A stretch of 64,000 bases of DNA from Paracoccus binzhouensis (GTDB lineage Bacteria; Pseudomonadota; Alphaproteobacteria; Rhodobacterales; Rhodobacteraceae). Below the pieces are notes generated by a model. It saw only the letters and a list, made by a program, of their open reading frames with translations. It was not told where the DNA came from and searched no databases. Position 1 is the first letter of the stretch; each line of letters starts with the position of its first letter. The translations under genes and the position numbers were made by a program. Below are positions 1 to 64,000 of this stretch, piece by piece. The stretch spans positions 62,001-126,000 of the forward strand of contig NZ_JAEHFP010000001.1 of NCBI RefSeq assembly GCF_016446475.1, written 5' to 3'.

Positions 1-2
1 CG

Positions 3-540
3 ATGATCTACTGATACACCGTAAACCCGCATTCCGGGCATGACGACCCCATCCCCAGCGCCGGCCGTCCCTTCGCGATACCGGCCACATGAAGGCGGCG
101 CCGATCGAACGGCTGTGGGAGAAGGTCGAGCCGGATGACGACTTCTGGCTCGTCGGCGACTTCGCCTTCGGGCCGAAGGCGAAGAACGAGGACTGGCTGC
201 GGAGCATCTTCGACCGACTGCCCGGCACGCATCTGGTGGTCGGCAAGCACGACGGTCCGCCGATCCAGGCGCTGCCATGGTCAGCCTGTCATGGCTGGTG
301 GAGGTGGACGACCCCGCCAGTAACCGGCCGGTGACGCTCTGCCACCATCCGATGATGACCTGGAACCACGCCCGGAAGGGCAGGCTGCACCTGTTCGGCC
401 ATGTGCATGGCAATCGGCAGGGCAGTGCGAACGCGGTCAATGTCGAGGTGGATGCGTGGAACTTTTCTACCCGCCGACGGTGCATGAAGCCGCACGGCGG
501 GCGAAAGAGATGCCGTAGAACAAGCACTGGAAGGATGTCG
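3..540 (+). pseudogene. Decayed metallophosphoesterase
   Basis: Three reading frames together rebuild one calcineurin-like phosphoesterase. The ATG at 3 opens a frame with an in-frame TGA at 12 and a degenerate NPHSGHDD (family form DPHFGH), followed by AGRPF. The frame then shifts near 70-85 into the stretch containing LVGDFAFG and VVGKHDG (family form GNHD). It shifts again near 275 to give LCHHPMMTW and LFGHVHG, and once more near 470 before a stop at the position of NKHWKDV. The metal-binding blocks are in family order but the Asn of GNHD is Lys. At least three frameshifts plus stops make this non-functional. It runs directly into the integrase remnant near 540, which suggests a junction made by element decay. 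Confidence 0.75.
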
Positions 541-906
541 ATCCCCGTCATGCCGGCCATGGCCGGGCTGATCGACACCATGCCGGCCGACCGCATGTTG
601 ATCCTGGTGAGTGACCGCGGCCGACCCATGACCGGTCGTCATGCCTCAGACGACCTGCGCTGCTGGCGCAACAAGCCGGGTCTGACACCCGAAGCTCTAG
701 GATATGACTCGTGACTTCAGAACACCTGGGGAACGGCCGCCACCCGTCTTCTGAACGCCGGGCTTACGCTGGCCGAAATCGCGGCGCACATGGGCTGGTC
801 GGTCCGCCACGCGGCAGCCGTGATCGAGCATTACGCCCACGTCCCGCCCGATGAATCGGACGGCATTCTGGTCAAGCTCGCCCAGGCGAAAGGGGGCGCA
901 AAGTGA
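535..906 (+). pseudogene. C-terminal remnant of tyrosine integrase
   Basis: One frame encodes the catalytic C-terminus of a phage or island tyrosine recombinase: ILVSDRGRPMTGRHAS, then GTAATRLLNAGLTLAEIAAHMGWS, then AVIEHYA holding the nucleophilic tyrosine. It is broken by an in-frame TGA at 712-714. The arginine expected before GTAATRLL (box II) is tryptophan. The N-terminal arm-binding and core domains are missing. The stop lies 62 bp from the 3' end of tRNA-Cys, which is the usual position of an integrase beside its tRNA target. It probably marks an old integrative element that entered at this tRNA and was mostly lost to the left. Confidence 0.8.
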
Positions 907-968
907 ACGAAACTGTAAACGCCGGAATGAGAGAAAAGCCCGATATGACACAAGCGTTTGAAAAGACT

Positions 969-1042
969 TGGAGGCGGGTACCGGAATCGAACCGGTCTTC
1001 ACGGATTTGCAATCCGCTGCGTAACCTCTCCGCCAACCCGCC
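969..1042 (-). tRNA. tRNA-Cys (anticodon GCA)
   Basis: The minus strand folds as a 74-nt cloverleaf: acceptor GGCGGGT/ACCCGCC, anticodon loop around GCA, T-loop GTTCGATTCC, and an encoded 3' UCCA. The GCA anticodon reads UGC/UGU. The 3' end faces the integrase remnant to its left. Confidence 0.95.
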
Positions 1043-1054
1043 GGAGCCTCGCGT

Positions 1055-1083
1055 TTGCTAGGGTTTTCATCCGTCACGGTCAA
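1055..1083 (-). promoter_or_regulatory. Probable promoter of tRNA-Cys
   Basis: On the minus strand a -35 TTGACC (1078-1083) and a -10 TAGCAA (1055-1060) are separated by exactly 17 bp. They end 13 bp upstream of the mature tRNA 5' end. Spacing and location support a sigma-70 promoter. Confidence 0.65.
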
Positions 1084-1135
1084 GGGGGTTATCACTCTGG
1101 TTATCACTTTCTTGTTCTGGTCCCGTTCTGTTCCT

Positions 1136-1251
1136 GGATCTCGTGCCACGCGAAGGACATCGGACGCCTGCCTTGCGGCCAGGCGTCCGGCGCCTTCTCG
1201 TGGCCAGGTCAGGACGTCGCGCGTCTCTGCGATTTCAGGGTGTTGGGTGAA
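1136..1251. repeat. 116-bp perfect direct repeat, left copy
   Basis: These 116 bases are identical, base for base, to 46039-46154 in the same orientation. In the right copy the segment covers the first codons of the prophage sigma-like gene and the whole region between it and the Com-like gene. Here it is out of context: it abuts the tRNA-Cys promoter region on one side and a truncated gene on the other. It carries the same 10-bp stem hairpin (1161-1189). Confidence 0.95.
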
Positions 1252-1597
1252 TGCGCGCGTCGCGTAGGCCAGCGGCGGTTTGCAGCCTCGGTTGGCGCCC
1301 GAGCCAGGCCGGGTTCAGCGCCAGCCACCGCGCCACGGCATCCACCAAGGTCATCTGGAAGTTGAACGCGGGCTTGTAACCGGGGATCCAGTCCTCGCCG
1401 AGGCCCTTCAGCACCGCACTGATGTTCTGGTGCTTGAACTCGACAGACCCCTCGGACCGGTCGTTCAGCAGCGGCAGCAACGCGCGACGGTGTTCGGCCT
1501 TGCTGTAGCGGCGCGCGGAGATGTCGTCGGCCAGCATCGCGAAGTAATCCGCGACGATCAGGTCGTTCTCTTCATCTGTCCACGCGCCGTTCGACAT
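1235..1597 (-). pseudogene. Truncated N-terminal fragment, probably DUF3883-type protein
   Basis: The ATG at 1597 starts MSNGAWTDEENDLIVADYF and continues through VEFKHQNISAVLKGLGEDW, GYKPAFNFQM and DAVARWLA. I recognise this as the conserved N-terminal region of larger DUF3883-type, restriction-related proteins, from memory only. About 115 codons are native. The frame then enters the 116-bp repeat at 1251 and stops at 1235, so the C-terminal domain is lost exactly at the repeat edge. The fragment is unlikely to be functional. An intact small protein of this kind is possible but less likely. Confidence 0.6.
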
Positions 1598-2217
1598 TGC
1601 GCCAGGCTATGGCGCGAAGTCTGTTTGTCATCAGAGACTTCTGGCAGGGTCTTGGCTCGCTTCGAACGCTGCCGCCGGACTTGGGATCGGCCGCCACAGA
1701 GCCGTCCTTCTGACCGCCCTGCGCCTTCGTGTCAGTCTCCGCCACCGGATTATCTCGCGAAAGGGACGACCCCATGAACGCGGCAACCCATTGGAAATGC
1801 GAGGATGTTTTACGCCGTCCCGTGACCGTCGAGGGGCGCTCGAAGAGAGACGCAGGCCATTCGGAGACCCATTCCGCGTCAAGCGCCCAGTCTCCGAAAG
1901 GCGGAAGGCCCTGCCAACGCCCTTTGAAACAAAAAGAAAAAAGGCCCCAATCGGGGCCCTTGGTCGGATTCAGTATCTGAATGTGGCGGAGGGCGCGGGT
2001 CTGACGTCGAACCTTCTCCACTTCCAGAGCCCTCCTTCTCGGCCAGCTTCCGCAGGACCGCGTCGTCGTTGACGAGTTCAGATACGGCAAGAGCCAGCCC
2101 GTGAGAGCCTGAGATGGCTCGCTTTACACGTTCCTTACGCGATCCGGCACGATCTCGCATGGAGCCTTTACGCAGCGCTACTGCAGTGTCTGGCACAGCA
2201 ACCTAGGGAGCCTTGCA
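1598..2217. other. Region without a convincing gene
   Basis: No open frame here shows a recognisable protein on either strand. A minus-strand frame from about 2159 (MRDRAGSRKERVKRAI, then VSELVNDDAVLRKLAEKE) looks faintly protein-like. It would need a frameshift near 2035 to continue as ALEVEKVRRQTRALRHIQ, and the terminator at 1930-1958 lies just beyond it. It may be a decayed small gene. The right end holds the leader of the kdp operon. Confidence 0.4.
1930..1958 (-). terminator. Rho-independent terminator, minus strand
   Basis: On the minus strand GGCCCC-GATT-GGGGCC forms a 6-bp all-GC stem with a 4-nt loop, followed at once by TTTTTTCTTTTT. This is a textbook intrinsic terminator. It would end a leftward transcript from the possible decayed gene around 1975-2196. 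Confidence 0.85.
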
Positions 2218-2301
2218 ATGCTGGACCTTCTCTACATCGTTCTCGGCCTCGCTGTTTTCGCGGCTTTCGCCTTCGGCATCCGTGCCGCCGAGCGGTTGTG
2301 A
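2218..2301 (+). CDS. 27-aa membrane peptide leading the kdp operon
   Basis: ATG at 2218 follows AGGGAG at good spacing. The product is MLDLLYIVLGLAVFAAFAFGIRAAERL: a single hydrophobic helix ending in a short basic/acidic tail. The stop is 10 bp before kdpF. It differs from KdpF in sequence but has the same size and topology, so it may be a second small subunit or stabiliser of the Kdp complex. Similar short ORFs ahead of kdpF occur in other alphaproteobacteria, from memory. The function is unknown and the gene is easily missed by annotation pipelines. Confidence 0.65.
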   Translation: MLDLLYIVLGLAVFAAFAFGIRAAERL

Positions 2302-2311
2302 GGGCGGCATC

Positions 2312-2398
2312 ATGTTCGATCTGATCGTAGGGCTCGCCGTAGCAGCGGGCCTGTTCGTCTATCTTGGCGCGGCGCTGCTGCGGCCCGACCGGTTCTAG
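2312..2398 (+). CDS. kdpF: KdpF small subunit of K+-ATPase
   Basis: This 28-aa peptide, MFDLIVGLAVAAGLFVYLGAALLRPDRF, has one transmembrane helix and the typical KdpF C-terminus (L-x-x-P-D-x-F). In the KdpFABC complex it stabilises the KdpA-KdpB contact. It sits between the leader peptide and kdpA, 12 bp before kdpA, in the usual order. The length matches the family (about 29 aa). Confidence 0.92.
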   Translation: MFDLIVGLAVAAGLFVYLGAALLRPDRF

Positions 2399-2410
2399 GG
2401 GTGCCGCATC

Positions 2411-4084
2411 ATGACCCTGCTTTCCTACTTTGCTTACTTCGCCGCGCTTGTTGGTCTGGCCTGGATGCTCGCGATCTGGATGGCGCGCGTCTATTCCGGA
2501 AGCCTGCCTTCGGCGCTGCTGCGGACCGAGGCGGCGCTGTTGCGCCTGAGCGGCGCCGCGCCCGACCGAGGCATGGGCTGGGGGGCCTATGCGCTGGCTG
2601 TCTTAGCCTTCAACGCAACATGTTTTGTCGTGCTCTACGTCCTGCTCAGGGCGCAGGGCACGCTGCCGCTGAACCCCGACGGCATCGGCGGCATGGCGCC
2701 CGACCTCGCCTTCAACACCGCTGTCAGCTTTGTCACCAACACCAACTGGCAGGCCTATTCGGGCGAAGCGCAGCTGAGCTATCTCAGCCAGATGGCCGGG
2801 CTGACGGTGCAGAACTTCGTCAGTGCTGGCACAGGCATGGCAGTGGCAGTGGCGGTGATCCGGGGCTTTGTGGCGCCCAAGGGGGCGACGCTTGGCAACT
2901 TCTGGGTGGACCTGACCCGGTCGGTCCTGTGGATCCTCCTGCCCCTATCGGTGGTGCTGGCGCTGTTCCTTGCGTGGCAGGGCGTGCCGCAGACGTTGCA
3001 GGGCGCAGTGGTTGCAACAGGAATCGAGGGCCAGGAGCAGGTCATCGCACGCGGCCCCGCCGCAGCGCAGATCGCGATCAAGCAGCTTGGCACCAATGGC
3101 GGCGGCTTCTTTGGCGTAAACTCGGCGCATCCGTTCGAAAACCCGACGATTTCGTCGAACATGGCGCAGAGCCTGTCGATCCTGCTGATCCCGGTGGCCT
3201 TCTGTTTCCTGTTCGGCCGCATGGCCGGGGACCGGCGGCAAGGATGGGCGATCTTTGCCGCCATGGCGGTGATGTTCGTGGCAGGCCTTGCGGTGATCCA
3301 TGCCTACGAAGTTGCGGGGAACCCCGCCCTAGGGCTAGGCGCGAACATGGAGGGCAAGGAACAGCGGTTTGGCGCGATGCTGTCGGCGCTCTGGGCGGCC
3401 CAGACCACCGCCGCGTCGAACGGATCGGTCAACGCGATGCACGACTCGTTCATGCCGCTCTCGGGGCTGGTGATGCTGGTCTTTATGCAGATCGGCGAGG
3501 TGATCTTCGGCGGGGTCGGCGCGGGGCTCTACGGGATGCTCCTCTACGTCGTCCTCGCCGTGTTCCTGGCCGGGCTGATGGTGGGGCGGACGCCCGAATA
3601 CCTCGGCCGCAAGATCGAGGGGCGCGAGGTGACGCTGGCGGTACTGGCCTTCCTGTCGATGCCCTTGGGCATCCTGGTGGGCGGGGCTGTGGCGGCCACG
3701 GTGTCTGCGGCGCTGGCGGCGGTGCAGGAGCCCGGGCCGCACGGGATGAGCGAGATCCTCTATGCCTATTCGTCGGCCACCGGGAACAACGGCAGCGCCT
3801 TCGGCGGCTGGGGCGCGGCGCTGCAATGGCACACGACGGCACTTGGGATCATCATGCTGTTGGGGCGCTATGCCATCATCATCCCGATGCTGGCCATTGC
3901 CGGGTCGATGGTGCGCAAGCCACAGGCCCCTGTCACCTCAGGCACCTTTCCAACGGACGGGCCGCTGTTCGTGACGCTTCTCATCCTCACCGTGCTGATC
4001 CTCGGCGCGCTGACCTTCTTCCCTGTCCTCGCCCTTGGTCCCATCGCGGAAGAGACCGCGCGGCTGGCCGGGCAGAGTTTCTGA
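2411..4084 (+). CDS. kdpA: KdpA, K+-binding and translocating subunit
   Basis: This 557-aa polytopic membrane protein is the channel-like subunit of the Kdp K+ pump. It belongs to the superfamily of K+ transporters with four pseudo-repeated pore loops. Visible pore-loop segments include [38 protein letters not shown] and [13 protein letters not shown], as in E. coli KdpA. The length is the family norm. The start codon is 12 bp after kdpF and the next gene begins 10 bp after its stop, so translation within the operon is probably coupled. Confidence 0.97.
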
Positions 4085-4094
4085 GGCACCAGAG

Positions 4095-6128
4095 ATGTCC
4101 AAACATGAAAAGACGGCCGACCTGAGCGGCCTTTACACGGCGGCGATCCGGGCCAGCGTGGCCAAGCTGGATCCCCGCAGCCTGTGGCGCAACCCGGTGA
4201 TGTTCGTGACCGCCGTGGTGGCCGCGATGACCACGATCCTGGGCCTTCGCGACCTGCTGTCCGGCGTGCCGGGCGCGGGCACGTCCTTGCATATCGCGGC
4301 CTGGCTGTGGCTCTGCGTGCTCTTCGCCAACTTCGCCGAGGCCCAGGCCGAGGGCCGCGGCAAGGCGCGGGCCGATACGCTGCGCGCGACGAAGTCCGAG
4401 ACGCGGGTGCGGGTGCTGGCTGCGGCAGAGGATGATCCCGCCACGGGTGTCGAGACGCTTTCGACCGCGCTGCGGGCAGGCCAGTTCGTCCATGTTGCCG
4501 CCGGAGAGATCATCCCGGCGGATGGCGAGGCGGTGCGGGGCGTGGCCTCGGTCAACGAAAGCGCCATCACCGGTGAAAGCGCGCCAGTGATCCGTGAGGC
4601 AGGGGGCGACCGGTCATCCGTCACCGGGGGCACCACGGTTGTGTCGGACTGGCTGGTCATCCGGGTCACCGCCGAGCCGGGGAAAAGCTTCCTCGACCGC
4701 ATGATCGCGCTGGTCGAAGGGGCCGAACGGCAAAAGACCCCGAACGAGATCGCGCTAAACATCCTGCTGGTCGGTCTGACGCTGATCTTCCTGTTCGTCG
4801 TCGTCACGTTGCCCGCCTTCGCGAGCTACTCCGGCACCACGATCCCGGTGGTCGTGCTGGGCGCGCTGTTCGTGACGCTGATCCCCACCACCATCGGCGG
4901 CCTCCTCAGTGCCATCGGCATCGCGGGCATGGACCGGCTGGTCAAGGCCAACGTCATCGCCAAATCCGGCCGCGCGGTCGAGGCGGCGGGGGATGTGGAT
5001 ACGCTCCTTCTGGACAAGACCGGGACGATCACCTTCGGCAACCGGATGGCCGATGCGCTGATCCCCGCGCCGGGGGTCGCGCTGGCGCGGCTGGCCGAGG
5101 CGGCGGCGCTGGCGTCGCTGGCCGACGAGACGCCCGAGGGCAAATCCATCGTGGACAAGGCGCGTGAGGTGCTGGGATCGGTTCCCGACATGCCCAAGGG
5201 CGCCGAGGCGGTCGCCTTCACGGCGCAGACGCGGCTTTCGGGGCTGGACGCTGATGGCCGGACGTTCCGAAAGGGCGCGACGGATGCAGTGATCCGGCTG
5301 ACGGGCAAGACCCCGCCGCAGCCCTTGCAGGCGCAGGTCGATGCCATCGCGCGGTCGGGCGGCACGCCGCTTCTGGTGGCCGAAGGGACCGAAATCCTCG
5401 GCGCGGTCCACCTCAAGGACATCGTGAAACCCGGCGTGCGCGAACGCTTTGCCGAGCTGCGCGCCATGGGCATCCGCACGGTGATGATCACCGGCGACAA
5501 CCCCCTGACCGCCGCAGCCATCGCCGCCGAGGCGGGGGTGGACGACTTCCTCGCCGAGGCGACGCCCGAGATGAAGCTGGACCTCATCCGCCGCGAACAG
5601 GCGGGCGGGCGGCTGGTTGCCATGTGCGGCGACGGGTCGAACGACGCGCCCGCGCTGGCACAGGCCGATGTCGGCGTGGCGATGAACGCAGGCACCCCGG
5701 CGGCGAAAGAGGCCGCGAACCTGATCGATCTGGACAGCGACCCGACGAAGCTGATCGAGGTGGTGCTGGTCGGCAAGCAACTGCTGATCAGCCGCGGGGC
5801 GCTCACGACCTTCTCCATCGCCAATGACGTGGCGAAATACTTCGCCATCCTGCCCGCAATCTTCGTTGCGGCCTATCCGGGGCTGGGGGCGCTGAACATC
5901 ATGGGGCTGGCATCGCCCACCTCGGCCATCCTGTCGGCGGTGATCTTCAACGCGCTAATCCTGGTGGCGCTGGTGCCGCTTGCCCTGCGCGGGGTCGCCT
6001 ACCGTCCATCCAGCGCTGCCGCACTGCTGCGCCGGAACCTTCTGATCTACGGCTTGGGTGGCCTGATCGTGCCCTTCATCGGGATCAAGGCCATCGACGC
6101 GGCCCTTGTCGCCCTGAACCTCGCCTGA
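4095..6128 (+). CDS. kdpB: KdpB, P-type ATPase catalytic subunit
   Basis: This 677-aa P-type ATPase hydrolyses ATP to drive K+ uptake through KdpA. It has TGES in the actuator domain near residue 158, the phosphorylation motif DKTGT with Asp at residue 307 (the same number as in E. coli KdpB), KGAT in the nucleotide-binding domain, and [10 protein letters not shown] in the hinge. The start at 4095 ([14 protein letters not shown]) is chosen over an upstream in-frame ATG that lies inside kdpA, because it follows the kdpA stop and gives the usual length. All catalytic residues I could check are present. Confidence 0.97.
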
Positions 6129-6139
6129 AGGAGAGACAC

Positions 6140-6733
6140 ATGCTCACCCACCTTCGCCCCGCCATCGCCCTGACGGCGTTCTTCACACTGCTGACGGGTC
6201 TGGCCTATCCGCTGATCATGACCGGCGCCGCGCAGACGCTGTTCCCCGCCGTCGCCAATGGCAGCCTGATCGAAGCAGATGGCGCCGTCATCGGGTCGTC
6301 CGTGATCGCGCAGCCGTTCACCGGGGCGGGCTACCTGCACCCGCGTCCCTCGGCCAGTGACTGGAATGCTGCCGGAACCGGCGCATCGAACCTCGGCCCA
6401 ACCTCGGCCACGCTGATCGCCACGGTCGCAGAGCGCCGCGCGGCATGGGAGGCGGCAAACGGGTCAACCGCGCCTATCGACGCGGTTACCGCCTCCGGCT
6501 CTGGTCTTGATCCGCACATCAGCCCGGAAAACGCGCTGGCCCAGGTTGGTCGGATTGCCGCCGCGAGGGGCGTGGATGAGGGCGCAGTGCGGCGACTGAT
6601 CGAAGCCACAACCGAAGGCCCGCTCCTCGGCCTTTACGGCGAACCGCGGGTGAATGTGCTGCTCACCAACATCGCGCTTGACGAAGCCTTTCCGATGCCG
6701 CCCGCTGGAGGGGAAGGACAAGCCACCGAATGA
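6140..6733 (+). CDS. kdpC: KdpC, periplasmic-side accessory subunit
   Basis: This 197-aa protein has one N-terminal membrane helix (residues about 8-30, containing TLLTGLAYPLIMTGAAQ) and a soluble domain. The soluble domain carries family marks YLHPRPSASDWNAAGTGASN and GSGLDPHISPENALAQV near its C-terminal half. In known systems KdpC assists K+ binding or ATP affinity. It begins 11 bp after kdpB behind AAGGAG. Its stop overlaps the kdpD start (ATGA), showing translational coupling. Confidence 0.96.
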   Translation: MLTHLRPAIALTAFFTLLTGLAYPLIMTGAAQTLFPAVANGSLIEADGAVIGSSVIAQPFTGAGYLHPRPSASDWNAAGTGASNLGPTSATLIATVAERRAAWEAANGSTAPIDAVTASGSGLDPHISPENALAQVGRIAAARGVDEGAVRRLIEATTEGPLLGLYGEPRVNVLLTNIALDEAFPMPPAGGEGQATE

Positions 6734-9405
6734 CCCCCGATGCCGAAATTCGCCCCTCTCCTGAAGCACTTCTCACGCAAGCCGCGCGTGAGGGGCGGGG
6801 TCGGCTAAAGGTCTTTCTGGGCGCAGCCCCGGGGGTCGGCAAGACCTGGGCGATGCTGGATGATGCGCACCGCGAGGCGGAGAAAGGCCGCGACGTGGTC
6901 GCCGCCTTGATCGAGACGCATGGCCGGGCCGAGACGCAGGCAAAGCTCGCGGGCCTTACGCAACTGCCGCGCAAGCCCGTGATCTATCAGGGCCGCGCCC
7001 TGACCGAGATGGACCTTGACGGCCTTCTGGCCCGAAAGCCCGATCTGGCGCTGATCGACGAACTCGCGCACACCAACGCCGATGGCAGCCGCCACGAGAA
7101 GCGCTGGCAGGATGTCGAAGAGGTGCTTGCCGCCGGGATCGACGTCTACACCACGTTGAACATCCAGCACATCGAGACGCTGAACGAGACGGTGGCCCGC
7201 ATCACCGGCGTCCGCGTGCGCGAAACCGTGCCCGACGGCGCGCTGGGGTCGGCCGACGAGATCGAGCTGATCGACCTGCCGCCGGATGAACTGGTGGACC
7301 GGCTGAAGCAGGGCAAGGTCTATCCCGCCGATCAGGCGGCCCGCGCGCTGTCGTCCTTCTTCGTCAAGGGCAACCTGACGGCGCTGCGCGAGCTTGCCAT
7401 GCGCGCCGCCGCCGACCGGGTGGACGCGCAACTGCGCGAACACATGGCCGCGAACGCCATCGCCGGGCCATGGCCCACGCAGGAACGCATCCTCGTCTGC
7501 ATCAACGAAAGCCCCGCCGCGCGCGAGGCGATCCGCGTGGCCAAGCGCAGCGCCGACCGGGCGCGCGCTGAATGGATCGCGGTGAACGTGGCGCAGGCGC
7601 GGATGGAGGCGCTGCCCGAGGCTGACAAGGACCGGCTGGCGGGCAGCCTGCGCCTGGCCGAACGGCTTGGTGCCGAACTGGCGACACTGGAGGCAGAGCA
7701 CGACGTAGCCGAAGCGATCCTCGACTTTGCGAAGGCCCGCAACGTCCGCCGCATCGTGATCGGCCGCCCGCGGCCCCGGCCGTTCTGGGCGAAGTGGGCG
7801 TCCGAGGACGTCGCGACCGATGTCCTGCGCAAGGCAGGGCCGTTCGAGGTGACCGTCGCCTCGGAACCGGACGAAAAGCCGAAGGCCAGCCGTTTCCGCC
7901 TGCCGCGTCTGGCGTCAGAGCCAAAGGCATGGGGCGAGGCGGTGCTGGCCGTCGCCATCGCCTCGGCCTGTTCCTGGGCCGCCGAACAGCTGTTTCCGGT
8001 GGCCAGCCTCAGCGTGATCTACATGACGGCGGTGGTGGTGGTGGCCAGCCGCCGCGGGCTGGGGCCTGCCCTTGCGGCGGCCGTTCTGGGCTTCATGGCC
8101 TACAATTTCCTCTTCACCCACCCGCGTTATACCTTCCACGTCTCGCGGCAGGGCGAGCTTTTGACCTTGGGGCTGTTCCTCGCGGCCTCGCTGGTCACCG
8201 GCAACCTCGCTGCCCGCCTGCGCGCCCGGGTGGATGCACAGGCCGCCATCGCCGACCGCACCAACAAGCTTTACGACTTCAGCCGCCGTGTCGCCGCCGC
8301 AGCCACGGCTGACGATGTCGTCTGGGCCTCGGTCAGCCATGTGGCGACGACGTTGCGTTGCGAGGCGGTGCTTCTGATGCCGCGCGGGGCCGAGTTGCGG
8401 GTGGTGGGGGGCTTTCCGCCCGAGGATCGGCTGGACGTCCGCGACCAGTCTGCTGCGCAGTTCGCCTGGGAGAAAGGCGAAGCAGCTGGCCGGGGATCGG
8501 ACACCTTGCCCACCGCCCGGTGGTTCTTCCTGCCGCTGGTTGCTGGCGACCGGCGGCTTGGCGTCCTTGGCATTGCCTATGCCGACGACCGCCAGCTCGT
8601 ACGCACCGACCGCCGCCTCCTCGATGCGCTGATCGACCAGATAGCCCTGGCGCTGGAACGGCTGCGCCTGACCGAAGACCTTGCCGCCACCCAGCTTGCG
8701 ACTGAGACTGAACGTCTGCGAACGGCTCTGTTGAACTCGGTCAGCCACGACCTGCGCACGCCCCTTGTGACGATCATTGGTGCTGCTGGCCACCTGGCGG
8801 AAGCCGATTTGCCCCAGGATGCTCGCCGCGATCTGGCCGAGAACATCCGCGAGGAGGGTGAGAGGCTCGACCGCTACGTGCAGAACCTTCTCGACATGAC
8901 GCGCCTCGGCCATGGTGCGCTGAAGCCTCGCTTGGCCCCGCAGGACGTGGCCGAGATCGTTGGGGGCGCACGAGCGCGGACGAAGGCCATCCTGCGCGGT
9001 CATGATCTGCAGGTGGACCTTGCGCCAAATCTCCCGCTGATCCTCGCCGACGGGGTGCTGCTGGAACAGGTGCTCGTGAACATCCTCGACAATGCCGCCA
9101 AGTACGCGCCCGAGGGCACCGCCATCGGCATCGCCGCCCGATTGCAGGGAGTGCGCGTGGAGCTTTCGGTGACAGACCGCGGCCCCGGAATCCCGCCCGA
9201 GGATCAGGCCCGTGTCTTCGACATGTTCTACCGCGTGGCCGGGGGCGACCGTCAGCGCGCGGGCACCGGCCTTGGCCTTGCCATCTGCAAAGGGCTGGTA
9301 GAGGCGATGGGCGGCACGATCCGTGCCGAGACCGGCTGGCCCGATGGCACCGGCACGCGTATCGTGATGGCACTCCCCTTCCACAACCCCGAGGTCGCTG
9401 CGTGA
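6730..9405 (+). CDS. kdpD: KdpD, K+/turgor sensor histidine kinase
   Basis: This 891-aa sensor kinase has the N-terminal KdpD domain with Walker A GAAPGVGKT at residues 31-39 and NIQHIETLN. A universal-stress-protein-like domain (ILVCINESPAAREAIRVAKR) follows. Then comes a DUF4118 block of four membrane helices near residues 400-500, a GAF-like domain, a HisKA H-box SVSHDLRTPL with the phospho-acceptor His near residue 672, and an HATPase domain (DNAAKYAPEG, DRGPGIPPEDQ, GTGLGLAICKG). It autophosphorylates at low K+ and passes phosphate to KdpE. Start and stop overlap kdpC and kdpE by 4 bp each. The length is the family norm. Confidence 0.97.
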   Translation: MTPDAEIRPSPEALLTQAAREGRGRLKVFLGAAPGVGKTWAMLDDAHREAEKGRDVVAALIETHGRAETQAKLAGLTQLPRKPVIYQGRALTEMDLDGLLARKPDLALIDELAHTNADGSRHEKRWQDVEEVLAAGIDVYTTLNIQHIETLNETVARITGVRVRETVPDGALGSADEIELIDLPPDELVDRLKQGKVYPADQAARALSSFFVKGNLTALRELAMRAAADRVDAQLREHMAANAIAGPWPTQERILVCINESPAAREAIRVAKRSADRARAEWIAVNVAQARMEALPEADKDRLAGSLRLAERLGAELATLEAEHDVAEAILDFAKARNVRRIVIGRPRPRPFWAKWASEDVATDVLRKAGPFEVTVASEPDEKPKASRFRLPRLASEPKAWGEAVLAVAIASACSWAAEQLFPVASLSVIYMTAVVVVASRRGLGPALAAAVLGFMAYNFLFTHPRYTFHVSRQGELLTLGLFLAASLVTGNLAARLRARVDAQAAIADRTNKLYDFSRRVAAAATADDVVWASVSHVATTLRCEAVLLMPRGAELRVVGGFPPEDRLDVRDQSAAQFAWEKGEAAGRGSDTLPTARWFFLPLVAGDRRLGVLGIAYADDRQLVRTDRRLLDALIDQIALALERLRLTEDLAATQLATETERLRTALLNSVSHDLRTPLVTIIGAAGHLAEADLPQDARRDLAENIREEGERLDRYVQNLLDMTRLGHGALKPRLAPQDVAEIVGGARARTKAILRGHDLQVDLAPNLPLILADGVLLEQVLVNILDNAAKYAPEGTAIGIAARLQGVRVELSVTDRGPGIPPEDQARVFDMFYRVAGGDRQRAGTGLGLAICKGLVEAMGGTIRAETGWPDGTGTRIVMALPFHNPEVAA

Positions 9406-10097
9406 GTGTCCCTGCCCGTATCCTTGTCATCGATGACGAAGCTCCGATCCGCCGCTTTCTGCGTGTGGCGCTCGAAGCCGAAGGCTATGGCGTGATCGAG
9501 GCAGGCACCGCGCGCGAAGGGCTAGCAATGGCGGCCCGCGAGGCGCCGGCGCTGGTCGTGCTCGACCTGGGCCTTCCGGATGCCGACGGCCTGTCCGTGC
9601 TGCGCGACCTGCGGGGCTGGAGCCCGGTTCCTGTCCTGATCCTGTCGGTCCGCGCCGATGAGAGCGACAAGGTCGAGGCGCTAGATGCGGGCGCACAGGA
9701 CTATGTGGTCAAACCTTTCGGTGTGAAGGAGTTTCTTGCCCGGATCCGTGGCCTGCTGCGTGATCGCAGCACCGAGGTTGTGCCGTCTGTTCTGACGGTT
9801 GGCCCGCTGACAATCGACGCCGTCGATCATTCCGCCACGATGGACGGAATACCCCTTCACCTCACGCGGCGGGAGTTCGACCTGCTGTGGATGCTGGCGA
9901 GCCATCGGGGGCGACTGGTCACACAGGAGATGATCCTTCGGGCGATCTGGGGCCCCGCCCATGCCGAGGACAGCCAGTATCTGCGGGTTTATATCCGCCA
10001 GTTGCGGCAGAAGCTTGGCGATGATGCCGCGAACCCCCGGTTCATCGCGACGGAACCCGGGATTGGCTATCGGTTCCTTGATCCGCTAGTGAACTGA
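9402..10097 (+). CDS. kdpE: KdpE, response regulator of kdp
   Basis: This 231-aa OmpR-type response regulator has acidic pocket residues DD at 11-12, phospho-acceptor Asp near residue 55 (VVLDLGLPD), the conserved Lys in VVKPFG, and a winged-helix DNA-binding domain ending in GIGYRFLDP. It begins with GTG inside the kdpD stop (GTGA). When phosphorylated it activates kdp transcription. The gene is complete, so the prophage that starts about 14 bp downstream has not disrupted it. Confidence 0.97.
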   Translation: MSVPARILVIDDEAPIRRFLRVALEAEGYGVIEAGTAREGLAMAAREAPALVVLDLGLPDADGLSVLRDLRGWSPVPVLILSVRADESDKVEALDAGAQDYVVKPFGVKEFLARIRGLLRDRSTEVVPSVLTVGPLTIDAVDHSATMDGIPLHLTRREFDLLWMLASHRGRLVTQEMILRAIWGPAHAEDSQYLRVYIRQLRQKLGDDAANPRFIATEPGIGYRFLDPLVN

Positions 10098-10110
10098 TAA
10101 CGGTTGTGGC

Positions 10111-12033
10111 TCAAAAATCCGTCTCCAGATAGGCCCCAGCACAGTCGTAGGCGACGGCAACGGCCGTGGCGCCTGTGTTCAGGAACAGCCGCGGCGACAG
10201 GAATTGCGCGGCGGCTGGCAGGTCGGCGGTGATCTCCTGCTCGAACACCGCGCCTGAGACCTCGTCGACCACCCGCACCCAGACAGAGCTTCCGTTCGGC
10301 GGCGCGGCGATGAAGAGCGTCAGCACCCCACCCGTCGCGATGGCGAAACTCGCCCCCATGTCGGTCAGCGTCGGCGCGCCGGTGCCATCGTTCGTGACCA
10401 GTTGCCAGCGTGTGTGGGTGCCGCGCTGGAAGCCGATGCCGATGCAATTGATGGCTGCGGCGAGCGTCAGGGTGGTGGCCAGCGCTGCGGTCGATCCGTA
10501 GAGGCCGAAGAACCCCATCCCGGTCGCCTGCAGTGTCGTCAGCGAAATCCGCGTCACGAAGGTCCAGCCGCCGAGGCCCACCGCGTTCCCGCGCCAGCAT
10601 GCCCAGCCTGCGGATCGCTGGTCGGCCACCGAGTCCACAACCGCTGCTGAGGTCAGACGCCAGCGGCGCATGCTGGCGGCCAGGTTCGTGGCGGCCAGCG
10701 TCGGATGCGAGACGGTGCCGACCGAGGTGATCGGTAGGCCTTCTGTCGTGATCGTGGTGCTGACCGACGGCGACCAGTTGGCGATGCGGTTCACCCCGAA
10801 ATGCGGCTGGAGCGGAAAGTCCCGGCCCGAGGGGCGCATCACATCAATCCACGGCGCCCCGGCGCGGTTGCGCGCATAGACCGAGGCCTTCCCTGCGGGC
10901 GGCGGGGTCGGCGCGGCGCTGAGGCCCGGCAGGACCGTCGGCTGCGGCAGTTCTACCTGGCCGCTGGTTCGGTCGATGCGGATGGCGTCGAAAAAGGTAG
11001 ATCCGTCAGGGCTGACCTTGAAACTGAAGTCGTCGTTGCCGAGCAACCCGATCAGCGCGCGGACGGAGAAGCCGGTCTTGAAGGCGAAGGCCGCATCATT
11101 GCCGGCGGCCGCCTTGTTCACAGTCGCTTCTATACCGGCGCCTGCGTTGTTCAGCAGCACCGCAGGCGTGTTCACCGAAATCCGGTTGTAACTGTCTGCC
11201 GTGGCCCCACCGAGGCCGAGAAGCTGCGCGGTCAGGTTCGCTTGGGGCATTCCGACCTGCGTCACCGCATTGGCGAAGGTGACCGTGGGCGTGTTCACCA
11301 CCGTCGTGCCCCCCGCCCCAGCGGTGGCAGAGCCGATGTTCACGACGGTGGTCGATCCTGACGCGCCGCCGGTGCCGATGTTCACGGTTTTGGTCACGCC
11401 CGTCGTCGTGGCCCCTGTGCCCATCCCGTAGGTGGCGGTCGTCGTGGCCGTGCCGATCGAGGCGCTGGCCGCAGACACCGTCACGGTTCCGGATGCTGTT
11501 AGTGTCCCCGAAAACGTCTTGTTACCGGTGAAAGTTTGCGTCCCCGCGAGGATCGCCAGTTCGGACGAGGTGTTCGGCAGCGTGAAGCTGCGCGTGGTGG
11601 CCGTGCTGATCCCCGCCAGCGAGAAGGTGGCCTTCTTTGTCGGGTCCGCATCGTTCACCAAGCTGAACACGGCATCCGAAACATCGCGCGGCTCGCCCAC
11701 CACCTCCCAGGCGCTGCCGGTCCAGACGAGGAAGAGGCCCTCGGCCGCGACCCAGACCAGCCAGCCGGTGCGCGGCACGAGGCGGATCCATGCGCCATCG
11801 ACCCAGAAGGCGATGTTCAGATCCCATCCCGCCCAGAGGCCCGTTGCGCCGGAGGCCACAATGTGCCGGTTGCCGTCCGCGGGGCTGGCCGGGGGCGTGG
11901 TGCGCGTGCGGTCGAGGACCGAGAGCTGCACCATGGCATCGAGCAGGCGCAGGGCCTCGTTGTGGGTGACATGCTTCTGCGCTTGGGCTGCCAGAAGGTA
12001 GGGCAGGCCCAGATGGGTCGTGGTGTCGCACAT
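10111..12033 (-). CDS. DUF2793 tail-fibre-like protein
   Basis: The product is 640 aa. Residues 1 to about 110 form a DUF2793 domain (THLGLPYLLAAQAQKHVTHNEALRLLD, split across the motif, and LWAGWDLNIAFWVDGAW). A Thr/Gly/Ala-rich low-complexity stretch follows (about 170-320), then a C-terminal region without a recognised fold. Such proteins sit at the end of tail modules and probably recognise the cell surface. The start at 12033 (MCDTTTH) is chosen because the longer frame overlaps the gene upstream by about 100 bp. It is the last gene of the late transcript. Confidence 0.8.
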   Translation of the reverse strand: MCDTTTHLGLPYLLAAQAQKHVTHNEALRLLDAMVQLSVLDRTRTTPPASPADGNRHIVASGATGLWAGWDLNIAFWVDGAWIRLVPRTGWLVWVAAEGLFLVWTGSAWEVVGEPRDVSDAVFSLVNDADPTKKATFSLAGISTATTRSFTLPNTSSELAILAGTQTFTGNKTFSGTLTASGTVTVSAASASIGTATTTATYGMGTGATTTGVTKTVNIGTGGASGSTTVVNIGSATAGAGGTTVVNTPTVTFANAVTQVGMPQANLTAQLLGLGGATADSYNRISVNTPAVLLNNAGAGIEATVNKAAAGNDAAFAFKTGFSVRALIGLLGNDDFSFKVSPDGSTFFDAIRIDRTSGQVELPQPTVLPGLSAAPTPPPAGKASVYARNRAGAPWIDVMRPSGRDFPLQPHFGVNRIANWSPSVSTTITTEGLPITSVGTVSHPTLAATNLAASMRRWRLTSAAVVDSVADQRSAGWACWRGNAVGLGGWTFVTRISLTTLQATGMGFFGLYGSTAALATTLTLAAAINCIGIGFQRGTHTRWQLVTNDGTGAPTLTDMGASFAIATGGVLTLFIAAPPNGSSVWVRVVDEVSGAVFEQEITADLPAAAQFLSPRLFLNTGATAVAVAYDCAGAYLETDF

Positions 12034-12044
12034 GGGAAATTCCG

Positions 12045-15000
12045 TCAGAACTGGAGGGTCACGGACGCGGGCGTGCCGCGGCCGAGGCGGTTCGAGAGCT
12101 GGAAGATGCGGATCGCCAGCGTCTGGCCGGGCCCCAGCGGCGCGCCCCAATCGGCGGTCTGCTGGGCGGCAGTGTAGAGGACGGAGGTCGTGCTGCTGGT
12201 CAGCGTGCGCTTGACGGTCGTCCCGTCGAGGATCTGCACATCATAACTTTCCAGGTCCTCGGCCAGTGGTACCTCGACCTGTTCCCAGGCATCGGCCACG
12301 AGCGCGCGGGAGCGGCGCGTCCAGCGGATGGTCAGATCGCCGGGGCTGCGGGTCGTTCGCCATGGCTGCTCGACATGGACCGGGGCGAAGGGGACAAGAC
12401 CGCGTCCGGTCGGGGTGAAGCCCAGCGCGGCATAGCTGTCATCCGTGACAGAACGCGCGGCCGGGCCCACACGCCAGTTCCACGGCAGTCCGAGGTCGCC
12501 TTCGGCGATGGGCAGTGAGACCAGCGCAGCATCCAGCACGACCACCCGTGCCCCTGCGGGGGCGGGGTTGCCCCTGGCAATTTCCGTCCCGCGCTGGCCG
12601 CGCAGGAGGCGGGTCAGGCGATAGCGGCCGAGGGCGATCAGTTCGACCGCGCCCGCTTGGACAATCTCCCATTGGCCAGCGGCGCTCTCGACTGCCAGCG
12701 CATTGGCCCCACCGAACAGGGCGACGTCCGTCACGCTTTCCAGCGTGCCCGACAGCAGATCGACCACCAGTGCGTTGCCGAGATCAAAGCGTGAGGTCGG
12801 CCCTGGAAAGAGGTCGAAGGCCAGCGTACCGATCCGCGCGCGACTGCCGAAGGTGGTCAGGAGGTTGAACCCGTCGGTGGACGCGCTGCGGAACACGGCG
12901 ATCTCGCCCGGCCATGGGCTGGCATGGGCGCCGATCAGGGGCCGATGCGCGGCCACGTCTTCGCTGATCTGCGGCAGGTCAAGCATCACCACTTCCGGCG
13001 TCCCGAAGACGAGGGGGCTGGCCAGCGAGGCCGGGCGCGGATTGCCGGGCGGCAGGTCGTAGGCTGCGCGGTCCTGGCGCACGGCCTCGATCCCGCGCGC
13101 TTCGGCGTCGGCGACAGACACCAGGCGGAACTCGACCTCGCGACCGTCATGCGCCAGCCGGATCACGTCGGCTGGATCGAGAGCGAGCCGCGAGGGCGGC
13201 AGGCGGAAGGTGGCGCTTTCCCTGCCGATCCAGGCCTCCATCAGCGCACGGCGGCAGCGGCGTTCGGCCTCTTCTGGCGGGATCGCCATCGGGAAACTTT
13301 CCGAGGAGATGCGGGTGGTGTCGACTGTGATCCTCCGCGCTTCTACCAGCGCGGCATCATAGTCCTCATCCGCCCGCGCAACCTGCCACTTCAGCGCTTG
13401 GGGCAGTTCGGTCTCCTGCGCGCGAACCAGTTCCAGCGCCTCGCCTTCACGGCTTGCGACCAGATCGTCGACGGACAGCGTGGCGAGCGATGCCCGGCCG
13501 CGCCTGACGAAGCGGATCACGCCCTCGGTCTCAATGGCGTCGAATCCGAAATGCCGTGCCAAGGTGGAAATCGACGCGCGGGGGCTTTCCAGCGCGCCGA
13601 TCACATAGCCCTCGACCGCGCCCCAGAGACCGGAAACGTCGATGAGGTCTTCCGCCAGTCCCGCGCGCAGGCAGAGGTGGCGCACGAGGGCCGCCAGTGA
13701 CACCGCGCCCAAGCGTCCGGTCAGCCAGTGGCCAAGCCGCCAGTTCGGGCCGTCCGTCCAGACACCGGTCAGTTCGGGGAAGAACGGATAGGGTCGCGCG
13801 TCCCAGGTCCAGGCGGCGCATTCTGGGACATGCACCATCCGGCCGCCGTAGACGGACGACGTCGGGTTGTTCGCCCCTTGGCCCCACCAGAGATAGCTGG
13901 CCTCGAGATAGGCGCGCTGGATCGCGTCGTCGCGCCAGCCGCGGGAGAAATACGGGGTGAAGCTCTCCGACGACTTCGGGTCGAAGAAGACATTCGGCTG
14001 GTTCGTGCCCCGGTCGATGGCAGGGCAGCCGAGTTCGGTGAACCAGATCGGCTTGGACTGCGGCACCCATGCCGTGGGCGTGCCGCTCTCGACACCTGCT
14101 GGCCGGTTGAAATGCGGGTTCGACCACCAGGCCCGCAGATCCTTGTAGCGGAAGACCCATGGCTTGCCTGCAGCGCCATCCGTGATCGGCGTGCGGATCT
14201 GGGCCGACCTGTCGGCGGCGGATGCATAGAACCAGTCGAAGCCCTCGCCCCCTGCGATGTTCGCCTGCAGGTAGCCGCGATCATGGATGGCGGGCCAGCC
14301 TTGAAGGGCATCTACATGCTCGAAGCCGTCGCGCCAGTCGGAGAGCGGCATGTAGTTGTCGATCCCGATGAAGTCGATGTTGGCATCGGACCAGAGCGGG
14401 TCGAGGTGGAAGAACACGTCCCCTGTTCCATCGCCCGGCTGATGCCCGAAATACTCGGACCAGTCCGAGGCGTAGCCCACCTTGGTGACCGGGCCGAGGA
14501 CCCACTTCACGTCTGCCGCCAGTGCCTTGAAGGCCGTCACGGCGGGATAGGCGCTGGCGCTCGACCGGATCGTCGTCAGTCCGCGCATCTCGGTGCCGAT
14601 CAGGAAGGCATCGACCCCGCCCGCGACGGCGCAGAGATGGGCGTTGTGAAGGATCATCCGGCGCAGGCCCCAATCGCCGGAGGGACCGGTCCAGCTGACG
14701 CTGTCGCCCGATACTGCGAACTGCGCTGGGGTCGCCGCGCCGAAGAAGGCCGAGACCTGCGTTGCGGCGGCGGCGGTCTTGTCCGCGGTCCCGGTGTAGC
14801 CTGCCGCCGGGGAACAGGTGATCCGCCCGCGCCAGGGGAAGCTGGGCTGGCTCGGCGTGGCGGCGTTGTTGGAATAGGGGTTCGGCAGCGTGTTGCCGGG
14901 CGGCACGTCCATCAGCAGGAACGGATAGAACGTCACCCTCAGCCCGCGCGCCTTCATCTCGCGGATCGCCTGCACCACCGCGAAATCCGCAGGCGTGCCG

Positions 15001-16043
15001 CCATAGACCGGCCGGTCTTCGGCATCGCGGCTGACGAGATGGGCAGCCGAGCGGGAAACCCCGTTGACCGTCCAGACCTTGGGGCTGGTGACCTTTGTCG
15101 CCACCTCGACGCCGGGCTTGATCGTGCAATTCCCGGCGCGCAGGTCATCGCCGAACCAGGCAACGACCAGGCTGACGCTTTCGACGGCCGGGGCCATGGC
15201 CTGCAGCCGATCAAGCGCCACGACGATGTCGGCCTCGTCGGGCAACGCATTCAGGTTCTCGGCCGAGGTCGTGCCGCCGGTCGTCTGGCCGAAGACCGTC
15301 ATCGTGGCGCCGACGGTCTTGCGGATGGCCTCCGTCGCATAGGTGAACTCGCCCGAGGCGGGGATCATGGTCACCGCCTTCACCAGCCCCTCGGCGGTGT
15401 CGGGATCCGCGAGTGGCCGGAATACCTCGAATGACAGTTGCGGCAGGCGGTTGCCATAGGTGGAAAGCGGCAGTTCATCGAAGACAACGTAGGCCGTGCC
15501 GCGATAGGCGGGCGTGTTGGCCGACCCCATCTTCGCCGATATGAACGGATCAGCCCCCTGGGTCTCGTTCCCCGGATACCAGCGCCAAGTGATCCCCGTC
15601 ATGTCGAGCGGCTTGCCGTCGGCCCAGATCCGGCCGATGCCGGTGATCGGGCCTTCACACAGGGCGACTGCGAAGCTGGCGTAGTACAGATACTCAGTCG
15701 TCTGGACCCTTCCGCTGCCCCCGCCCTTGCCGCCTCCCTGTGTCGTGGTCTTCGTCTCCTCGCGGAAATCCGTGGCCCAGATGATGTTGCCGCCGATCCG
15801 CATCCGGCCGTAGAGGCGCGGGATGATTGCGCCTTCCGTGGCGGACGTGATCCGCAGGGAATCCAGCCGTTGCCCTTCGATCTTCTGCGCCGGGGCCAGC
15901 GAGGACACGATCCAGCTGTCCACCACCGACCCGATGGTCGAGCCGATGAAGCCACCGATGGCAGCGCCAGAGAAGCCGAGGATCGCGCCACCGAAGGCCC
16001 CGCCGATGGCGGAACCGACAGCACCGAGGACAAGCGTCGCCAT
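12045..16043 (-). CDS. Tail-tip host-specificity protein, GTA gp15-like with TIM-barrel domain
   Basis: The product is 1332 aa, near the length of the Rhodobacter gene transfer agent gp15 (about 1300). The N-terminus has a glycine-rich hydrophobic stretch (GGAFGGAILGFSGAAIGGFIG) and a baseplate-hub-like region (IPRLYGRMRIGGNIIWATDF). The middle holds the GTA TIM-barrel-like domain with DFIGIDNYMPLSDWRDG and IWFTELGCPAIDRGTNQPN. The C-terminal third resembles phage tail hub domains. It probably forms the tail tip and may act on surface glycans. It follows the NlpC/P60 gene by 9 bp in the conserved gp12-gp15 order. Confidence 0.88.
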   Translation of the reverse strand: MATLVLGAVGSAIGGAFGGAILGFSGAAIGGFIGSTIGSVVDSWIVSSLAPAQKIEGQRLDSLRITSATEGAIIPRLYGRMRIGGNIIWATDFREETKTTTQGGGKGGGSGRVQTTEYLYYASFAVALCEGPITGIGRIWADGKPLDMTGITWRWYPGNETQGADPFISAKMGSANTPAYRGTAYVVFDELPLSTYGNRLPQLSFEVFRPLADPDTAEGLVKAVTMIPASGEFTYATEAIRKTVGATMTVFGQTTGGTTSAENLNALPDEADIVVALDRLQAMAPAVESVSLVVAWFGDDLRAGNCTIKPGVEVATKVTSPKVWTVNGVSRSAAHLVSRDAEDRPVYGGTPADFAVVQAIREMKARGLRVTFYPFLLMDVPPGNTLPNPYSNNAATPSQPSFPWRGRITCSPAAGYTGTADKTAAAATQVSAFFGAATPAQFAVSGDSVSWTGPSGDWGLRRMILHNAHLCAVAGGVDAFLIGTEMRGLTTIRSSASAYPAVTAFKALAADVKWVLGPVTKVGYASDWSEYFGHQPGDGTGDVFFHLDPLWSDANIDFIGIDNYMPLSDWRDGFEHVDALQGWPAIHDRGYLQANIAGGEGFDWFYASAADRSAQIRTPITDGAAGKPWVFRYKDLRAWWSNPHFNRPAGVESGTPTAWVPQSKPIWFTELGCPAIDRGTNQPNVFFDPKSSESFTPYFSRGWRDDAIQRAYLEASYLWWGQGANNPTSSVYGGRMVHVPECAAWTWDARPYPFFPELTGVWTDGPNWRLGHWLTGRLGAVSLAALVRHLCLRAGLAEDLIDVSGLWGAVEGYVIGALESPRASISTLARHFGFDAIETEGVIRFVRRGRASLATLSVDDLVASREGEALELVRAQETELPQALKWQVARADEDYDAALVEARRITVDTTRISSESFPMAIPPEEAERRCRRALMEAWIGRESATFRLPPSRLALDPADVIRLAHDGREVEFRLVSVADAEARGIEAVRQDRAAYDLPPGNPRPASLASPLVFGTPEVVMLDLPQISEDVAAHRPLIGAHASPWPGEIAVFRSASTDGFNLLTTFGSRARIGTLAFDLFPGPTSRFDLGNALVVDLLSGTLESVTDVALFGGANALAVESAAGQWEIVQAGAVELIALGRYRLTRLLRGQRGTEIARGNPAPAGARVVVLDAALVSLPIAEGDLGLPWNWRVGPAARSVTDDSYAALGFTPTGRGLVPFAPVHVEQPWRTTRSPGDLTIRWTRRSRALVADAWEQVEVPLAEDLESYDVQILDGTTVKRTLTSSTTSVLYTAAQQTADWGAPLGPGQTLAIRIFQLSNRLGRGTPASVTLQF

Positions 16044-16052
16044 GGAAAAATC

Positions 16053-16499
16053 TCAGTGTGCGGGGAACAGGAAGGCGAAAGCGATGCGGCGTCGCCATGT
16101 CGGTGTCAGCGATTCCTCGATGACCCCGAGGCGCTCGTAGGCGTGCAGGAAGGTGTCGGGGCCGGTGAGGATTCCGACATGCTTGGCGATGCTGCGCGGC
16201 ATCATCCGGAACAGGATCAACGCGCCGGGTGGCGCATCTGCGGGTGCGATCTCCGGCATCATCGCCCGTGCGCCCTCCGCCAGAACTTCGCGCGGCCCGG
16301 TCTCGCCCCAGTCCCGGCTGTAGGGCGGGATCAGGAACGGCTCGGGCCCGACCACCTCGCGCCAGATGCCACGCGCGAGGCCGAGGCAATCGCAGCCGAC
16401 CCCGCGCAGGCTGGCCTGGTCGTGATAGGGTGTGCCGAGCCAGGACCGCGCGACAGCAATGACGCGGGCGGGATCGGCCGTCGAGACGGGCGCGGTCAC
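16053..16499 (-). CDS. NlpC/P60 cell-wall peptidase, GTA gp14-like
   Basis: The product is 148 aa from a GTG start that overlaps the stop of the DUF2163 gene (GTGA). The catalytic Cys lies in GCDCLGLARG near residue 38, and the catalytic His in KHVGIL about 65 residues later, typical of NlpC/P60 cysteine peptidases. The family name for phage and GTA forms is putative phage cell wall peptidase (gp14). It probably cuts peptidoglycan peptides during tail penetration. The longer open frame upstream is rejected because its first 59 codons lie inside the neighbour. Confidence 0.88.
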   Translation of the reverse strand: MTAPVSTADPARVIAVARSWLGTPYHDQASLRGVGCDCLGLARGIWREVVGPEPFLIPPYSRDWGETGPREVLAEGARAMMPEIAPADAPPGALILFRMMPRSIAKHVGILTGPDTFLHAYERLGVIEESLTPTWRRRIAFAFLFPAH

Positions 16500-17380
16500 A
16501 GAACCGCCCCCTCGTGGCCGCCGTCCTTGGTGGCGTAGCGCAGCACGGCATCTTGGCCTGGGATGTGCGGGAAGCCCCGGAAGTTCGCGATATTGGCGAA
16601 CTTCGCGCTGCAGGTCGCCATCCGCTTGTCGCAGCCCGCCCGGGCCACAAAAGCATCCGTCGCCGTGATCGGACACACCGGGGCTTCGAGCAGGGTCAGG
16701 ATGGCGATGCCATCGACCAAATCATGCGACAGCACCTCGACGCGCCGCCCGGCGTTCGCACCGGTCGACCATTCGACCAGCCCGAAGGCGAACCAGCCCG
16801 CCGCGAAACTACCGAGGCCGGATGCCGTGAAAGACCGATCGCGCAGCACATCGATCACTGCGCCTGTCCCCTTGAAGGCCGGGGCGTCAAGGTTCACGCC
16901 GCAGCGCGCATCGCCCAGCGCGGCATCGCAGCTCCCCTGAAACGTCCGCCCGACCGTCTGCCCGAGCACATGGGCGAGCGAGCGGATCTCGGCCACGAAG
17001 GCCAGCCGCCCGCGCCGGATCTGCCCGATGGCCCCGCGCCGCATCAGAACACGCTGTGCGGTGTCGGCCCAGTTCACCCGCCAGACCTCCACCGCCGCGT
17101 TGTCCCAGCGGCCGTCGAGAATGTCGGTCTCGGTGATGCGGTCGGAGGTCAGCACGCCTTCCGCGTCCTGCGCATCGACCGACAGGTCCGAGCCCGAGCG
17201 CACCTCGGAGGCGGTCAGTCCGCTTTCCGGTTCGAACTCCGTGCCGTCGAAGCTCAGCGTGCGGTCGTGGTCGGTGAAGCCGAAGGTGACGCCGTCAGCC
17301 CGGGCGATCCGCCAGCACCAGCCGAGCGTCGTCGTGCCCTCATCGAGATGGGCCTGCAGCGCGGGCGAGAGGGATTTCAC
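16496..17380 (-). CDS. DUF2163 tail protein, GTA gp13-like
   Basis: The product is 294 aa from a GTG at 17380 (VKSLSPALQAHLDEGTTTLGW) overlapping the stop of the small membrane protein gene by 4 bp. It contains the DUF2163/phage BR0599-type features FGFTDHDRTLSFDGTEFEPESG, DCR/RCGVNLDAPAF, and a C-terminal cysteine-bearing segment with RAGCDKRMATC and FRGFPHIPGQD. In gene transfer agents the homologue is a distal tail hub component. Position between the lysis set and NlpC/P60 fits that role. Confidence 0.87.
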   Translation of the reverse strand: MKSLSPALQAHLDEGTTTLGWCWRIARADGVTFGFTDHDRTLSFDGTEFEPESGLTASEVRSGSDLSVDAQDAEGVLTSDRITETDILDGRWDNAAVEVWRVNWADTAQRVLMRRGAIGQIRRGRLAFVAEIRSLAHVLGQTVGRTFQGSCDAALGDARCGVNLDAPAFKGTGAVIDVLRDRSFTASGLGSFAAGWFAFGLVEWSTGANAGRRVEVLSHDLVDGIAILTLLEAPVCPITATDAFVARAGCDKRMATCSAKFANIANFRGFPHIPGQDAVLRYATKDGGHEGAVL

Positions 17381-17586
17381 TTCCGCCCCCAGCCGCGAAG
17401 CAACGCCAGAGAGGCCAGTGCGGACGAGACGACACCGCCGCCAGCGCCGGTCAGCGCGTAGATGTTGAAGGGCCTCAAGTCGAAGGTGCCGGTCGCCAGA
17501 TCGAAATCCGCCAGCCCGGCCATCGCCAGACCAGAGGCCGCCAGACAGGCAAGGTAGATCAGCCCACGCGCAAGGTTCCAGTTCAT
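17377..17586 (-). CDS. Small membrane protein beside the endolysin
   Basis: The 69-aa protein MNWNLARGLIYLACLAASG... has two hydrophobic segments (about residues 6-24 and 44-62). It starts at an ATG that overlaps the endolysin stop by 4 bp (ATGA) and ends overlapping the DUF2163 start. Its position directly after the endolysin suggests a lysis accessory such as a second holin or antiholin. No family was recognised. Confidence 0.7.
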   Translation of the reverse strand: MNWNLARGLIYLACLAASGLAMAGLADFDLATGTFDLRPFNIYALTGAGGGVVSSALASLALLRGWGRK

Positions 17587-18236
17587 GATGTTGCCTTTCC
17601 TTTGAAGTGGTCCAACAGCCTCCGCCACCACGGCGGAGCGACAACGGATTGCGTCGGCACCGACGCAGTCGACGGCCGAAGTAGCGCCAGCGCCTCGCCC
17701 TCGGTCAGACGCCGGATCGGTTTCGAGAAATCGACCCGGCCGTTGCGGTCGACCGACCAGACGGGGATCGTTCCGGCGGGATAGCGGCCCGTGGCGAAGA
17801 GATCGCGTTCTGCCTCGCGGCGCGGGCGGATCGCGGCGGGTTTGAGCCAACCCATGAAGGCTGTTGCCGCAGCTGCCCGGTCGCCCGCGTTCAGGTGCCG
17901 GGTCAGCGCCGCCTTGGCGATGCCGCCCGTGTTGTAGTGAAACGAGACCAGCGCATCGAATTCGTGCGGTTCGAGCGGCACCTTCACGGCACGCAGGACG
18001 GCGGCCTCGTAGCGCGTGAGATCGGCGCGGAATACCCGGAACGCCTCGCGGATCCCGGCATCGAGATCAACGGGCATGCCGCGCGGCATTGTGGCGGGAT
18101 CGGGCAGACCGGCTGCGGCCGTGTGGCCGATGCCGGAGGTCCAGACCTGTTTCACATCCGTGTAGGGTCCGGGCACGATGCCTTCGTGCCGGACGAGGGC
18201 CAGCAGCCCCCGGTCAGTCATCTGCATGGAAATCAC
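17583..18236 (-). CDS. Endolysin, GH24 (T4 lysozyme-type) muramidase
   Basis: The 217-aa protein carries the GH24 catalytic triad at E18, D27 and T33 (RHEGIVPGPYTDVKQVWTSG). This reproduces the E11-D20-T26 spacing of T4 lysozyme. FDALVSFHYNTGGIAKA and RREAERDLFATG are further family marks. The GTG start overlaps the stop of the preceding 43-codon gene (GTGA). A C-terminal tail with PPWWRRLLDHFKG may bind membrane or wall. It hydrolyses peptidoglycan glycan strands at lysis. No signal peptide is seen, so it probably depends on a holin. Confidence 0.9.
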   Translation of the reverse strand: MISMQMTDRGLLALVRHEGIVPGPYTDVKQVWTSGIGHTAAAGLPDPATMPRGMPVDLDAGIREAFRVFRADLTRYEAAVLRAVKVPLEPHEFDALVSFHYNTGGIAKAALTRHLNAGDRAAAATAFMGWLKPAAIRPRREAERDLFATGRYPAGTIPVWSVDRNGRVDFSKPIRRLTEGEALALLRPSTASVPTQSVVAPPWWRRLLDHFKGKATS

Positions 18237-18364
18237 CCCAGAAGCGAGAGGATCAGGATCAGCGCGGCGATGGCGATGCCGACGCCCAGCCGGTGGCGGA
18301 AGGCCTGGCCGGGATCGGACGGGTCGCAGCGCAGGGAGCGCGCGAGGCGGAGAAGGTCATGCAT
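18233..18364 (-). CDS. 43-aa single-helix membrane protein in lysis set
   Basis: MHDLLRLARSLRCDPSDPGQ is followed by a basic patch and one membrane helix (GVGIAIAALILILSLLG) at the C-terminus. It overlaps the holin-like gene by 8 bp and the endolysin start by 4 bp. Size, topology and position suggest a small lysis protein, for example antiholin or spanin-like. It has no recognised family. It was found by reading the frame between its two neighbours. Confidence 0.7.
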   Translation of the reverse strand: MHDLLRLARSLRCDPSDPGQAFRHRLGVGIAIAALILILSLLG

Positions 18365-18707
18365 CGCCATCGCCTTTCCCGGCATGGCGCAGACGGGCGA
18401 GCAGCACCTCGATGAAGGCGGGACCGAAGACGCCGACCAGATAGGCCGCCGATCCGGCCGCGCCCCCGGCCGGGATCGCCTCGGGCGGCAGGCCGAGCCA
18501 ACGGGTGATGATCGCCATCGACAGGCTGCCCATCCCGGCCGCGATCAGACCGCCAAGCAGGATGTGGCGTAGCGCATCGCGCAGCCGCATCTTCGTCGTC
18601 AGCGCATTGGTCGCCCCCCCGAGCGCGCCCCAGGCGGCGAGGATCACCGCCGTGGAGGCGAGCAGTTCCTTCAGCGCTGCCGCCAGAAATCCGGTTTCGT
18701 CGTTCAT
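18357..18707 (-). CDS. Holin-like membrane protein
   Basis: The 116-aa protein has three probable membrane segments (about residues 17-32, 49-67 and 80-100) and a charged C-terminus HAGKGDGDA, a common holin layout. The ATG overlaps the DUF2460 stop by 4 bp. It is followed by a one-helix protein, the GH24 endolysin and another small membrane protein. Holins open the inner membrane to release endolysin. The assignment rests on topology and context rather than a sequence motif. Confidence 0.75.
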   Translation of the reverse strand: MNDETGFLAAALKELLASTAVILAAWGALGGATNALTTKMRLRDALRHILLGGLIAAGMGSLSMAIITRWLGLPPEAIPAGGAAGSAAYLVGVFGPAFIEVLLARLRHAGKGDGDA

Positions 18708-19330
18708 CGTCGGATCTCCAGAAGCGGGATGGAGGTGATCGAGCCCAGCCGCTCGAGGTCGAGCGTCACGTCGAGCACGTCGGTGTCGAAGCGGACCGGG
18801 ACATCGAACTCGAAGCCTGCGGTGACCGCGACGCCAGCGCTCGGCGGGGTGGTGAAGGTGATGACGCCGGTCGTGGTATCGACGGACCAGCCAGACGCCT
18901 GCGGTGCGCCATTCAGGGCGATGGTGACCGAGCCCGCGACCGGCTTGGTGATGGTCCGCACCCACGACTGGCTGCCCGAGGCGTATCGCTTCACCAGCTG
19001 GAAGGCGGTCGTCGCGCCATTGCCGGTGCCGATCGCCTGGTCGGTCGGCGAAGGCGTGCCCGAGGGAAGGCAGGATTTGTGATCGCCCCAGTCCTTGAAC
19101 CGGAAGCCATGGAGGCGACCGTTCCGCGTCTCGAAGAAGGCAACCACGGCGGCTAGATCGTCGGCCCGGCGGATACCGTAGGCCACGTCGTAGCGACGGC
19201 GCGAATTGGCCCAGCTGGCGTTGCGCTCTTCGTCGCCCGAGGCAAGTTCGACGATCTGGGTGCGCCGTTCGGGCCCGCCGCGCGCGCCTCGGCTGATGTT
19301 GTCCGGGAACCGGACCTCATGGAACGCCAT
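18704..19330 (-). CDS. DUF2460 distal tail protein, GTA gp12-like
   Basis: The 208-aa protein starts MAFHEVRFPDNISRGARGGPERRT, then GDEERNASWANSRRRYDVAYG and FFETRNGRLHGFRFKDWGDHKS. These are clear marks of the DUF2460 family (TIGR02217), the gp12 distal tail protein of gene transfer agents and related phages. It starts 3 bp after the tape-measure gene. In GTAs gp12 to gp15 are contiguous. Here four lysis genes are inserted after gp12. Confidence 0.9.
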   Translation of the reverse strand: MAFHEVRFPDNISRGARGGPERRTQIVELASGDEERNASWANSRRRYDVAYGIRRADDLAAVVAFFETRNGRLHGFRFKDWGDHKSCLPSGTPSPTDQAIGTGNGATTAFQLVKRYASGSQSWVRTITKPVAGSVTIALNGAPQASGWSVDTTTGVITFTTPPSAGVAVTAGFEFDVPVRFDTDVLDVTLDLERLGSITSIPLLEIRR

Positions 19331-19333
19331 GGG

Positions 19334-21769
19334 TTACATCCCCCGGCGCCCGAGCGAGACCGCCCGGGCGATGTCCGCCGCGACCTGCGTGCGGGATTGC
19401 CGGAAGCTCTCGGCGTCGCGGGCCATGATGGTGACGTTGATCCCGCCGCCAGCACCGTAGCTCTGCGCCTCGCGGCGCGAGAGCACCCGCTCGCTCCGTT
19501 GCAGGATCGCGGGCACCTCGTCGTGCCGAAGACCGACAGCGCCGCCCGAATGCATCCGGGGCGCGGCGGCGAAGGCCATGGCCGGGACCATGCGCGAGGG
19601 GCCCGACGTGCCGACCATGCCGCCCGCGTGCAGGATATTGGCGAAGATCCCGCCCGCGCCGCCAAGCGCGCCCGAGAGCGCGTTGGCGATGGGACCGAGG
19701 ATGAAGCGCCGCGCCGCGAGCTTCGCCAGATCGGCGATGAGCGAGGTCACCAGATCGCGGAATTTCAGCTTGCCGGTCTTCACGAACTCACCGACCGCGT
19801 CCTCGGCCGACTGGAAGGCGCTGACGAGGCTCTGGCCGATATCGCCACCGATCTCCCGCGCCCGGCTGGCATAGTCCGAGAGGGCCGCCGTCACCGCCTG
19901 CCATCCGGTCAGCGCACGCTTGGCTCCTTCGCCAGCGGCGGTTCCCGCATCGCGGGCAGCACCTCCGGCACCATTGGCAGCGGCAGTGGTGTCGTCGAGC
20001 CCGGCCGCGAGTGCATCGGCGGAGGTCGCGGCGTCCGTCAGCGCGGTTTCAGCCTCCGTGCCGGACCCGGTCACGGCATCCTTCAGCGCCTGCCAGGCAG
20101 CAAGCGGCCGGGTCGCGGCATCGGTCAGCATGCCCGCAGCCTCGCGATAGGCATCTGCCCGGGCGCGCGCGTCATCCGCCATGGCGCCGAGCCCGAGATC
20201 GGGCGGGGTGATATAGGTTCGGGCGAGCGCGGCGGAAAACGCATCGGCTGCTGCGGTACCCGCCGCCGTTGCCGCGCCCTCGAATGGGTTGTCGATCCGG
20301 CTCAGGTCGACCGGATCGAGCGTGCCGATCCGCACCCCGCCTTCGCCGGTCGCCCATTCGGGCAGCAGGGCCAGTGCGGCGTTTAATGTCTCGATGAAGC
20401 CGTTGATGCGGGTGACGACGCCGTTCAGCATCGCCTCCACCCCGCCGATCAGACCGTTCGCCGCCTGGTAGGCGAAATCGCCGATGGCCCCCGGCAGGCT
20501 GCCCCAGATCGCCACCGCGCCATCATAGGCCCCCTGGAAAATCGCGACTGTGCGGTCCCCGAAGCCGACGACACCCGCAATGGTGCCGTCTAGCGCCGAG
20601 AGTGCGGCGGCCTTCAACCCCTCCCATCCGGCCGCCATGCGGGCCAGTGCGGCGTCGAGCGCGAGCCCGATGCGCGACCAGACCTCGGAGGCCAAATCGG
20701 AGAGCAGCCGGAAGGCTTCGCCGACCCCGCCCACGCGGGCGACGAGCTGGGAAAGCTGATAGATCAGCTCGCCCACGCCAACGATCAGCGCGCCGATGCC
20801 TGTGCGGATCAGCGCCCCGCGCAAGACGACCAGCGCGGTGGCGAACCCACGGACCGACAGGGCGGCGGCGGCCAGCCCGGCGACCCAGCGGCCCGCGAGG
20901 AAGGTCGCGAAGCTCACGGCGTAGGTCGTCAGGCGGCCGATATTGTCGAAGAGCCCGCGAATGGCGATGCCGAGCGGCCCTGTGCGGCTGGCGATGGCCG
21001 CCATGGCGTTGGCGACCGCCTCGAGCGCCGGCGCCGCGGCGACGGCCAGCTGGTTCGACAGCCCGCGCCAGATCAGCCCGAGGCGCGAGATCGCGTCGTT
21101 CGTGCGCTCGATCTGGTCGGCATCCTGCTCGGAGACGACAACACCGAAGGCGAGCACGTCCTCGGTCGCCTGTCGCAGCGTCGCGGTATCGATGCGCGAC
21201 ATTGCGATGGAGCCTTCCTCGCCGAAGAGCTGTCCCGCGACGGCGGCGCGCTCGGCCGCGGGCACGAAGTTCTCGATGGCGGCGTTGATCGCACCCACAC
21301 GCTGGTCCAGCGGCAGCGCGATCAGGTCGTTGGCGGAAAGGCCCAACCGAGCCAGCGCGTCAGCGGCGGGACCTGTCCCGGCGGCCGCCTGGCTGAGACG
21401 GCGCGTCAGATCCTTGGTGGCCTGCTCGATGCCGGACATCGAGACGCCAGCCAATTCGCCCGCGCGCTCCAACGTCTGGATCGAGGCGACGGTCGTGCCA
21501 AGCGATTGTGCGAGCTTGGCCTGCGCATCGACGGTCTGCAGGCCCGAGCGGATCATCGCCACGCCAGCGGCGGCGGCCGCTGCAACGGCGGCTGCTGCGG
21601 CCACGCGCACCCGGCGCGAGAAGGCCGCGAGCCGGGCGTTCGCAGCGTCCATCTCCCGGCTGAGCCGTCCGAAGCCTCGGGCACCGGCTTCGCCGACGCC
21701 TTCCAGTTCGGCGCGCACCTGCCGGCCGCCGACCGCCGCAAGGCGGACGCTGACGCGTTTTTCAGCCAT
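19334..21769 (-). CDS. Tail tape-measure protein
   Basis: The 811-aa protein begins MAEKRVSVRLAAVGGRQVRAELEGVGEAGARGF. It has an Ala-rich hydrophobic segment near residues 56-72 and long helical regions (SLGTTVASIQTLERAGELAGVS). A central membrane-like block lies around residues 275-350, followed by Ala-rich coiled stretches and a C-terminal globular part (HSGGAVGLRHDEVPAILQ). Length and layout fit a tape measure for a siphovirus tail. Its start overlaps the end of the frameshifted chaperone extension by 8 bp. Confidence 0.88.
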   Translation of the reverse strand: MAEKRVSVRLAAVGGRQVRAELEGVGEAGARGFGRLSREMDAANARLAAFSRRVRVAAAAAVAAAAAAGVAMIRSGLQTVDAQAKLAQSLGTTVASIQTLERAGELAGVSMSGIEQATKDLTRRLSQAAAGTGPAADALARLGLSANDLIALPLDQRVGAINAAIENFVPAAERAAVAGQLFGEEGSIAMSRIDTATLRQATEDVLAFGVVVSEQDADQIERTNDAISRLGLIWRGLSNQLAVAAAPALEAVANAMAAIASRTGPLGIAIRGLFDNIGRLTTYAVSFATFLAGRWVAGLAAAALSVRGFATALVVLRGALIRTGIGALIVGVGELIYQLSQLVARVGGVGEAFRLLSDLASEVWSRIGLALDAALARMAAGWEGLKAAALSALDGTIAGVVGFGDRTVAIFQGAYDGAVAIWGSLPGAIGDFAYQAANGLIGGVEAMLNGVVTRINGFIETLNAALALLPEWATGEGGVRIGTLDPVDLSRIDNPFEGAATAAGTAAADAFSAALARTYITPPDLGLGAMADDARARADAYREAAGMLTDAATRPLAAWQALKDAVTGSGTEAETALTDAATSADALAAGLDDTTAAANGAGGAARDAGTAAGEGAKRALTGWQAVTAALSDYASRAREIGGDIGQSLVSAFQSAEDAVGEFVKTGKLKFRDLVTSLIADLAKLAARRFILGPIANALSGALGGAGGIFANILHAGGMVGTSGPSRMVPAMAFAAAPRMHSGGAVGLRHDEVPAILQRSERVLSRREAQSYGAGGGINVTIMARDAESFRQSRTQVAADIARAVSLGRRGM

Positions 21770-22426
21770 TGGGACGTTCCATCTGTTCGTTGAGTTTGGC
21801 GACCATCACCGCTTCGATGACGGGCAGCAGTTCGGCCATGGCGAGCGACGGGACCCCGAGCGCGTCACCGAGCGCCAGCGCCGCCGTCATGTCCCAGCCG
21901 ATCACTGCGCCGGGCAGAACCCGGAGTTGGCCGCCGAGGCGGCCGACCAGGTCCCAGACCTGCCAACCCTCCGGAGTTTCCGGACGGTTCAGCCGCGCCG
22001 GGCAGTCTTCGCAGGCCGTTTGGCAGGCGTCGCAATATCGGTCGCCCCCGCCGAAGGACCATTCGGCGAGAGCGCGGAGGCGTTTTTTTCCTGCTCCAGC
22101 AGCAGGCCCTTGGAGACGTAGGTCAGCTGGAAGGCCTCGAAGATCGGCCAGACGTCAAGCAGCGCGTCGATGGCCTCGGGGCTGGGGTCGATCGGCTTGC
22201 CGTCCGCCTCGCCGATGCCCTCCCAGGCGAGCACCGCGCGGCGGGCCAGCGCCTTGGCGAAGGCCACTGCGCGTTCCTCGTCGGACGCCTCGTTCGGCAC
22301 CGCCTCGACGGCGGAATCGCTGCGCGTCGCCACCATCAGCGCGGTGGTCAGCGGGCGCAGTTGCACGCGCACACCGGGAGCGAGATCGTGCCAGCGCGGG
22401 GCGTTGGTCAGGTCGAGCGTCAGCAT
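21762..22426 (-). CDS. Tail assembly chaperone, -1 frameshift product (gpGT-like)
   Basis: Ribosomes slipping back one base at A AAA AAC (22082-22088) would leave the gpG-like frame. They would continue for about 108 codons in the -1 frame: KKRLRALAEWSFGGGDRYC, DACQTACEDCPARL, then RPETPEGWQVWDLVGRLGG, ending ERPNG* at 21762. The extension contains a four-cysteine cluster (C-x2-C-x3-C-x2-C), a possible metal site. It has no start codon of its own before Met in WDMTAALALG. This matches the gpG/gpGT arrangement of lambda-like tails, just upstream of the tape-measure gene. Slippage itself is inferred, not shown. Confidence 0.75.
21989..22426 (-). CDS. Tail assembly chaperone (gpG-like, zero frame)
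   Basis: The 145-aa protein starts MLTLDLTNAPRWHDLAPGVR and ends SPNGPSAGATDIATPAKRPAKTARRG. The start at 22426 is 2 bp after the tail-tube stop; the longer open frame begins inside that gene. Residues about 10-115 are helical and acidic, as in phage tail assembly chaperones (DVWPIFEAFQLTYVSKGLLLE). The slippery site lies at codons for E-K-N about 30 residues before the stop. It would bind the tape measure during tail assembly. Confidence 0.82.
   Translation of the reverse strand: MLTLDLTNAPRWHDLAPGVRVQLRPLTTALMVATRSDSAVEAVPNEASDEERAVAFAKALARRAVLAWEGIGEADGKPIDPSPEAIDALLDVWPIFEAFQLTYVSKGLLLEQEKNASALSPNGPSAGATDIATPAKRPAKTARRG
22082..22088 (-). other. Slippery heptamer A AAA AAC for -1 frameshifting
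   Basis: In the zero frame the codons read GAA AAA AAC, so the heptamer A-AAA-AAC is in the correct X-XXY-YYZ register. The -1 frame stays open for over 100 codons afterwards. Confidence 0.8.
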
Positions 22427-22428
22427 TC

Positions 22429-23367
22429 TCAGTACACCTCGATGTCGTTGATCAGGGTTGCGGTGCACATCCGCCCGACCACGCTGTCGCGCGCGGCCTG
22501 CCAGTCGAAGGTCGCCTGCACGCCCTGCGGTCCCGAAATCTCGATCCGGGGGCGCGGCAGGTAGACGGCGTGCACGGTGAAGGTGAAGCTCTCGCCGGAC
22601 GGCAGGACGTAGGCGAATTCCATCTCGCAGGCCTCGCCGTTAATCGCCTGCGTCACCAGCGTCTGGTCGGCGAAGCGCACCTCGATCCGGCCGGTCAGCG
22701 CGGCGATGGAGGGGTCCGCGCCGTCGATACGGCCGTCCGACCGGATGGTCTCGATCCGGTCGAGGTTGTTGGCATAGGTGATGTCGGCCGAGACCACGTT
22801 GCCGAGGGCCGAGCCGTTCCGCGTGATCGACCCGTTGAAGTGGCCGAACCGCTTCAACTCCAGCGCAGCCGGAGTTCCGGCGCTGGTCGTCGTTCCCACC
22901 GTCTCGCCCTGTGCCACCAGCCGCGCGGTGGCCGTAAGCAGCCCCGAGCGCTGCATTTGCCAGGTGATCTGGTCGAGCACGCAGCCGGAATACATCGCGT
23001 AGCGTGGCACCTCCGGCATGCCGGTCTCGATGGAGAGGCTCGGTAGGGTCCAGGCGCCGGACTGGAACTCGTGCGTCCAAGGGCCAGTGCCGGTCGTCGT
23101 CGGCGCGCCGAAAGCTGCCTTCAGCCAGAACCCGAAGGCCTCGGCATCGAGCGGCACGACGACATCGCCGTCGGCCGTCACCGCGTCCTTGATCGGCGCC
23201 AGCGGATCGCGGCCGTAGCCGAGAAGCTCGGAGTTCAAGAGCGGCTGCTCGGCGCCGAGCGACGTGCTGGCGAAAGGCATGCGGGTGAAGCCGCCAGCGG
23301 GCGGCGTGCCAAACGTGGTCTCGAACGCAAGCGCCATCTGCGCCCGCGCCCCTTGGGCTCGTGCCAT
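22429..23367 (-). CDS. Major tail tube protein
   Basis: The 312-aa protein MARAQGARAQMALAFETTFG contains GYGRDPLAPIKDAVTADGDVVVPLD, GFWLKAAFGAPTTTGTGPW, and a C-terminal domain that ends ATFDWQAARDSVVGRMCTATLINDI. It resembles phage tail tube proteins of the class placed upstream of the chaperone and tape-measure genes. Probably it polymerises as hexameric rings. No frameshift or truncation is seen. A good ribosome site (AGGAGTTGAG) precedes the ATG at 23367. Confidence 0.82.
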   Translation of the reverse strand: MARAQGARAQMALAFETTFGTPPAGGFTRMPFASTSLGAEQPLLNSELLGYGRDPLAPIKDAVTADGDVVVPLDAEAFGFWLKAAFGAPTTTGTGPWTHEFQSGAWTLPSLSIETGMPEVPRYAMYSGCVLDQITWQMQRSGLLTATARLVAQGETVGTTTSAGTPAALELKRFGHFNGSITRNGSALGNVVSADITYANNLDRIETIRSDGRIDGADPSIAALTGRIEVRFADQTLVTQAINGEACEMEFAYVLPSGESFTFTVHAVYLPRPRIEISGPQGVQATFDWQAARDSVVGRMCTATLINDIEVY

Positions 23368-23391
23368 GTCTCAACTCCTGTTGTCGATTGA

Positions 23392-23505
23392 ATCAGCCGA
23401 GCGGGTCGGCCGTGGAATAGTGCAGCACCACCGGGAGTGAGGCGAATCAGACGACAGTCCAGTGGACTGTCGTCCCGCCGAACGCGGCCTTCAGGCTGGC
23501 CGCAG
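23392..23505 (-). repeat. Degenerate tandem copy of the tail-terminator gene 3' end
   Basis: The real gene ends AASLKAAVISIVLHYSTDDPLG* at 23508. The spacer downstream repeats this twice in broken form: one frame reads AASLKAAFGG then diverges, and another reads VVLHYSTADPLG* with its stop near 23395. Between them lies a 10-bp stem hairpin, ACGACAGTCC-AGT-GGACTGTCGT (23451-23473). This looks like a partial duplication with an insertion. Confidence 0.65.
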
Positions 23506-23507
23506 GT

Positions 23508-23927
23508 TCACCCAAGCGGGTCGTCAGTTGAGTAATGCAAGACGATCGAGATCACCGCCGCCTTCAGGCTGGCCGCGCCCTCGACCGGCAGATCGACGGG
23601 CCGCGGTGCTTCCGCCTCGACCCAGTCGCAGAGCCCGCCCAGCGTCCGGTCGGCGGCGAGCGCCGTGCCGATGCTGGCGGTCAGCGTGTCGAAGGCGGCA
23701 TCACTGGCGGCGCCCTGAACGACCGCCTCGACTTCGGCGCGGTGTTGGTAGTGGTAGCGCAAGGGCGACAGTGTGACTTCCGGCTCCCCCGGCTCGCCGT
23801 CGCGCAGGATCAGCAAGCCCTCGGCCGGGACGCGCTCGGGCAGCACGTCCCCCCGCAGCGCGGTGGCGGGCAACGCCGAAAGCCGCGCGTGCAGCGCGGT
23901 GAGGATGGTTTCTCGGGGAGTGGGCAT
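23508..23927 (-). CDS. Tail terminator-like protein
   Basis: The 139-aa protein MPTPRETILTALHARLSALPATALRGDVLPE contains GLLILRDGEPGEPEVTLSPLRYHYQHRAEVEAVVQG. This pattern is seen in phage tail-completion/terminator proteins placed between head-tail connectors and the tube gene. It lies just upstream of the tube gene in transcription. The HigBA pair on the opposite strand separates it from the DUF6441 gene. The exact family name is uncertain. Confidence 0.65.
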   Translation of the reverse strand: MPTPRETILTALHARLSALPATALRGDVLPERVPAEGLLILRDGEPGEPEVTLSPLRYHYQHRAEVEAVVQGAASDAAFDTLTASIGTALAADRTLGGLCDWVEAEAPRPVDLPVEGAASLKAAVISIVLHYSTDDPLG

Positions 23928-23950
23928 GTGGGGTGCGCTTCGGACCGTTA

Positions 23951-23979
23951 TTGCAAAATTAGTGCTTCGAGGCTATATA
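23951..23979 (+). promoter_or_regulatory. Promoter and operator of higBA
   Basis: A -35 TTGCAA and a -10 TATATA are separated by exactly 17 bp. The -10 lies inside a 10-bp perfect palindrome GCTATATAGC (23972-23981). That is where a HigA-type antitoxin would bind to repress its own operon. Confidence 0.7.
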
Positions 23980-24001
23980 GCTTCCAAGACATGAGGACCG
24001 T

Positions 24002-24355
24002 ATGCCGTGGACCGTTTCGTTTTCAGAGGAGTTCGAGCCGGAGTTCGACGAACTTTCGCCCGAGGTGCAGGATGCAATCCTCGCCCGCGCCCTTCTTCTG
24101 GAGCGCGAGGGGCCATCGCTCGGTCGCCCGCATGCCGACACCCTGACCGGGTCGAAACATGCGAACATGAAGGAGTTGCGATGCAACGCCGCTGATGGCG
24201 TGTGGCGCGTCGCTTTTGCATTCGATCCCGACCGGCAGGCGATCCTGCTCGTCGGCGGGGACAAGTCAGGTGGCAGCGAGAAGCGCTTCTACAAGCAGCT
24301 GATCGCGCGGGCCGATGAGCGGTTCGACCGCCATCTCTTGAGCCGGAAAGGATGA
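24002..24355 (+). CDS. HigB-like toxin (RelE/Gp49 superfamily)
   Basis: The 117-aa protein MPWTVSFSEEFEPEFDELSPEVQDAIL has the phage-derived Gp49-like/HigB pattern: an N-terminal helix pair, LEREGPSLGRPHADTLTGSKHANMKELR, WRVAFAFDPDRQAILLVGGDKSG, and a C-terminal FYKQLIARADERFDRHL. RelE-family HigB toxins cut mRNA on the ribosome. It is followed by an XRE antitoxin gene and preceded by its own promoter. It lies on the plus strand inside minus-strand structural genes, so it is probably a later insertion that stabilises the prophage or acts in defence. Confidence 0.88.
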   Translation: MPWTVSFSEEFEPEFDELSPEVQDAILARALLLEREGPSLGRPHADTLTGSKHANMKELRCNAADGVWRVAFAFDPDRQAILLVGGDKSGGSEKRFYKQLIARADERFDRHLLSRKG

Positions 24356-24360
24356 GGACC

Positions 24361-24732
24361 ATGGCACGGACCCTGAAGGACAAGCTGGCCGCACTCGAAC
24401 CGGCCCGTTGCGCGGGCGTCGAGGCCGAGGCCGACCGCCTCCACACCGAATATCTGACGCTTCAGGAGCTTAGGAAGGCCAAGGATCTGACGCAGGTCCA
24501 ACTGGCCCAAACCCTCGGCATTCAGCAGGCGACGGTCGCGAAATACGAGCGCCAGAGCGATCTGCTGCTCTCGACGCTTTCAAGCTATGTGCAGGCCATG
24601 GGGGGCAGCCTGAAGCTCATGGTCGAGTTTCCCGGCAAGGCGCCGGTGGCGCTCGAGGGTCTTGGTGAGATCGAGGAACCCCGCCGCCGCCGTTCGGCAC
24701 GCGGCAATGAACAGGCCGCCGCGCGTGCCTGA
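24361..24732 (+). CDS. HigA-like XRE antitoxin
   Basis: The 123-aa protein MARTLKDKLAALEPARC has a Cro/C1-type helix-turn-helix (LRKAKDLTQVQLAQTLGIQQATVAKYERQ, near residues 37-66) and a basic C-terminal tail. The start at 24361 has AAGGA at 8 bp. An alternative ATG at 24352 overlaps the toxin stop but sits directly against the AAGG. It should bind HigB and repress the promoter. The gene ends 1 base before the convergent DUF6441 gene. Confidence 0.88.
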   Translation: MARTLKDKLAALEPARCAGVEAEADRLHTEYLTLQELRKAKDLTQVQLAQTLGIQQATVAKYERQSDLLLSTLSSYVQAMGGSLKLMVEFPGKAPVALEGLGEIEEPRRRRSARGNEQAAARA

Positions 24733-25365
24733 CTATCTCGCTTCCACCCAGTTCGCCACGATCAGCCCTGGCACACCATCCAACGCCCGGTCCGCGTCCC
24801 GTGCGAGATCCAGCCGCTTCGGCAGCTTGACCTGCGGCACCAGCAGGAAGATCGGCGCGGTGACCTTGCCGCGGCCGGTCTTCGAGCGGGATACCACCGC
24901 CTGGCCCTTCGTGTTCAGCCGTCCCTCCGCGACCAGCAGGCTCGGACCCGTCCGGCGATAGATGAACCGCAGGCGCAGCCCGCGACGGCGTTCCCATTCG
25001 CCGGGCGTGATCCGGCCGCCGCGGAGGGACTTGCCCGCCGCAGGCAGCGGGATCGCCAGCCAGAACCCGTTCTTGGAGCGGATCAGCGGTCCGGTGTCAT
25101 GTGCGCCCACGATGACCGGGGCCTTCGACCAGACCAGCGCTGCGGCGTCCAGGCTTTCGCCCGACCTAGGGAAGTTCTGGCTCCGGATCGAGTTGGCGAG
25201 CCGTGTGCCGAGCCCCGCGCCGGTGATCTGCAGCCTCCACGCGGTCTTCAGCCCGTTCCCGGCCTCGCGCATGGCGGCGGTGACGGCGCGCTCCCCGGCC
25301 GCCACCTCCGCCGCCATCATCGCGACGATGTCGGGATCGATGTCGAGCTTCAGTTTCATGGCCAT
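24733..25365 (-). CDS. DUF6441 phage protein
   Basis: The product is about 210 aa from an ATG that shares one base with the upstream stop (TGATG); a GTG one codon earlier is possible. It contains AAMREAGNGLKTAWRLQITGAGLG, RLANSIRSQNFPRSG and LRFIYRRTGPSLLVAEGRL. I associate these with the DUF6441 family found between head-tail joining and tail genes. A neck or head-tail completion role is likely from position. The TAG stop abuts the HigA stop, convergent. Confidence 0.7.
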   Translation of the reverse strand: MAMKLKLDIDPDIVAMMAAEVAAGERAVTAAMREAGNGLKTAWRLQITGAGLGTRLANSIRSQNFPRSGESLDAAALVWSKAPVIVGAHDTGPLIRSKNGFWLAIPLPAAGKSLRGGRITPGEWERRRGLRLRFIYRRTGPSLLVAEGRLNTKGQAVVSRSKTGRGKVTAPIFLLVPQVKLPKRLDLARDADRALDGVPGLIVANWVEAR

Positions 25366-25676
25366 CACGCGGGCCTCAGATCGACGGTCCAGACCAGCCG
25401 CTCGCGGTCACGGACCGGCTCGCCCTGAATGAGGAAGGCGTCGCCGTCGATCTCGATCCTGTCGCCGGGGCGCGGGTTCGCCACCTCGGCGACGCGCAGG
25501 TCGATCCGCGTGGTCTCGGACCAGAGCCGGGCATCCCCGAAGTCGGAGACGACATCCGCGCGCCTGGCGACGGCACGCACCAGCACGGGCGCGCCGCCGT
25601 CGGCGATGTAGACCGCATCCCGGCCGATGTTCGGATCGGCGAAGAGCGCGCTGAGCGCGGCGGCGAAGGCGCTCAT
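25365..25676 (-). CDS. Head-tail joining protein
   Basis: The 103-aa protein MSAFAAALSALFADPNIGRDAVYI has the pattern of phage head-tail joining proteins (FII-like): ADGGAPVLVRAVARRADVVSDFGDAR, PRPGDRIEIDGDAFLIQGEPVRDRERLVWTVDLRP in pieces. The start shares a base with the DUF2190 stop (TGATG). The location between DUF2190 and DUF6441 is typical of these modules. Confidence 0.75.
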   Translation of the reverse strand: MSAFAAALSALFADPNIGRDAVYIADGGAPVLVRAVARRADVVSDFGDARLWSETTRIDLRVAEVANPRPGDRIEIDGDAFLIQGEPVRDRERLVWTVDLRPA

Positions 25677-26011
25677 CAGAACGTCGCGTTCAGGCGCACC
25701 CGGCCGATGGTGTCGCCGGCGCCGCTCGCCACCGCCTCGACGGCCGCGCCGATGAGGGTGTTGTCGGTCGCGACGGTCGTGGTGCGCTTGTTGGTGTCGT
25801 CCCAATAGACCTTGGCGCCAACCGTCCACGCCTGGGAGCCGACCTTGGTGATGTCGAACACGCCGACGAGCGCGGTCTCGACGGGCTCGCCAATGGCGGC
25901 GGCACCCGCGGCGATGCCGAAGATGGAGCCGACGAGCAGGCCATCGCCGGAGGCGACGGCATAGGGCGCGGTCAGGGTGATGGTGTTGCCGGGCTGGACG
26001 TAGGTTTTCAT
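25676..26011 (-). CDS. DUF2190 capsid-associated protein
   Basis: The 111-aa protein MKTYVQPGNTITLTAPYAVASG has FDITKVGSQAWTVGAKVYWDD and a Gly/Ala-rich beta pattern, the signature of DUF2190. Members lie right after the major capsid gene and probably decorate or cement the capsid. It begins about 75 bp after the capsid gene, with a GC-rich hairpin between. Confidence 0.85.
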   Translation of the reverse strand: MKTYVQPGNTITLTAPYAVASGDGLLVGSIFGIAAGAAAIGEPVETALVGVFDITKVGSQAWTVGAKVYWDDTNKRTTTVATDNTLIGAAVEAVASGAGDTIGRVRLNATF

Positions 26012-26037
26012 GATGGGGATCCTCGTGGAAAGACGAA

Positions 26038-26059
26038 GGGCGGCCCGTCAGGACCGCCC
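26038..26059 (-). terminator. Weak terminator-like hairpin after capsid gene
   Basis: GGGCGG and CCGCCC arms, with a further CC/GG pair inside, form a hairpin between the capsid and DUF2190 genes. On the minus strand it is followed by TTCGTCTTTCC, a poor T-run. It may lower expression of downstream genes relative to the capsid gene. Confidence 0.4.
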
Positions 26060-26085
26060 GTGTGTCAGAGTTCAGGAAGCGCGGT

Positions 26086-28164
26086 TTACGCGCCCGGGTT
26101 CTTGTAGAGGCCGCGCCAGTCGATGGCCTTGGCGCCGAAGTCGAGGCGGCACTTGATCTCGACCCCATCGACGTCGAAGCCGTTGCGGGTCTCGATGTAG
26201 GCGCCCTGCTGACCCTCGAGATAGGCGTACTCGATGGTGTCGATCTGGTTCGGGCTGGCCGCCAGATACCAGGCGGTCTCGCTGGCGGCGTCGAGCCGGG
26301 GCTCGCTGATCGGCGCGAGGGTGCGGATCGACTGCGGCACCACGCTGGACGTCGCGGCGGGCACGAGGTTCTGGGCGACCAGCTGCTCGGCCTTCAGTTC
26401 GAGCGAGGCGGGCACGATCAGGAACGCGGGCCGAACGTTCAGCACCGTCTTCTTGTCGAGCCCGGTCTGCTTGGCCATGGCGGCACGGGCCGCGCCGACG
26501 CTGCTCACGTCGAGCGCCGCGCCGGTTCCCGCGAGGTTCTTGTGGGTGGTGTGGAACAGCGCGTTGCCGTCGGCCATCGCCGGGTTGGCGGTGATGATCC
26601 CCCAGACCACGTCCGACTCCAGCTGAGCGATGGAGTTTCCGTACATCGCCGGGATACGGGTGAAGGCGTCGAGATCGTCGTTGATCAGCGTCTGGCGGGT
26701 GATGGCGACCACCCGGCCATAGGTCTTGACCTTGTAGCTCTCCTTGCTCTCGCCGAGCGTGCCGCGCTTGAACTCGCCGCTCTCGCCGACTTCCAGCAGC
26801 TGCGGGGCCTCACCGAGCTGGGCCCGATGCATGGCCTTGAAGTCCGTCGCCAGCACCTGGCGGCAGAACAGCATGAAGGTGCGGGGATAGGCCTCGTAGG
26901 CCTGCCGCAGCGTCTTGTTGGTGACGGCCGACAGGATCTCGGGGAAGTCCGAGGTCGAATGCAGCGCGCGCGTCGCCACCTCGTCGCGCGACAGGCCGCG
27001 CGTGTTGACCCCGGCGTTGCCGAGGCTTTCGCGGGCCAGTTCCAGCAGGGTCATGCCGCGATACTGCCGGGCGGCGTCCTCCAGCTGGAACAGCGTCGGG
27101 CTGTAGCGGTGCAGGAGCGCGTTCGCCACCGCGTCGCGGCGGGTGATGTGTTCGTCCCGGCCGCCGAGGGTCACGGAGACATGGGGGAAGGTCCGGGTCT
27201 CGTCGGATTTGGCGGCGACCTGATCGAGGATCAGGCGGCGGGACTCGTCCACGCTGACGCCGCGCTTGACCAGATCCTCGGCGAAGCCGCGCTCGAGGTT
27301 CAGCCGCCCGGCCAGATCGTAGATGGTGGAGACGCGGTCTCGTTCGGCCTCTCGGGCGCGGGTCGCGACGACTTCGGTGTCGGGCGCGGGAGTTGCCTGC
27401 GTCTTCGGCTGGCTGCGCGTCTCACTTGCTTGGACCTTCGGTTCGCTGGCCGCGACGTTCGGTTCGGGCGCAGCCGCTTTCGGCTCGGTCATGGCGGTGT
27501 CCTCGGTTTCGACCGGCTCGGTCGGCTGGGTGTTGGCGGGGGTTGCGGCGTCGCTCGCCGGGGTCTGGGTCTTGTTCGTCATCGGGGTCGGTCCTTTCGT
27601 GCTTGAAGGGGCGTCCCGGCGGTGAAGGACGCAGTCGTGAAGGGGATGCTGGGCGCGGAAGCCCGCTGCTGGGTCGGCCCCGACCGCGACGGCGGAGACC
27701 TCGAAGGGCGTCCAGTCGACGGCGCGCCAGAGTTCGCGGGAGGCCTCGGGTTTCGAGACCTCGAAGCGGTGGACCTGGTAGCCGATGGAGACCGCGCGGA
27801 TGTGCCCAGCCTGGATGTCGCGCCAGATCGGCTCGACATCGGCGCGTTCGCTGATCCGCACCAGCGCGATGCCGCGGCCGTTCTCGATCCGCGCCGAACC
27901 CGGTACGACCGAGCCGATCACCGCGTCGAGCGTGTCGAGCTCGTGCACCTTCAGGAACGGCGCGCCCGCGTTCAGTCGGTCGAGGCGGACATGGGCGGGA
28001 TCGAGGCTCAGCTCCTCGTCATAGGGCTCGCCGAAGAAGGTCGCGCGGCGGACGCGGGCCCCGGCCGACCAGACCACCTCGACGGTGCGGCTGTCGGCAT
28101 CGGCCGTGTTCGGCGCAAGCTCCGCCGACCGGCGCATGGCCGGCAGTTCGATCATCGTGTCCAT
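26086..28164 (-). CDS. Prohead protease-major capsid protein fusion
   Basis: The 692-aa protein joins a protease to a capsid protein. Residues 1 to about 170 resemble the phage prohead protease family S78-like: FFGEPYDEELSLDPAHVRL, a probable catalytic His in KVHELDTLDAVIG, and a probable Ser in IRAVSIGYQVHR. Residues about 195-270 are a Pro/Thr/Glu/Ala-rich linker (scaffold-like). The rest is a Mu-like major capsid region (FTRIPAMYGNSIAQLESDVVWGI, NALFHTTHKNLAG). Self-cleavage would release the capsid subunit. The start at 28164 (MDTMIELPAMRR) is 5 bp from the portal stop. Confidence 0.88.
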   Translation of the reverse strand: MDTMIELPAMRRSAELAPNTADADSRTVEVVWSAGARVRRATFFGEPYDEELSLDPAHVRLDRLNAGAPFLKVHELDTLDAVIGSVVPGSARIENGRGIALVRISERADVEPIWRDIQAGHIRAVSIGYQVHRFEVSKPEASRELWRAVDWTPFEVSAVAVGADPAAGFRAQHPLHDCVLHRRDAPSSTKGPTPMTNKTQTPASDAATPANTQPTEPVETEDTAMTEPKAAAPEPNVAASEPKVQASETRSQPKTQATPAPDTEVVATRAREAERDRVSTIYDLAGRLNLERGFAEDLVKRGVSVDESRRLILDQVAAKSDETRTFPHVSVTLGGRDEHITRRDAVANALLHRYSPTLFQLEDAARQYRGMTLLELARESLGNAGVNTRGLSRDEVATRALHSTSDFPEILSAVTNKTLRQAYEAYPRTFMLFCRQVLATDFKAMHRAQLGEAPQLLEVGESGEFKRGTLGESKESYKVKTYGRVVAITRQTLINDDLDAFTRIPAMYGNSIAQLESDVVWGIITANPAMADGNALFHTTHKNLAGTGAALDVSSVGAARAAMAKQTGLDKKTVLNVRPAFLIVPASLELKAEQLVAQNLVPAATSSVVPQSIRTLAPISEPRLDAASETAWYLAASPNQIDTIEYAYLEGQQGAYIETRNGFDVDGVEIKCRLDFGAKAIDWRGLYKNPGA

Positions 28165-28169
28165 GAAGG

Positions 28170-29729
28170 TCAGTCCTGTTGGTCGGCCTGCGCCGGATTG
28201 GTTTCCGCGTCGGCGGAGGGATCGTTGGCGTTGGTGTCGTCGGCAGCGGTATCGGTCGCCGGATCGCCGGTCTGCGCGCTGCCGGTCTTGGTGACGCGGC
28301 GAGGGTCGCTGTCGAGGACCAACCCCAGCGCGTCGAGCTTGGCGTTGGTCGCCGCGATCTCGGCCAGCACGGCGTCGGGGTTGCGGCCCTGCCGGGCGAT
28401 CACCTCGGCCAGCGTCATGGTGCCCGAGCGGATGGACAGCAGGTTCGCCATCGCGTCCTTCTGCGGATCGACCGCCTCGAACTTCGGCGGCGACCATTCC
28501 ACAGGCACGATCGGCGACGGGATCTGCCCCGCCGCCCATGCGGCTTCCGTGAACCACCGCCACACCGGGGCGCAGAACATCGGGATGAACAGCTGCCATT
28601 GGACGGCGTCGATCTGGCGGCGGAACTCCACGAGACCCGCCCGGATCGAGGAGTAGTTCACTTGGGACAGGTCCCCCGTCAGCAGCTCGTAGGGCACGCG
28701 GAAGCCTGCCGAGATCGTGTGCAGGCTCGCGCGCTTGTATTCGCCGTAGCCGCCGGTGGCCGACGGCTGGTTGAAGCGGATGTCCTTGCCGCCGCGGGCA
28801 TAGGCGATCAGCCCCGGCTCGAACTGTTCCACCCGGTTGCCATCGGCGTCGACTACCGTGGGCGCGATACCCTGCTGCGCCTCGTCGTCGCCGAAGACGA
28901 TGGCGGTGACGCAGGCCTCGGTCTTCTTGCGAACCAGTTCGGCCACTTCATAGTCGTCGAGATCACGCAACGACCGGATCACCGGCGCGCCCCAGGGGAC
29001 GCCGCGCGCTTGCGTGCGCTGCTTCTCGTAGACATGGGCGATCTCGGTCGCGGGGACCGGGCGGCTCTGCAACCCGTTCTGCAAGGCCCCGTAGGCGTCG
29101 CCCGGATGCTCGGCATGCAGCCAGTAAGCCCGGCGCTTCCCGACCGGGTCGAACTCGATCCCCTGCACGAGGCGCCCTGCGCCGAGGGCTCCGGACTTGG
29201 TGGCGTCGAGGAAGTCGGCTTCCAGCACCTGCAATTGCAGCGGCACCGGCAGGCCGTCGCTCGCGCGCCGCAGGCGGCGGCGCACCAGAACCTCGCCCGC
29301 CTCGACCATCTCCCGGCAGATCAGCGTCTGCAGGCCATAGAAGTCAAGCTGGCCATCGGCGTCGCAGTCCGCCGTCCAGCGTTCGAAGAGCGCATCGACC
29401 TTCCGGTCCAGCTTGTCGTCGCCGCTGGCGGCGCGCGGCATGATGCCCGCGCCGATGATGTTGTTCACCAGCACCGCCACAGCCTTCGCCGCGTGCGGGT
29501 TGTTGCGCACCAGATCGCGCATTCGGTCGCGCAGCAGCGCCCCGGCAACGCCGATCTCGGTGTCGGCGGAGGATCCCGGCGCGCGCCAGCCCTCGGTCCG
29601 CCGCCCGCGCGCCGCGCCGTCATAGCCCCGCGTCAGGGTCTCGAACGCCTGACGCGCCATCACGCGGCGGGCGGCCATGCGCGGCGCCACCGTGGCGATG
29701 GCGTGATCGAACCAGGTCGCCGACATCAT
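28170..29729 (-). CDS. Portal protein, lambda family
   Basis: The 519-aa protein carries lambda-portal features: LVRNNPHAAKAVAVLVNNIIGAG, LQVLEADFLD, HAEHPGDAYG and YSSIRAGLVEFRRQIDAVQW. The ATG at 29729 overlaps the gpW stop by 4 bp; a second ATG follows directly. The C-terminal 50 residues are Asp/Ala/Thr-rich and disordered. It forms the dodecameric DNA entry ring at one capsid vertex. Confidence 0.92.
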   Translation of the reverse strand: MMSATWFDHAIATVAPRMAARRVMARQAFETLTRGYDGAARGRRTEGWRAPGSSADTEIGVAGALLRDRMRDLVRNNPHAAKAVAVLVNNIIGAGIMPRAASGDDKLDRKVDALFERWTADCDADGQLDFYGLQTLICREMVEAGEVLVRRRLRRASDGLPVPLQLQVLEADFLDATKSGALGAGRLVQGIEFDPVGKRRAYWLHAEHPGDAYGALQNGLQSRPVPATEIAHVYEKQRTQARGVPWGAPVIRSLRDLDDYEVAELVRKKTEACVTAIVFGDDEAQQGIAPTVVDADGNRVEQFEPGLIAYARGGKDIRFNQPSATGGYGEYKRASLHTISAGFRVPYELLTGDLSQVNYSSIRAGLVEFRRQIDAVQWQLFIPMFCAPVWRWFTEAAWAAGQIPSPIVPVEWSPPKFEAVDPQKDAMANLLSIRSGTMTLAEVIARQGRNPDAVLAEIAATNAKLDALGLVLDSDPRRVTKTGSAQTGDPATDTAADDTNANDPSADAETNPAQADQQD

Positions 29730-29935
29730 CGATCCCCGCGCGAGAAGCCCGCCAGCCCCGCCACCGGCAGCGGTCGGCTGACGCCCGCGATGGCGCGCTC
29801 GATGGTCCGGATGCGGGCCAGCAGATCCTCGGCCGAACCGTAATCCACCGACTTGCCGTCGTAGCTGACCCGGGTCGTGCCGCTGGCATAGGCCCTGCGC
29901 AACGCCGAGAGCTCGGTTTCCGTCCAGTCGGTCAT
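29726..29935 (-). CDS. gpW-like head-tail joining protein
   Basis: The 69-aa protein MTDWTETELSALRRAYASGTTRVSYDGKSVDYGSAEDLLARIRTIERAIAG (split here by helix and hairpin) matches the small gpW fold: helix, beta-hairpin and helix. The location between terminase and portal is the lambda position of W. It starts 2 bp after the terminase stop. Confidence 0.85.
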   Translation of the reverse strand: MTDWTETELSALRRAYASGTTRVSYDGKSVDYGSAEDLLARIRTIERAIAGVSRPLPVAGLAGFSRGDR

Positions 29936-29937
29936 GT

Positions 29938-31941
29938 TCAAAACCATCCTCCACGCCGCCCGAACCAGTCGGAGCGGCGCTTGCCTTGCGGGGCCTGTCC
30001 CGGCCGGTTGATCTGTCCGGCGGGATCGGTGTCGGTGGGGGCCGCCCCGAGCTGATCCTCGAGGTCGCGCCATTTCGCCTCAGACCAGCGGTCCGCGCCC
30101 GCGATCCAGGCGGCGGCGCGGGCATAGACCCGGCAATCCAGCGCCTCGTTGCGCTCGCGGAGCTTCTGCCATTCGAGCCGGGCAAAGCCGCGTTTCGTAC
30201 GCACCGTCACCAACTGCTCGGCCACGAACTGCTTCAGCCATTCGTTCTCGACCCAGTGCGGCAGGTGCACCGAGCCGGGCGGGAACGCCGCCCCGTCTGC
30301 CGTGTCTTCCTCGGTCGGCCGCGCCAGCCGCAGGAAGCGGTAGGTCTCGGCCTTGAAGGTCGACACCGCCACGGTCCAGAGCCGGGCTCCGCGACGCAGG
30401 CGTTTGCCGCCCTCGGTCGCGTCGACGAAGGTCGGGCCCGAGACCGGGCTCGAGCGGTTGAACCCCTCGACCCCCTTCACCGGCGACACCTGCGCGAAGC
30501 CTTGCGCCCGCGACCAGGAATAGACCGCCGGGGCCTCGTAGCCGGTGTCGATGGCCAGCCGCGCGATCCGAAGATGCGCGTTGCGCTCGTGCGGCCAGGA
30601 CCGGTCCAGCAGCGAGGTAAGTTCCGACCAGGCGTCATGCCGATCCGGCCCGCCCTCGATTACGACGTGATCGACGAGCCAGCTTTCGAGCCCGCGGCCC
30701 CAGGCCCAGACATCGACCTCGATCCGGTCCTTCTGCACATCGGCCCCGGCGGTTAGGAACAACCCGCCAGCTGGCACCGTGCCGGATGTCCAGCGCTCGC
30801 GGCGGTCGTAGAGCCGCTGCCAGTCTGGAGCCTCGCCGGTCTCGACCCATGTCTCGCCGAGGATCGTGTTGCGGAACGCCTTGATCGCCTCGTCGGACCC
30901 CTGCGCCGCGTCCCATGCCCGCACGATCCGCTCCCAGCTCAGCCAGCCGATCGGCGAGTAGAGCGCCGAGAGGTGATACCCGACCGTGGTCGGATCGGCG
31001 GCCGTGGCGGTCGCCCGCCATTCGCCGCCCTCCAGCATCGCCGTCTTGTGGTGTTCGGCGATGGGCGTCTCGCAGCCCTCGCAGTGATACTCCGCCGTCT
31101 CCGGACGGCCCTTCTGCCAGCGCAGCCGGTCGAACTTCAGCCACTGCATCGCGCCGCAATGCGGGCATGGCACGAAGAACCTTCGCTGGTCGGACGCCTC
31201 GAACTCGCGCTCGATGCGCGACAGCCCCCGGATGGTGGGCGTGGACACAAGGAACACCTTGCGCCGGTGGGCGAAGGTCAGCGACCGCGCCTCGGCCAAC
31301 GTGACCGGGTCGCCTTCCTCGTCAGCGGACGCGGGATAGGCGTCGACCTCGTCGAGGAAGATGTACCGCGCGGGCGTCGAGCGCAGCCCGACCGCCGAGT
31401 TCGCGCCTGTCATGATCAGGATGCCGCCCGCGAATTCCTTGGACAGCATCGTGTTGCCCGCATCGCGGGAGCGCGCGGGTTTCACCCGCTCCCGCAGCTC
31501 GGGGCTCTCGTCGATCAGCGGGTCGATCCGCTGGCGCGAGTTGCGCTTGGCCAGTTCCACCGTCGGCTGGACCGCGAGCATCGGGCCCGGCGCCTGGTGG
31601 ATGGCGAAGCCGATCCAGTTGTTCCCGGCCTCGGTCGCGCCGACCTGCGCGGCCTTCATGAACACGATCCGCTGGGTCGGATCGCCGGGCGACAGCCGGT
31701 CCATGATCTCGCGCATGTAGGGCGTGCGCACCGTGCGATATCGTCCGGGCTCGGCCGATGCGCGGCCCGAGAGCATCCGGTGCCGGTCCGCCCATTCCGA
31801 AACGGTCAGGTCCGGGTCGGGCCGCAGCCCGTTGCCCCAGGCGCGCAGGATCTCGCCCGCGCCGTCGAAGTCCGTCAGGCTATCATCGTCACCGGAAGTC
31901 GGGCCGGACCTCGGCGAGTTCGTCGAGGTGGGCGCGTACAT
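29938..31941 (-). CDS. Terminase large subunit, GpA family
   Basis: The protein is about 667 aa. It has the GpA-type ATPase region with RIVFMKAAQVGATEAGNNW (Walker-A-like) and YIFLDEVDAYP (Walker B), and STPTIRGLSRIEREFEASD. A zinc-binding set follows (PCPHCG, CEGCETP). The nuclease region includes LTAGADVQKDRIEVDVWAW and LAIDTGYEA. It packages DNA and cuts concatemers. The start is uncertain: ATG at 31941 overlaps the small subunit gene by 53 bp, and there is no ATG in frame nearer. Confidence 0.92.
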   Translation of the reverse strand: MYAPTSTNSPRSGPTSGDDDSLTDFDGAGEILRAWGNGLRPDPDLTVSEWADRHRMLSGRASAEPGRYRTVRTPYMREIMDRLSPGDPTQRIVFMKAAQVGATEAGNNWIGFAIHQAPGPMLAVQPTVELAKRNSRQRIDPLIDESPELRERVKPARSRDAGNTMLSKEFAGGILIMTGANSAVGLRSTPARYIFLDEVDAYPASADEEGDPVTLAEARSLTFAHRRKVFLVSTPTIRGLSRIEREFEASDQRRFFVPCPHCGAMQWLKFDRLRWQKGRPETAEYHCEGCETPIAEHHKTAMLEGGEWRATATAADPTTVGYHLSALYSPIGWLSWERIVRAWDAAQGSDEAIKAFRNTILGETWVETGEAPDWQRLYDRRERWTSGTVPAGGLFLTAGADVQKDRIEVDVWAWGRGLESWLVDHVVIEGGPDRHDAWSELTSLLDRSWPHERNAHLRIARLAIDTGYEAPAVYSWSRAQGFAQVSPVKGVEGFNRSSPVSGPTFVDATEGGKRLRRGARLWTVAVSTFKAETYRFLRLARPTEEDTADGAAFPPGSVHLPHWVENEWLKQFVAEQLVTVRTKRGFARLEWQKLRERNEALDCRVYARAAAWIAGADRWSEAKWRDLEDQLGAAPTDTDPAGQINRPGQAPQGKRRSDWFGRRGGWF

Positions 31942-32449
31942 GTTTCTCCAGGACCTTCTGCATCGCGGCAGGCTCGACACCGAGCTCGGCCGCCATCAGC
32001 GCCGCCGCACGCGCGGGCCACGTCACCCATGCGTCCCGTTCCTCCCGCGCCAGCCGGAACACCAGCGCCAGCGCGCGGGCCCGCTCGATCAACTCTCCCT
32101 TCAGCTTCTGCAGACGGATGCGCCGCTCCTGCGCTTTCAGCACCTCGTTCGCGGTCTTCGCCTGCAGGAAGGTCGTGCCGCCGCCGACCGCCGGGACCGC
32201 CAGCCCCTGTTCGCGGAGCGTGTCTCCGACCGCGGCCACCGCCGCCTCGGGGACCGGCTTCAGCTTCGGCGCTGGCGGCTTGCGGGTCTTTGACGGGTCC
32301 GTCGTCTCGGAACGCCTCGCGTCGCTGGCAGCTGCGTTGATGCTGCCGTCGGGATAAAGGACCAGCCGCTCGGCCGTCTTCGCTTTCTGGATCGCGCCAC
32401 GCGACAACCCGACATGCGCGGCGTACTGGCGCTCGCTCATGCCCTGCAT
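31889..32449 (-). CDS. Terminase small subunit-like protein
   Basis: The 186-aa protein MQGMSERQYAAHVGLSRGAIQKAKTAERLV has an N-terminal DNA-binding helix-turn-helix like lambda Nu1. A Pro/Lys linker and a helical C-terminus (FLQAKTANEVLKAQERRIRLQKLKGELIERARAL, in part) follow. It is directly upstream of and overlaps the large subunit gene. It should recognise the packaging site. It is the first gene of the late minus-strand block, facing a divergent plus-strand pair. Confidence 0.82.
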   Translation of the reverse strand: MQGMSERQYAAHVGLSRGAIQKAKTAERLVLYPDGSINAAASDARRSETTDPSKTRKPPAPKLKPVPEAAVAAVGDTLREQGLAVPAVGGGTTFLQAKTANEVLKAQERRIRLQKLKGELIERARALALVFRLAREERDAWVTWPARAAALMAAELGVEPAAMQKVLEKHVRAHLDELAEVRPDFR

Positions 32450-32479
32450 CGACGGCTCCGATTGTCATTCAGATTCATG

Positions 32480-32500
32480 CGCTTATCGAGTTGATAAGCG
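32480..32500. promoter_or_regulatory. 8-bp inverted repeat in divergent late/plus promoter region
   Basis: CGCTTATC-GAGTT-GATAAGCG is a perfect inverted repeat lying 31 bp upstream of the terminase small-subunit ATG and 60 bp upstream of the divergent plus-strand gene. It is a good operator candidate for the late-gene switch. Confidence 0.5.
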
Positions 32501-32560
32501 TCGCGGACAGAGGGAACGTGTCTCCAGAAGGACGATGCAACTCACCACGGAGCCAGCCCG

Positions 32561-32785
32561 ATGACCCGCCGCGCGACCGACAACACGAAAGCCCTCGACG
32601 CCTTCATCGCCGCGAAGACCGAGATCGACGCAATGCTGGAACGCCTCGCCGCCCTCAGCGCGGACCATTTCGAGACCAGCCCCGACGAGATCAACTGGGG
32701 CCATGTCGGCACCCTGAACCACTACCGCGCCAAGCTGCGCGAGATCACCGACATGGCCTTCAGCGAAGGCGAACACGCCGAGTGA
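32561..32785 (+). CDS. Conserved 74-aa phage protein, unknown
   Basis: MTRRATDNTKALDAFIAAKTEIDAMLERL continues with DEINWGHVGTLNHYRAKLREITDMAF and ends GEHAE. It is acidic and helical. Similar small proteins precede DUF3489 genes in this phage group, from memory. The plus strand orientation opposes the surrounding operons. An inverted repeat GCCCGCC-GACT-GGCGGGC (32806-32823) separates it from the next gene. Function unknown. Confidence 0.75.
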   Translation: MTRRATDNTKALDAFIAAKTEIDAMLERLAALSADHFETSPDEINWGHVGTLNHYRAKLREITDMAFSEGEHAE

Positions 32786-32875
32786 GACGACCCGCTCCCG
32801 GTCCCGCCCGCCGACTGGCGGGCTCGGCCTCGTAGAAGGGCCCGCATTCCGCGCGCCCCGATACGGGAGACGACG

Positions 32876-33448
32876 ATGACCCAGCTTTCCGACACTCAAG
32901 CCATCATCCTCAGTGCCGCCGCACAGCGCGAGGACCGCATCGCCTTGCCGCTGCCCGAGAGCCTGCGGGGTGGCGCCGCCGCCAAGGTGATCAGCGCGAT
33001 GCTCACCAAGGGCTTCCTCGAAGAGGTCGACACTGATCTGCGCAAGGGTGAGTCCGTCTGGCGCGAGACCGGCGACGGCCATGGCGTCACGCTGGTCGCC
33101 ACCGACGCAGGCCTCGCCGCAATCGGAATCGAGCCCGAGGACGCGGACACCGCGCCTGCGGGGGCGACGGACGCGCCGACCGAAGAGCCGGCGCCGGACA
33201 CCCCCACCGGACCCGAAGCCGCGCCCAAGGCGCGCGCACCGCGCGAGGGCACCAAGCAGGCCACCCTGATTGCCATGCTGCGCGCGCCGGATGGCGCGAC
33301 CATCGACGAGATTTCCGCCGCCCTGCAGTGGAGGCCTCACACGACGAGGGGCGCGATGGCCGGGGCGCTGAAGAAAAAGCTGGGGCTCGAAGTCACCTCC
33401 GAGAAGGTCGAGGGGCGCGGACGGGTCTACAAGTTGCCCGCCGCTTGA
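32876..33448 (+). CDS. DUF3489 domain protein
   Basis: The 190-aa protein starts MTQLSDTQAIILSAAAQREDRIALPLPESLRGGAA, with a winged-helix-like N-terminal repeat region. A Pro/Ala/Glu-rich linker (about residues 95-125) follows. The C-terminal DUF3489 domain holds TKQATLIAMLRAPDGATIDEISAALQWRPHTTRGAM and GRGRVYKLP. Both ends look like small DNA-binding folds, so a regulator is likely. DUF3489 genes often sit next to DUF2924 and serine recombinase genes; here those are 15 kb away. Confidence 0.85.
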   Translation: MTQLSDTQAIILSAAAQREDRIALPLPESLRGGAAAKVISAMLTKGFLEEVDTDLRKGESVWRETGDGHGVTLVATDAGLAAIGIEPEDADTAPAGATDAPTEEPAPDTPTGPEAAPKARAPREGTKQATLIAMLRAPDGATIDEISAALQWRPHTTRGAMAGALKKKLGLEVTSEKVEGRGRVYKLPAA

Positions 33449-33467
33449 CGCACGCGGACCCGATGAG

Positions 33468-33498
33468 AAAACGACCGCCGTCCCTCGGGGTCGGCGGT
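33468..33498 (-). terminator. Terminator of the methyltransferase/early transcript
   Basis: ACCGCCG-T-CCC-tcg-GGG-T-CGGCGGT forms a long GC stem with one mismatch. On the minus strand it is followed by CGTTTTC. It lies 3 bp after the DUF7220 stop, so it would end the minus-strand early operon and separate it from late genes. It also follows DUF3489 on the plus strand, but without a T-run. Confidence 0.65.
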
Positions 33499-33501
33499 TG
33501 C

Positions 33502-33726
33502 TCATCTGGCGCTCCGCATCCGGATCGCCTCGAACAGACGCCGCAGCAGGAACCCACGTGCCAGAGAGATGCCGACGAACGCAAGGCCGATGGTCAGATG
33601 CTCACCTAGGCCGGTCTCGATCCCGAACCACGGGAACACGACGATCTGCGTGGCGATGGCCAGCACATAGCCGATCACGACATTCGTCACGGATTCGGCC
33701 AAGGACATCAGGCGGCTCTGCTGCAT
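33502..33726 (-). CDS. Small membrane protein (DUF7220-type)
   Basis: The 74-aa protein MQQSRLMSLAESVTNVVIGYVLAIATQIVVFPWFGIE has two membrane helices (about residues 12-32 and 41-58) and a basic C-terminus RLFEAIRMRSAR. I recall this pattern as a conserved phage membrane protein, DUF7220. The start overlaps the C5-methyltransferase gene by 19 bp. Its role is unknown; superinfection exclusion is one possibility. Confidence 0.7.
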   Translation of the reverse strand: MQQSRLMSLAESVTNVVIGYVLAIATQIVVFPWFGIETGLGEHLTIGLAFVGISLARGFLLRRLFEAIRMRSAR

Positions 33727-34727
33727 CGCAATCCCTCCGACAGGCATTCCAGAAAGGCCGTCACGAACTCCGCCGCGAGCGGCGGCACGATCGCATTGCC
33801 GTAGCCCCTGAGCAGCCCCATGCGGCCGGGTATCCCATCAGCCAGCGGGAATGTTCCGGGCTCAACCGGTCGCCAGCGTCCGTCCCGGCAGCGGAGCCAG
33901 TCAGGGTCTCGCCAGACGCCGTCCGTCGCGCCGGCCCCGGCGGGATTGACGAGGGGTCCGTCCAGGTCAACAACTTCACCGTCCTGCGGCTGGCATCGGT
34001 GTTGCCGGCCGCGTTGTAGCGCTCCGTAGCCGGTGTCCCTGCCATCGGTGTCGGCCAGCCTGCCAGCCAGACCTGCCTCCCCAGCAGCGCGTTGATCGGC
34101 ACCGCCGGACATTCCGATCCGTCCTTGTGGTCCCGCGCCGAGGCCGTGGCCCAGCCAGCTATCGCCGGGTTCCATTGCGACGGCGCCGAAGAACAGCCGC
34201 TGGCGGATATGCGGGGCGCCGATGCACGCAGCCGGCAGATCGGCCGCCGCGACGGCGTAAGATGCCGCTTCCAAGTCAGTCGCCAGAGCGTCGAACCACG
34301 CCCAGTCAGCCGTGCCCTCAGCCGCTGTTCCAGCCGTTCGGCCAGATGGGCCGAGCACCGCCGCGCTGGCGACCTGCTCGCCGAAGACGAGGTCCGGACG
34401 GCAGGCGGCAACGAGGCGCAGGAATGCGGGTGCGAGGTGGCGGTCATCGTTCTGTCCCTTGCGCTGCCCGGCCTGGCTGAACGGCTGGCAGGGCGGCGAT
34501 CCGGTCCAGACCGGCCGGTCCTCGGCCACGCCGGCAAGGCGCAGCGCATGGGGCCAGCCGCCGATCCCGGCGAAGAAATGGCATTGCGTAAAACCCCGCA
34601 GGTCGGACGGCTCCACGTCGAGAATGGATCGTTCGTCCACCTCGCCAGCCGGAAGGTGGCCGGCGGCGATGAGGTCCCGCAGCCAGGCGCAGGCGGCGGG
34701 GTCGGAATCGTTGTAATAGACGGCCAT
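33708..34727 (-). CDS. C5-cytosine DNA methyltransferase
   Basis: The 339-aa protein has Dcm-type motifs: FFAGIGGWPHALRLAG (motif I), GSPPCQPFS with catalytic Cys80 (motif IV), FGEQVAS in place of ENV (motif VI), and GAPHIRQRLFFGA (motif VIII). The C-terminal GYGNAIVPPLAAEF is motif X. No cognate restriction gene is nearby, so it is an orphan enzyme that probably protects phage DNA. The start shares one base with the stop of the next methyltransferase (TGATG). Confidence 0.92.
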   Translation of the reverse strand: MAVYYNDSDPAACAWLRDLIAAGHLPAGEVDERSILDVEPSDLRGFTQCHFFAGIGGWPHALRLAGVAEDRPVWTGSPPCQPFSQAGQRKGQNDDRHLAPAFLRLVAACRPDLVFGEQVASAAVLGPSGRTAGTAAEGTADWAWFDALATDLEAASYAVAAADLPAACIGAPHIRQRLFFGAVAMEPGDSWLGHGLGAGPQGRIGMSGGADQRAAGEAGLAGRLADTDGRDTGYGALQRGRQHRCQPQDGEVVDLDGPLVNPAGAGATDGVWRDPDWLRCRDGRWRPVEPGTFPLADGIPGRMGLLRGYGNAIVPPLAAEFVTAFLECLSEGLRCSRAA

Positions 34728-36052
34728 CAGGCGGCAGCGTCGGTGTCTGTGTCCTCGCCCAGCCGCTCGGCCCTTACGGCTGCGAAGCTCCGGCCATCGC
34801 CATCGAGGATCGCCTCGCGCCCCGTGTCTGCCTGCCAGCGTTCGACGGCGACATCGACATAGGCCGGGCTGATCTCCATCGCGAAGACGCGGCGGCCATT
34901 GGCCTCGCCCGCCATGATCTGCGATCCGGAGCCCGAGAACGGCTCGTAGCAGAGGCCGCCCCGCGCCACGTGCTGGCGCATGGGAATTCCGAAGGCGTCG
35001 AGCGGTTTCGGCGTCGGGTGGTCGGGGCGCTCGTCCTTGGCGAAGGACGGCATCTCCCATGTCGAGGGCAGCGTCTGCTCGGCCACCTTCGGCGGGCGGT
35101 TGGGGCGGCGCCAGCCCATGAAGCAAGGCTCGTGCTTCCAGAGGTAATGGGAGCGGGTCAGGACGCCGCGGTCCTTCACCCAGATGATCTGCTGGTGGAC
35201 GAAGGCCCCGGCCTTTTCCCAGCAGGCTTCCAGCATCGCCTGACGACGTGAGGCGTGCCAGCAATACCATGCGGCGTCCTCGGTGATGGCTTCCGCCACG
35301 GCCGCCGCGATGAAGCCGTCGTAGAGATCGGCCCCCTGCGAGCTGTCGTCCCAGGTGACGCCGTAGCTCTGACTCCAGTCCTTGTTGCGTGTTGGATGGT
35401 TCGAGCCGTCGTAGTCCACCAAGTACGGCGGGTCGGTCGCGAACAGCACCGCCCGTTCACCATTCATCAGCCGGCGCACGTCGTCGTGGCTGGTGCTGTC
35501 GCCGCACAGAAGCCGGTGGTCGCCGAGGATCCAGAGATCGCCCGTCCGCGAAGCCGGATTGCGCGGCGGTTCGGGAATGGTCACCGGCGGCACGGAGCCC
35601 CCGGCGCCACCTTCTTGCCCGTCCTCTTCCGGCACGAAGGCCAACAACTTGTCGAGTTCGCCGTCGGAGAAGCCGACCAGCGACAGGTCGAAATCTTCCG
35701 CCAGCAGCTCGTTCAGTTCCGCCGACAGCAGCGCCTCGTCCCAGCTGCCGAGTTCGGTCAGCTTGTTGTCCGCGATCCGATAGGCCCGCCGCTGCGCCTC
35801 GGTCAGATGCCCCAGCACGATCACCGGTGCCTCGTTCAGGCCAAGCTGTGTCGCGGCCAGCACCCGGCCATGGCCCGCGATCAGCTCGCCGTCCTCGCCC
35901 ACAAGGCAGGGCACGGTCCAGCCGAACTCGGCCATACTGGCGGCGAGCTTCGCGACCTGGTCGGCACCGTGCAGCTTCGCGTTCTTCGCGTAGGGCTGCA
36001 GGCGCGCAAGCGGCCACTGCTCGATCCGCTCGGGGGCGAAGGCGAGGGTCAT
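34727..36052 (-). CDS. ParB-domain DNA methyltransferase (N6-A or N4-C)
   Basis: The 441-aa protein combines a ParB-like N-terminus (residues about 12-100: LQPYAKNAKLHGADQVAKLAASM, LIAGHGRVLAA) with a DNA methylase. The methylase has the catalytic motif DPPYLVDY near residue 197 and a later SAM-binding motif FSGSGSQIMAGE, the permuted beta order. HPTPKPLDAFG is typical of the N6/N4 class. ParB-methylase fusions are common in phages as orphan methylases. It starts MTLAFAPERIEQW; earlier ATGs in frame lie in repeat-rich DNA. Confidence 0.92.
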   Translation of the reverse strand: MTLAFAPERIEQWPLARLQPYAKNAKLHGADQVAKLAASMAEFGWTVPCLVGEDGELIAGHGRVLAATQLGLNEAPVIVLGHLTEAQRRAYRIADNKLTELGSWDEALLSAELNELLAEDFDLSLVGFSDGELDKLLAFVPEEDGQEGGAGGSVPPVTIPEPPRNPASRTGDLWILGDHRLLCGDSTSHDDVRRLMNGERAVLFATDPPYLVDYDGSNHPTRNKDWSQSYGVTWDDSSQGADLYDGFIAAAVAEAITEDAAWYCWHASRRQAMLEACWEKAGAFVHQQIIWVKDRGVLTRSHYLWKHEPCFMGWRRPNRPPKVAEQTLPSTWEMPSFAKDERPDHPTPKPLDAFGIPMRQHVARGGLCYEPFSGSGSQIMAGEANGRRVFAMEISPAYVDVAVERWQADTGREAILDGDGRSFAAVRAERLGEDTDTDAAA

Positions 36053-36468
36053 GAGGAATCCTGTCGATGATGGCGGGGTGGACCCCGGTTCGGTGGAGTC
36101 CACCGGCTTCCAGCTGGATTCCGGAGTCCAGGGTATCCACCCCGGAATCCACCAGCCAAGGCGCTGTTATTGCGTTGTTATTTCAGGTTACGTGGTGGCT
36201 TCCGGCCGGGGTGGCTTCCCAAAAATCCGGCCCTGTCGCTGGCGATGCGCCGCGCTTCGCCCGCCAGCATACGAATCTCGCCAGGAAGGAACCGGAAACT
36301 GCCTCGGGGTGGACCCCGGCCGGACCCTCGCTGGATACCGGGGTCCAGGTGGCCCCCGTCAACGCAAAGGGGAGAGCGAGCTTTCCAGCGCACTCTCCCC
36401 ATCTTGCCTTCGGAATAGCACGGATCTGTTGCAGATGTCGAAGGAAAAAGTGTTGCAACACATTGGAG
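36053..36468. other. 416-bp intergenic region with short repeats and palindromes
   Basis: No convincing gene is seen. GGGGTGGACCCCGG occurs near 36075 and again near 36305. CTGGATwCCGGrGTCCAGG occurs at 36114-36132 and 36331-36349, with several related TCCACC fragments. A perfect 12-bp palindrome GTGTTGCAACAC (36450-36461) and a related CTGTTGCAG 23 bp away lie next to the DUF6362 stop. A minus-strand open frame of 98 codons crosses the region but shows no protein-like pattern. Confidence 0.55.
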
Positions 36469-36849
36469 TCACTGCGCATTCAGCCGCGCAGCGATCTTGG
36501 TCAGCGCCAACTGCCAGCGCCGCCATGCGGTCGTGCGGTCGCACCCCAGTTCCCCGCTGATCTGCTTCCACGGCACACGGGCCGCGCGCGACCAGACCAG
36601 CTTGCGCTCCGCCTCCTCGATCCAGAGCACCCAGTCGAAGGTCTGCTCGAGCCGGGTGATCGCGGCGGCCGAGGGCCAGATCCGCATCGGCTGGGGTTCC
36701 ATCGCCGCGATCTCGCGGCTGGTCCGCACGATGTCGGGCCAGGTGTTGAAGTAGCCCTGCGCCTTGACCGGCGGCAGCTTGCGCAGGGTGCGGAACGCCT
36801 CCTCGAAATGATCGGCGACGCAGTCGGCGGTCCATTCGCGATCAGCCAT
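36469..36849 (-). CDS. DUF6362 phage protein with HTH-like C-terminus
   Basis: The 126-aa protein MADREWTADCVADHFEEAFRTLRKLP has SREIAAMEPQPMRIWPSAAAI and ends with a helix-turn-helix-like stretch (RVPWKQISGELGCDRTTAWRRWQLALTKIA). I associate it with DUF6362. The fold suggests DNA binding and a regulatory role in the early operon. The start overlaps the upstream small gene by 8 bp. Confidence 0.75.
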   Translation of the reverse strand: MADREWTADCVADHFEEAFRTLRKLPPVKAQGYFNTWPDIVRTSREIAAMEPQPMRIWPSAAAITRLEQTFDWVLWIEEAERKLVWSRAARVPWKQISGELGCDRTTAWRRWQLALTKIAARLNAQ

Positions 36850-37042
36850 GGCGCGCCTCGCTGTCGGAAGGACGAGGGCCGTAGAGCTTCTCGCCGAGCT
36901 GGCGGACCAGTTCACGCTCGGGCCAGGTGAGGCGGTCGTCATCGGCGGAGACCGCGAGGACGCCCTGTTCGTGCCAGCCCTCGCGCTTGACCTGCTCGGG
37001 ATCCCGGCGGCGACCGCCGTAACCGTGGGGATGCCATCTCAT
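36842..37042 (-). CDS. 66-aa phage protein, unknown
   Basis: MRWHPHGYGGRRRDPEQVKREGWHEQGVLAVSADDDRLTWPERELVRQLGEKLYG (in part) is a small, charged, soluble protein. It is preceded by AGGTGT and its ATG overlaps the RuvC-like stop by 4 bp (ATGA). Codon usage and tight packing support a real gene. No function can be assigned. Confidence 0.7.
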   Translation of the reverse strand: MRWHPHGYGGRRRDPEQVKREGWHEQGVLAVSADDDRLTWPERELVRQLGEKLYGPRPSDSEARHG

Positions 37043-37578
37043 GCGACACCTCCCTTCGTCTCGATCGCCCAGAGCAGGATCGCGATGGCGTCGGCCTCGT
37101 TATCGTCGGCCGGGCTGAAGCCGCGGGCGCGGACGGCGGCGACCATGGCGGCCTTGTCGGCGTTGCCCTTGCCAGCGGCATGACGCTTGATCGTGCCGAC
37201 CGGGACGCCCGCGTAGGGCACGCCGCGCAGCTCGGCCCATGCGGTCAGCGTGGCCATGAGCCCGCCGTAGATGTGGCTGGCATCGGTGCCCGCATGGCGG
37301 CGCACCTCCTCGAACCAGATCGCGGCGACAGGACCGGACAGCCGGTCGATCTCGGTCAGCCAATTGGTGAAGCGCAGGTAGCGCATGCCGCCGCCATCAA
37401 AGCGGCCGGGGCGCAGCGAGACGGTGCCGCTGGTGACCAGACCGTCATGGCCGCGGATCGCCCAGCCAGTCGCGGTGCCGAGGTCGAGCGCGAGGATGCA
37501 GCGGTTGCGGGGCGTGTCGAGCGGCAGCGATTCAAACCTTGCGCCGTCGCAATTGGGGATCAGAGTCGGCTGAGCCAT
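37039..37578 (-). CDS. RuvC-like Holliday junction resolvase
   Basis: The 179-aa protein has the RNase H-fold acidic residues of RuvC-type enzymes: LALDLGTATGWAI (first Asp), IWFEEVRRH (Glu), and DNEADAIAILLWAIE (last Asp pair). KRHAAGKGNADKAAM is typical of phage RuvC-like proteins. It would resolve branched DNA before packaging or during replication. The start at 37578 (MAQPTLIPNCDG) has AAGGAGACCC upstream. Confidence 0.85.
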   Translation of the reverse strand: MAQPTLIPNCDGARFESLPLDTPRNRCILALDLGTATGWAIRGHDGLVTSGTVSLRPGRFDGGGMRYLRFTNWLTEIDRLSGPVAAIWFEEVRRHAGTDASHIYGGLMATLTAWAELRGVPYAGVPVGTIKRHAAGKGNADKAAMVAAVRARGFSPADDNEADAIAILLWAIETKGGVA

Positions 37579-37918
37579 GATGGGTCTCCTTTGCCGGTGG
37601 CCTATGGTGGTGGAAGACGACGGCGGTCTGGTGCTTGGCGGTACGGGGCCGCCGTCGTCGGATCGGAAAGCACAACAGACCGTCACGGCGGCGCGCGCGG
37701 CTGGCCCGGACGTATGGGAGGAGTGGCCAACCCTGTGGGGTGGCCCTCCCATACGAAGTATGGGGGTTTGACACCTAACTGTTCCGAGGAGGACAAGTGG
37801 CTGAAATCATTGCGGAATAAGACTTCATGAAGTCTTCGGGCATGAGTCAGGGACCTAACTCTTATTTGCCCGTAACCCATTGATTTCGTTGAGTGCACAG
37901 TTGGCGCTGTCATATGAG
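37579..37918. promoter_or_regulatory. Regulatory region between primase and resolvase genes
   Basis: This 340-bp gap holds no gene but many inverted repeats. CGTATGGGAG (37711) pairs with CTCCCATACG, and the same CCCATAC arm also pairs with GTATGGG across a GAA loop (37748-37764), giving two mutually exclusive hairpins. GACTTCATGAAGTC (37821-37834) is a perfect palindrome. GAGTCAGG-ga-CCTAACTC and ACTCATATGAGT (37928-37939, inside the primase 3' end) share a GAGTYAGG half-site. These look like repressor operators and an attenuator. Confidence 0.6.
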
Positions 37919-40240
37919 TCAGGCCTCACTCATATGAGTTAGGTCGTCCTCAAGCCCCTCCGGGTAGACCCAGACTGCGGGGTTTTCGACCTGCAGGCAG
38001 AGCCCGGACTGGGGGCATTTGAAGTGGCTGGGCAGGACCGGACGGGCGGTTGTGGTGACCTCGCCGGTGGCCGGATCGACATGATCGGCGGGTGCGCCGA
38101 ACTGCATGCCCTCGACGCAGAGGTAGCCGAACCGGGACCGGGTGACGGGGAAGCCGAACCCCGAGGGATCGCGCAGGAACTTCACGAAGCCCTTGGTCGC
38201 CAGCACGCTGAGGCGCTCGCGGATCGTATGCTTGCTGCCCAGACCGCCCCGGTTCTCGAAGGTCTCGGCGAACTGCATGGCGGTGTACAGGCGCTCGCTC
38301 GCCGCCTCATCCAGCAGCATGCCGAGGATGACATCGTGCTTGCGGAGCCGTTCGGCATCGAGTTTGGTGCCGACCTCCTTGCGCACCAGGCGCTCGTTCA
38401 TCGGGTTCAGCTCGACCCATTCGCCCTTCACCTTGTCGATCAGCTTGCCCGGCAGCGCGGGGCCGTTCCGCAGCTCGATCTCCAGCCTGCGGACGGAACT
38501 GTCCTCGTCTGGCCGATGCATGAGCAGTCCCGAGGTGTAGAAGCCCCGCAGCGCGCTGGCGCCGGAGAGGGCAAGGAAAGGATCGTCCTTGACCTGGTGC
38601 TTGCTGGCCTTGCGGGTGTGGTGGGCGAGGATGACGCCCGCATCCGGATTGACCGCCTCGCGGAGAAGCTCCACCCGGTCCTTCAGGAAGAACATCATGG
38701 CGGTGTTGTCGTTCTCGCCACCGCCTTCGGGACCGCCGTCGAAGAGGTTGCGGATCGGGTCGATGACGATGATATCGGGCGGCGCGTCGGCGAATGCGGC
38801 CCGGATCGCCTCGGCCACGCGGGCGACGCCCTCCGCGTCGAGCAGCAGCTTCAGTTTCGGCGTGGCGATGAAGGTGTCGCGCGCGGCGGCGATCACGGCG
38901 GCGGGCAGCGCGATCTGCTGCATGCGCTCGCGCAGGTAGTGATACTGGATCTCGGCCTGCAGGTAGAACTCGCGCAGCGGCCGGGGTGGCGTGAAGCCGA
39001 GGAACGGCACGCCAGCGGCCATGTGGACGAGCCAGGAGATCAGGAAGTCGCTCTTGCCGACCTTCGGCGCGCCGCCTAGCACCAGGAGCCCGCCCGGGGT
39101 CAGCACGCGGGGACCGATGATGTCCTCGGGCATGGGGCTCGTGTCGTCGAGCAGAGCGCCGAGGGTGAAGGTCGGCAGCGGGCTGGCCGGTGCACCCGCG
39201 TTGGCCGCGCGCAGGAGCGGCGGACCGTTGCGCTTCACATGCAGCGCCCAGAGGCGTTCGGACTCGGCCTGCAGCCGATCGAGCGGCCAGGCCGGGCGCA
39301 GCATGGCGGCGTTGTAGCCGCAGATCGCCTCCCAGCCCGCGAAGGGGTCGAGGCGGCCCTCGTGCACCAGGCGCACGTAGTGGCCGATGGCGGCGCTGGC
39401 CCCCTGGAAGCGGGACCAGTCGTCCACCGCGCCTTCGCGCACCGGCGTGGTAAGCACCGCGTCGATGCCCGGCTTCGATGCTGGTGCGGCAACGTCGCTG
39501 GCGAAGCCCACGCCCGGCAGCGGCGGCATCTCGGCGACCCGTTCGGCGAAATCCACGAGATCCACCTCGACGTCGCGATGTTCGCGGATCTGCACGAGGC
39601 GCTGATGGCCGTGCTTGTGATAGACGGTGCCGGGCACCCGGATCGGCTGATGCGCCGAGCGGAAATGCGTATCGCCGCCGACCTTCACCGCGATCTCGCC
39701 CCGCAGGCGACAAAGGGTGACCAGATCCTCGCCCTCGGCCGGCTCGGTCAGTTTCCACCAGACATGGAGCTTCGCGGCGCCCTCGGGCGTGCGCCCGCCG
39801 CTTTCGATGATGAGCGTGGGCGCGCCGAGGTGGCGGGTGACATGGTCCAGCTTGGCCGGGATGTCGCCCGCATCGAGATCGACGACGATGGCCTGCATCT
39901 GCAGCACGTCGGCGGCGCGGGCCTGGCCCTGTTCCTCGACCGTGCCGGGAATGACGTAGACCGCCGCCCCCTCGCGGTTGGCCCATGCGGCGAAGGTCGC
40001 GAGCTTTCCCGGCGCGGTGTCGTCGGCGGGGATCCAGATGTTGTGCGGCTTGCCATCCCGGCCCTGACCCTTGTCGACGAAGCCGCGGAGCGGGATCAGC
40101 CCCTCGCACCAGCTGAACACGGTGTCGAGGAAGACGGCGATCTGCTCGGGGTCGGGGTCGCAACCGAAGGGGTTCTCGGACGGTGGCCCGTCGTTGAAGT
40201 CCATCCATGGGTTGAAATGCAGGATGCCGTCGTCGCTCAT
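37919..40240 (-). CDS. Replicative primase-helicase
   Basis: The 773-aa protein has an N-terminal primase-like part (residues about 1-300, with IVVDLDAGDIPAKLDHV, LHVWWKLTEP and RSAHQPIRVPGTVYHK, as in RepB-type/AEP primases). The RecA-like ATPase part follows with Walker A GGAPKVGKSD and Walker B DIIVIDPIRNLFDGG, plus ILAHHTRKASK. A winged-helix-like C-terminus ends the protein. It would initiate and unwind phage DNA. The start overlaps the nuclease stop (ATGA); the longer frame continues into that gene and is rejected. Confidence 0.85.
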   Translation of the reverse strand: MSDDGILHFNPWMDFNDGPPSENPFGCDPDPEQIAVFLDTVFSWCEGLIPLRGFVDKGQGRDGKPHNIWIPADDTAPGKLATFAAWANREGAAVYVIPGTVEEQGQARAADVLQMQAIVVDLDAGDIPAKLDHVTRHLGAPTLIIESGGRTPEGAAKLHVWWKLTEPAEGEDLVTLCRLRGEIAVKVGGDTHFRSAHQPIRVPGTVYHKHGHQRLVQIREHRDVEVDLVDFAERVAEMPPLPGVGFASDVAAPASKPGIDAVLTTPVREGAVDDWSRFQGASAAIGHYVRLVHEGRLDPFAGWEAICGYNAAMLRPAWPLDRLQAESERLWALHVKRNGPPLLRAANAGAPASPLPTFTLGALLDDTSPMPEDIIGPRVLTPGGLLVLGGAPKVGKSDFLISWLVHMAAGVPFLGFTPPRPLREFYLQAEIQYHYLRERMQQIALPAAVIAAARDTFIATPKLKLLLDAEGVARVAEAIRAAFADAPPDIIVIDPIRNLFDGGPEGGGENDNTAMMFFLKDRVELLREAVNPDAGVILAHHTRKASKHQVKDDPFLALSGASALRGFYTSGLLMHRPDEDSSVRRLEIELRNGPALPGKLIDKVKGEWVELNPMNERLVRKEVGTKLDAERLRKHDVILGMLLDEAASERLYTAMQFAETFENRGGLGSKHTIRERLSVLATKGFVKFLRDPSGFGFPVTRSRFGYLCVEGMQFGAPADHVDPATGEVTTTARPVLPSHFKCPQSGLCLQVENPAVWVYPEGLEDDLTHMSEA

Positions 40241-41007
40241 GCCGGCAGCCCCCAGCAGCGTTCGGACCACGGGCAGAAGCGGCATTCGAAGAAGTCGGGC
40301 GAGGTGGCGATGCGCGGCAGCAACTCGCCCGCGTCGGTCGCCTGCAGGATCCGCACGCCCCGGTCGGACATGCGCTGCGCGAGATCGGCGTCGAAGGGCA
40401 CCAGTTCGTGGTGCATCTCGGCCGTGTCCTTGTTGATCGCGGTGAACACGGCGGACGCGGCGCTGATGCCGGGCACGCTGGTTTCCATGTAGGCCTGATA
40501 GACCGCGATCTGGGCGGCGTAGACCGGCTTCGACTTGCTCACGCCGTCCTTGACGCAGGCGCGCCAGTTCTTGGCGTTCATGGTCTTGCATTCCCAGAGA
40601 GCGGGAACGGCCAGACCGAAGCCCTCGGGCCCCGCAGCGATGATCCCGTCGACATGACCGCGGATGCGCCCGCCCGCGACCGAGAAGCCGAACTGGCCAC
40701 CATCGGTACGGTTGCCCTTGCGGGTGTAGAGGTCGAAGCCCGCGCCGCGCAGCCAGGCGACGGCCAGATCCTCGAGCGCGTGGCCGATGGCGAAGATGCG
40801 CAGCGACTGGCCGCTGAAGTCCTGGCCCTCGTCCTTCGGCGTCGCCGTGAACTCGAACTGCAAGGCGCGCTCGCAGGCATGGCCGAGGCGCGAGCCGCCG
40901 AGATAGTCGCGCGGCGGACGCGTCGCCTGATCGGCGGTGAGCGCCTGATCGACGGCAGCGTTGACCCGGTCGGCGAAGCTGGGGCGATGGTTGTAATCGA
41001 GGGTCAA
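40237..41007 (-). CDS. PD-(D/E)XK nuclease with Cas4/AddB-like cysteines
   Basis: The 256-aa protein has nuclease core residues GHVDGII and LWECKTM (D...E-x-K), followed by QIAVYQAYM. One Cys lies near residue 50 (GHACERAL) and three at the C-terminus (CRFCPWSERC, C-x2-C-x5-C). This is the arrangement that holds a 4Fe-4S cluster in Cas4 and AddB. It probably processes DNA ends in recombination. The TTG start (MTLDYNHRPS) overlaps the DUF6511 stop by 4 bp. Confidence 0.85.
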   Translation of the reverse strand: MTLDYNHRPSFADRVNAAVDQALTADQATRPPRDYLGGSRLGHACERALQFEFTATPKDEGQDFSGQSLRIFAIGHALEDLAVAWLRGAGFDLYTRKGNRTDGGQFGFSVAGGRIRGHVDGIIAAGPEGFGLAVPALWECKTMNAKNWRACVKDGVSKSKPVYAAQIAVYQAYMETSVPGISAASAVFTAINKDTAEMHHELVPFDADLAQRMSDRGVRILQATDAGELLPRIATSPDFFECRFCPWSERCWGLPA

Positions 41008-41414
41008 AACGGCACCTCCGGCGTCTGCGCCCGGGCGATGTCGGACATGGCTTCACGGAAGCCTTCGACAGCTTCCTCGATCAGCGCGCGCACCTGCGGC
41101 TCGGTCAGGTCGGCGAGCGGAGTGGCCCAGCCGATCTCGTCCATCAGCAGCGCCACGCGCTTCATGGTGGCGGTGATCGCGGCGCGCTCTTCCTCGGTCA
41201 GGTCAACCATGGCGAAACGCTCCCGCGCCAAGCGCGTCCAGAAGGACTGGCAGGGCATCGAGCAGAACCAGACCGAGGGCCGGGGCCGCTTCGACCGGTG
41301 CGGATCGAACCAGCCAAAACCACGGGTGGGTTGCCGGCAGACAGCACAGAGCGTTCCACGCGGATGCCAGAGTCGCCGCCGGTCCTCGGCCGTGATGGGG
41401 GTGGAGGGTGCCAT
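41004..41414 (-). CDS. DUF6511-type phage protein
   Basis: The 136-aa protein begins MAPSTPITAEDRRRLWHPRGTL. A two-pair cysteine set (TLCAVCRQPTRGFGWFDP and WFCSMPCQ) suggests a zinc-binding domain. A helical C-terminal half follows (DLTEEERAAITATMKRVALLMDEIGW). I recall this layout as DUF6511, found in early operons of similar phages. It starts 3 bp after the helicase stop. Function unknown. Confidence 0.72.
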   Translation of the reverse strand: MAPSTPITAEDRRRLWHPRGTLCAVCRQPTRGFGWFDPHRSKRPRPSVWFCSMPCQSFWTRLARERFAMVDLTEEERAAITATMKRVALLMDEIGWATPLADLTEPQVRALIEEAVEGFREAMSDIARAQTPEVPF

Positions 41415-41417
41415 GGG

Positions 41418-43112
41418 TCATGCCGCCCTCCGTTCGGGAGAGGCCGCCGTGTCGATCAGCTGGCGGATGGCGCGCTTGTTGAAGCCGAAGGTCATCAGCG
41501 CGGAGGCGCGGTAGCGCGTCAGCCCGAAGTCGTGGCGGCACTCGGGCGGCAGGTATTGGAGCTGCTTTTCGGTTGGCGGTTGGCGGAGCCAGGAACGGGT
41601 CTTGAAGGCGCTTTCGTCGGTCTCGTGGGTGTTCAGCCAGTCATCGGCCTGCGCTAGGCAGACGGTGCGCTCGCCGACACCCAGCAGGTGGGGGCGCTCG
41701 CCCTTCGCCCCGCCGATGGCGTACCAGACCCCGTCCAGCCAGAAGATCCCGCCCCAGGCCGCGAAGCCCGTGGCCATCAGCGCGTCGTCCGTGCCGTAGA
41801 GGTCGACCCATGCGAAGCTGGACCGCTTCAGCAGGTCGATTTCCGTCATCATGAAGCCCGACAACGGCGCGGCACCGCCGCCTTCACCGGCCTCTTCTTC
41901 CTCGCGCGGAAACGCCTCGCCGCAGAGCGGGCATTCGGTGGCGGCCAGTGGGATCTCCGCATCGCAGGCCGGACAGGTCTTGGTCGGCGCTTCACCGGTC
42001 TCGGTCTTGCCGTCGAGATCGACATCCTGTTCCAGCGTGCCGTGGATGAGGCTCGACGTCCCGAAATCCAGCACGACGCAGTCGGTCTTGACGATGCCGG
42101 GGTGTTCCTCGGGGTCGACGGTGCGCAGGCCGCGCCCGACCATCTGGATCATCGTGGACTTGTAGGAGCTGGGGCGCAGCAGCACGACGCAGGAGGTGGG
42201 CGGATGGTCCCAGCCCTCGGTCAGCACCGCCACGTTGACGACGACGCGGATGTCCCCCGCCGCGTAGTCGGCAAGGATCGCCTTGCGGTTCTCGGCCGCC
42301 AGATCGCCGTGGATCAGCGCGGCGGACACGCCCGCGGCTTTGAACGCGTCGGTGACATGTTCGGCATGCGCGACGGTGGAGCAGAACACCACGGTCTGCC
42401 GTCCTTCGGACCCCGCCTTCTCCTTCCAGTGGCGGATCACCTCGTCGGTGACGGGGGCGCGGTCCATGATGCCCGCCACCTCCGCCATGTCGAAATCCGA
42501 CATGGTCTTGCGGACGGACCGCAATTCGTCCTGGACACCGACATCGATGACAAAGGTGCGCGGCGGCACCAGGTGGCCCGAGGCGATCAGCTCGCCCAGC
42601 CGCACCTGATCGGCGACGTTGTCGAAAACCTCGCGCAGGCCCTTCTTGTCGCCCCGGTTCGGCGTCGCTGTGACCCCGAAGATCCGGGCGTCGGGATTGG
42701 CCTCGCGCACCCGGTCAATGATGCGGCGGTAGCTGTCGGCGACGGCATGGTGCGCCTCGTCGACGACCAGCAGGTCGAGGCGCGGCATGTCGGCAAGGTT
42801 CGAAGCCCGCGCCAGCGTCGGCACCATGGCGAAGGCGACCTGACCGCCCCAGGACTTCTCTGTGGCGTCGATGACCGATGTGGCCACGCCCGGCACCACG
42901 CGCTGGAACTTGGCGCGGTTCTGGGCTGTCAGCTCGTCGCGATGCGCCAGCACGCAAGCCTTGGCGCCGTCGCCGATCATCTCGCCGGTGACCGCCGAGA
43001 GCATGATGGTCTTGCCCGCACCGGTGGGCGCCACGCTCAGCGTGTTGCCGCGGGAGGCGAGCGCAGCCACGCTGCGCTCGACGAAGGTTTTCTGGCGGGG
43101 GCGCAGGCGCAT
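41418..43112 (-). CDS. DEAD/DEAH-box superfamily 2 helicase
   Basis: The 564-aa protein has SVAPTGAGKTIM (motif I), VVDEAHHAVADSYR (motif II, DEAH), GVTATPNRGD (motif III), VFCSTVAHAEHVT and LTEGWDHPPT (motifs IV-V), and QMVGRGLRTVDPEEH (motif VI). A zinc-ribbon-like CPACDAEIPLAATECPLCGEAF lies after the helicase core. It resembles phage UvsW/Rad25-like helicases with roles in replication or recombination. The ATG at 43112 is 14 bp from the preceding stop. Confidence 0.92.
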   Translation of the reverse strand: MRLRPRQKTFVERSVAALASRGNTLSVAPTGAGKTIMLSAVTGEMIGDGAKACVLAHRDELTAQNRAKFQRVVPGVATSVIDATEKSWGGQVAFAMVPTLARASNLADMPRLDLLVVDEAHHAVADSYRRIIDRVREANPDARIFGVTATPNRGDKKGLREVFDNVADQVRLGELIASGHLVPPRTFVIDVGVQDELRSVRKTMSDFDMAEVAGIMDRAPVTDEVIRHWKEKAGSEGRQTVVFCSTVAHAEHVTDAFKAAGVSAALIHGDLAAENRKAILADYAAGDIRVVVNVAVLTEGWDHPPTSCVVLLRPSSYKSTMIQMVGRGLRTVDPEEHPGIVKTDCVVLDFGTSSLIHGTLEQDVDLDGKTETGEAPTKTCPACDAEIPLAATECPLCGEAFPREEEEAGEGGGAAPLSGFMMTEIDLLKRSSFAWVDLYGTDDALMATGFAAWGGIFWLDGVWYAIGGAKGERPHLLGVGERTVCLAQADDWLNTHETDESAFKTRSWLRQPPTEKQLQYLPPECRHDFGLTRYRASALMTFGFNKRAIRQLIDTAASPERRAA

Positions 43113-43126
43113 GGCCGGGATCCCCC

Positions 43127-43750
43127 TTACTGCGCCCAGCTCGGCCGACCGGCGGCGCCGGGGGCGGAGGCGGGCTGGGTGTGCTGGGTGGCCGTGGTTG
43201 GCTGCTGCGGGGCGTGGCCCTGCGCCGGGGCGGGGGCGAACTGCGGCGCGACCGCGCCCATCAGCGCGGCGTAGTCGCGATGGTCGGGCGTGACGGCGGC
43301 GCGGATCTCGTTCTTGTCCTCGCCGTTGGTGTCGGTGCCGATGTCGATACGAGCGATGAACTCAACGCCGTCGAGATCGCCGAACCCGTTGATCCGGCGG
43401 CGCGCCTGCGCCTCGGGCGAGTTGTCCTTGTCCGACACGCCGCGCGCCGAGTTGAGGATGCCGCGGATCAGGCCGCGCCCCATGTTGGCCCAGTCCGGGC
43501 CCTTGGGGCTGTAGAGACCGATCAGCGACCAGATCTTGCGCCGGGCATAGGGCCCCTCGAGCACCGTATATTCGACGTCAAGATAGACGGCGCCGGTGGC
43601 GGCGCGGCGCGCCCAGCCGCCGGTCCAGCCCTGCGAGGGGTCGTCGTAGCCGCCGGGCCGCAGTGAGGCCCGCACCTTGGCGAGCGTGCCCTTCGGGATG
43701 ACGTTGGTGTTGGATTGGGCGGAGTTGAAGTCGTTCCAGGGTCCGGACAT
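43127..43750 (-). CDS. Early phage protein, possible ssDNA-binding
   Basis: The 207-aa protein MSGPWNDFNSAQSNTNVIPKGTLAKVRASLRPGG contains GAVYLDVEYTVLEGPYARRKIWSLIGL and a Gln/Pro/Ala-rich C-terminal tail ending RPSWAQ. A beta-rich core with a flexible tail, and the position between a Sak4-like ATPase and a helicase, fit a single-strand DNA-binding protein. No motif proves this. A 77-bp leader repeat precedes the gene. Confidence 0.65.
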   Translation of the reverse strand: MSGPWNDFNSAQSNTNVIPKGTLAKVRASLRPGGYDDPSQGWTGGWARRAATGAVYLDVEYTVLEGPYARRKIWSLIGLYSPKGPDWANMGRGLIRGILNSARGVSDKDNSPEAQARRRINGFGDLDGVEFIARIDIGTDTNGEDKNEIRAAVTPDHRDYAALMGAVAPQFAPAPAQGHAPQQPTTATQHTQPASAPGAAGRPSWAQ

Positions 43751-43760
43751 TGCGCGGCTC

Positions 43761-43837
43761 CTTTCAGTTGGAGGGTGGGACGCGCAGCGGCGTCAGTGGG
43801 GAAAAGCCACCCCGGCGACCGGATCGGGACACCGGGC
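43761..43837 (-). repeat. 77-bp leader repeat, copy A
   Basis: This segment and 45266-45342 share a 77-bp layout. Common blocks include GGTGGCTTTTCCC (minus strand), GTCCCGA-C-CCGGTC and CCCTCCAAC-GAAAG. Each copy sits between a stop codon and a point about 10 bp before the next start. A promoter, attenuator or antitermination site is likely. Confidence 0.6.
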
Positions 43838-43851
43838 GTGGCGCGGTGCGC

Positions 43852-44727
43852 TCAGCCATGGCCGGGCTCCTGCGCGGGGGCGGGATCGGCCGGGGTCACC
43901 GGCGGCCAGGTCAGGCGTTCGGCGGCAGGCGCTGCAGGGCGCTGGATCTTCTCCATCAGCCGGCCGAGATGCGGGGCCTCGACCCTGTCGAGGCGGCCCG
44001 AGCGGTCCTTTGCCGGAAAGCCCCAGGGGTTCAGCGTCTGGCAGACGAACGCGCGCTGCGGCTGGCCGCCGGGGTCCGGGATGTCGGCCATGGTGATGAC
44101 CTGATCCACGATGCCCGGCAGTTCGAGCCCGGTCTTGCTGCCGTCGATCTGCGGCTGGAAGACCTTGCGATTGAAGTCGTCGAGCCGCTCGTCGAGGATG
44201 CCCACGAACCAGACATGCTTGCCGCGCGTGTGCTGCAGGTGGGTCAGCCAGCCGATCATCTCGCGGCCATGCAGACCGTAGGCGCCGCGGATGTCGGGCT
44301 TGCCGGTCTTCTCGGAGAACGCCTCGGGCTGGCCGCGGCACCACTGGAAGCAGAGCCGCCCCGCAACGGTGATCGAGTCAATGAAGACGGTCTCGTATTT
44401 CCCGATCACCGCCGGATCGCCGTAGCGCCCGCAGACCTCGTCGAAATGCGACTGGCTGTAGGGCTGGTCCTCACGCAGCGCCGGATTCGGCCCGCCGATG
44501 AACACCGCGAAATCCCGGCATTCCTTCCAGGTGCGGGGCCGGAGCGTGTCGATCTCCAGCCCCTCGACCGCCAGGTCGCCAGCTTCGAGATCGAGGAAGA
44601 GCGTGGTCGAGGCGTTCAGCGTCCAGAGCAGGCTGGTCTTGCCGATGCCGGACCGGCCGAAGATGACGCCCTTGATGCCCTTGCGTTGCGCGAGCCGTTC
44701 GTCGGCGCCGATGATGGGAAGGGCCAT
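43852..44727 (-). CDS. Sak4-like RecA-type ATPase
   Basis: The 291-aa protein has Walker A FGRSGIGKTSLLW, LFLDLEAGDLAVEG, and Walker B ETVFIDSITVAGR, followed by GRE...HLQHTRGKHVWFVGI. This is the layout of phage AAA_24/Sak4 recombinases, minimal RecA-like proteins that act with ssDNA-binding protein in strand annealing. The start shares a base with the stop of the 98-aa gene upstream. Confidence 0.85.
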   Translation of the reverse strand: MALPIIGADERLAQRKGIKGVIFGRSGIGKTSLLWTLNASTTLFLDLEAGDLAVEGLEIDTLRPRTWKECRDFAVFIGGPNPALREDQPYSQSHFDEVCGRYGDPAVIGKYETVFIDSITVAGRLCFQWCRGQPEAFSEKTGKPDIRGAYGLHGREMIGWLTHLQHTRGKHVWFVGILDERLDDFNRKVFQPQIDGSKTGLELPGIVDQVITMADIPDPGGQPQRAFVCQTLNPWGFPAKDRSGRLDRVEAPHLGRLMEKIQRPAAPAAERLTWPPVTPADPAPAQEPGHG

Positions 44728-45023
44728 CACTGGCCCTCCTTCTTCATCACCGCCGTGGCGGCGCGATCTGCGCCGATGCACCCCGCCTCGCGGGCGAGCT
44801 TGTAGAGGCGCTTCAGCGCGTCGGCGCGGCGGTAGGCGGCCGTGCTCTCGCGCTCCGCCTCCACGATGGCGAAGGCGATCTCGTCGACGGTCGCCTCGAT
44901 GACAGGCAGCGGCTCGCGCGGCTCGTCACTGGCTCGCTGCGGGAAGGCGATGGTTTCGGGGAGGTCTTCGAGAGCGTAGCTCGCCTTGCGAAGACGGGTG
45001 ATGTCGTCCGGCTGGTCCGGCAT
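44727..45023 (-). CDS. 98-aa early phage protein, unknown
   Basis: MPDQPDDITRLRKASYALEDLPETIAFPQ continues into a helical region (EATVDEIAFAIVEAERESTAAYRRADALKRLYKLAREAG, in part) and ends VMKKEGQ. The start at 45023 has GGAG at 7 bp. An alternative ATG at 45062 (MRLLDHLISRRKA) shares a base with the upstream stop and would add 13 residues. Function unknown. Confidence 0.72.
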   Translation of the reverse strand: MPDQPDDITRLRKASYALEDLPETIAFPQRASDEPREPLPVIEATVDEIAFAIVEAERESTAAYRRADALKRLYKLAREAGCIGADRAATAVMKKEGQ

Positions 45024-45061
45024 GGCTTTTCTCCGTGAGATGAGGTGATCGAGGAGGCGCA

Positions 45062-45256
45062 TCACGCGGCCTCGCGGACGTCGGGCGCGGGCTCGGCGAC
45101 GTAGATCGCCAAGAGCGGCGTCCCGTCGGCGTGGGCGCCGGCGTCCTCGATCTGATAGTTGCGGTTGGGCTCGCAGACCTCGGTCAGTTCCCAGCGGCGA
45201 TAGAGCCCCGGAAGACGCCTGAAATCCTCGAGCGACAGATCGGCAGTGCGGTTCAT
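45062..45256 (-). CDS. 64-aa early phage protein, unknown
   Basis: MNRTADLSLEDFRRLPGLYRRWELTEVCEPNRNY is followed by GTPLLAIYVAEPAPDV. It is compact and probably mostly beta strand at its end. It lies 10 bp below the copy-B leader repeat. Tight spacing with the next gene supports expression. No family recognised. Confidence 0.68.
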   Translation of the reverse strand: MNRTADLSLEDFRRLPGLYRRWELTEVCEPNRNYQIEDAGAHADGTPLLAIYVAEPAPDVREAA

Positions 45257-45265
45257 GCGTGTCTG

Positions 45266-45342
45266 CTTTCGGTTGGAGGGAAGGCGCTCGGGGCGCTCGA
45301 ATGGGAAAAGCCACCGGCGAGACCGGCTCGGGACATCGGCTC
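45266..45342 (-). repeat. 77-bp leader repeat, copy B
   Basis: This is the second copy of the 43761-43837 element. It lies between the sigma-like gene stop (45341) and the 64-aa gene start (45256). Shared blocks are GGTGGCTTTTCCC, the GCCGGT/CCGG hairpin-like part and CCCTCCAACCGAAAG on the minus strand. Confidence 0.6.
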
Positions 45343-46063
45343 AGGGGATTTCCTGGAGGGCGTCGTGCAGCCGGCGCATCGCGCGCTGGTACCGCTTGCG
45401 AGCGGCGGCCTCGGTCAGCCCCAGTTCGACGGCGATCTCGGCCTGGGAGAAGCCCTCGATCGCCACGCGGATCACCAGCAGGGCGTCGTCGCCGAGCAGC
45501 TTCCGCACGGCGCCGTTCAGCTGTGCGTACCCGGCCGCGCCGATCCCGCTGTCGCCGCTGTCCGCCACCTCGTCGGGATCGGCGCCTCTGGCGAGATGTT
45601 CGCGCGCCTGGTCGCGCTGGCGGGCGCGGATCATGTCGCGCTCCACGTTGCGCAGCACCGTGGCCGCGATCCAGTTGACGCGGCCGAGGTCGAGGCCGCG
45701 CACTGCCTCGGTCGTGCGCCCCAGCACGTCGGAGGCGACCTCGTCGGCGGTGCCGATCCTGCGCCAGATCGACCGGCGCCGGATGGCGTCGAGGCCGGGC
45801 CAGAGCGCCAGCAACAGCACCGTCAGGGCGCAGTCGGACGTGGGCCCGTCGCCCTGCGCCGCCCCGACCAGCGCGGCGAGGATCACGTTCTTCCGGGCCG
45901 GATCGCCGGTCGTGCGATGCAGCCCGTCCAGCAGGGCCGCCGGATCCCGGAACGGTGTGAGGGCAGCCTGCGCACGCCGGACGGCGTCGAAACTGCGCTG
46001 GAAGTGAAGGTTGGAAGAAGAATGCATGAGGTGATCACGGATCTCGTGCCACGCGAAGGACAT
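45341..46063 (-). CDS. Sigma-70-like phage transcription factor
   Basis: The 240-aa protein has a middle helix set (GRVNWIAATVLRNVERDMIRARQRDQAREH) like sigma region 2. The C-terminal region-4 helix-turn-helix is GFSQAEIAVELGLTEAAARKRYQRAMRRLHDAL. It could redirect RNA polymerase to phage promoters, or be a degenerate sigma used as an activator. The start is uncertain: ATG 46063 lies directly under a 10-bp stem hairpin, and ATG 46027 (MHSSSNLHFQ) is an alternative. Its first codons are inside the 116-bp repeat. Confidence 0.75.
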   Translation of the reverse strand: MSFAWHEIRDHLMHSSSNLHFQRSFDAVRRAQAALTPFRDPAALLDGLHRTTGDPARKNVILAALVGAAQGDGPTSDCALTVLLLALWPGLDAIRRRSIWRRIGTADEVASDVLGRTTEAVRGLDLGRVNWIAATVLRNVERDMIRARQRDQAREHLARGADPDEVADSGDSGIGAAGYAQLNGAVRKLLGDDALLVIRVAIEGFSQAEIAVELGLTEAAARKRYQRAMRRLHDALQEIP

Positions 46064-46154
46064 CGGACGCCTGCCTTGCGGCCAGGCGTCCGGCGCCTTC
46101 TCGTGGCCAGGTCAGGACGTCGCGCGTCTCTGCGATTTCAGGGTGTTGGGTGAA
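46039..46154. repeat. 116-bp perfect direct repeat, right copy
   Basis: This is identical to 1136-1251. Here it is in its natural place: the first eight codons of the sigma-like gene and the whole spacer up to 9 bp from the Com-like stop. It contains the hairpin CGGACGCCTG / CAGGCGTCCG (46064-46092). Confidence 0.95.
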
Positions 46155-46162
46155 AGCGCGTG

Positions 46163-46408
46163 TCAGCGCGCGGGTGCGGTCGCGTTGTTCAGCGTGCCGC
46201 AGCCCCGACAGGTGGCCTGCACCGGGAAGCCCACGAGATACTCGTGCCCCCGCGCGAAGCGCAGGTGCATGCGGCCGTCCCGGCAGACGCCGAGCAGCTT
46301 GTCACAGCGCGTGCAGCGCCATTCCGAGTTGTGGGTGGTGGGCTTGGTCTTCGCGGCGCCGGACCAGCTCGTCTGGGCTGCCTGGCGCGGGGGGAAGGGA
46401 GTCGGCAT
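46163..46408 (-). CDS. Com-like zinc-finger regulator
   Basis: The 81-aa protein has CTRCDKLLGVCRDGRMHLRFARG and TCRGCGTLN, two C-x2-C pairs making one zinc site. This resembles Com of phage Mu, which activates translation of the mom DNA-modification gene by binding mRNA. Here two methyltransferases lie downstream in the same direction, so a similar role is possible but unproven. It is the first gene of the minus-strand early block. Confidence 0.8.
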   Translation of the reverse strand: MPTPFPPRQAAQTSWSGAAKTKPTTHNSEWRCTRCDKLLGVCRDGRMHLRFARGHEYLVGFPVQATCRGCGTLNNATAPAR

Positions 46409-46450
46409 CGGGGTGCTCCTCTGACTGAGTGAGCACCCCCATTGGCCGAC

Positions 46451-46500
46451 AGAATCATCGACCGTCTAACCCCCCAATCATCGACGGTTCATCGACGGGG
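46451..46500. promoter_or_regulatory. Three direct copies of TCATCGACSG before early genes
   Basis: AATCATCGACCGT, AATCATCGACGGT and TTCATCGACGGG lie in 50 bp upstream of the Com-like gene. The region also follows the 704-codon gene. Repeated, spaced copies suggest a repressor or activator binding site controlling the early promoter. Confidence 0.45.
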
Positions 46501-46532
46501 CGGTTGCACGCCCGGCATGGATCGAGGAGAGA

Positions 46533-48647
46533 TCAGTTTGTCTTCAACCCCCACCAAGACTGGCCGAGGTCTTCGATGTAGTCTTGGAAGATCGGCCACC
46601 GCTTTTTTCCAAGCATCTGCTGGATGCCGGTCGACTTCGAACCGTCGATGAGATCGCGGGTCTTCACCCCGGGTAGACCTTTCTTCTTCGCGTCGACCAG
46701 CAGCCGGAAACAGTGGACCTGCTGCTCGCTGAACAAAGGCAACTCCGGCTTTCCGGGCACGTGAAGTGTTCCTGACTCCCCATCCGCGTTTTCCACGAGG
46801 GTCAGGGCCGTGCCGCCGAGCGCAAGTCCGAGGTTCGAACGGAAGAAAGTCTGGACGAAGCTCTTATCGAGGCTGGCAAATCCTGCCGAGCCATCGATGG
46901 CCCGGGGAAGGGTCATGATGAGGTTCGCGGCGATGCATTTACAGCCGGGATCCTTCCCGCAGAACACGATGCCGGGGCCCGCTCCGGATCGCATGCGCAA
47001 TTGGACCTCGGCATCCACGAACCACTTCTGTTCGCCCAATCCGCGCGCGAGGTAGCAGGGAACATCTTTTCCATCGATGGACATGCTGCCGATGAAGAAG
47101 AGCCTCGTTGTGATCTCTTGCTTCCCCTGAATTGACAGCACGCTCTGCAGAGCCTCGATGATCCGCTGCTCGAGCCATTCCGTGCTGATGGCATAGAGCA
47201 TCCGGTCCTTCGCTGGTGGTACGTCTTCGTCGTCGAAGTCGTCGATCACGCTGTCATCGACGTCCTTGCGCACGATCAGCTTGGCCTCGACGAGGCGATC
47301 CGGGTCGCTTTTCCTCTCCGAGAAGAATGTTGCGGGGACTGTGTCTTCCCCTCGGTCATGCAGTTCCAGCAGCAAGGGGAGGAAGTCGCCGAGCTCGCCG
47401 GAGCTGAGGTCTCGGAAGGGATGCTGGATCTTCCACTCGGTGAGAAGCGTCCGCCCCAGCCTGCGAAGCTCGGGATCGGGATCGCTGAGCAGGCTGCAGC
47501 GGTTACGGTCGGAGATCGTGATCTCCAGGAGGGACGGAGGGTCGGATTCCTGGCGCCGGTAGCGCACCGCGATGACGGCTCGGGAGATCCCCGACGCGCG
47601 CTGAAGTACGCGGGCGGGCGCCAGGTAGCTTTGCGCTGTCTTCTCGATCTCGTCGCCAAACGGGACAGAAAGACGAAGCCTTTGCTTCCACCTGGCGAGG
47701 CGCACCTCGATTTCGACGAGCGCAGTCTTGTCCACGAGGAACCCGGGCACGGCAGGTGGGTCAAGCGTGAGCGTCCTGAAGAACTGCGAAAGATCGTAAT
47801 TCACCCACGTCAGCGGCTTCGTCGATACATCGTGCCCCAGGACCTCGGTTGCAAAACACTCAGAAACCAACGCGCGCTCTGGGGCTGTATCAGCACAAAT
47901 CTCGATCCTTTGTTCCACAGGGGTGTAGATCAGCAGAACTTCCTTTTGCGGTCGCAGAAAGCGAAGGCGCCTGCCTCCATTGTCGAGATGTTCGGGAATA
48001 CCTGTGATGTCCTTTGGAATCCGGATAATCACCAGAACCGACGGCTTGTACGCTTCCGTGGCCGGGAGGTCGACGACGCTCATTCCACAATCTACGGAAA
48101 GCTTGAGGCGCAACCGCACAGCAGCGAGGAGTTTCTCCTTCGGTATCGCGTTTGCGTCCACCGGCTTGGGGTGCTCGAGATCCACATCGAATGCGCTGTA
48201 CAGCTTTCCATCTCGCCATAGGCGTGCATTTCGGAAGCTCACGGCGTCATCGAATGCCCGACGATGATGAGCGTGAACGTGTAGTGCGACGGCCAACTCA
48301 CCAAGCTGAGTGAACGCAGCTTCGTACTCCTCGTTGGAGAGTTCCTCTTCGGCAATCACCTTGAGAGCGGACGGGCCCTTTCCGTTCGTCAAAAGTAAAA
48401 CGCGTTGCGCCTCGATTTCGACAGGAAGCGTGACCTCCGGTTTCATGTCGTTGATCGCTGCGATCACCGCATTTCGGCTCTCTTCGTTGTCTTCTTCTTC
48501 GAGGGGCTGAAAAGGTTCAGCGATCTCCGAGGCAATCGCAACGAAATTCTCATCGTCCTGAAAAAAGAAGCCCCGAAGCGATTCGGGTGATGCGTTCTCA
48601 ATTACTGTCTGAAGGGACCGCAAGCTACGTTTCGATGAAGGGGCCAT
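46533..48647 (-). CDS. Large protein of unknown family in cargo position
   Basis: The 704-aa soluble protein begins MAPSSKRSLRSLQTVIENASPESLRGFFF. No domain is recognised. Visible features: an acidic N-terminus, a basic/His-rich stretch ALHVHAHHRRAFDD, beta-rich middle segments, a Cys/Lys-containing VFCGKDPGCKCIAAN, and a C-terminal part (QVHCFRLLVDAKKKGLPGVKTRDLIDGS) like a small wHTH. Base composition looks lower in G+C than its neighbours. It lies between early genes and the recombinase cassette, a usual site for lysogenic cargo. Defence or host interaction is possible. GAGAGGA precedes the ATG. Confidence 0.8.
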   Translation of the reverse strand: MAPSSKRSLRSLQTVIENASPESLRGFFFQDDENFVAIASEIAEPFQPLEEEDNEESRNAVIAAINDMKPEVTLPVEIEAQRVLLLTNGKGPSALKVIAEEELSNEEYEAAFTQLGELAVALHVHAHHRRAFDDAVSFRNARLWRDGKLYSAFDVDLEHPKPVDANAIPKEKLLAAVRLRLKLSVDCGMSVVDLPATEAYKPSVLVIIRIPKDITGIPEHLDNGGRRLRFLRPQKEVLLIYTPVEQRIEICADTAPERALVSECFATEVLGHDVSTKPLTWVNYDLSQFFRTLTLDPPAVPGFLVDKTALVEIEVRLARWKQRLRLSVPFGDEIEKTAQSYLAPARVLQRASGISRAVIAVRYRRQESDPPSLLEITISDRNRCSLLSDPDPELRRLGRTLLTEWKIQHPFRDLSSGELGDFLPLLLELHDRGEDTVPATFFSERKSDPDRLVEAKLIVRKDVDDSVIDDFDDEDVPPAKDRMLYAISTEWLEQRIIEALQSVLSIQGKQEITTRLFFIGSMSIDGKDVPCYLARGLGEQKWFVDAEVQLRMRSGAGPGIVFCGKDPGCKCIAANLIMTLPRAIDGSAGFASLDKSFVQTFFRSNLGLALGGTALTLVENADGESGTLHVPGKPELPLFSEQQVHCFRLLVDAKKKGLPGVKTRDLIDGSKSTGIQQMLGKKRWPIFQDYIEDLGQSWWGLKTN

Positions 48648-48774
48648 CACTTCCTCTCGCTAAAGACGCCAAGGCAACTATAAGCGCAGCATCCCGCAGG
48701 GGCACTCGCCCATCAATAGATTTTCTCCCGCTCCGACATGGGGCTGTCCCATCGGCAGCCGTCAGGTGGCTTTT

Positions 48775-48797
48775 GATCGGTAACAGCACCACCGATC
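48775..48797. promoter_or_regulatory. Inverted repeat upstream of recombinase cassette
   Basis: GATCGGT-aacagcacc-ACCGATC is a perfect 7-bp inverted repeat ending 14 bp before the first cassette gene. ATGGG/CCCAT arms lie about 25 bp further upstream. It may be an operator for the divergent promoters of the recombinase operon and the 704-codon gene. Confidence 0.45.
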
Positions 48798-48811
48798 ACG
48801 GGTACCAAGAC

Positions 48812-49015
48812 ATGAAGCGCCCCAATCCGCTCACGCCCGACCAGATGACGCCCGCAGAGCGCCGCACCGAGCTGTGCGGCCTGCTGGCGCTCGGGCTGGT
48901 TCGGTTGCGGATGCGGGAGACGGGCGAAGTATATGACGATACCGGAGAAAGTTGCCTACACTATCCGCCCGACCAATGCCGTCATGCAACTCCAACTTGC
49001 CGGAGAAATGCATGA
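48812..49015 (+). CDS. 67-aa protein of the recombinase cassette
   Basis: MKRPNPLTPDQMTPAERRTELCGLLALGLVRLRMRETGE is a small helical protein. A similar ORF often precedes DUF2924 genes in alphaproteobacterial prophages (from memory). Its stop overlaps the DUF2924 start (ATGA), which supports a real coding gene. Function unknown. Confidence 0.75.
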   Translation: MKRPNPLTPDQMTPAERRTELCGLLALGLVRLRMRETGEVYDDTGESCLHYPPDQCRHATPTCRRNA

Positions 49016-49467
49016 ACAAACCCGACCCCATCCCCGCGCGCCTGGCCGCGCTCAAGACAACTTCAACGCCCGACTTGAAGAAGCAGTGGCGCGATCTGTT
49101 CGACAGCGAACCGCCGCCGTTCAACAGGCGCTACCTCGAAAGCCGCATCGCCTATCGCATCCAGGAACTGGCCTATGGCGGGCTGAAGCCCGAAACGGTC
49201 CGGCGGCTGGAGCGGCTGGGCGAGAAACTGGACGGCGGCGACAGGACGAAGCGCAGCCTACGCGCCGACCGTGACCGCCCGATCACCGGCACGCGGCTGC
49301 TGCGCGAGTGGCAGGGCGTCGAGCAGATCGTCACCGTCACCGCCGAAGGCTTCGAATGGCAGGGGCGCCCCTACAAGTCGCTGTCCGCCATCGCGCGGGC
49401 CATCACCGGGACGCGGTGGAACGGCTGGGTGTTCTTCGGACTCAAGAACCACAGGGGGCGGACATGA
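49012..49467 (+). CDS. DUF2924 protein
   Basis: The 151-aa protein MNKPDPIPARLAALKTTSTPDLKKQWRDLFDSEPPPFNRRYLESRIAYRIQELAYGGL (in part) is followed by GTRLLREWQGVEQIVTV and ITGTRWNGWVFFGL. This is clearly DUF2924. Members are found directly upstream of large serine recombinases and may help DNA binding or regulate recombination. It overlaps both neighbours by 4 bp. Confidence 0.9.
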   Translation: MNKPDPIPARLAALKTTSTPDLKKQWRDLFDSEPPPFNRRYLESRIAYRIQELAYGGLKPETVRRLERLGEKLDGGDRTKRSLRADRDRPITGTRLLREWQGVEQIVTVTAEGFEWQGRPYKSLSAIARAITGTRWNGWVFFGLKNHRGRT

Positions 49468-50789
49468 CGAAGCCGCCCGAAAAATCGAAGCTCGTCCGCA
49501 AGCTGCGGTGTGCCGTCTACACCCGTAAATCGTCTGAGGAAGGGCTGGAGCAGGAGTTCAATTCGCTCCACGCCCAGCGCGAGGCCTGCGAGGCGTATAT
49601 CGCCAGCCAGCGATCCGAGGGCTGGGTGCTGGTCCGCGATCAGTATGACGACGGCGGCATCTCCGGCGGCACGCTGGAACGGCCCGGTCTTCAGCGGCTG
49701 GTCGAAGACATCGAGGACGGGCTGGTCGACGTGGTGGTGGTCTACAAGATCGACCGCCTCAGCCGCTCGCTGGCCGACTTCGCCAAGCTGGTCGAGGTGT
49801 TCGACCGGAACGGCGTGACCTTCGTCTCGGTCACCCAGTCGTTCAACACGACCACGTCCATGGGGCGACTGACGCTGAACATCCTGCTGTCCTTCGCCCA
49901 GTTCGAGCGCGAGGTTACGGCCGAACGAATCCGCGACAAGGTCGCCGCCAGTCGAAAGAAGGGCATGTGGATGGGCGGGGTGCCGCCTTACGGCTACCGC
50001 GTCGAGAACCGGAAGCTGGTCATCGACGACGAGAGCGCCGCGCATGTGCGCTGGATCTTCGCGCAATTCCTCGAGATCGGGTCCTGCACGGAACTGGCGC
50101 GGGAGGTCGGCGCGCGCGGCCTCCGGACGCCGCGCGGCAACCGGATCGACAAGAAATACATCTACCGCATGCTCAGCAACCGCGCCTACATCGGCGAGGC
50201 GGTCCACAAAGGCGACAGCTATCCCGGCGAGCACGACGCCATCATCGATCCCGAGATTTGGGACCGCGTCCACGCCATCCTGCAGGAGAGCCCGCGCAAG
50301 CGCGCCGCGCGCACCCGCGCCGACACGCCCGCGCTGCTGAAGGGGCTGCTGTTCGGGCCCGATGGCGCCGCTTTCTCACCGACCCACACCCGCAAGGGCG
50401 ACAGGCTCTACCGCTACTACGTCAGCCAGACCGTGCTGAAGCACGGCGCTGGAGCCTGCCCTGTAGGCCGCGTACCTGCCGCGGAGATCGAGGGCGCCGT
50501 CATAGACCAGCTCCGCGCCGTGTTCCGCCAGCCGGAGATCGTGGCGGGGACGTGGAAGGCGGCGCGTGCCTACGCCGAAGATATCTCCGAGGCCGACGCA
50601 CGCGCGGCCTTGCAACAGCTCGACCCGCTGTGGGACGAACTCTTCCCCGCCGAGCAGGCGCGCATTGTCACGCTGCTGGTCGAGCGCGTCGATATCGGCA
50701 CGAACGGGCTCAACTTCCGGCTCCGGATGGACGGCCTCGGAGGGCTCGCGCGCGAGATGCTGTCTGGCAGCATCGGAGCAGCGGCATGA
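49464..50789 (+). CDS. Large serine recombinase (integrase)
   Basis: The 441-aa protein has a resolvase domain with catalytic Ser23 in VYTRKSSEEG, then YKIDRLSRSLADFAKL and the E-helix region FAQFEREVTAERIRDK. The recombinase domain (GVPPYGYRVENRKL, NRAYIGEAVHKG) follows, and a short C-terminal coil. It probably integrates and excises the prophage by serine chemistry. The zinc-ribbon cysteines of many large serine integrases are not evident. It overlaps the next gene (ATGA). Confidence 0.93.
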   Translation: MTKPPEKSKLVRKLRCAVYTRKSSEEGLEQEFNSLHAQREACEAYIASQRSEGWVLVRDQYDDGGISGGTLERPGLQRLVEDIEDGLVDVVVVYKIDRLSRSLADFAKLVEVFDRNGVTFVSVTQSFNTTTSMGRLTLNILLSFAQFEREVTAERIRDKVAASRKKGMWMGGVPPYGYRVENRKLVIDDESAAHVRWIFAQFLEIGSCTELAREVGARGLRTPRGNRIDKKYIYRMLSNRAYIGEAVHKGDSYPGEHDAIIDPEIWDRVHAILQESPRKRAARTRADTPALLKGLLFGPDGAAFSPTHTRKGDRLYRYYVSQTVLKHGAGACPVGRVPAAEIEGAVIDQLRAVFRQPEIVAGTWKAARAYAEDISEADARAALQQLDPLWDELFPAEQARIVTLLVERVDIGTNGLNFRLRMDGLGGLAREMLSGSIGAAA

Positions 50790-51181
50790 CCCGCGCGACG
50801 GCGGTCCCCGAGACGGTTACAATCCACGTGCCATTCCGCATCGTGAAGCGCGGCGGGCGGAAAGAGATGCAGCGGCCATCAGGTACCCAAGCGCGCGGGA
50901 GGCCGGACGATACGCTCATCAAGGCGCTTGCGCGCGCGTTCCGCTGGAAGAGGATGCTCGACAACGGTGACTTTGCCACGGTAGCCGACCTCGCCGCACA
51001 GGAAGGCATCGCTGTCTCCTACCTCACGCGTGTGCTTCGGCTGACGCAGCTTGCGCCCGATCTCGTCGAGGCGATACTCGACGCACGGCATCCCCCGGGC
51101 CTAACGCTTCAGTCGCTGCGAGTGCAGATCCCCGATGAATGGTCGAGGCAGCGCGAGTCCTTGCTGCCAGGGACGGAATAA
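50786..51181 (+). CDS. HTH protein coupled to the recombinase
   Basis: The 131-aa protein MTRATAVPETVTIHVPFRIVKRGGRKEMQRP has a ParB/KorB-like helix-turn-helix (ATVADLAAQEGIAVSYLTRVLRLTQLAPDLVEAIL, near residues 65-100) and ends SRQRESLLPGTE. Its translation is coupled to the recombinase gene. A recombination directionality factor or regulator is plausible. Such proteins commonly follow this recombinase type. Confidence 0.78.
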   Translation: MTRATAVPETVTIHVPFRIVKRGGRKEMQRPSGTQARGRPDDTLIKALARAFRWKRMLDNGDFATVADLAAQEGIAVSYLTRVLRLTQLAPDLVEAILDARHPPGLTLQSLRVQIPDEWSRQRESLLPGTE

Positions 51182-51282
51182 GGCTTGCGGCATCAGTCGG
51201 CCCCGCTGTAGCTTCTCCGAGCCGTTGTCAGGCGAAAGAGCTGCCAAACCAAAGAATTGCGCGTTGATCTGAGCCGAGTTCT

Positions 51283-51311
51283 TTGACAAGCCGTTTGCTG
51301 CGCGATGGCAT
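51283..51311 (+). promoter_or_regulatory. Possible promoter of the hsd operon
   Basis: A consensus -35 TTGACA (51283-51288) is followed after 17 bp by TGGCAT, a weak -10, about 28 bp upstream of the hsdR start. The rest of the 157-bp gap shows no gene. Confidence 0.5.
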
Positions 51312-51338
51312 GTCGAAACCGGGCGAAGTAGATTGCGC

Positions 51339-53717
51339 ATGAACGAAGCCGACACCTGCAGGAAGTTCGTCGTCCCGAAGCTGCAGGAAGCAGGCTGGGA
51401 TGATCGCCCGCACGCGATAAACGAGCAGAGAACTTTTACTGACGGCCGAGTTGTATTTGTCGGCGGCAAAGCTCGCCGTGGCAAGCAGAAGCGCTCAGAC
51501 TATCTTCTCCGCTATAATCCGGATTTCCCGATCGCCGTCGTTGAGGCCAAATCCCGCTACCGGCACGCCGCGGAGGGCCTCCAACAAGCCAAGGAATATG
51601 CAGAAATCCTTGGACTTCGGTTCGCGTATTCGACCAACGGGATCGAGATTGTCGAGTTCGACTACACGACCGGCATCGAGCGAACGATCTCGGATTTCCC
51701 GGCGCCTGATGACCTTTGGGCTCGGCTCCGCCGCGCCGAGGGCATTGTCGACGACCAAGTGGCCGAACGGCTGCTGACGCCCACCTTTCCAGACCGAGCC
51801 AAACCCCTTCGCTACTATCAGGAAATCGCGGTGAACCGCGCGGTCCAAGTGGCCCTTCAGGGCAGGAAGCGGGCCCTTCTCACACTGTGCACCGGAGCGG
51901 GCAAGACTGCCGTCGCCTTCCAGATCTGCTGGAAGCTATGGTCAGCACGCTGGAATTCCAAAGGGGTCAACCGAAACCCGAAGATGCTGTTTCTCGCTGA
52001 TCGCAACGTCCTGGTCGACGATCCGATGGCAAAAGACTTCAGCCCGTTTGGCGACGCCCGTCACAAGATAGCTGGCGGCGTGGCGGTCAAGAGCCGCGAC
52101 ATGTATTTCGCGATCTACCAGTCCATCGCGCGTGACGAGAACCGTCCCGGCCTCTACCGAGAGTATGCGCGCGACTTCTTCGATCTCATCATAATTGACG
52201 AATGCCATCGTGGCAGTGCGCGCGACGACAGCAATTGGCGAGAAATCCTCGAGTGGTTCGAGCCTGCGACCCAGATCGGGATGACAGCGACGCCGCGGCG
52301 AGAGGATAACGTCGACACCTACAACTATTTCGGCGATCCGCTTTATGAATACAGCCTGGCGCAGGGCATCGCTGACGGCTTCCTGGCCCCGTATCGCGTC
52401 CATCGCGTCATATCGGACTACGACGCTGCAGGCTGGCGACCAACGCGGGGTGAACTTGATCGCTATGGTCGCGAGATCCCCGACGCCGAATACTCGACGC
52501 GGGACTTCGAGCGGGTCGTGGCGCTGCGGGCTCGAACTCAGGCCATTGCGAAACATCTCGCGGGCTTCATGGCCGAGACCGACCGCTTCGCGAAGACCAT
52601 CGTCTTCTGCGTCGACCAGGAACACGCGCTCGAAATGCGGCAGGCGCTCGCCGCCCTGAACACCGATCTCGTGAAGGACCATCCCGACTACGTTTGCCGT
52701 GTGACGTCCGACGAAGGCGATGTGGGAAGCGCGCACAGGGCGAAGTTTCAGGATGTCGAGACCCAGACGCCGGTCATCCTCACCACGTCGCAGCTTCTCA
52801 CGACCGGCGTGGACGCCCCGACCTGCAAGAACGTGGTGCTCGCGCGGGTCGTCGGCTCCATGCCGGAGTTCAAGCAGATCATCGGACGGGGCACCCGTCT
52901 CCGGCCCGACTACGGCAAGCTCGCCTTCAACATCATCGACTACACCGGAACCGCGACGCGCATGTTCGCCGATCCCGCCTTTGACGGCGATCCCGTCCGC
53001 GAGGACGAAGCGGTGATCAATGCGGACGGCGACATCGTGGAAGAGCGCGAGATCGAAGAAGTGGCGCCGGATCCGGACGATTTTCCTGAAGGGCCCGATA
53101 TCCCGGATGGACCGGTCGAGCTGGGGGACGAGGGCGAGAACGGGCCCCGCAAGTTCTATGTCGACGGCGGCGAGGTCGCGATCGTCCGGCACCTCGTGTA
53201 CGAACTCGATTCTGACGGCCGGCAACTCGCCTGCCGCCAGCTCACCGATTACACTGGCGACAAGGTCCGCACACTCTACCCCAATGCGTCGGAACTGCGC
53301 ACGGACTGGCTCGATCCCGAACGCCGGGCGGAAATCGTCGAGCGGCTCGAGGAAAAGGGCATCGACCTCGATTCCCTGGCTGATGCAGTCGGAAAGCCGG
53401 AGGCCGACCCGTTCGATCTCCTTTGCCATCTCGCCTATAACGCGCCGCTGCGCACCCGGCGCGAGCGCGCTGACCGTCTGGTGAGGGAGCAGGACGAGTT
53501 TCTGGACCGCTTCGGGCCGGATGCCCGCGAAGTTCTGGATGCCGTGCTTGAAAAGTATGCCGAACATGGCAGTGCCCAGTTCAAGCTGCCCGACATCCTT
53601 GAAGTGCCCCCGTTCAACGAGTGGGGCAACGTCATAGAAATCGCCGCCCGCTTCGGCGGGGGCAAGGAGCTGCGCAGCGCCGTCACCGAGCTGCAGCGTC
53701 TGCTCTACACCGCTTGA
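51339..53717 (+). CDS. hsdR: Type I restriction enzyme R subunit
   Basis: The 792-aa protein has an N-terminal nuclease domain with FPIAVVEAKSRYRHAAEGLQQAKEYAEIL (E-x-K and the QxxxY-like motif). SF2 translocase motifs follow: LCTGAGKTAVAFQ, LIIIDECHRGSARD, GMTATPRRED, TTGVDAPTCKNVVLAR and QIIGRGTRLRPDYG. The length fits the EcoEI-like R subunits. It pumps and cleaves unmodified DNA with HsdM and HsdS. The ATG at 51339 is preferred over a TTG two codons upstream. Confidence 0.95.
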   Translation: MNEADTCRKFVVPKLQEAGWDDRPHAINEQRTFTDGRVVFVGGKARRGKQKRSDYLLRYNPDFPIAVVEAKSRYRHAAEGLQQAKEYAEILGLRFAYSTNGIEIVEFDYTTGIERTISDFPAPDDLWARLRRAEGIVDDQVAERLLTPTFPDRAKPLRYYQEIAVNRAVQVALQGRKRALLTLCTGAGKTAVAFQICWKLWSARWNSKGVNRNPKMLFLADRNVLVDDPMAKDFSPFGDARHKIAGGVAVKSRDMYFAIYQSIARDENRPGLYREYARDFFDLIIIDECHRGSARDDSNWREILEWFEPATQIGMTATPRREDNVDTYNYFGDPLYEYSLAQGIADGFLAPYRVHRVISDYDAAGWRPTRGELDRYGREIPDAEYSTRDFERVVALRARTQAIAKHLAGFMAETDRFAKTIVFCVDQEHALEMRQALAALNTDLVKDHPDYVCRVTSDEGDVGSAHRAKFQDVETQTPVILTTSQLLTTGVDAPTCKNVVLARVVGSMPEFKQIIGRGTRLRPDYGKLAFNIIDYTGTATRMFADPAFDGDPVREDEAVINADGDIVEEREIEEVAPDPDDFPEGPDIPDGPVELGDEGENGPRKFYVDGGEVAIVRHLVYELDSDGRQLACRQLTDYTGDKVRTLYPNASELRTDWLDPERRAEIVERLEEKGIDLDSLADAVGKPEADPFDLLCHLAYNAPLRTRRERADRLVREQDEFLDRFGPDAREVLDAVLEKYAEHGSAQFKLPDILEVPPFNEWGNVIEIAARFGGGKELRSAVTELQRLLYTA

Positions 53718-53734
53718 ATTGAAGGAGCTCTATC

Positions 53735-55300
53735 TTGGCTACAACCGCCCGAAAGAAGGCTGCGCCGAAGCAACTGACCACTGCCCAGCGTCTCGACAGC
53801 ATCATCAAGTCCGCCCGCAAGATCATGCGGAAGGACAAGGGGCTGAACGGCGACCTTGATCGGTTGCCGATGCTCACCTGGATCATGTTCCTGAAGTTCC
53901 TCGACGACATGGAGCGGATCGAGGAGGGACGCGCAGAACTTGCTGGCAAGGATTATCGCTCGATCATCGAGGCCCCTTATCGCTGGCGCGATTGGGCGGC
54001 GGACGCCGATGGCATCACCGGTCCCGACCTCCTGTCGTTTCTCGTTTCCGAAATGACCGAGCGCCCGGACGGCACACGCGGCCCGGGGCTCTTCGCCTAT
54101 CTCCGAGGCTTGCGCGGCGACAATGGGCGGCGCGAGCGGCGCGACGTGATCGCAACCGTCTTCCAGGGCTTCGCCAACCGGATGGAAAGCGGCTACCTGC
54201 TGCGCGACGTGGTCAATCTGATCGACGGCATCCATTTCGATTCTTCGGAAGAAGTTCACACCCTCGGGCGCCTGTACGAGACGCTGCTGCGCGAGATGCG
54301 GGACGCTGCAGGAGACTCGGGCGAGTTCTACACGCCCCGGCCTGTCGTGCGGTTCATGGTCGAAGTGACCGACCCCAAGCTAGGCGAAACCATCCTGGAC
54401 CCGGCATGCGGCACCGGGGGATTTCTGACCGAGGCGTTCCTGCATCTCGAGCGCCAGGCCGATACGGTCGAGAAGCGGCGCATCCTCCAGGAAGACAGTT
54501 TCTTCGGCGGCGAGGCCAAGTCGCTGCCGTTCCTGCTGTCCCAGCTCAACCTCCTGCTGCACGGCCTGCATGCCCCGCGCATTGACCCCGGCAATGCCCT
54601 TCGCTTCCGCTTGGCCGAGATCGGCGAGGATCAGCGGGTCAACGTCATCCTGACCAATCCGCCGTTCGGCGGCGAGGAGGAGGCAGGCATCCTCAACAAC
54701 TTCCCTGAGGACCGGCGCACGGCCGAGACGGCACTGCTGTTCCTGCAACTGATCATGCGGCGGCTGAAGCGCGCCGGGCGCGGGCGGGCCGCGGTCGTCG
54801 TTCCGCACGGCACGCTGTTCGGCGATGGCATCTCGGCGCGGATCAAGGCGGACCTGCTCGAGAAGTTCAACCTGCATACGGTGGTCCGGCTGCGTGAAGG
54901 GGTGTTCGCGCCCTATACGGACATCCCGGCAAACCTGATCTTCTTCGACACGACCGGGCCGACGAAGGACATCTGGTACTACGAGATGCCGCTGCCGGAG
55001 GGCCGCAAGAAGTACTCGAAGACCGCGCCCATGGCCTATGAGGAGTTTGCGGACTGCCTCGCCTGGTGGAAGAAGCGCGAGCCGAGCGAGCGCGCCTGGA
55101 AGGTCTCCGCGACTGATCTGATCCAGCGCGACGAGCAGGATCGCGTTGTCGCCTGTAACCTGGACATCAAGAACCCGCATTCCGGCGCGATCGCCGATCA
55201 TCGCGCGCCGGCCGAGATCGTGGACGCGATCATCGCACAGGAACAGCGGATCCTCGGCATCATGGACGAGATAAAGGCCGTGCTGGCGGAGCGGGTGTGA
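53735..55300 (+). CDS. hsdM: Type I DNA methyltransferase M subunit
   Basis: The 521-aa protein has the N12-type helical domain, GEFYTPRPVVRFMVE, SAM motif DPACGTGGFLTEAF and catalytic ILTNPPFGGEEE. It methylates adenine in the bipartite target. The start is TTG at 53735, behind GAAGGAG at good spacing and 17 bp after hsdR. Its stop overlaps the hsdS start (TGATG). Confidence 0.95.
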   Translation: MATTARKKAAPKQLTTAQRLDSIIKSARKIMRKDKGLNGDLDRLPMLTWIMFLKFLDDMERIEEGRAELAGKDYRSIIEAPYRWRDWAADADGITGPDLLSFLVSEMTERPDGTRGPGLFAYLRGLRGDNGRRERRDVIATVFQGFANRMESGYLLRDVVNLIDGIHFDSSEEVHTLGRLYETLLREMRDAAGDSGEFYTPRPVVRFMVEVTDPKLGETILDPACGTGGFLTEAFLHLERQADTVEKRRILQEDSFFGGEAKSLPFLLSQLNLLLHGLHAPRIDPGNALRFRLAEIGEDQRVNVILTNPPFGGEEEAGILNNFPEDRRTAETALLFLQLIMRRLKRAGRGRAAVVVPHGTLFGDGISARIKADLLEKFNLHTVVRLREGVFAPYTDIPANLIFFDTTGPTKDIWYYEMPLPEGRKKYSKTAPMAYEEFADCLAWWKKREPSERAWKVSATDLIQRDEQDRVVACNLDIKNPHSGAIADHRAPAEIVDAIIAQEQRILGIMDEIKAVLAERV

Positions 55301-56457
55301 TGGTCACCGCAAAAGTTCCGCTCTCAGACCTGTTGTCCCTGGTTTCTGATCCATGCCGCGTCGATCCACGCGGCAGCTACCCAAACCTCGGGATCTACAG
55401 CTTTGCCCGCGGCGTCTTCGGCAAGCCACCGATCGACGGGGCCCAGACGAGCGCCAACACGCTCTACCGGGTGCGGAAAGGCCAGTTCATTTACAGTCGG
55501 CTTTTTGCATTTGAGGGAGCTTACGCCATCGTTCCCGAGGAAATGGATGGCGTCTTCGTCTCGAACGAATATCCCACCTTCGATGTCGATCAGGACCATC
55601 TGCTGCCTCGATACCTGTACTGGTTGTTCCAACGCCGTGACGTGTGGCGGCAGGTCGCGGTCGGCGCCAAGGGAATGGGCGACCGCAGGCAACGTGTGCA
55701 CCCCGACAAGGTGCTGAGCTACCGGATCGACCTTCCGTCCCTTGGCGACCAGCGCCGCATCATTGAAAAGCTCGACCGGGTCGCGGCGCTGGTGGACGAC
55801 CGCCGCAACGCCATCGAGGCGGCCGAGCGCGAGACGCAGGCGTTGCTGCTGAAAGCCTTCCAGCGCGCCATCGACGGCGCCCCCCTGCGCCCCATGGCCG
55901 AGGTCGCGCCGCTGGTGCGAAGACCGGTCGAGATCGATCTCGACGCTGCCTATCCGGAACTCGGCGTCCGGTCATTCGGTCGGGGCACGTTCCACAAACC
56001 CGAACTGCCCGGCGTTGAGGTCGGCAACAAGAAGCTGTTCCGCATCTGCGCGGGCGACCTCGTGTTCAACATCGTCTTTGCCTGGGAAGGCGCTGTCGCC
56101 GTCGCTCAGCCAGAAGACGATGGCCGGGTCGGCTCACATCGTTTCCTGACCTGCGTTCCCGCGCCGGAAACCGCAACCGTCGAGTTCCTACGCTTCTATT
56201 TCTCGGCGCCCGAGGGATTGCAGAAGCTGGGTGAAGCATCTCCTGGCGGAGCGGGACGGAACCGGACGCTGGGATTGAAGAAGCTCGAAAGCTTGCAAGT
56301 GCCGGTCCCACCAATCGGTCGACAGCACTGGTTCGACCGCCTTCAGACGAAGGCGCACGAAGCCCGCACCATCCGCGCCAACACCGCGCAGGATGTGGAG
56401 GCCCTGATTCCGGCCATGCTGCACGAGATCTTCGACGGTGGGGCGAAGGCCGCGTGA
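55300..56457 (+). CDS. hsdS: Type I specificity S subunit
   Basis: The 385-aa protein has two target-recognition halves. The first runs about residues 1-165 (PNLGIYSFARGVFGKPPIDG). The second runs about 195-345 (PELGVRSFGRGTFHKPELPG). Each half ends in a conserved spacer helix (LGDQRRIIEKLDRVAALVDDRR; QTKAHEARTIRANTAQDVEAL). The repeated G-I/V-R/Y-SFGRG-F pattern shows the internal duplication. It decides the DNA target. GTG at 55297 is an alternative start. Confidence 0.93.
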   Translation: MVTAKVPLSDLLSLVSDPCRVDPRGSYPNLGIYSFARGVFGKPPIDGAQTSANTLYRVRKGQFIYSRLFAFEGAYAIVPEEMDGVFVSNEYPTFDVDQDHLLPRYLYWLFQRRDVWRQVAVGAKGMGDRRQRVHPDKVLSYRIDLPSLGDQRRIIEKLDRVAALVDDRRNAIEAAERETQALLLKAFQRAIDGAPLRPMAEVAPLVRRPVEIDLDAAYPELGVRSFGRGTFHKPELPGVEVGNKKLFRICAGDLVFNIVFAWEGAVAVAQPEDDGRVGSHRFLTCVPAPETATVEFLRFYFSAPEGLQKLGEASPGGAGRNRTLGLKKLESLQVPVPPIGRQHWFDRLQTKAHEARTIRANTAQDVEALIPAMLHEIFDGGAKAA

Positions 56458-57035
56458 CTGTGAGCCGGGACGATCAGCCCGATCTGCTATCGGACCTTTC
56501 GGATCTGGACTTCGTCCGTCATCTGCTGGCCGACCTTCATGACGACCTGCCAGGGAAAGTCGGCCGTTTCCGGATGCTGACAGATCTGGGCGGCCAGATG
56601 GGTCGATCCGGGACGATGATTTTCGGCGGCCATGCGGCCTATCACGCTTGGGTCGAAGCGCGTTCGTCGTTCGTGCACGGCAACTATGTGGCGACGATCC
56701 TGCTGTGTCAGGGCCTCGTGGAGCATCTGCTGGCGGCATATCTTCACGCCGGGCTTCTGGTTGATGACATTCCGGATCGCATCCAGTTCGCCGACACCCT
56801 CCGCCGCTGCCGAGAGCGCGAGGTAGTCTCTGATGAAGACGTCACCGACCTCCGCCGCATGATGGCGCTGCGAAACCCGTTGTCGCACTTCCGGCATGTC
56901 GATGACGGCAGCAGTCTTGATCGTCGTAGCATCGATGAGAGCAGATCGGCGGACGACCTGCTGCGCCATGACGCGATCTTTTCGATCGGTCTCGCCGTTC
57001 GGATGCTTTCAAGGCCTGCGTTCCGGCTCGGCTAG
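56454..57035 (+). CDS. HEPN-like protein coupled to the type I operon
   Basis: The 193-aa protein starts at GTG overlapping the hsdS stop (GTGA). It is largely helical. HAWVEARSSFVHGNYVATILLCQGLVEHLLAAYL resembles a HEPN core helix. RNPLSH (R140-x4-H145, Asn after Arg) matches the R-x4-6-H motif of HEPN RNases. HEPN proteins in defence operons often cut RNA. Translational coupling to hsdS suggests joint action, for example as a back-up effector. The HEPN call is an inference from motif and helix content. Confidence 0.75.
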   Translation: MTVSRDDQPDLLSDLSDLDFVRHLLADLHDDLPGKVGRFRMLTDLGGQMGRSGTMIFGGHAAYHAWVEARSSFVHGNYVATILLCQGLVEHLLAAYLHAGLLVDDIPDRIQFADTLRRCREREVVSDEDVTDLRRMMALRNPLSHFRHVDDGSSLDRRSIDESRSADDLLRHDAIFSIGLAVRMLSRPAFRLG

Positions 57036-57055
57036 CAATCGGGGCCACCAGCTGG

Positions 57056-57967
57056 TCATCGTCGAACGGACCGAGTTTTTGGTGGCGTGATCCGATCACC
57101 CTTCGCCAAGATGTAGTCGGCGATCTTGTGCCCGAGGGGATGGGGCCCCGCCCACAGCATGTAGTAGATTGGGACACCTCGCGTGTTCCTGACGACACTC
57201 GGTGTGGCGGCGTGGCCGAACAAGGTCTTCAGGCGGCCGACGTAGTGGTCAAGAAGCCGCTTGGCTGCATCGTCAACCTTGTGGCGGGTCGTATCCCCGA
57301 AGAGGTCGGTGCGCTCTGCGTAGACGAGGCTCTCCCAGTCCGCACCGCCGAAGCAGCCGTTCAGCCCCGCGCGCCAAGTTTCGGGAATGTCACCCGAGCG
57401 CGTGATCAATCTGTTGATGGCCATTCCAAGCGGGAAGTTTATGATCACCTCAAACTTCTTGGTTGATCCCAGAGCCGCGACGGTTCGCCAGTCCAGGTGG
57501 GGGCCATAAGGATCGAGGAAAGCAACACCCCTCATGTTCCGCCCCGCAATCCGCGGGACCAGCTTCTGGATCAATTCGTTCGCGTCGCCAACCTGAACGC
57601 TGATCTTTCGAGCCGGGTACTCGGCCCTCAAGCCCTCGAGAAGGGCCGCGCGCCCTGCATCTGCGTCAAAGAAATGATATTGGGTGAAAGGGTGTTCGAG
57701 AGCGAGGGCTCGGTGCGGGGAGCCTTCGATGAACTGCTCCTCGGACCGAACGAACTCGTCATCAAGAAGCTGAAGGTCTTCGTCATCAGCACCGGCCCAG
57801 GCGTCGCGGATTCTTGACCGTCCCGCGCCGGCGAATGCGTCGACGTAGACCAGTTCGAAGGACTGTTTCTTCAGCGCAATGGTGTAAGCGTGAAGATATG
57901 CCTCGAGGCCATCGAGCTTTTGCCGAGCCCATGGGCCAACCGTATTTTCAATATGCGATTTCTTCAA
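57056..57967 (-). CDS. tcmP: Three-Cys-motif partner protein TcmP
   Basis: The 303-aa protein starts at TTG 57967 (KKSHIENTVGPWARQKLDGLEAYLHAY). It has YVDAFAGAGRSR near residue 43, a nucleotide- or SAM-binding-like loop, and VAFLDPYGPHLDW, the hallmark pair of the TcmP family. It always occurs beside a DUF5131 (Gp37/Gp68) gene, which lies just upstream here. The reaction is unknown; a methyltransferase-like fold is likely. It is convergent with the HEPN-like gene, 20 bp away. Confidence 0.88.
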   Translation of the reverse strand: MKKSHIENTVGPWARQKLDGLEAYLHAYTIALKKQSFELVYVDAFAGAGRSRIRDAWAGADDEDLQLLDDEFVRSEEQFIEGSPHRALALEHPFTQYHFFDADAGRAALLEGLRAEYPARKISVQVGDANELIQKLVPRIAGRNMRGVAFLDPYGPHLDWRTVAALGSTKKFEVIINFPLGMAINRLITRSGDIPETWRAGLNGCFGGADWESLVYAERTDLFGDTTRHKVDDAAKRLLDHYVGRLKTLFGHAATPSVVRNTRGVPIYYMLWAGPHPLGHKIADYILAKGDRITPPKTRSVRR

Positions 57968-57994
57968 TGATGGCGGTACTCCGTGCGAAATGGT

Positions 57995-58753
57995 TCACGC
58001 TGAAATCTGATCGAGGATCGGCTTCGGGACGATTTGCCACGGAAAGCCGTTCCATTCCTCACCATCGAGCAGACGCCCCCCCGACTTCGGACGGGCGCCA
58101 CCCCATTGTTTGAAGAAGAAAGCGACGTCGTCACGTTCGCAGATGTCCCGGATCTGGCGGGCCCAGCTTTCGTCCATGGGCCGAGCCCGGGGCCCGCTCT
58201 CCCCCCCGACGATGGCCCAAGCGACGCCCTGCAGATCGACATCCCCGACCGGTCCGAGCAGCGGCTCGAACGAGATGAAGCGCGCGTCGGAATTGATCTG
58301 CTTCAGGTGCTCGATCCGGCTCGCGTGCGCGGCGTCCTCGACAGAAACGCCGAGCCAGATGTGCCGAGGGACCGGCCCTCCATCATACCGCTTCCGAACG
58401 TAGTTGCGCATGAGCGAGCTGCGCTTGGTCAGCACCTGGTAGACGTGCCAGTCCGCCAGCTCCATGGCGTCGAACACCGCGTCGATGAATGTACGGTCGA
58501 TGTCCTTGTGGAAGAGGTCGCTCATCGAGTTCACGAAGATCATCCGCGGCTTTTTCCAGAGCACGGGCTGCTTCAGCCTCGACGGCCAGAGTGTCAGGTC
58601 AAAGCCCTGCTCGTAGGGGTGTCCAGGGATTCCACGCCAGCGCTCTGCGAACCGCTCGGCGTAGCAGTTGTCACAACCGGGACCGACCTTGGTGCAGCCC
58701 GTCACCGGGTTCCACGTCGCGTCCGTCCATTCGATGTCTGACTTCTGGGCCAA
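57995..58753 (-). CDS. DUF5131 (phage Gp37/Gp68) three-Cys-motif protein
   Basis: The 252-aa protein starts at TTG 58753 (AQKSDIEWTDATWNPVTG), with GAGG upstream. The three cysteines C20, C27 and C30 (GCTKVGPGCDNCY) form the motif that names the partner family. MIFVNSMSDLFH, VLTKRS and WAIVGGESGPRARPM follow. The fold is related to radical-SAM-like TIM barrels, but a standard C-x3-C-x2-C is absent. It is paired with TcmP 27 bp downstream. Function unknown; phage homologues exist. Confidence 0.9.
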   Translation of the reverse strand: MAQKSDIEWTDATWNPVTGCTKVGPGCDNCYAERFAERWRGIPGHPYEQGFDLTLWPSRLKQPVLWKKPRMIFVNSMSDLFHKDIDRTFIDAVFDAMELADWHVYQVLTKRSSLMRNYVRKRYDGGPVPRHIWLGVSVEDAAHASRIEHLKQINSDARFISFEPLLGPVGDVDLQGVAWAIVGGESGPRARPMDESWARQIRDICERDDVAFFFKQWGGARPKSGGRLLDGEEWNGFPWQIVPKPILDQISA

Positions 58754-59084
58754 CTGCTCGCCTCACACTTTTTCACAACAGTAACACGCGGTTGACTCAG
58801 CACAAAGCACGAACAGCGGCTGGGGTGAGATTGGTCCTAGCCGCAGCCGAACCAGCGCGCAACGGGCGGCGTTCGATCTCTGTTCCATCCGCCATCCAGA
58901 TGGATTTTCCAAATCGCGTGCATCACGGACTTCGAAAGATCACTTGAAAGCAATGACTTAAAGCTGTTCACCGAAAGCGCGGCGGTTAACAGATCCGGAG
59001 AATATCGGCCCGGAGAGAACGCGTGTGCGCCCTTCGGGGCGTAGGCCGGTTAACAGCCCAACCCGCATAACCCCCGAAAACAAC
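58754..59084. other. Intergenic region, no gene seen
   Basis: This 331-bp stretch between the DUF5131 gene and the tRNA-Ser terminator is more AT-rich than its surroundings. It should hold the promoter of the minus-strand pair, but no clear -35/-10 stands out. No open frame with protein-like features was found on either strand. Confidence 0.5.
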
Positions 59085-59108
59085 GGAAAAATCCGGCTGC
59101 AGCCGGAT
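59085..59108 (-). terminator. Terminator of tRNA-Ser
   Basis: An 18-bp perfect palindrome ATCCGGCTGCAGCCGGAT (59091-59108) is followed on the minus strand by TTTT. It lies 27 bp after the tRNA 3' end. Confidence 0.8.
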
Positions 59109-59134
59109 CGGGAGAACGCTTTCGCGAGGGCAAG

Positions 59135-59224
59135 TGGCGGAGAGGGTGGGATTCGAACCCACGGAACCCGTGAAGGCTCAACGGTTTTCGAGACCGCCCC
59201 GTTCGACCACTCCGGCACCTCTCC
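59135..59224 (-). tRNA. tRNA-Ser (anticodon CGA)
   Basis: This 90-nt type II tRNA has acceptor GGAGAGG/CCTCTCC, a loop CTCGAAA with anticodon CGA (reads UCG), a long variable arm, T-loop GTTCGAATCC, and encoded 3' GCCA. Its 3' end faces the defence block, a possible island insertion point, but no repeat of the 3' end was found. Confidence 0.95.
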
Positions 59225-59246
59225 GCGCTTTCTGGGTGGTGGCGGG

Positions 59247-59275
59247 GATTTAGACGGGCAGGGGTTGAAGCGCAA
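59247..59275 (-). promoter_or_regulatory. Probable promoter of tRNA-Ser
   Basis: On the minus strand -35 TTGCGC and -10 TAAATC are 17 bp apart and end 22 bp before the tRNA 5' end. Confidence 0.6.
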
Positions 59276-59361
59276 GGGCCTTCGCGCGAAAACCGCGAAA
59301 ATTTTCCTGCGAGGTGGATCATGGCAGCAAGCGCGCAATTCCCGGGGCAGGGGACGCCGGC

Positions 59362-60468
59362 ATGCCCCTGCTGATCGGACCCATCGCGCATCCGCTGATG
59401 CGTGCGCAACTCGCCCCGCAGGCCGTCGAGGTCGAGCCGGTCCCCGGCGCGCTGCAGGGCGGCGGGATGGCGGGCATCGCCCCGCAGGGCTGGCCGCGCC
59501 TGCTGTCCGGCGACCAGATGCTGCCGGCCTGGCGGACCGACTGGACCCCGGCGCTGCGCCGCTATGCCGAGATCTTCGGCCTGCAGCTGCAGGACCATGG
59601 CGGCCGGATGCTGCTGGGCCTGGGCGAGCCCGTCGCGGACGCGCCCGAATGGCAGCCGGCGCTGGCCGCGGCGATGGCGGAATGGCTACTGCGCCTGCCT
59701 GCCTCGCGCCCCGCCGGGGATCTGCGCCGGCGCCTGCCGATGATCGCCACCTGGGTCGCCTCGCGCCGGCGCGCCGCCGGCGAGAATCCCGGCCTGCCGC
59801 ATGTCGGGCCGGTCGGCCTGCCCCGCACCCGCATCGATTCGGTCGAGGAGCCCTATGCCGAATATTTCTCGATGGAGGAGATCCGGCTGAGCCAGCGCCG
59901 CAACGACGGCGGCTGGACCCCGCCGCTGCTGCGCGCCGTCTTCGTCTCGGGCGATGCGACGGTGGTGCTGCCCTGGGATCCGGTGCGCGACCGGGTCATG
60001 CTGATCGACCAGCTGCGCGCCGGGCCCTTGGCGCGCGGCGATGCCCAGCCCTGGCTTTACGAGACGGTGGCCGGCCGCGTCGATGCCGGCGAGACCCCGG
60101 AACAGGCCGCCCGGCGCGAGGCCATCGAGGAGACCGGCATCGCCCTGACGCGGCTGATCCCGGCACCGCACAACTATCCCAGCCCCGGGGCGGTGGCGGA
60201 ATACCTCTATCTCTATGTCGGCATCGCCGATCTGCCCGACGACAGCGCGGGCCTGGGCGGGCTTGCGACCGAGGACGAGGACATTCGCTCGCACCTGATC
60301 CCGCGGGCCGAGCTGACGCGGATGGCGCTGGCGGGCGAGATCCGCAACGGCCCGCTGCTGAACCTGGCGCTGTGGCTGGAACTGCGCCATGACCAGATCC
60401 GCCGCGAACTGGGGCAGGGGACAGAGACCGCCCCGGTGGGGTTGCCGCCAGCGACCGGCGGCGTGTAA
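59362..60468 (+). CDS. NUDIX hydrolase (ADP-ribose pyrophosphatase-like)
   Basis: The 368-aa protein has a C-terminal NUDIX domain with GRVDAGETPEQAARREAIEETGI, the G-x5-E-x7-R-E-U-x-E-E-x-G-U box. PSPGAVAEYLYLYVG afterwards is typical of ADP-sugar pyrophosphatases. The N-terminal about 190 residues form an extra domain with GWPRLLSGDQMLPAW, like gamma-glutamylcyclotransferase-type regions. It probably hydrolyses ADP-ribose or a related compound. The start MPLLIGPIAHPL has AGGGGA upstream. It is followed 33 bp later by cysK. Confidence 0.87.
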   Translation: MPLLIGPIAHPLMRAQLAPQAVEVEPVPGALQGGGMAGIAPQGWPRLLSGDQMLPAWRTDWTPALRRYAEIFGLQLQDHGGRMLLGLGEPVADAPEWQPALAAAMAEWLLRLPASRPAGDLRRRLPMIATWVASRRRAAGENPGLPHVGPVGLPRTRIDSVEEPYAEYFSMEEIRLSQRRNDGGWTPPLLRAVFVSGDATVVLPWDPVRDRVMLIDQLRAGPLARGDAQPWLYETVAGRVDAGETPEQAARREAIEETGIALTRLIPAPHNYPSPGAVAEYLYLYVGIADLPDDSAGLGGLATEDEDIRSHLIPRAELTRMALAGEIRNGPLLNLALWLELRHDQIRRELGQGTETAPVGLPPATGGV

Positions 60469-60501
60469 ACCGGGCGGGAACATCCCGCGAAAGGCCACGC
60501 C

Positions 60502-61533
60502 ATGCGCATCTGCCCCGATCTTGCCTCTGCCATCGGAAACACCCCCCTGATCCGCCTGCGCCGGGCTTCGGAAGAGACCGGCTGCGAGATCCTGGGCAAG
60601 GCCGAGTTCATGAATCCGGGCCAGTCGGTCAAGGACCGCGCCGCGCTCTACATCATCAAGGACGCGGTGGAACGGGGGGATCTGAAACCCGGCGGCACCA
60701 TCGTCGAGGGCACCGCCGGCAATACCGGTATCGGCCTGGCGCTGGTCGGCGCCTCGATGGGCTTCCGTTCGGTCATCGTCATCCCCGAGACGCAAAGCCA
60801 GGAAAAGAAGGACATGCTGCGGCTGGCCGGCGCCGAGCTGGTCGAGGTGCCCGCGCAGCCCTACAAGAACCCCAACAACTATGTGCGCTATTCCGGCCGC
60901 CTGGCCGAGGAACTGGCGCGGACCGAGCCGAACGGCGCCATCTGGGCCAACCAGTTCGACAATGTCGCCAACCGCCAGGCGCATCTGGAAACCACCGGCC
61001 CCGAGATCTGGGAGCAGACCGGCGGGCGCGTGGACGGCTTCGTCTGCGCGGTCGGCTCGGGCGGGACGCTGGCGGGGGTCGCCATGGCGCTGCAGCCCAG
61101 GGGCGTCAAGATCGGCTTGGCCGATCCGGAGGGCGCGGCGCTTTACAGCTATTATACCGAGGGCGTTTTCGAAAGCCCCGGCTCGTCGATCACCGAGGGC
61201 ATCGGCCAGGGCCGCATCACTGCCAACCTCGAAGGCTTCAAGCCGGACTTCGCCTATCGCATCCCGGATGCCGAAGCGCTGCCGGTGATCTTCGACCTGC
61301 TCGAGCGGGAAGGGCTCTGCCTGGGCGGCTCGTCGGGGGTGAACGTCGCCGGCGCCATCCGCATGGCCAGGGACATGGGCCCCGGTCACACCATCGTGAC
61401 GGTGCTCTGCGACTATGGCACGCGTTACCAGACCAAGCTTTTCAACCCGGAATTCCTGCGGGCCAAGGGCCTGCCGGTGCCGGAATGGATGGCCCGCAAG
61501 CCCGCCGCCCTGCCCGAAGTCTACGAGGACTGA
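60502..61533 (+). CDS. cysK: Cysteine synthase A
   Basis: The 343-aa PLP enzyme makes L-cysteine from O-acetylserine and sulfide. It has the PLP lysine in NPGQSVKDRAALYII (family form SVKDR), the Asn/Thr loop EGTAGNTGIGLAL, the phosphate-binding GSGGTLAGV, and SSGVNVAGA near the C-terminus. The class with QSVKDRAA and PYKNPNNYV is common in alphaproteobacteria. All key residues seen are present. It lies just after the NUDIX gene and 8 bp before the MscS-type gene. Confidence 0.92.
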   Translation: MRICPDLASAIGNTPLIRLRRASEETGCEILGKAEFMNPGQSVKDRAALYIIKDAVERGDLKPGGTIVEGTAGNTGIGLALVGASMGFRSVIVIPETQSQEKKDMLRLAGAELVEVPAQPYKNPNNYVRYSGRLAEELARTEPNGAIWANQFDNVANRQAHLETTGPEIWEQTGGRVDGFVCAVGSGGTLAGVAMALQPRGVKIGLADPEGAALYSYYTEGVFESPGSSITEGIGQGRITANLEGFKPDFAYRIPDAEALPVIFDLLEREGLCLGGSSGVNVAGAIRMARDMGPGHTIVTVLCDYGTRYQTKLFNPEFLRAKGLPVPEWMARKPAALPEVYED

Positions 61534-61541
61534 ACCGGCCC

Positions 61542-64000
61542 ATGCCTTCTGCCCTGTCCCGGCCCCCGTTTCGGCCCCAAGCCCGCCGCACGCCCTGCCA
61601 TGCTGCCCTGCTGTCCCGCTTCGCGATGCTGGCCTTCGTGCTGCTGCTGGGACTGGCGCGGCCGGTCCTGGCGCAGGAGCCGCAGGCGCCGGATTACGAC
61701 GCCTGGAACAAGCTGGCCGAGCAGGCCGAGCAGATCCTGGAATCCGGCTCGGCCAATGACGCGCGGCTGCAGACCATCCGCGACGAGGTGGTGAAATGGC
61801 GCGAGCGCTTCAAGGAGGCGCAGGGCGTCAACGCCACCCGCATCGCCACGCTCAAGGACCAGATCGCCGCGCTTGGCCCGGCGCCGGCCGAGGGGCAGAC
61901 GGAATCCGAGGATATCGCCGCCCGCCGCAAGGAGCTGAACGAGCAGCTTGCGACCCTGCAGGCGCCGGGATTGCAGGCGGTGGAATCGCACGGTCGCGCC
62001 GACGGCATCGTCACGCAGATCGACCAGACTCTGCGCGCCCGCCAGACCTTCGCGCTGATCCGCAAGACGCCGTCGCCGCTGAACCCGGCGAACTGGCCGC
62101 CGGCCATGGCCGAGGCGGCCCAGGTCGCCGGCCAGGTCTATGCCGAGGCGCGCGACCGCTGGGACAGCACCGGCGGCATGGGCGGCTTCACCGCGCGGCT
62201 GCCGGCCATCGCCGGTTTCCTGCTGGTGGCGCTGTTGCTGCTGTCGCGCGGCCGGCACTGGATCGACTCGCTGCCGTCGCGGCTGTCGGCGCGGGCCAGC
62301 GAGCGGTCGCGGGCGGCGCTGATCTTCGGCGTTTCTCTGGGCCAGATCGCCATTCCGCTGATCGGGGTGATCCTGTTCGCGGCGGCCCTGGGCGCCACCG
62401 ACCTGTTCGACGACTGGGGACTGCCGCTGCTGCGCTCGGTGCCGGCGGCGGGCCTGTCCTTCTTCGGCGGCATCTGGCTGGCGCGGCGGCTGTTCCCGGC
62501 CGCCGATACTGGGGTCCAGCCACCCCTGCCGATGAGCGAGGAGCGCCGCGCCAAGGCGCAGGTCCGCGCCGCGCTGCTGGCCGCGGCCCTGGCGCTGCAC
62601 CAGCTTTTCGCCCGCACCATCCTGCCGCTCTCCGGCTTCAACAGCCAGAACGACAGCGACACCGTGCCGGAACGGCTCAGCGAGGCCTCGGCCGGGGTCT
62701 GGCACTTCCTGCTGGTCCTGTTCGGCGCCTTCTGCCTGTTCCGGCTTTGCACCGTCCTGCGCGGCCTGCACCCGAGCGGGGATTCCGAGGCGCCGGATTA
62801 CCGCATCCGCGTGGTGAATTTCCTGGCGATGGCCGGCCGGCTGCTGGCGCTGGCGACGCCGGTGCTGGTGGCGGTGGGCTATGTGACGGCGGGCAACGCG
62901 CTGCTTTGGGCCGCGGTGCTGACCCTGGCGCTGGTCGGGCTGCTGATCATCCTGCAGGATTTCATCGCCGATTTCTACGCCATGGCCAAGGGCGGCGACC
63001 AGTCGGCGCGGGACGCGCTGATGCCGGTGCTGGTCGGATTCGCGCTGATCCTGCTGTCGCTGCCGCTGTTCGCGCTGATCTGGGGCGCGCGGGCCAGCGA
63101 CCTGGCCGAGGCCTGGACCAAGGCGCAGCAAGGCTTCGCCTTCGGCGGCGTGCGGCTGTCGCCCATGGCGATCCTGACTTTCCTGATCGTCTTCGCGGTC
63201 GGCTATTCGCTGACCAGCTTCGTGCAAGGCGCCTTCCGCAGCTCGATCCTGCCCAAAACCCGGCTGGACGCGGGCGGGCAGAACGCCGTCTCGTCGATGA
63301 TCGGCTATGTCGGGGTGGCGCTGGCGGCGGTCTTTGCCGTCACCTCGGCGGGGATCGACCTGACCTCGCTGGCCTTCGTCGCCGGGGCGCTGTCGGTCGG
63401 CATCGGTTTCGGCATGCAGCAGGTGGTGTCGAACTTCGTCTCGGGCATCATCCTGCTGGTCGAGCGGCCGATCGCGGTCGGCGACTGGATCGAGGTCGGC
63501 GGCCAGCAGGGCGTCGTTCGCCGGATGGCGGTGCGCGCCACCCAGATCGAGACCTTCGACCGCACCCAGGTGATCGTCCCGAACTCGAACCTGATCACCC
63601 AGCCGGTGACCAACTGGACCCGCGGCAGCCTGACCGGGCGGATCATCGTGCCGGTCACGGTGGGGGTGGCGACCGACAGCCGGCTGGTCAGCGACCTGCT
63701 GCGCGAGATCGCCGAGGACCAGCCGACGGTGCTGGTCAACCCGCCCCCGGCGGTGCTGCTGCGCAGCATCACCCCGACCGGCCAGAATTTCGAGCTGCGT
63801 GCCATGCTGGCAGACATCAATGGCGGCGTCTCGGTGGTGTCCGAGATCAACCACCAGATCCTGGAACGCTTCGCGGCGGCGGGCATCGTGCTGCCCGGCA
63901 GCGTGCGCACTGCCCAGGACATCTTCCTGCACCGGTCCGAGGACGAGGACGAGCCCGCAGAGGAAACCGCGCCCGGGGATGACCCGCCCGCGCCGCCGCC
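61542..64000 (+). CDS. MscS-family mechanosensitive channel with DUF3772, partial
   Basis: The frame from ATG 61542 stays open to the window edge (819 codons), so the C-terminus is cut off. It begins with a signal peptide (MLAFVLLLGLARPVLAQE), then a coiled periplasmic DUF3772-type region (residues about 35-190). About ten membrane helices follow. The MscS core has LSVGIGFGMQQVVSNFVSG, VGDWIEVGG and TFDRTQVIVPNSNLI. It would open under membrane tension to release solutes. An acidic, Pro-rich tail lies at the edge. Confidence 0.9.
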   Translation, partial: MPSALSRPPFRPQARRTPCHAALLSRFAMLAFVLLLGLARPVLAQEPQAPDYDAWNKLAEQAEQILESGSANDARLQTIRDEVVKWRERFKEAQGVNATRIATLKDQIAALGPAPAEGQTESEDIAARRKELNEQLATLQAPGLQAVESHGRADGIVTQIDQTLRARQTFALIRKTPSPLNPANWPPAMAEAAQVAGQVYAEARDRWDSTGGMGGFTARLPAIAGFLLVALLLLSRGRHWIDSLPSRLSARASERSRAALIFGVSLGQIAIPLIGVILFAAALGATDLFDDWGLPLLRSVPAAGLSFFGGIWLARRLFPAADTGVQPPLPMSEERRAKAQVRAALLAAALALHQLFARTILPLSGFNSQNDSDTVPERLSEASAGVWHFLLVLFGAFCLFRLCTVLRGLHPSGDSEAPDYRIRVVNFLAMAGRLLALATPVLVAVGYVTAGNALLWAAVLTLALVGLLIILQDFIADFYAMAKGGDQSARDALMPVLVGFALILLSLPLFALIWGARASDLAEAWTKAQQGFAFGGVRLSPMAILTFLIVFAVGYSLTSFVQGAFRSSILPKTRLDAGGQNAVSSMIGYVGVALAAVFAVTSAGIDLTSLAFVAGALSVGIGFGMQQVVSNFVSGIILLVERPIAVGDWIEVGGQQGVVRRMAVRATQIETFDRTQVIVPNSNLITQPVTNWTRGSLTGRIIVPVTVGVATDSRLVSDLLREIAEDQPTVLVNPPPAVLLRSITPTGQNFELRAMLADINGGVSVVSEINHQILERFAAAGIVLPGSVRTAQDIFLHRSEDEDEPAEETAPGDDPPAPP

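Follow-up and report, generated by a model that had tools for sequence, protein, structure and literature searches.

A prophage protein exchanged together with a triple direct repeat: a candidate immunity regulator in a widespread prophage lineage

What does a 704-codon gene do that lies beside the early genes of a prophage and belongs to no named family? We met it in a 64,000-nucleotide stretch of DNA from Paracoccus binzhouensis, here called the window, and a preliminary description had taken it for the occupant of a cargo slot. In the ORF listing, the minus strand is open across 46533-48650, and the ATG at 48647, preceded by GAGAGGAAG, yields the 704-residue product of 46533..48647 (minus strand) that we call P1; several stops interrupt the plus strand over the same interval. 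Copies with 97-99% amino acid identity occur in Shinella, Tropicimonas and Paracoccus, and also in MAGs labelled Zavarzinia, Alphaproteobacteria, Rhodocyclaceae and Halothiobacillus, labels that may be wrong. The median dN/dS within three P1 allele groups is 0.06, 0.10 and 0.12. Given near-identical proteins in several hosts and these low ratios, the reading frame is more than a product of chance. G+C is 58.5% at 47-49 kb of the window against 67-70% at 38-47 kb, and P1 genes sampled from other allele groups have 53-62% in loci of about 64.5%. Profile searches against Pfam (to an E-value of 1), NCBIfam and PADLOC gave no family match; the single PHROG match (phrog_37634, E 7e-12), to a family whose function is not known, covers only the N-half. 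The preliminary description was right about the 704-codon frame, the lower G+C, the family without a name and the position between the early genes and the integration cassette. The locus is laid out as follows.

49308..50789, plus strand: large serine recombinase with Resolvase, Recombinase and Zn ribbon matches (ORF as listed; the true start is probably further in)
49012..49467, plus strand: DUF2924 gene, divergent from P1 (PF11149, E 3e-52)
48650..48810, no strand: segment upstream of P1, swapped along with it (blastn breakpoints; flank homology resumes at 48765-48812)
46533..48647, minus strand: P1, 704-residue protein, core switch-region gene (ORF, start, homologues, purifying selection)
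46455..46496, minus strand: candidate operator, triple GTCGATGA at 46496-46489, 46485-46478 and 46462-46455 (spacing 11 and 34)
46163..46408, minus strand: 81-residue Cys-rich, com-like protein, first gene behind the candidate operator (ORF; adjoins P1 in 95 of 97 contigs)
45341..46063, minus strand: sigma-70-like factor (Sigma70_r4_2, E 1e-8; TIGR02937 below its cut-off)

Past P1 and on the same strand, the genes run in the order com-like gene, sigma-70-like factor, Sak4, helicase and primase/helicase. The name com-like reflects what we take to be a resemblance to Mu Com; a Pfam scan of the full 81-residue protein gave no match. On the divergent side, the DUF2924 gene and the serine recombinase are followed by a second recombinase-PHROG gene, a type I restriction cassette, a TcmP-like gene, a DUF5131 gene and a tRNA-Ser. 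HsdR, HsdM and HsdS occupy 51333-56457, between recombinase and tRNA-Ser; the window's HsdR and HsdM are 93-100% identical in several other contigs and 29-44% identical or not seen in others, and this end is the likelier variable cargo end. The TcmP-like three-Cys-motif partner at 57056-57967 is a PADLOC candidate (PDC-M41A, region 56454-58753), and the DUF5131 gene lies at 57995-58753. A search for short att repeats of the window prophage found none.

We then asked how constant the P1 slot is. P1 matches occur in 29 of 196 related genomes and in 52 of 390 genomes of the order. We also collected viral contigs, 6 through the window P1 protein and 85 through three allele-based alignments; since these were gathered with chosen queries and include many near-duplicates, P1 allele frequencies among them mirror the queries used. 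Each of the 23 matches to the left flank (E below 1e-30) has a P1 match beside it (the copy in genome G036 being the N-half only), a count that omits one 130-bp duplicate fragment inside the window. The com-like gene directly follows P1 in 95 of 97 contigs and the DUF2924 gene directly precedes it in 88; L169 and L172 are the two in which the search showed no P1. The cargo slot of the preliminary description is thus not supported: the slot holds a core gene of a large prophage lineage.

The family comes in a long form of 705-806 residues, a split form of two adjacent genes (L131, L132, L133) and a short, N-only form of 396-462 residues, and profile comparison links long to short (E 9e-41). Twenty places (L096-L115) had been chosen for carrying the recombinase with no P1 match in the related-genome search; 15 of them hold a short-form relative, one a 278-residue piece. 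Among the others, L110 has an XRE-S24 repressor in place, L097, L100 and L115 carry another protein of 249-287 residues in the P1 place beside the same recombinase, possibly another switch protein, and no candidate was recognised in the P1 place of L103. Near the P1 slot of L110, beside the XRE-S24 repressor, a 227-residue protein (7087-7767) with no Pfam match resembles the P1 winged helix at its C-terminus by eye.

P1 itself is variable. Its alleles fall into nine to eleven groups, mostly 25-35% identical to one another. Elsewhere in Paracoccus, the DNA flanking P1 left and right is mostly 77-95% identical, with P1 at about 25-40%. Across the 73 of 117 loci that have all genes, P1 identity is uncorrelated with that of DUF2924, sigma, Sak4 and g207 (rho -0.06 to 0.02), whereas Sak4 and g207 follow each other closely (0.92), sigma follows both (0.64-0.67) and DUF2924 follows the other flanking genes loosely (0.18-0.27). 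Since the flank correlations are partial and P1 shows none, the whole region recombines, and P1 the most. Exchange is visible in both directions: P1 is below 40% identical in 585 of 801 pairs with near-identical flanks (Sak4 above 93%, sigma above 85%), and above 75% identical in 125 of 683 pairs with Sak4 below 60%. Moreover, 21 loci, all from one allele group of 43 members, carry a piece that resembles the N-terminal 31-40 residues of P1 from another group and ends 80-269 bp before the P1 start; this 5' fragment is a replacement scar. A role as recombination directionality factor of the serine recombinase was considered and is disfavoured, because P1 alleles of about 25-40% identity occur next to DUF2924-recombinase flanks whose DNA is 77-91% identical.

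Between the P1 stop and the com-like gene lie three direct repeats, first noticed by eye, at offsets of +0, +11 and +33 or +34. The repeat scan covered the 92 of 105 loci in which the region could be delimited; 13 were dropped for lack of an anchor. A perfect 7-mer triple is present in 65 of the 92 and a triple with at most one mismatch in 82, the remainder having two mismatches (4 loci), three (4) or five (2). None of 4600 regions shuffled by mononucleotide reached one mismatch. When the set was thinned to P1 proteins below 95% identity, the corresponding counts were 30 and 39 of 47. The window triple is unique in the 64 kb at one mismatch, and no perfect triple occurs in 20 related loci without a long P1 (357,801 bp, both strands). 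A search for a sigma-70-type promoter found none.

The repeat differs between allele groups: the window's group has GTCGATGA, and other long-P1 groups have GTCTAAC, GCTCCGA, ATCTCC and others. We compared motif difference with protein identity in the 65 of 73 loci whose triple shows no more than one mismatch. The motif goes with P1 (rho -0.75 for the whole protein, -0.76 for its last 110 residues) and not sigma (-0.10), Sak4 (-0.04) or DUF2924 (-0.02). Where the flanks are near-identical, the motif differs in 473 of 484 pairs with P1 below 40% and is the same in all 199 with P1 above 60%; where Sak4 is below 60% but P1 above 60%, it is the same in 206 of 231 pairs and different in 23. The operator candidate is therefore allele-specific and covaries with the protein, as a repressor's would, and the fact that three copies change together argues for binding and not mere linkage.

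Two other repeats were found in these loci. Upstream of P1, a GAAC-N7-GAAC direct repeat occurs in L121, L136, L173, L120 and relatives. Its usual distance from P1 is about 97 bp or about 300 bp, and it is present in three allele groups (29 of 35, 31 of 46 and 2 of 2 loci). Its absence from the window's allele group (0 of 13) and two others (0 of 4, 0 of 2) rules it out as the allele-specific site. Five closely related short-form loci (L098, L099, L111, L113, L114) have a GGTGGG triple with one mismatch, with repeats 11 bp apart at L098:7270, L111:7347 and L114:7685. In the three of these five arrays examined, the array lies 62 bp before a 197-residue gene, whose L098 product has a weak match to sigma region 2 (Sigma70_r2). 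The array is perhaps the equivalent operator of the short-form lineage, with a separate reader: since the N-only P1 there has no winged helix, another protein must read it.

The AlphaFold model of the window protein (37 sequences, mean pLDDT 80.3, pTM 0.67) suggests three parts.

47415..48647, minus strand: N-half, residues 1-411 (AlphaFold and fold searches; alone in short forms, a separate gene in split forms)
46818..47414, minus strand: middle part, residues 412-610, predicted strands and helices (AlphaFold model)
46536..46817, minus strand: predicted C-terminal winged helix of OmpR type, residues 611-704 (PmrA 4s04_A, Z 5.8; CosR, Z 4.9 and 4.7)

In the model, the N-half consists of a helical, PYRIN-like part (about residues 70-147) and a part of CENP-N/CENP-L/RdgC type (about 148-410). 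VIA rows 1-12 for the window P1 are inner-kinetochore entries (Z 7.2-9.6, residues about 72-400), identified as CENP-N from their titles or chain letters, apart from 6nuw chain E. RdgC (6.6 and 5.7), CENP-L (6.6) and Iml3 (5.9) come next, interspersed with the unrelated Can2 (6.2) and KICSTOR (6.1). A PYRIN-domain protein matches residues 79-135 (5.2), and PmrA matches residues 613-704 over 82 residues (5.8). Foldseek placed an unrelated entry first (probability 0.15), then CENP-N (0.95) and RdgC (0.72). For the N-half of a second allele (25% identical) modelled by itself (pLDDT 80.8, pTM 0.57), the top 10 Foldseek rows are all CENP-N or RdgC (probability 0.99-0.38, TM-scores about 0.19-0.33; next row 0.09), and VIA gave CENP-N 8.5, CENP-L 7.3, YejK 7.0, TBP 6.7, Iml3 6.3 and 6.2, and RdgC 6.0. 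All these scores were obtained with predicted models: no Foldseek E-value fell below 0.001 in the fold searches, TM-scores are about 0.14-0.33, the RdgC rows have an rmsd of 7.6-8.7, and the best VIA Z of 8.5-9.6 is to be read against the 7-8 usual where there is no true relative. The best match among viral models bears the name recombination-associated protein, and the RexA crystal structure is absent among the fold matches listed.

With these scores, the centre and dimerisation domain of the N-half are predicted to belong to the CENP-N/L - RdgC - RexA fold group, and the C-terminus is predicted to be an OmpR-type winged helix. The best fold matches of both alleles are CENP-N/Chl4 and CENP-L/Iml3 (Z 9.6 for the window protein, 8.5 for the second allele), although these are eukaryotic kinetochore proteins with no winged helix and the CENP-N rows show 5-12% identity. 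CENP-N has the order PYRIN, homology domain, dimerisation domain in the available text of PMC5777823, and the predicted order of the P1 N-half is the same. The likeness to RdgC (2owy_A, Z 6.6; 2owl_A, Z 5.7; second allele 5.6 and 6.0) is likewise one of fold: P1 has no Pfam or profile match to PF04381, the comparison with that profile by hhalign gave a probability of 0.2, and no PF04381 match was found in the genome. A sequence link to RexA was equally negative (hhalign 0.3), as was a control comparison of RdgC with RexA, a pair related by crystal structure according to the available text of PMC11077077. PmrA and CosR, of the OmpR family, share with P1 the C-terminal fold and tandem direct repeats about one helical turn apart. 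OmpR proteins carry their winged helix on a receiver domain, and P1 differs in having it on a clamp-like half. The sites 10-11 bp apart are arranged as for an OmpR-type protein, and we infer that P1 binds there.

Taken together, these data suggest that P1 is an allele-typed transcriptional regulator of its phage lineage, probably the immunity (lysogeny) repressor. Its C-terminal winged helix would read the triple repeat before the com-sigma-early operon, while the CENP-N/RdgC/RexA-type clamp of the N-half probably forms a dimer that grips DNA whatever its sequence. With P1 on the tandem pair of sites and on the third, the early operon of a lysogen would be silenced, and the lysogen would be immune to any phage that shares its operator. 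A phage carrying a different P1-operator pair would get through, which would select for block exchange of the pair. Lambdoid phages have allele-specific operators and exchange their immunity regions in blocks; the likeness of P1 to the lambda CI system lies there, with repression by P1 the presumed counterpart and a protein architecture unrelated to that of CI. More tentatively, P1 may stand for a new class of immunity regulator that joins a ring or clamp half of CENP-N/RdgC/RexA type to an OmpR-like winged helix, with a three-site operator and exchanged protein-operator pairs.

We searched for CI-like genes by HTH_3 and S24 profiles, with distances read from listings and prophage ends unmapped. 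The window has no S24 or HTH_3 CI-like gene; its only HTH_3 match (24460-24612) falls in a small protein, antitoxin-like by eye, at 24361-24732 on the plus strand. Nor do six P1 prophages of five other genomes have an HTH_3 or S24 match within about 55 kb on the phage side, the nearest being about 59 kb off in G011 and 65 kb off in G089, where it lies past a second match to the recombinase. Five induced Paracoccus phages have tyrosine integrases and XRE-type CI/Cro in the available text of PMC6536676, and the P1 lineage differs from them in this respect.

The co-residence of P1 alleles fits the repressor less well. Eight genomes have two P1 copies, with identities of 25, 63, 34, 27, 99, 62, 30 and 88%; in this small sample, two copies are interrupted and two cut at contig ends. 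In G044, each P1 copy (C10 and C11) has one internal stop. Pairs above 60% identity make up 4 of 8 within genomes against 105 of 520 across genomes, so there is no shortage of like alleles within a single cell, and the exclusion that a repressor predicts is not seen. The 99% and 88% pairs share an operator, the 63% and 62% pairs differ, and in the other four, with alleles 25-34% identical, the motif was detected in only some. It is also unusual for a repressor that P1 is read toward the early operon.

Both points suit a different reading, in which P1, as the earliest product of infection or induction, acts as an activator (or as a lytic regulator like Cro) that binds the tandem sites just upstream of a com-sigma promoter and recruits polymerase in the manner of OmpR. 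P1 comes first among the genes read toward the early operon, co-resident like alleles would be tolerated, and sites 1-2, 11 bp apart, would also serve an OmpR-like activator with its winged helix. The third site, however, lies downstream of the tandem pair, where it may fall within the core promoter, and the diversification and block exchange of protein and operator would be hard to explain when they bring no superinfection advantage. We hold an activator to be rather unlikely.

The predicted fold raises a further alternative, that P1 is an exclusion protein like RexA, whose clamp half would bind DNA regardless of sequence and block superinfecting phages, and whose winged helix would only control its own operon. 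The available text of PMC11077077 describes lambda RexA as a phage excluder with a two-domain fold shared with RdgC and IML3/CHL4, encoded in the immunity region, as P1 appears to be; it binds DNA non-specifically and has CI and RexB as neighbours. At 279 residues against 704, RexA has no profile similarity to P1. We know of no winged helix in RexA. A core position, cognate repeats, the lack of a PADLOC match and the fact that lambda has a separate CI, of which none was found in the P1 prophages searched, make exclusion improbable as the main role of P1; it may yet be a side-activity, because the fold group includes RexA.

It is more doubtful still that P1 is an RdgC-like accessory of the Sak4/helicase/primase module. 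The RdgC-type predicted fold and the recombination and replication genes that follow P1 would agree with this, as would the short form lying among such genes in L104 and L108, but the allele-specific repeat and the winged helix would be left without explanation and P1 alleles do not follow Sak4 (rho -0.06). Defence or conversion cargo, as first proposed on the strength of low G+C, a nameless family and a nearby recombinase, can be set aside, with the whole sampled P1 lineage carrying one family in one position beside com, and with the type I restriction cassette at the end beyond the recombinase. What survives of that proposal is an undescribed prophage protein that probably concerns immunity; no PADLOC model covers it. 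As a core gene with cognate repeats, it is better explained as an allele-typed regulator than as a gene for defence or conversion.

A homologue in a described phage is gp6 of Acidithiobacillus phage AcaML1, 24.7% identical over 79% and in the same DUF2924-recombinase neighbourhood; it is annotated as hypothetical and differs in being read in the recombinase's direction, divergent from a regulator. A literature search of one library found no paper on the P1 family, its operator or its fold. The present reading supplies a switch protein and an operator code that can be put to the test in a large lineage of temperate phages. The lineage is little studied and no CI-type repressor was found in it; the operator motifs offer a way to type its phages. 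If the clamp half works as predicted, P1 would be a bacterial CENP-N relative that has its own specific site on DNA, and could help in studying how DNA is held by the CENP-N/L - RdgC - RexA fold and how that fold originated. The new class, if real, would tie kinetochore CENP-N/L, RdgC and RexA to phage switch proteins that recognise particular sequences, and would suggest that RexA-like proteins are either descendants or ancestors of repressors.

Finally, beside a tRNA-Cys, window positions 1136-1264 carry a 130-bp, 98% identical copy of 46039-46168, which spans the start of the sigma gene and the DNA upstream of it. In relatives whose recombinase is a 77% identical variant, DNA like window 1252-1993 lies near that recombinase. 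This part of the window may be left over from a second prophage.
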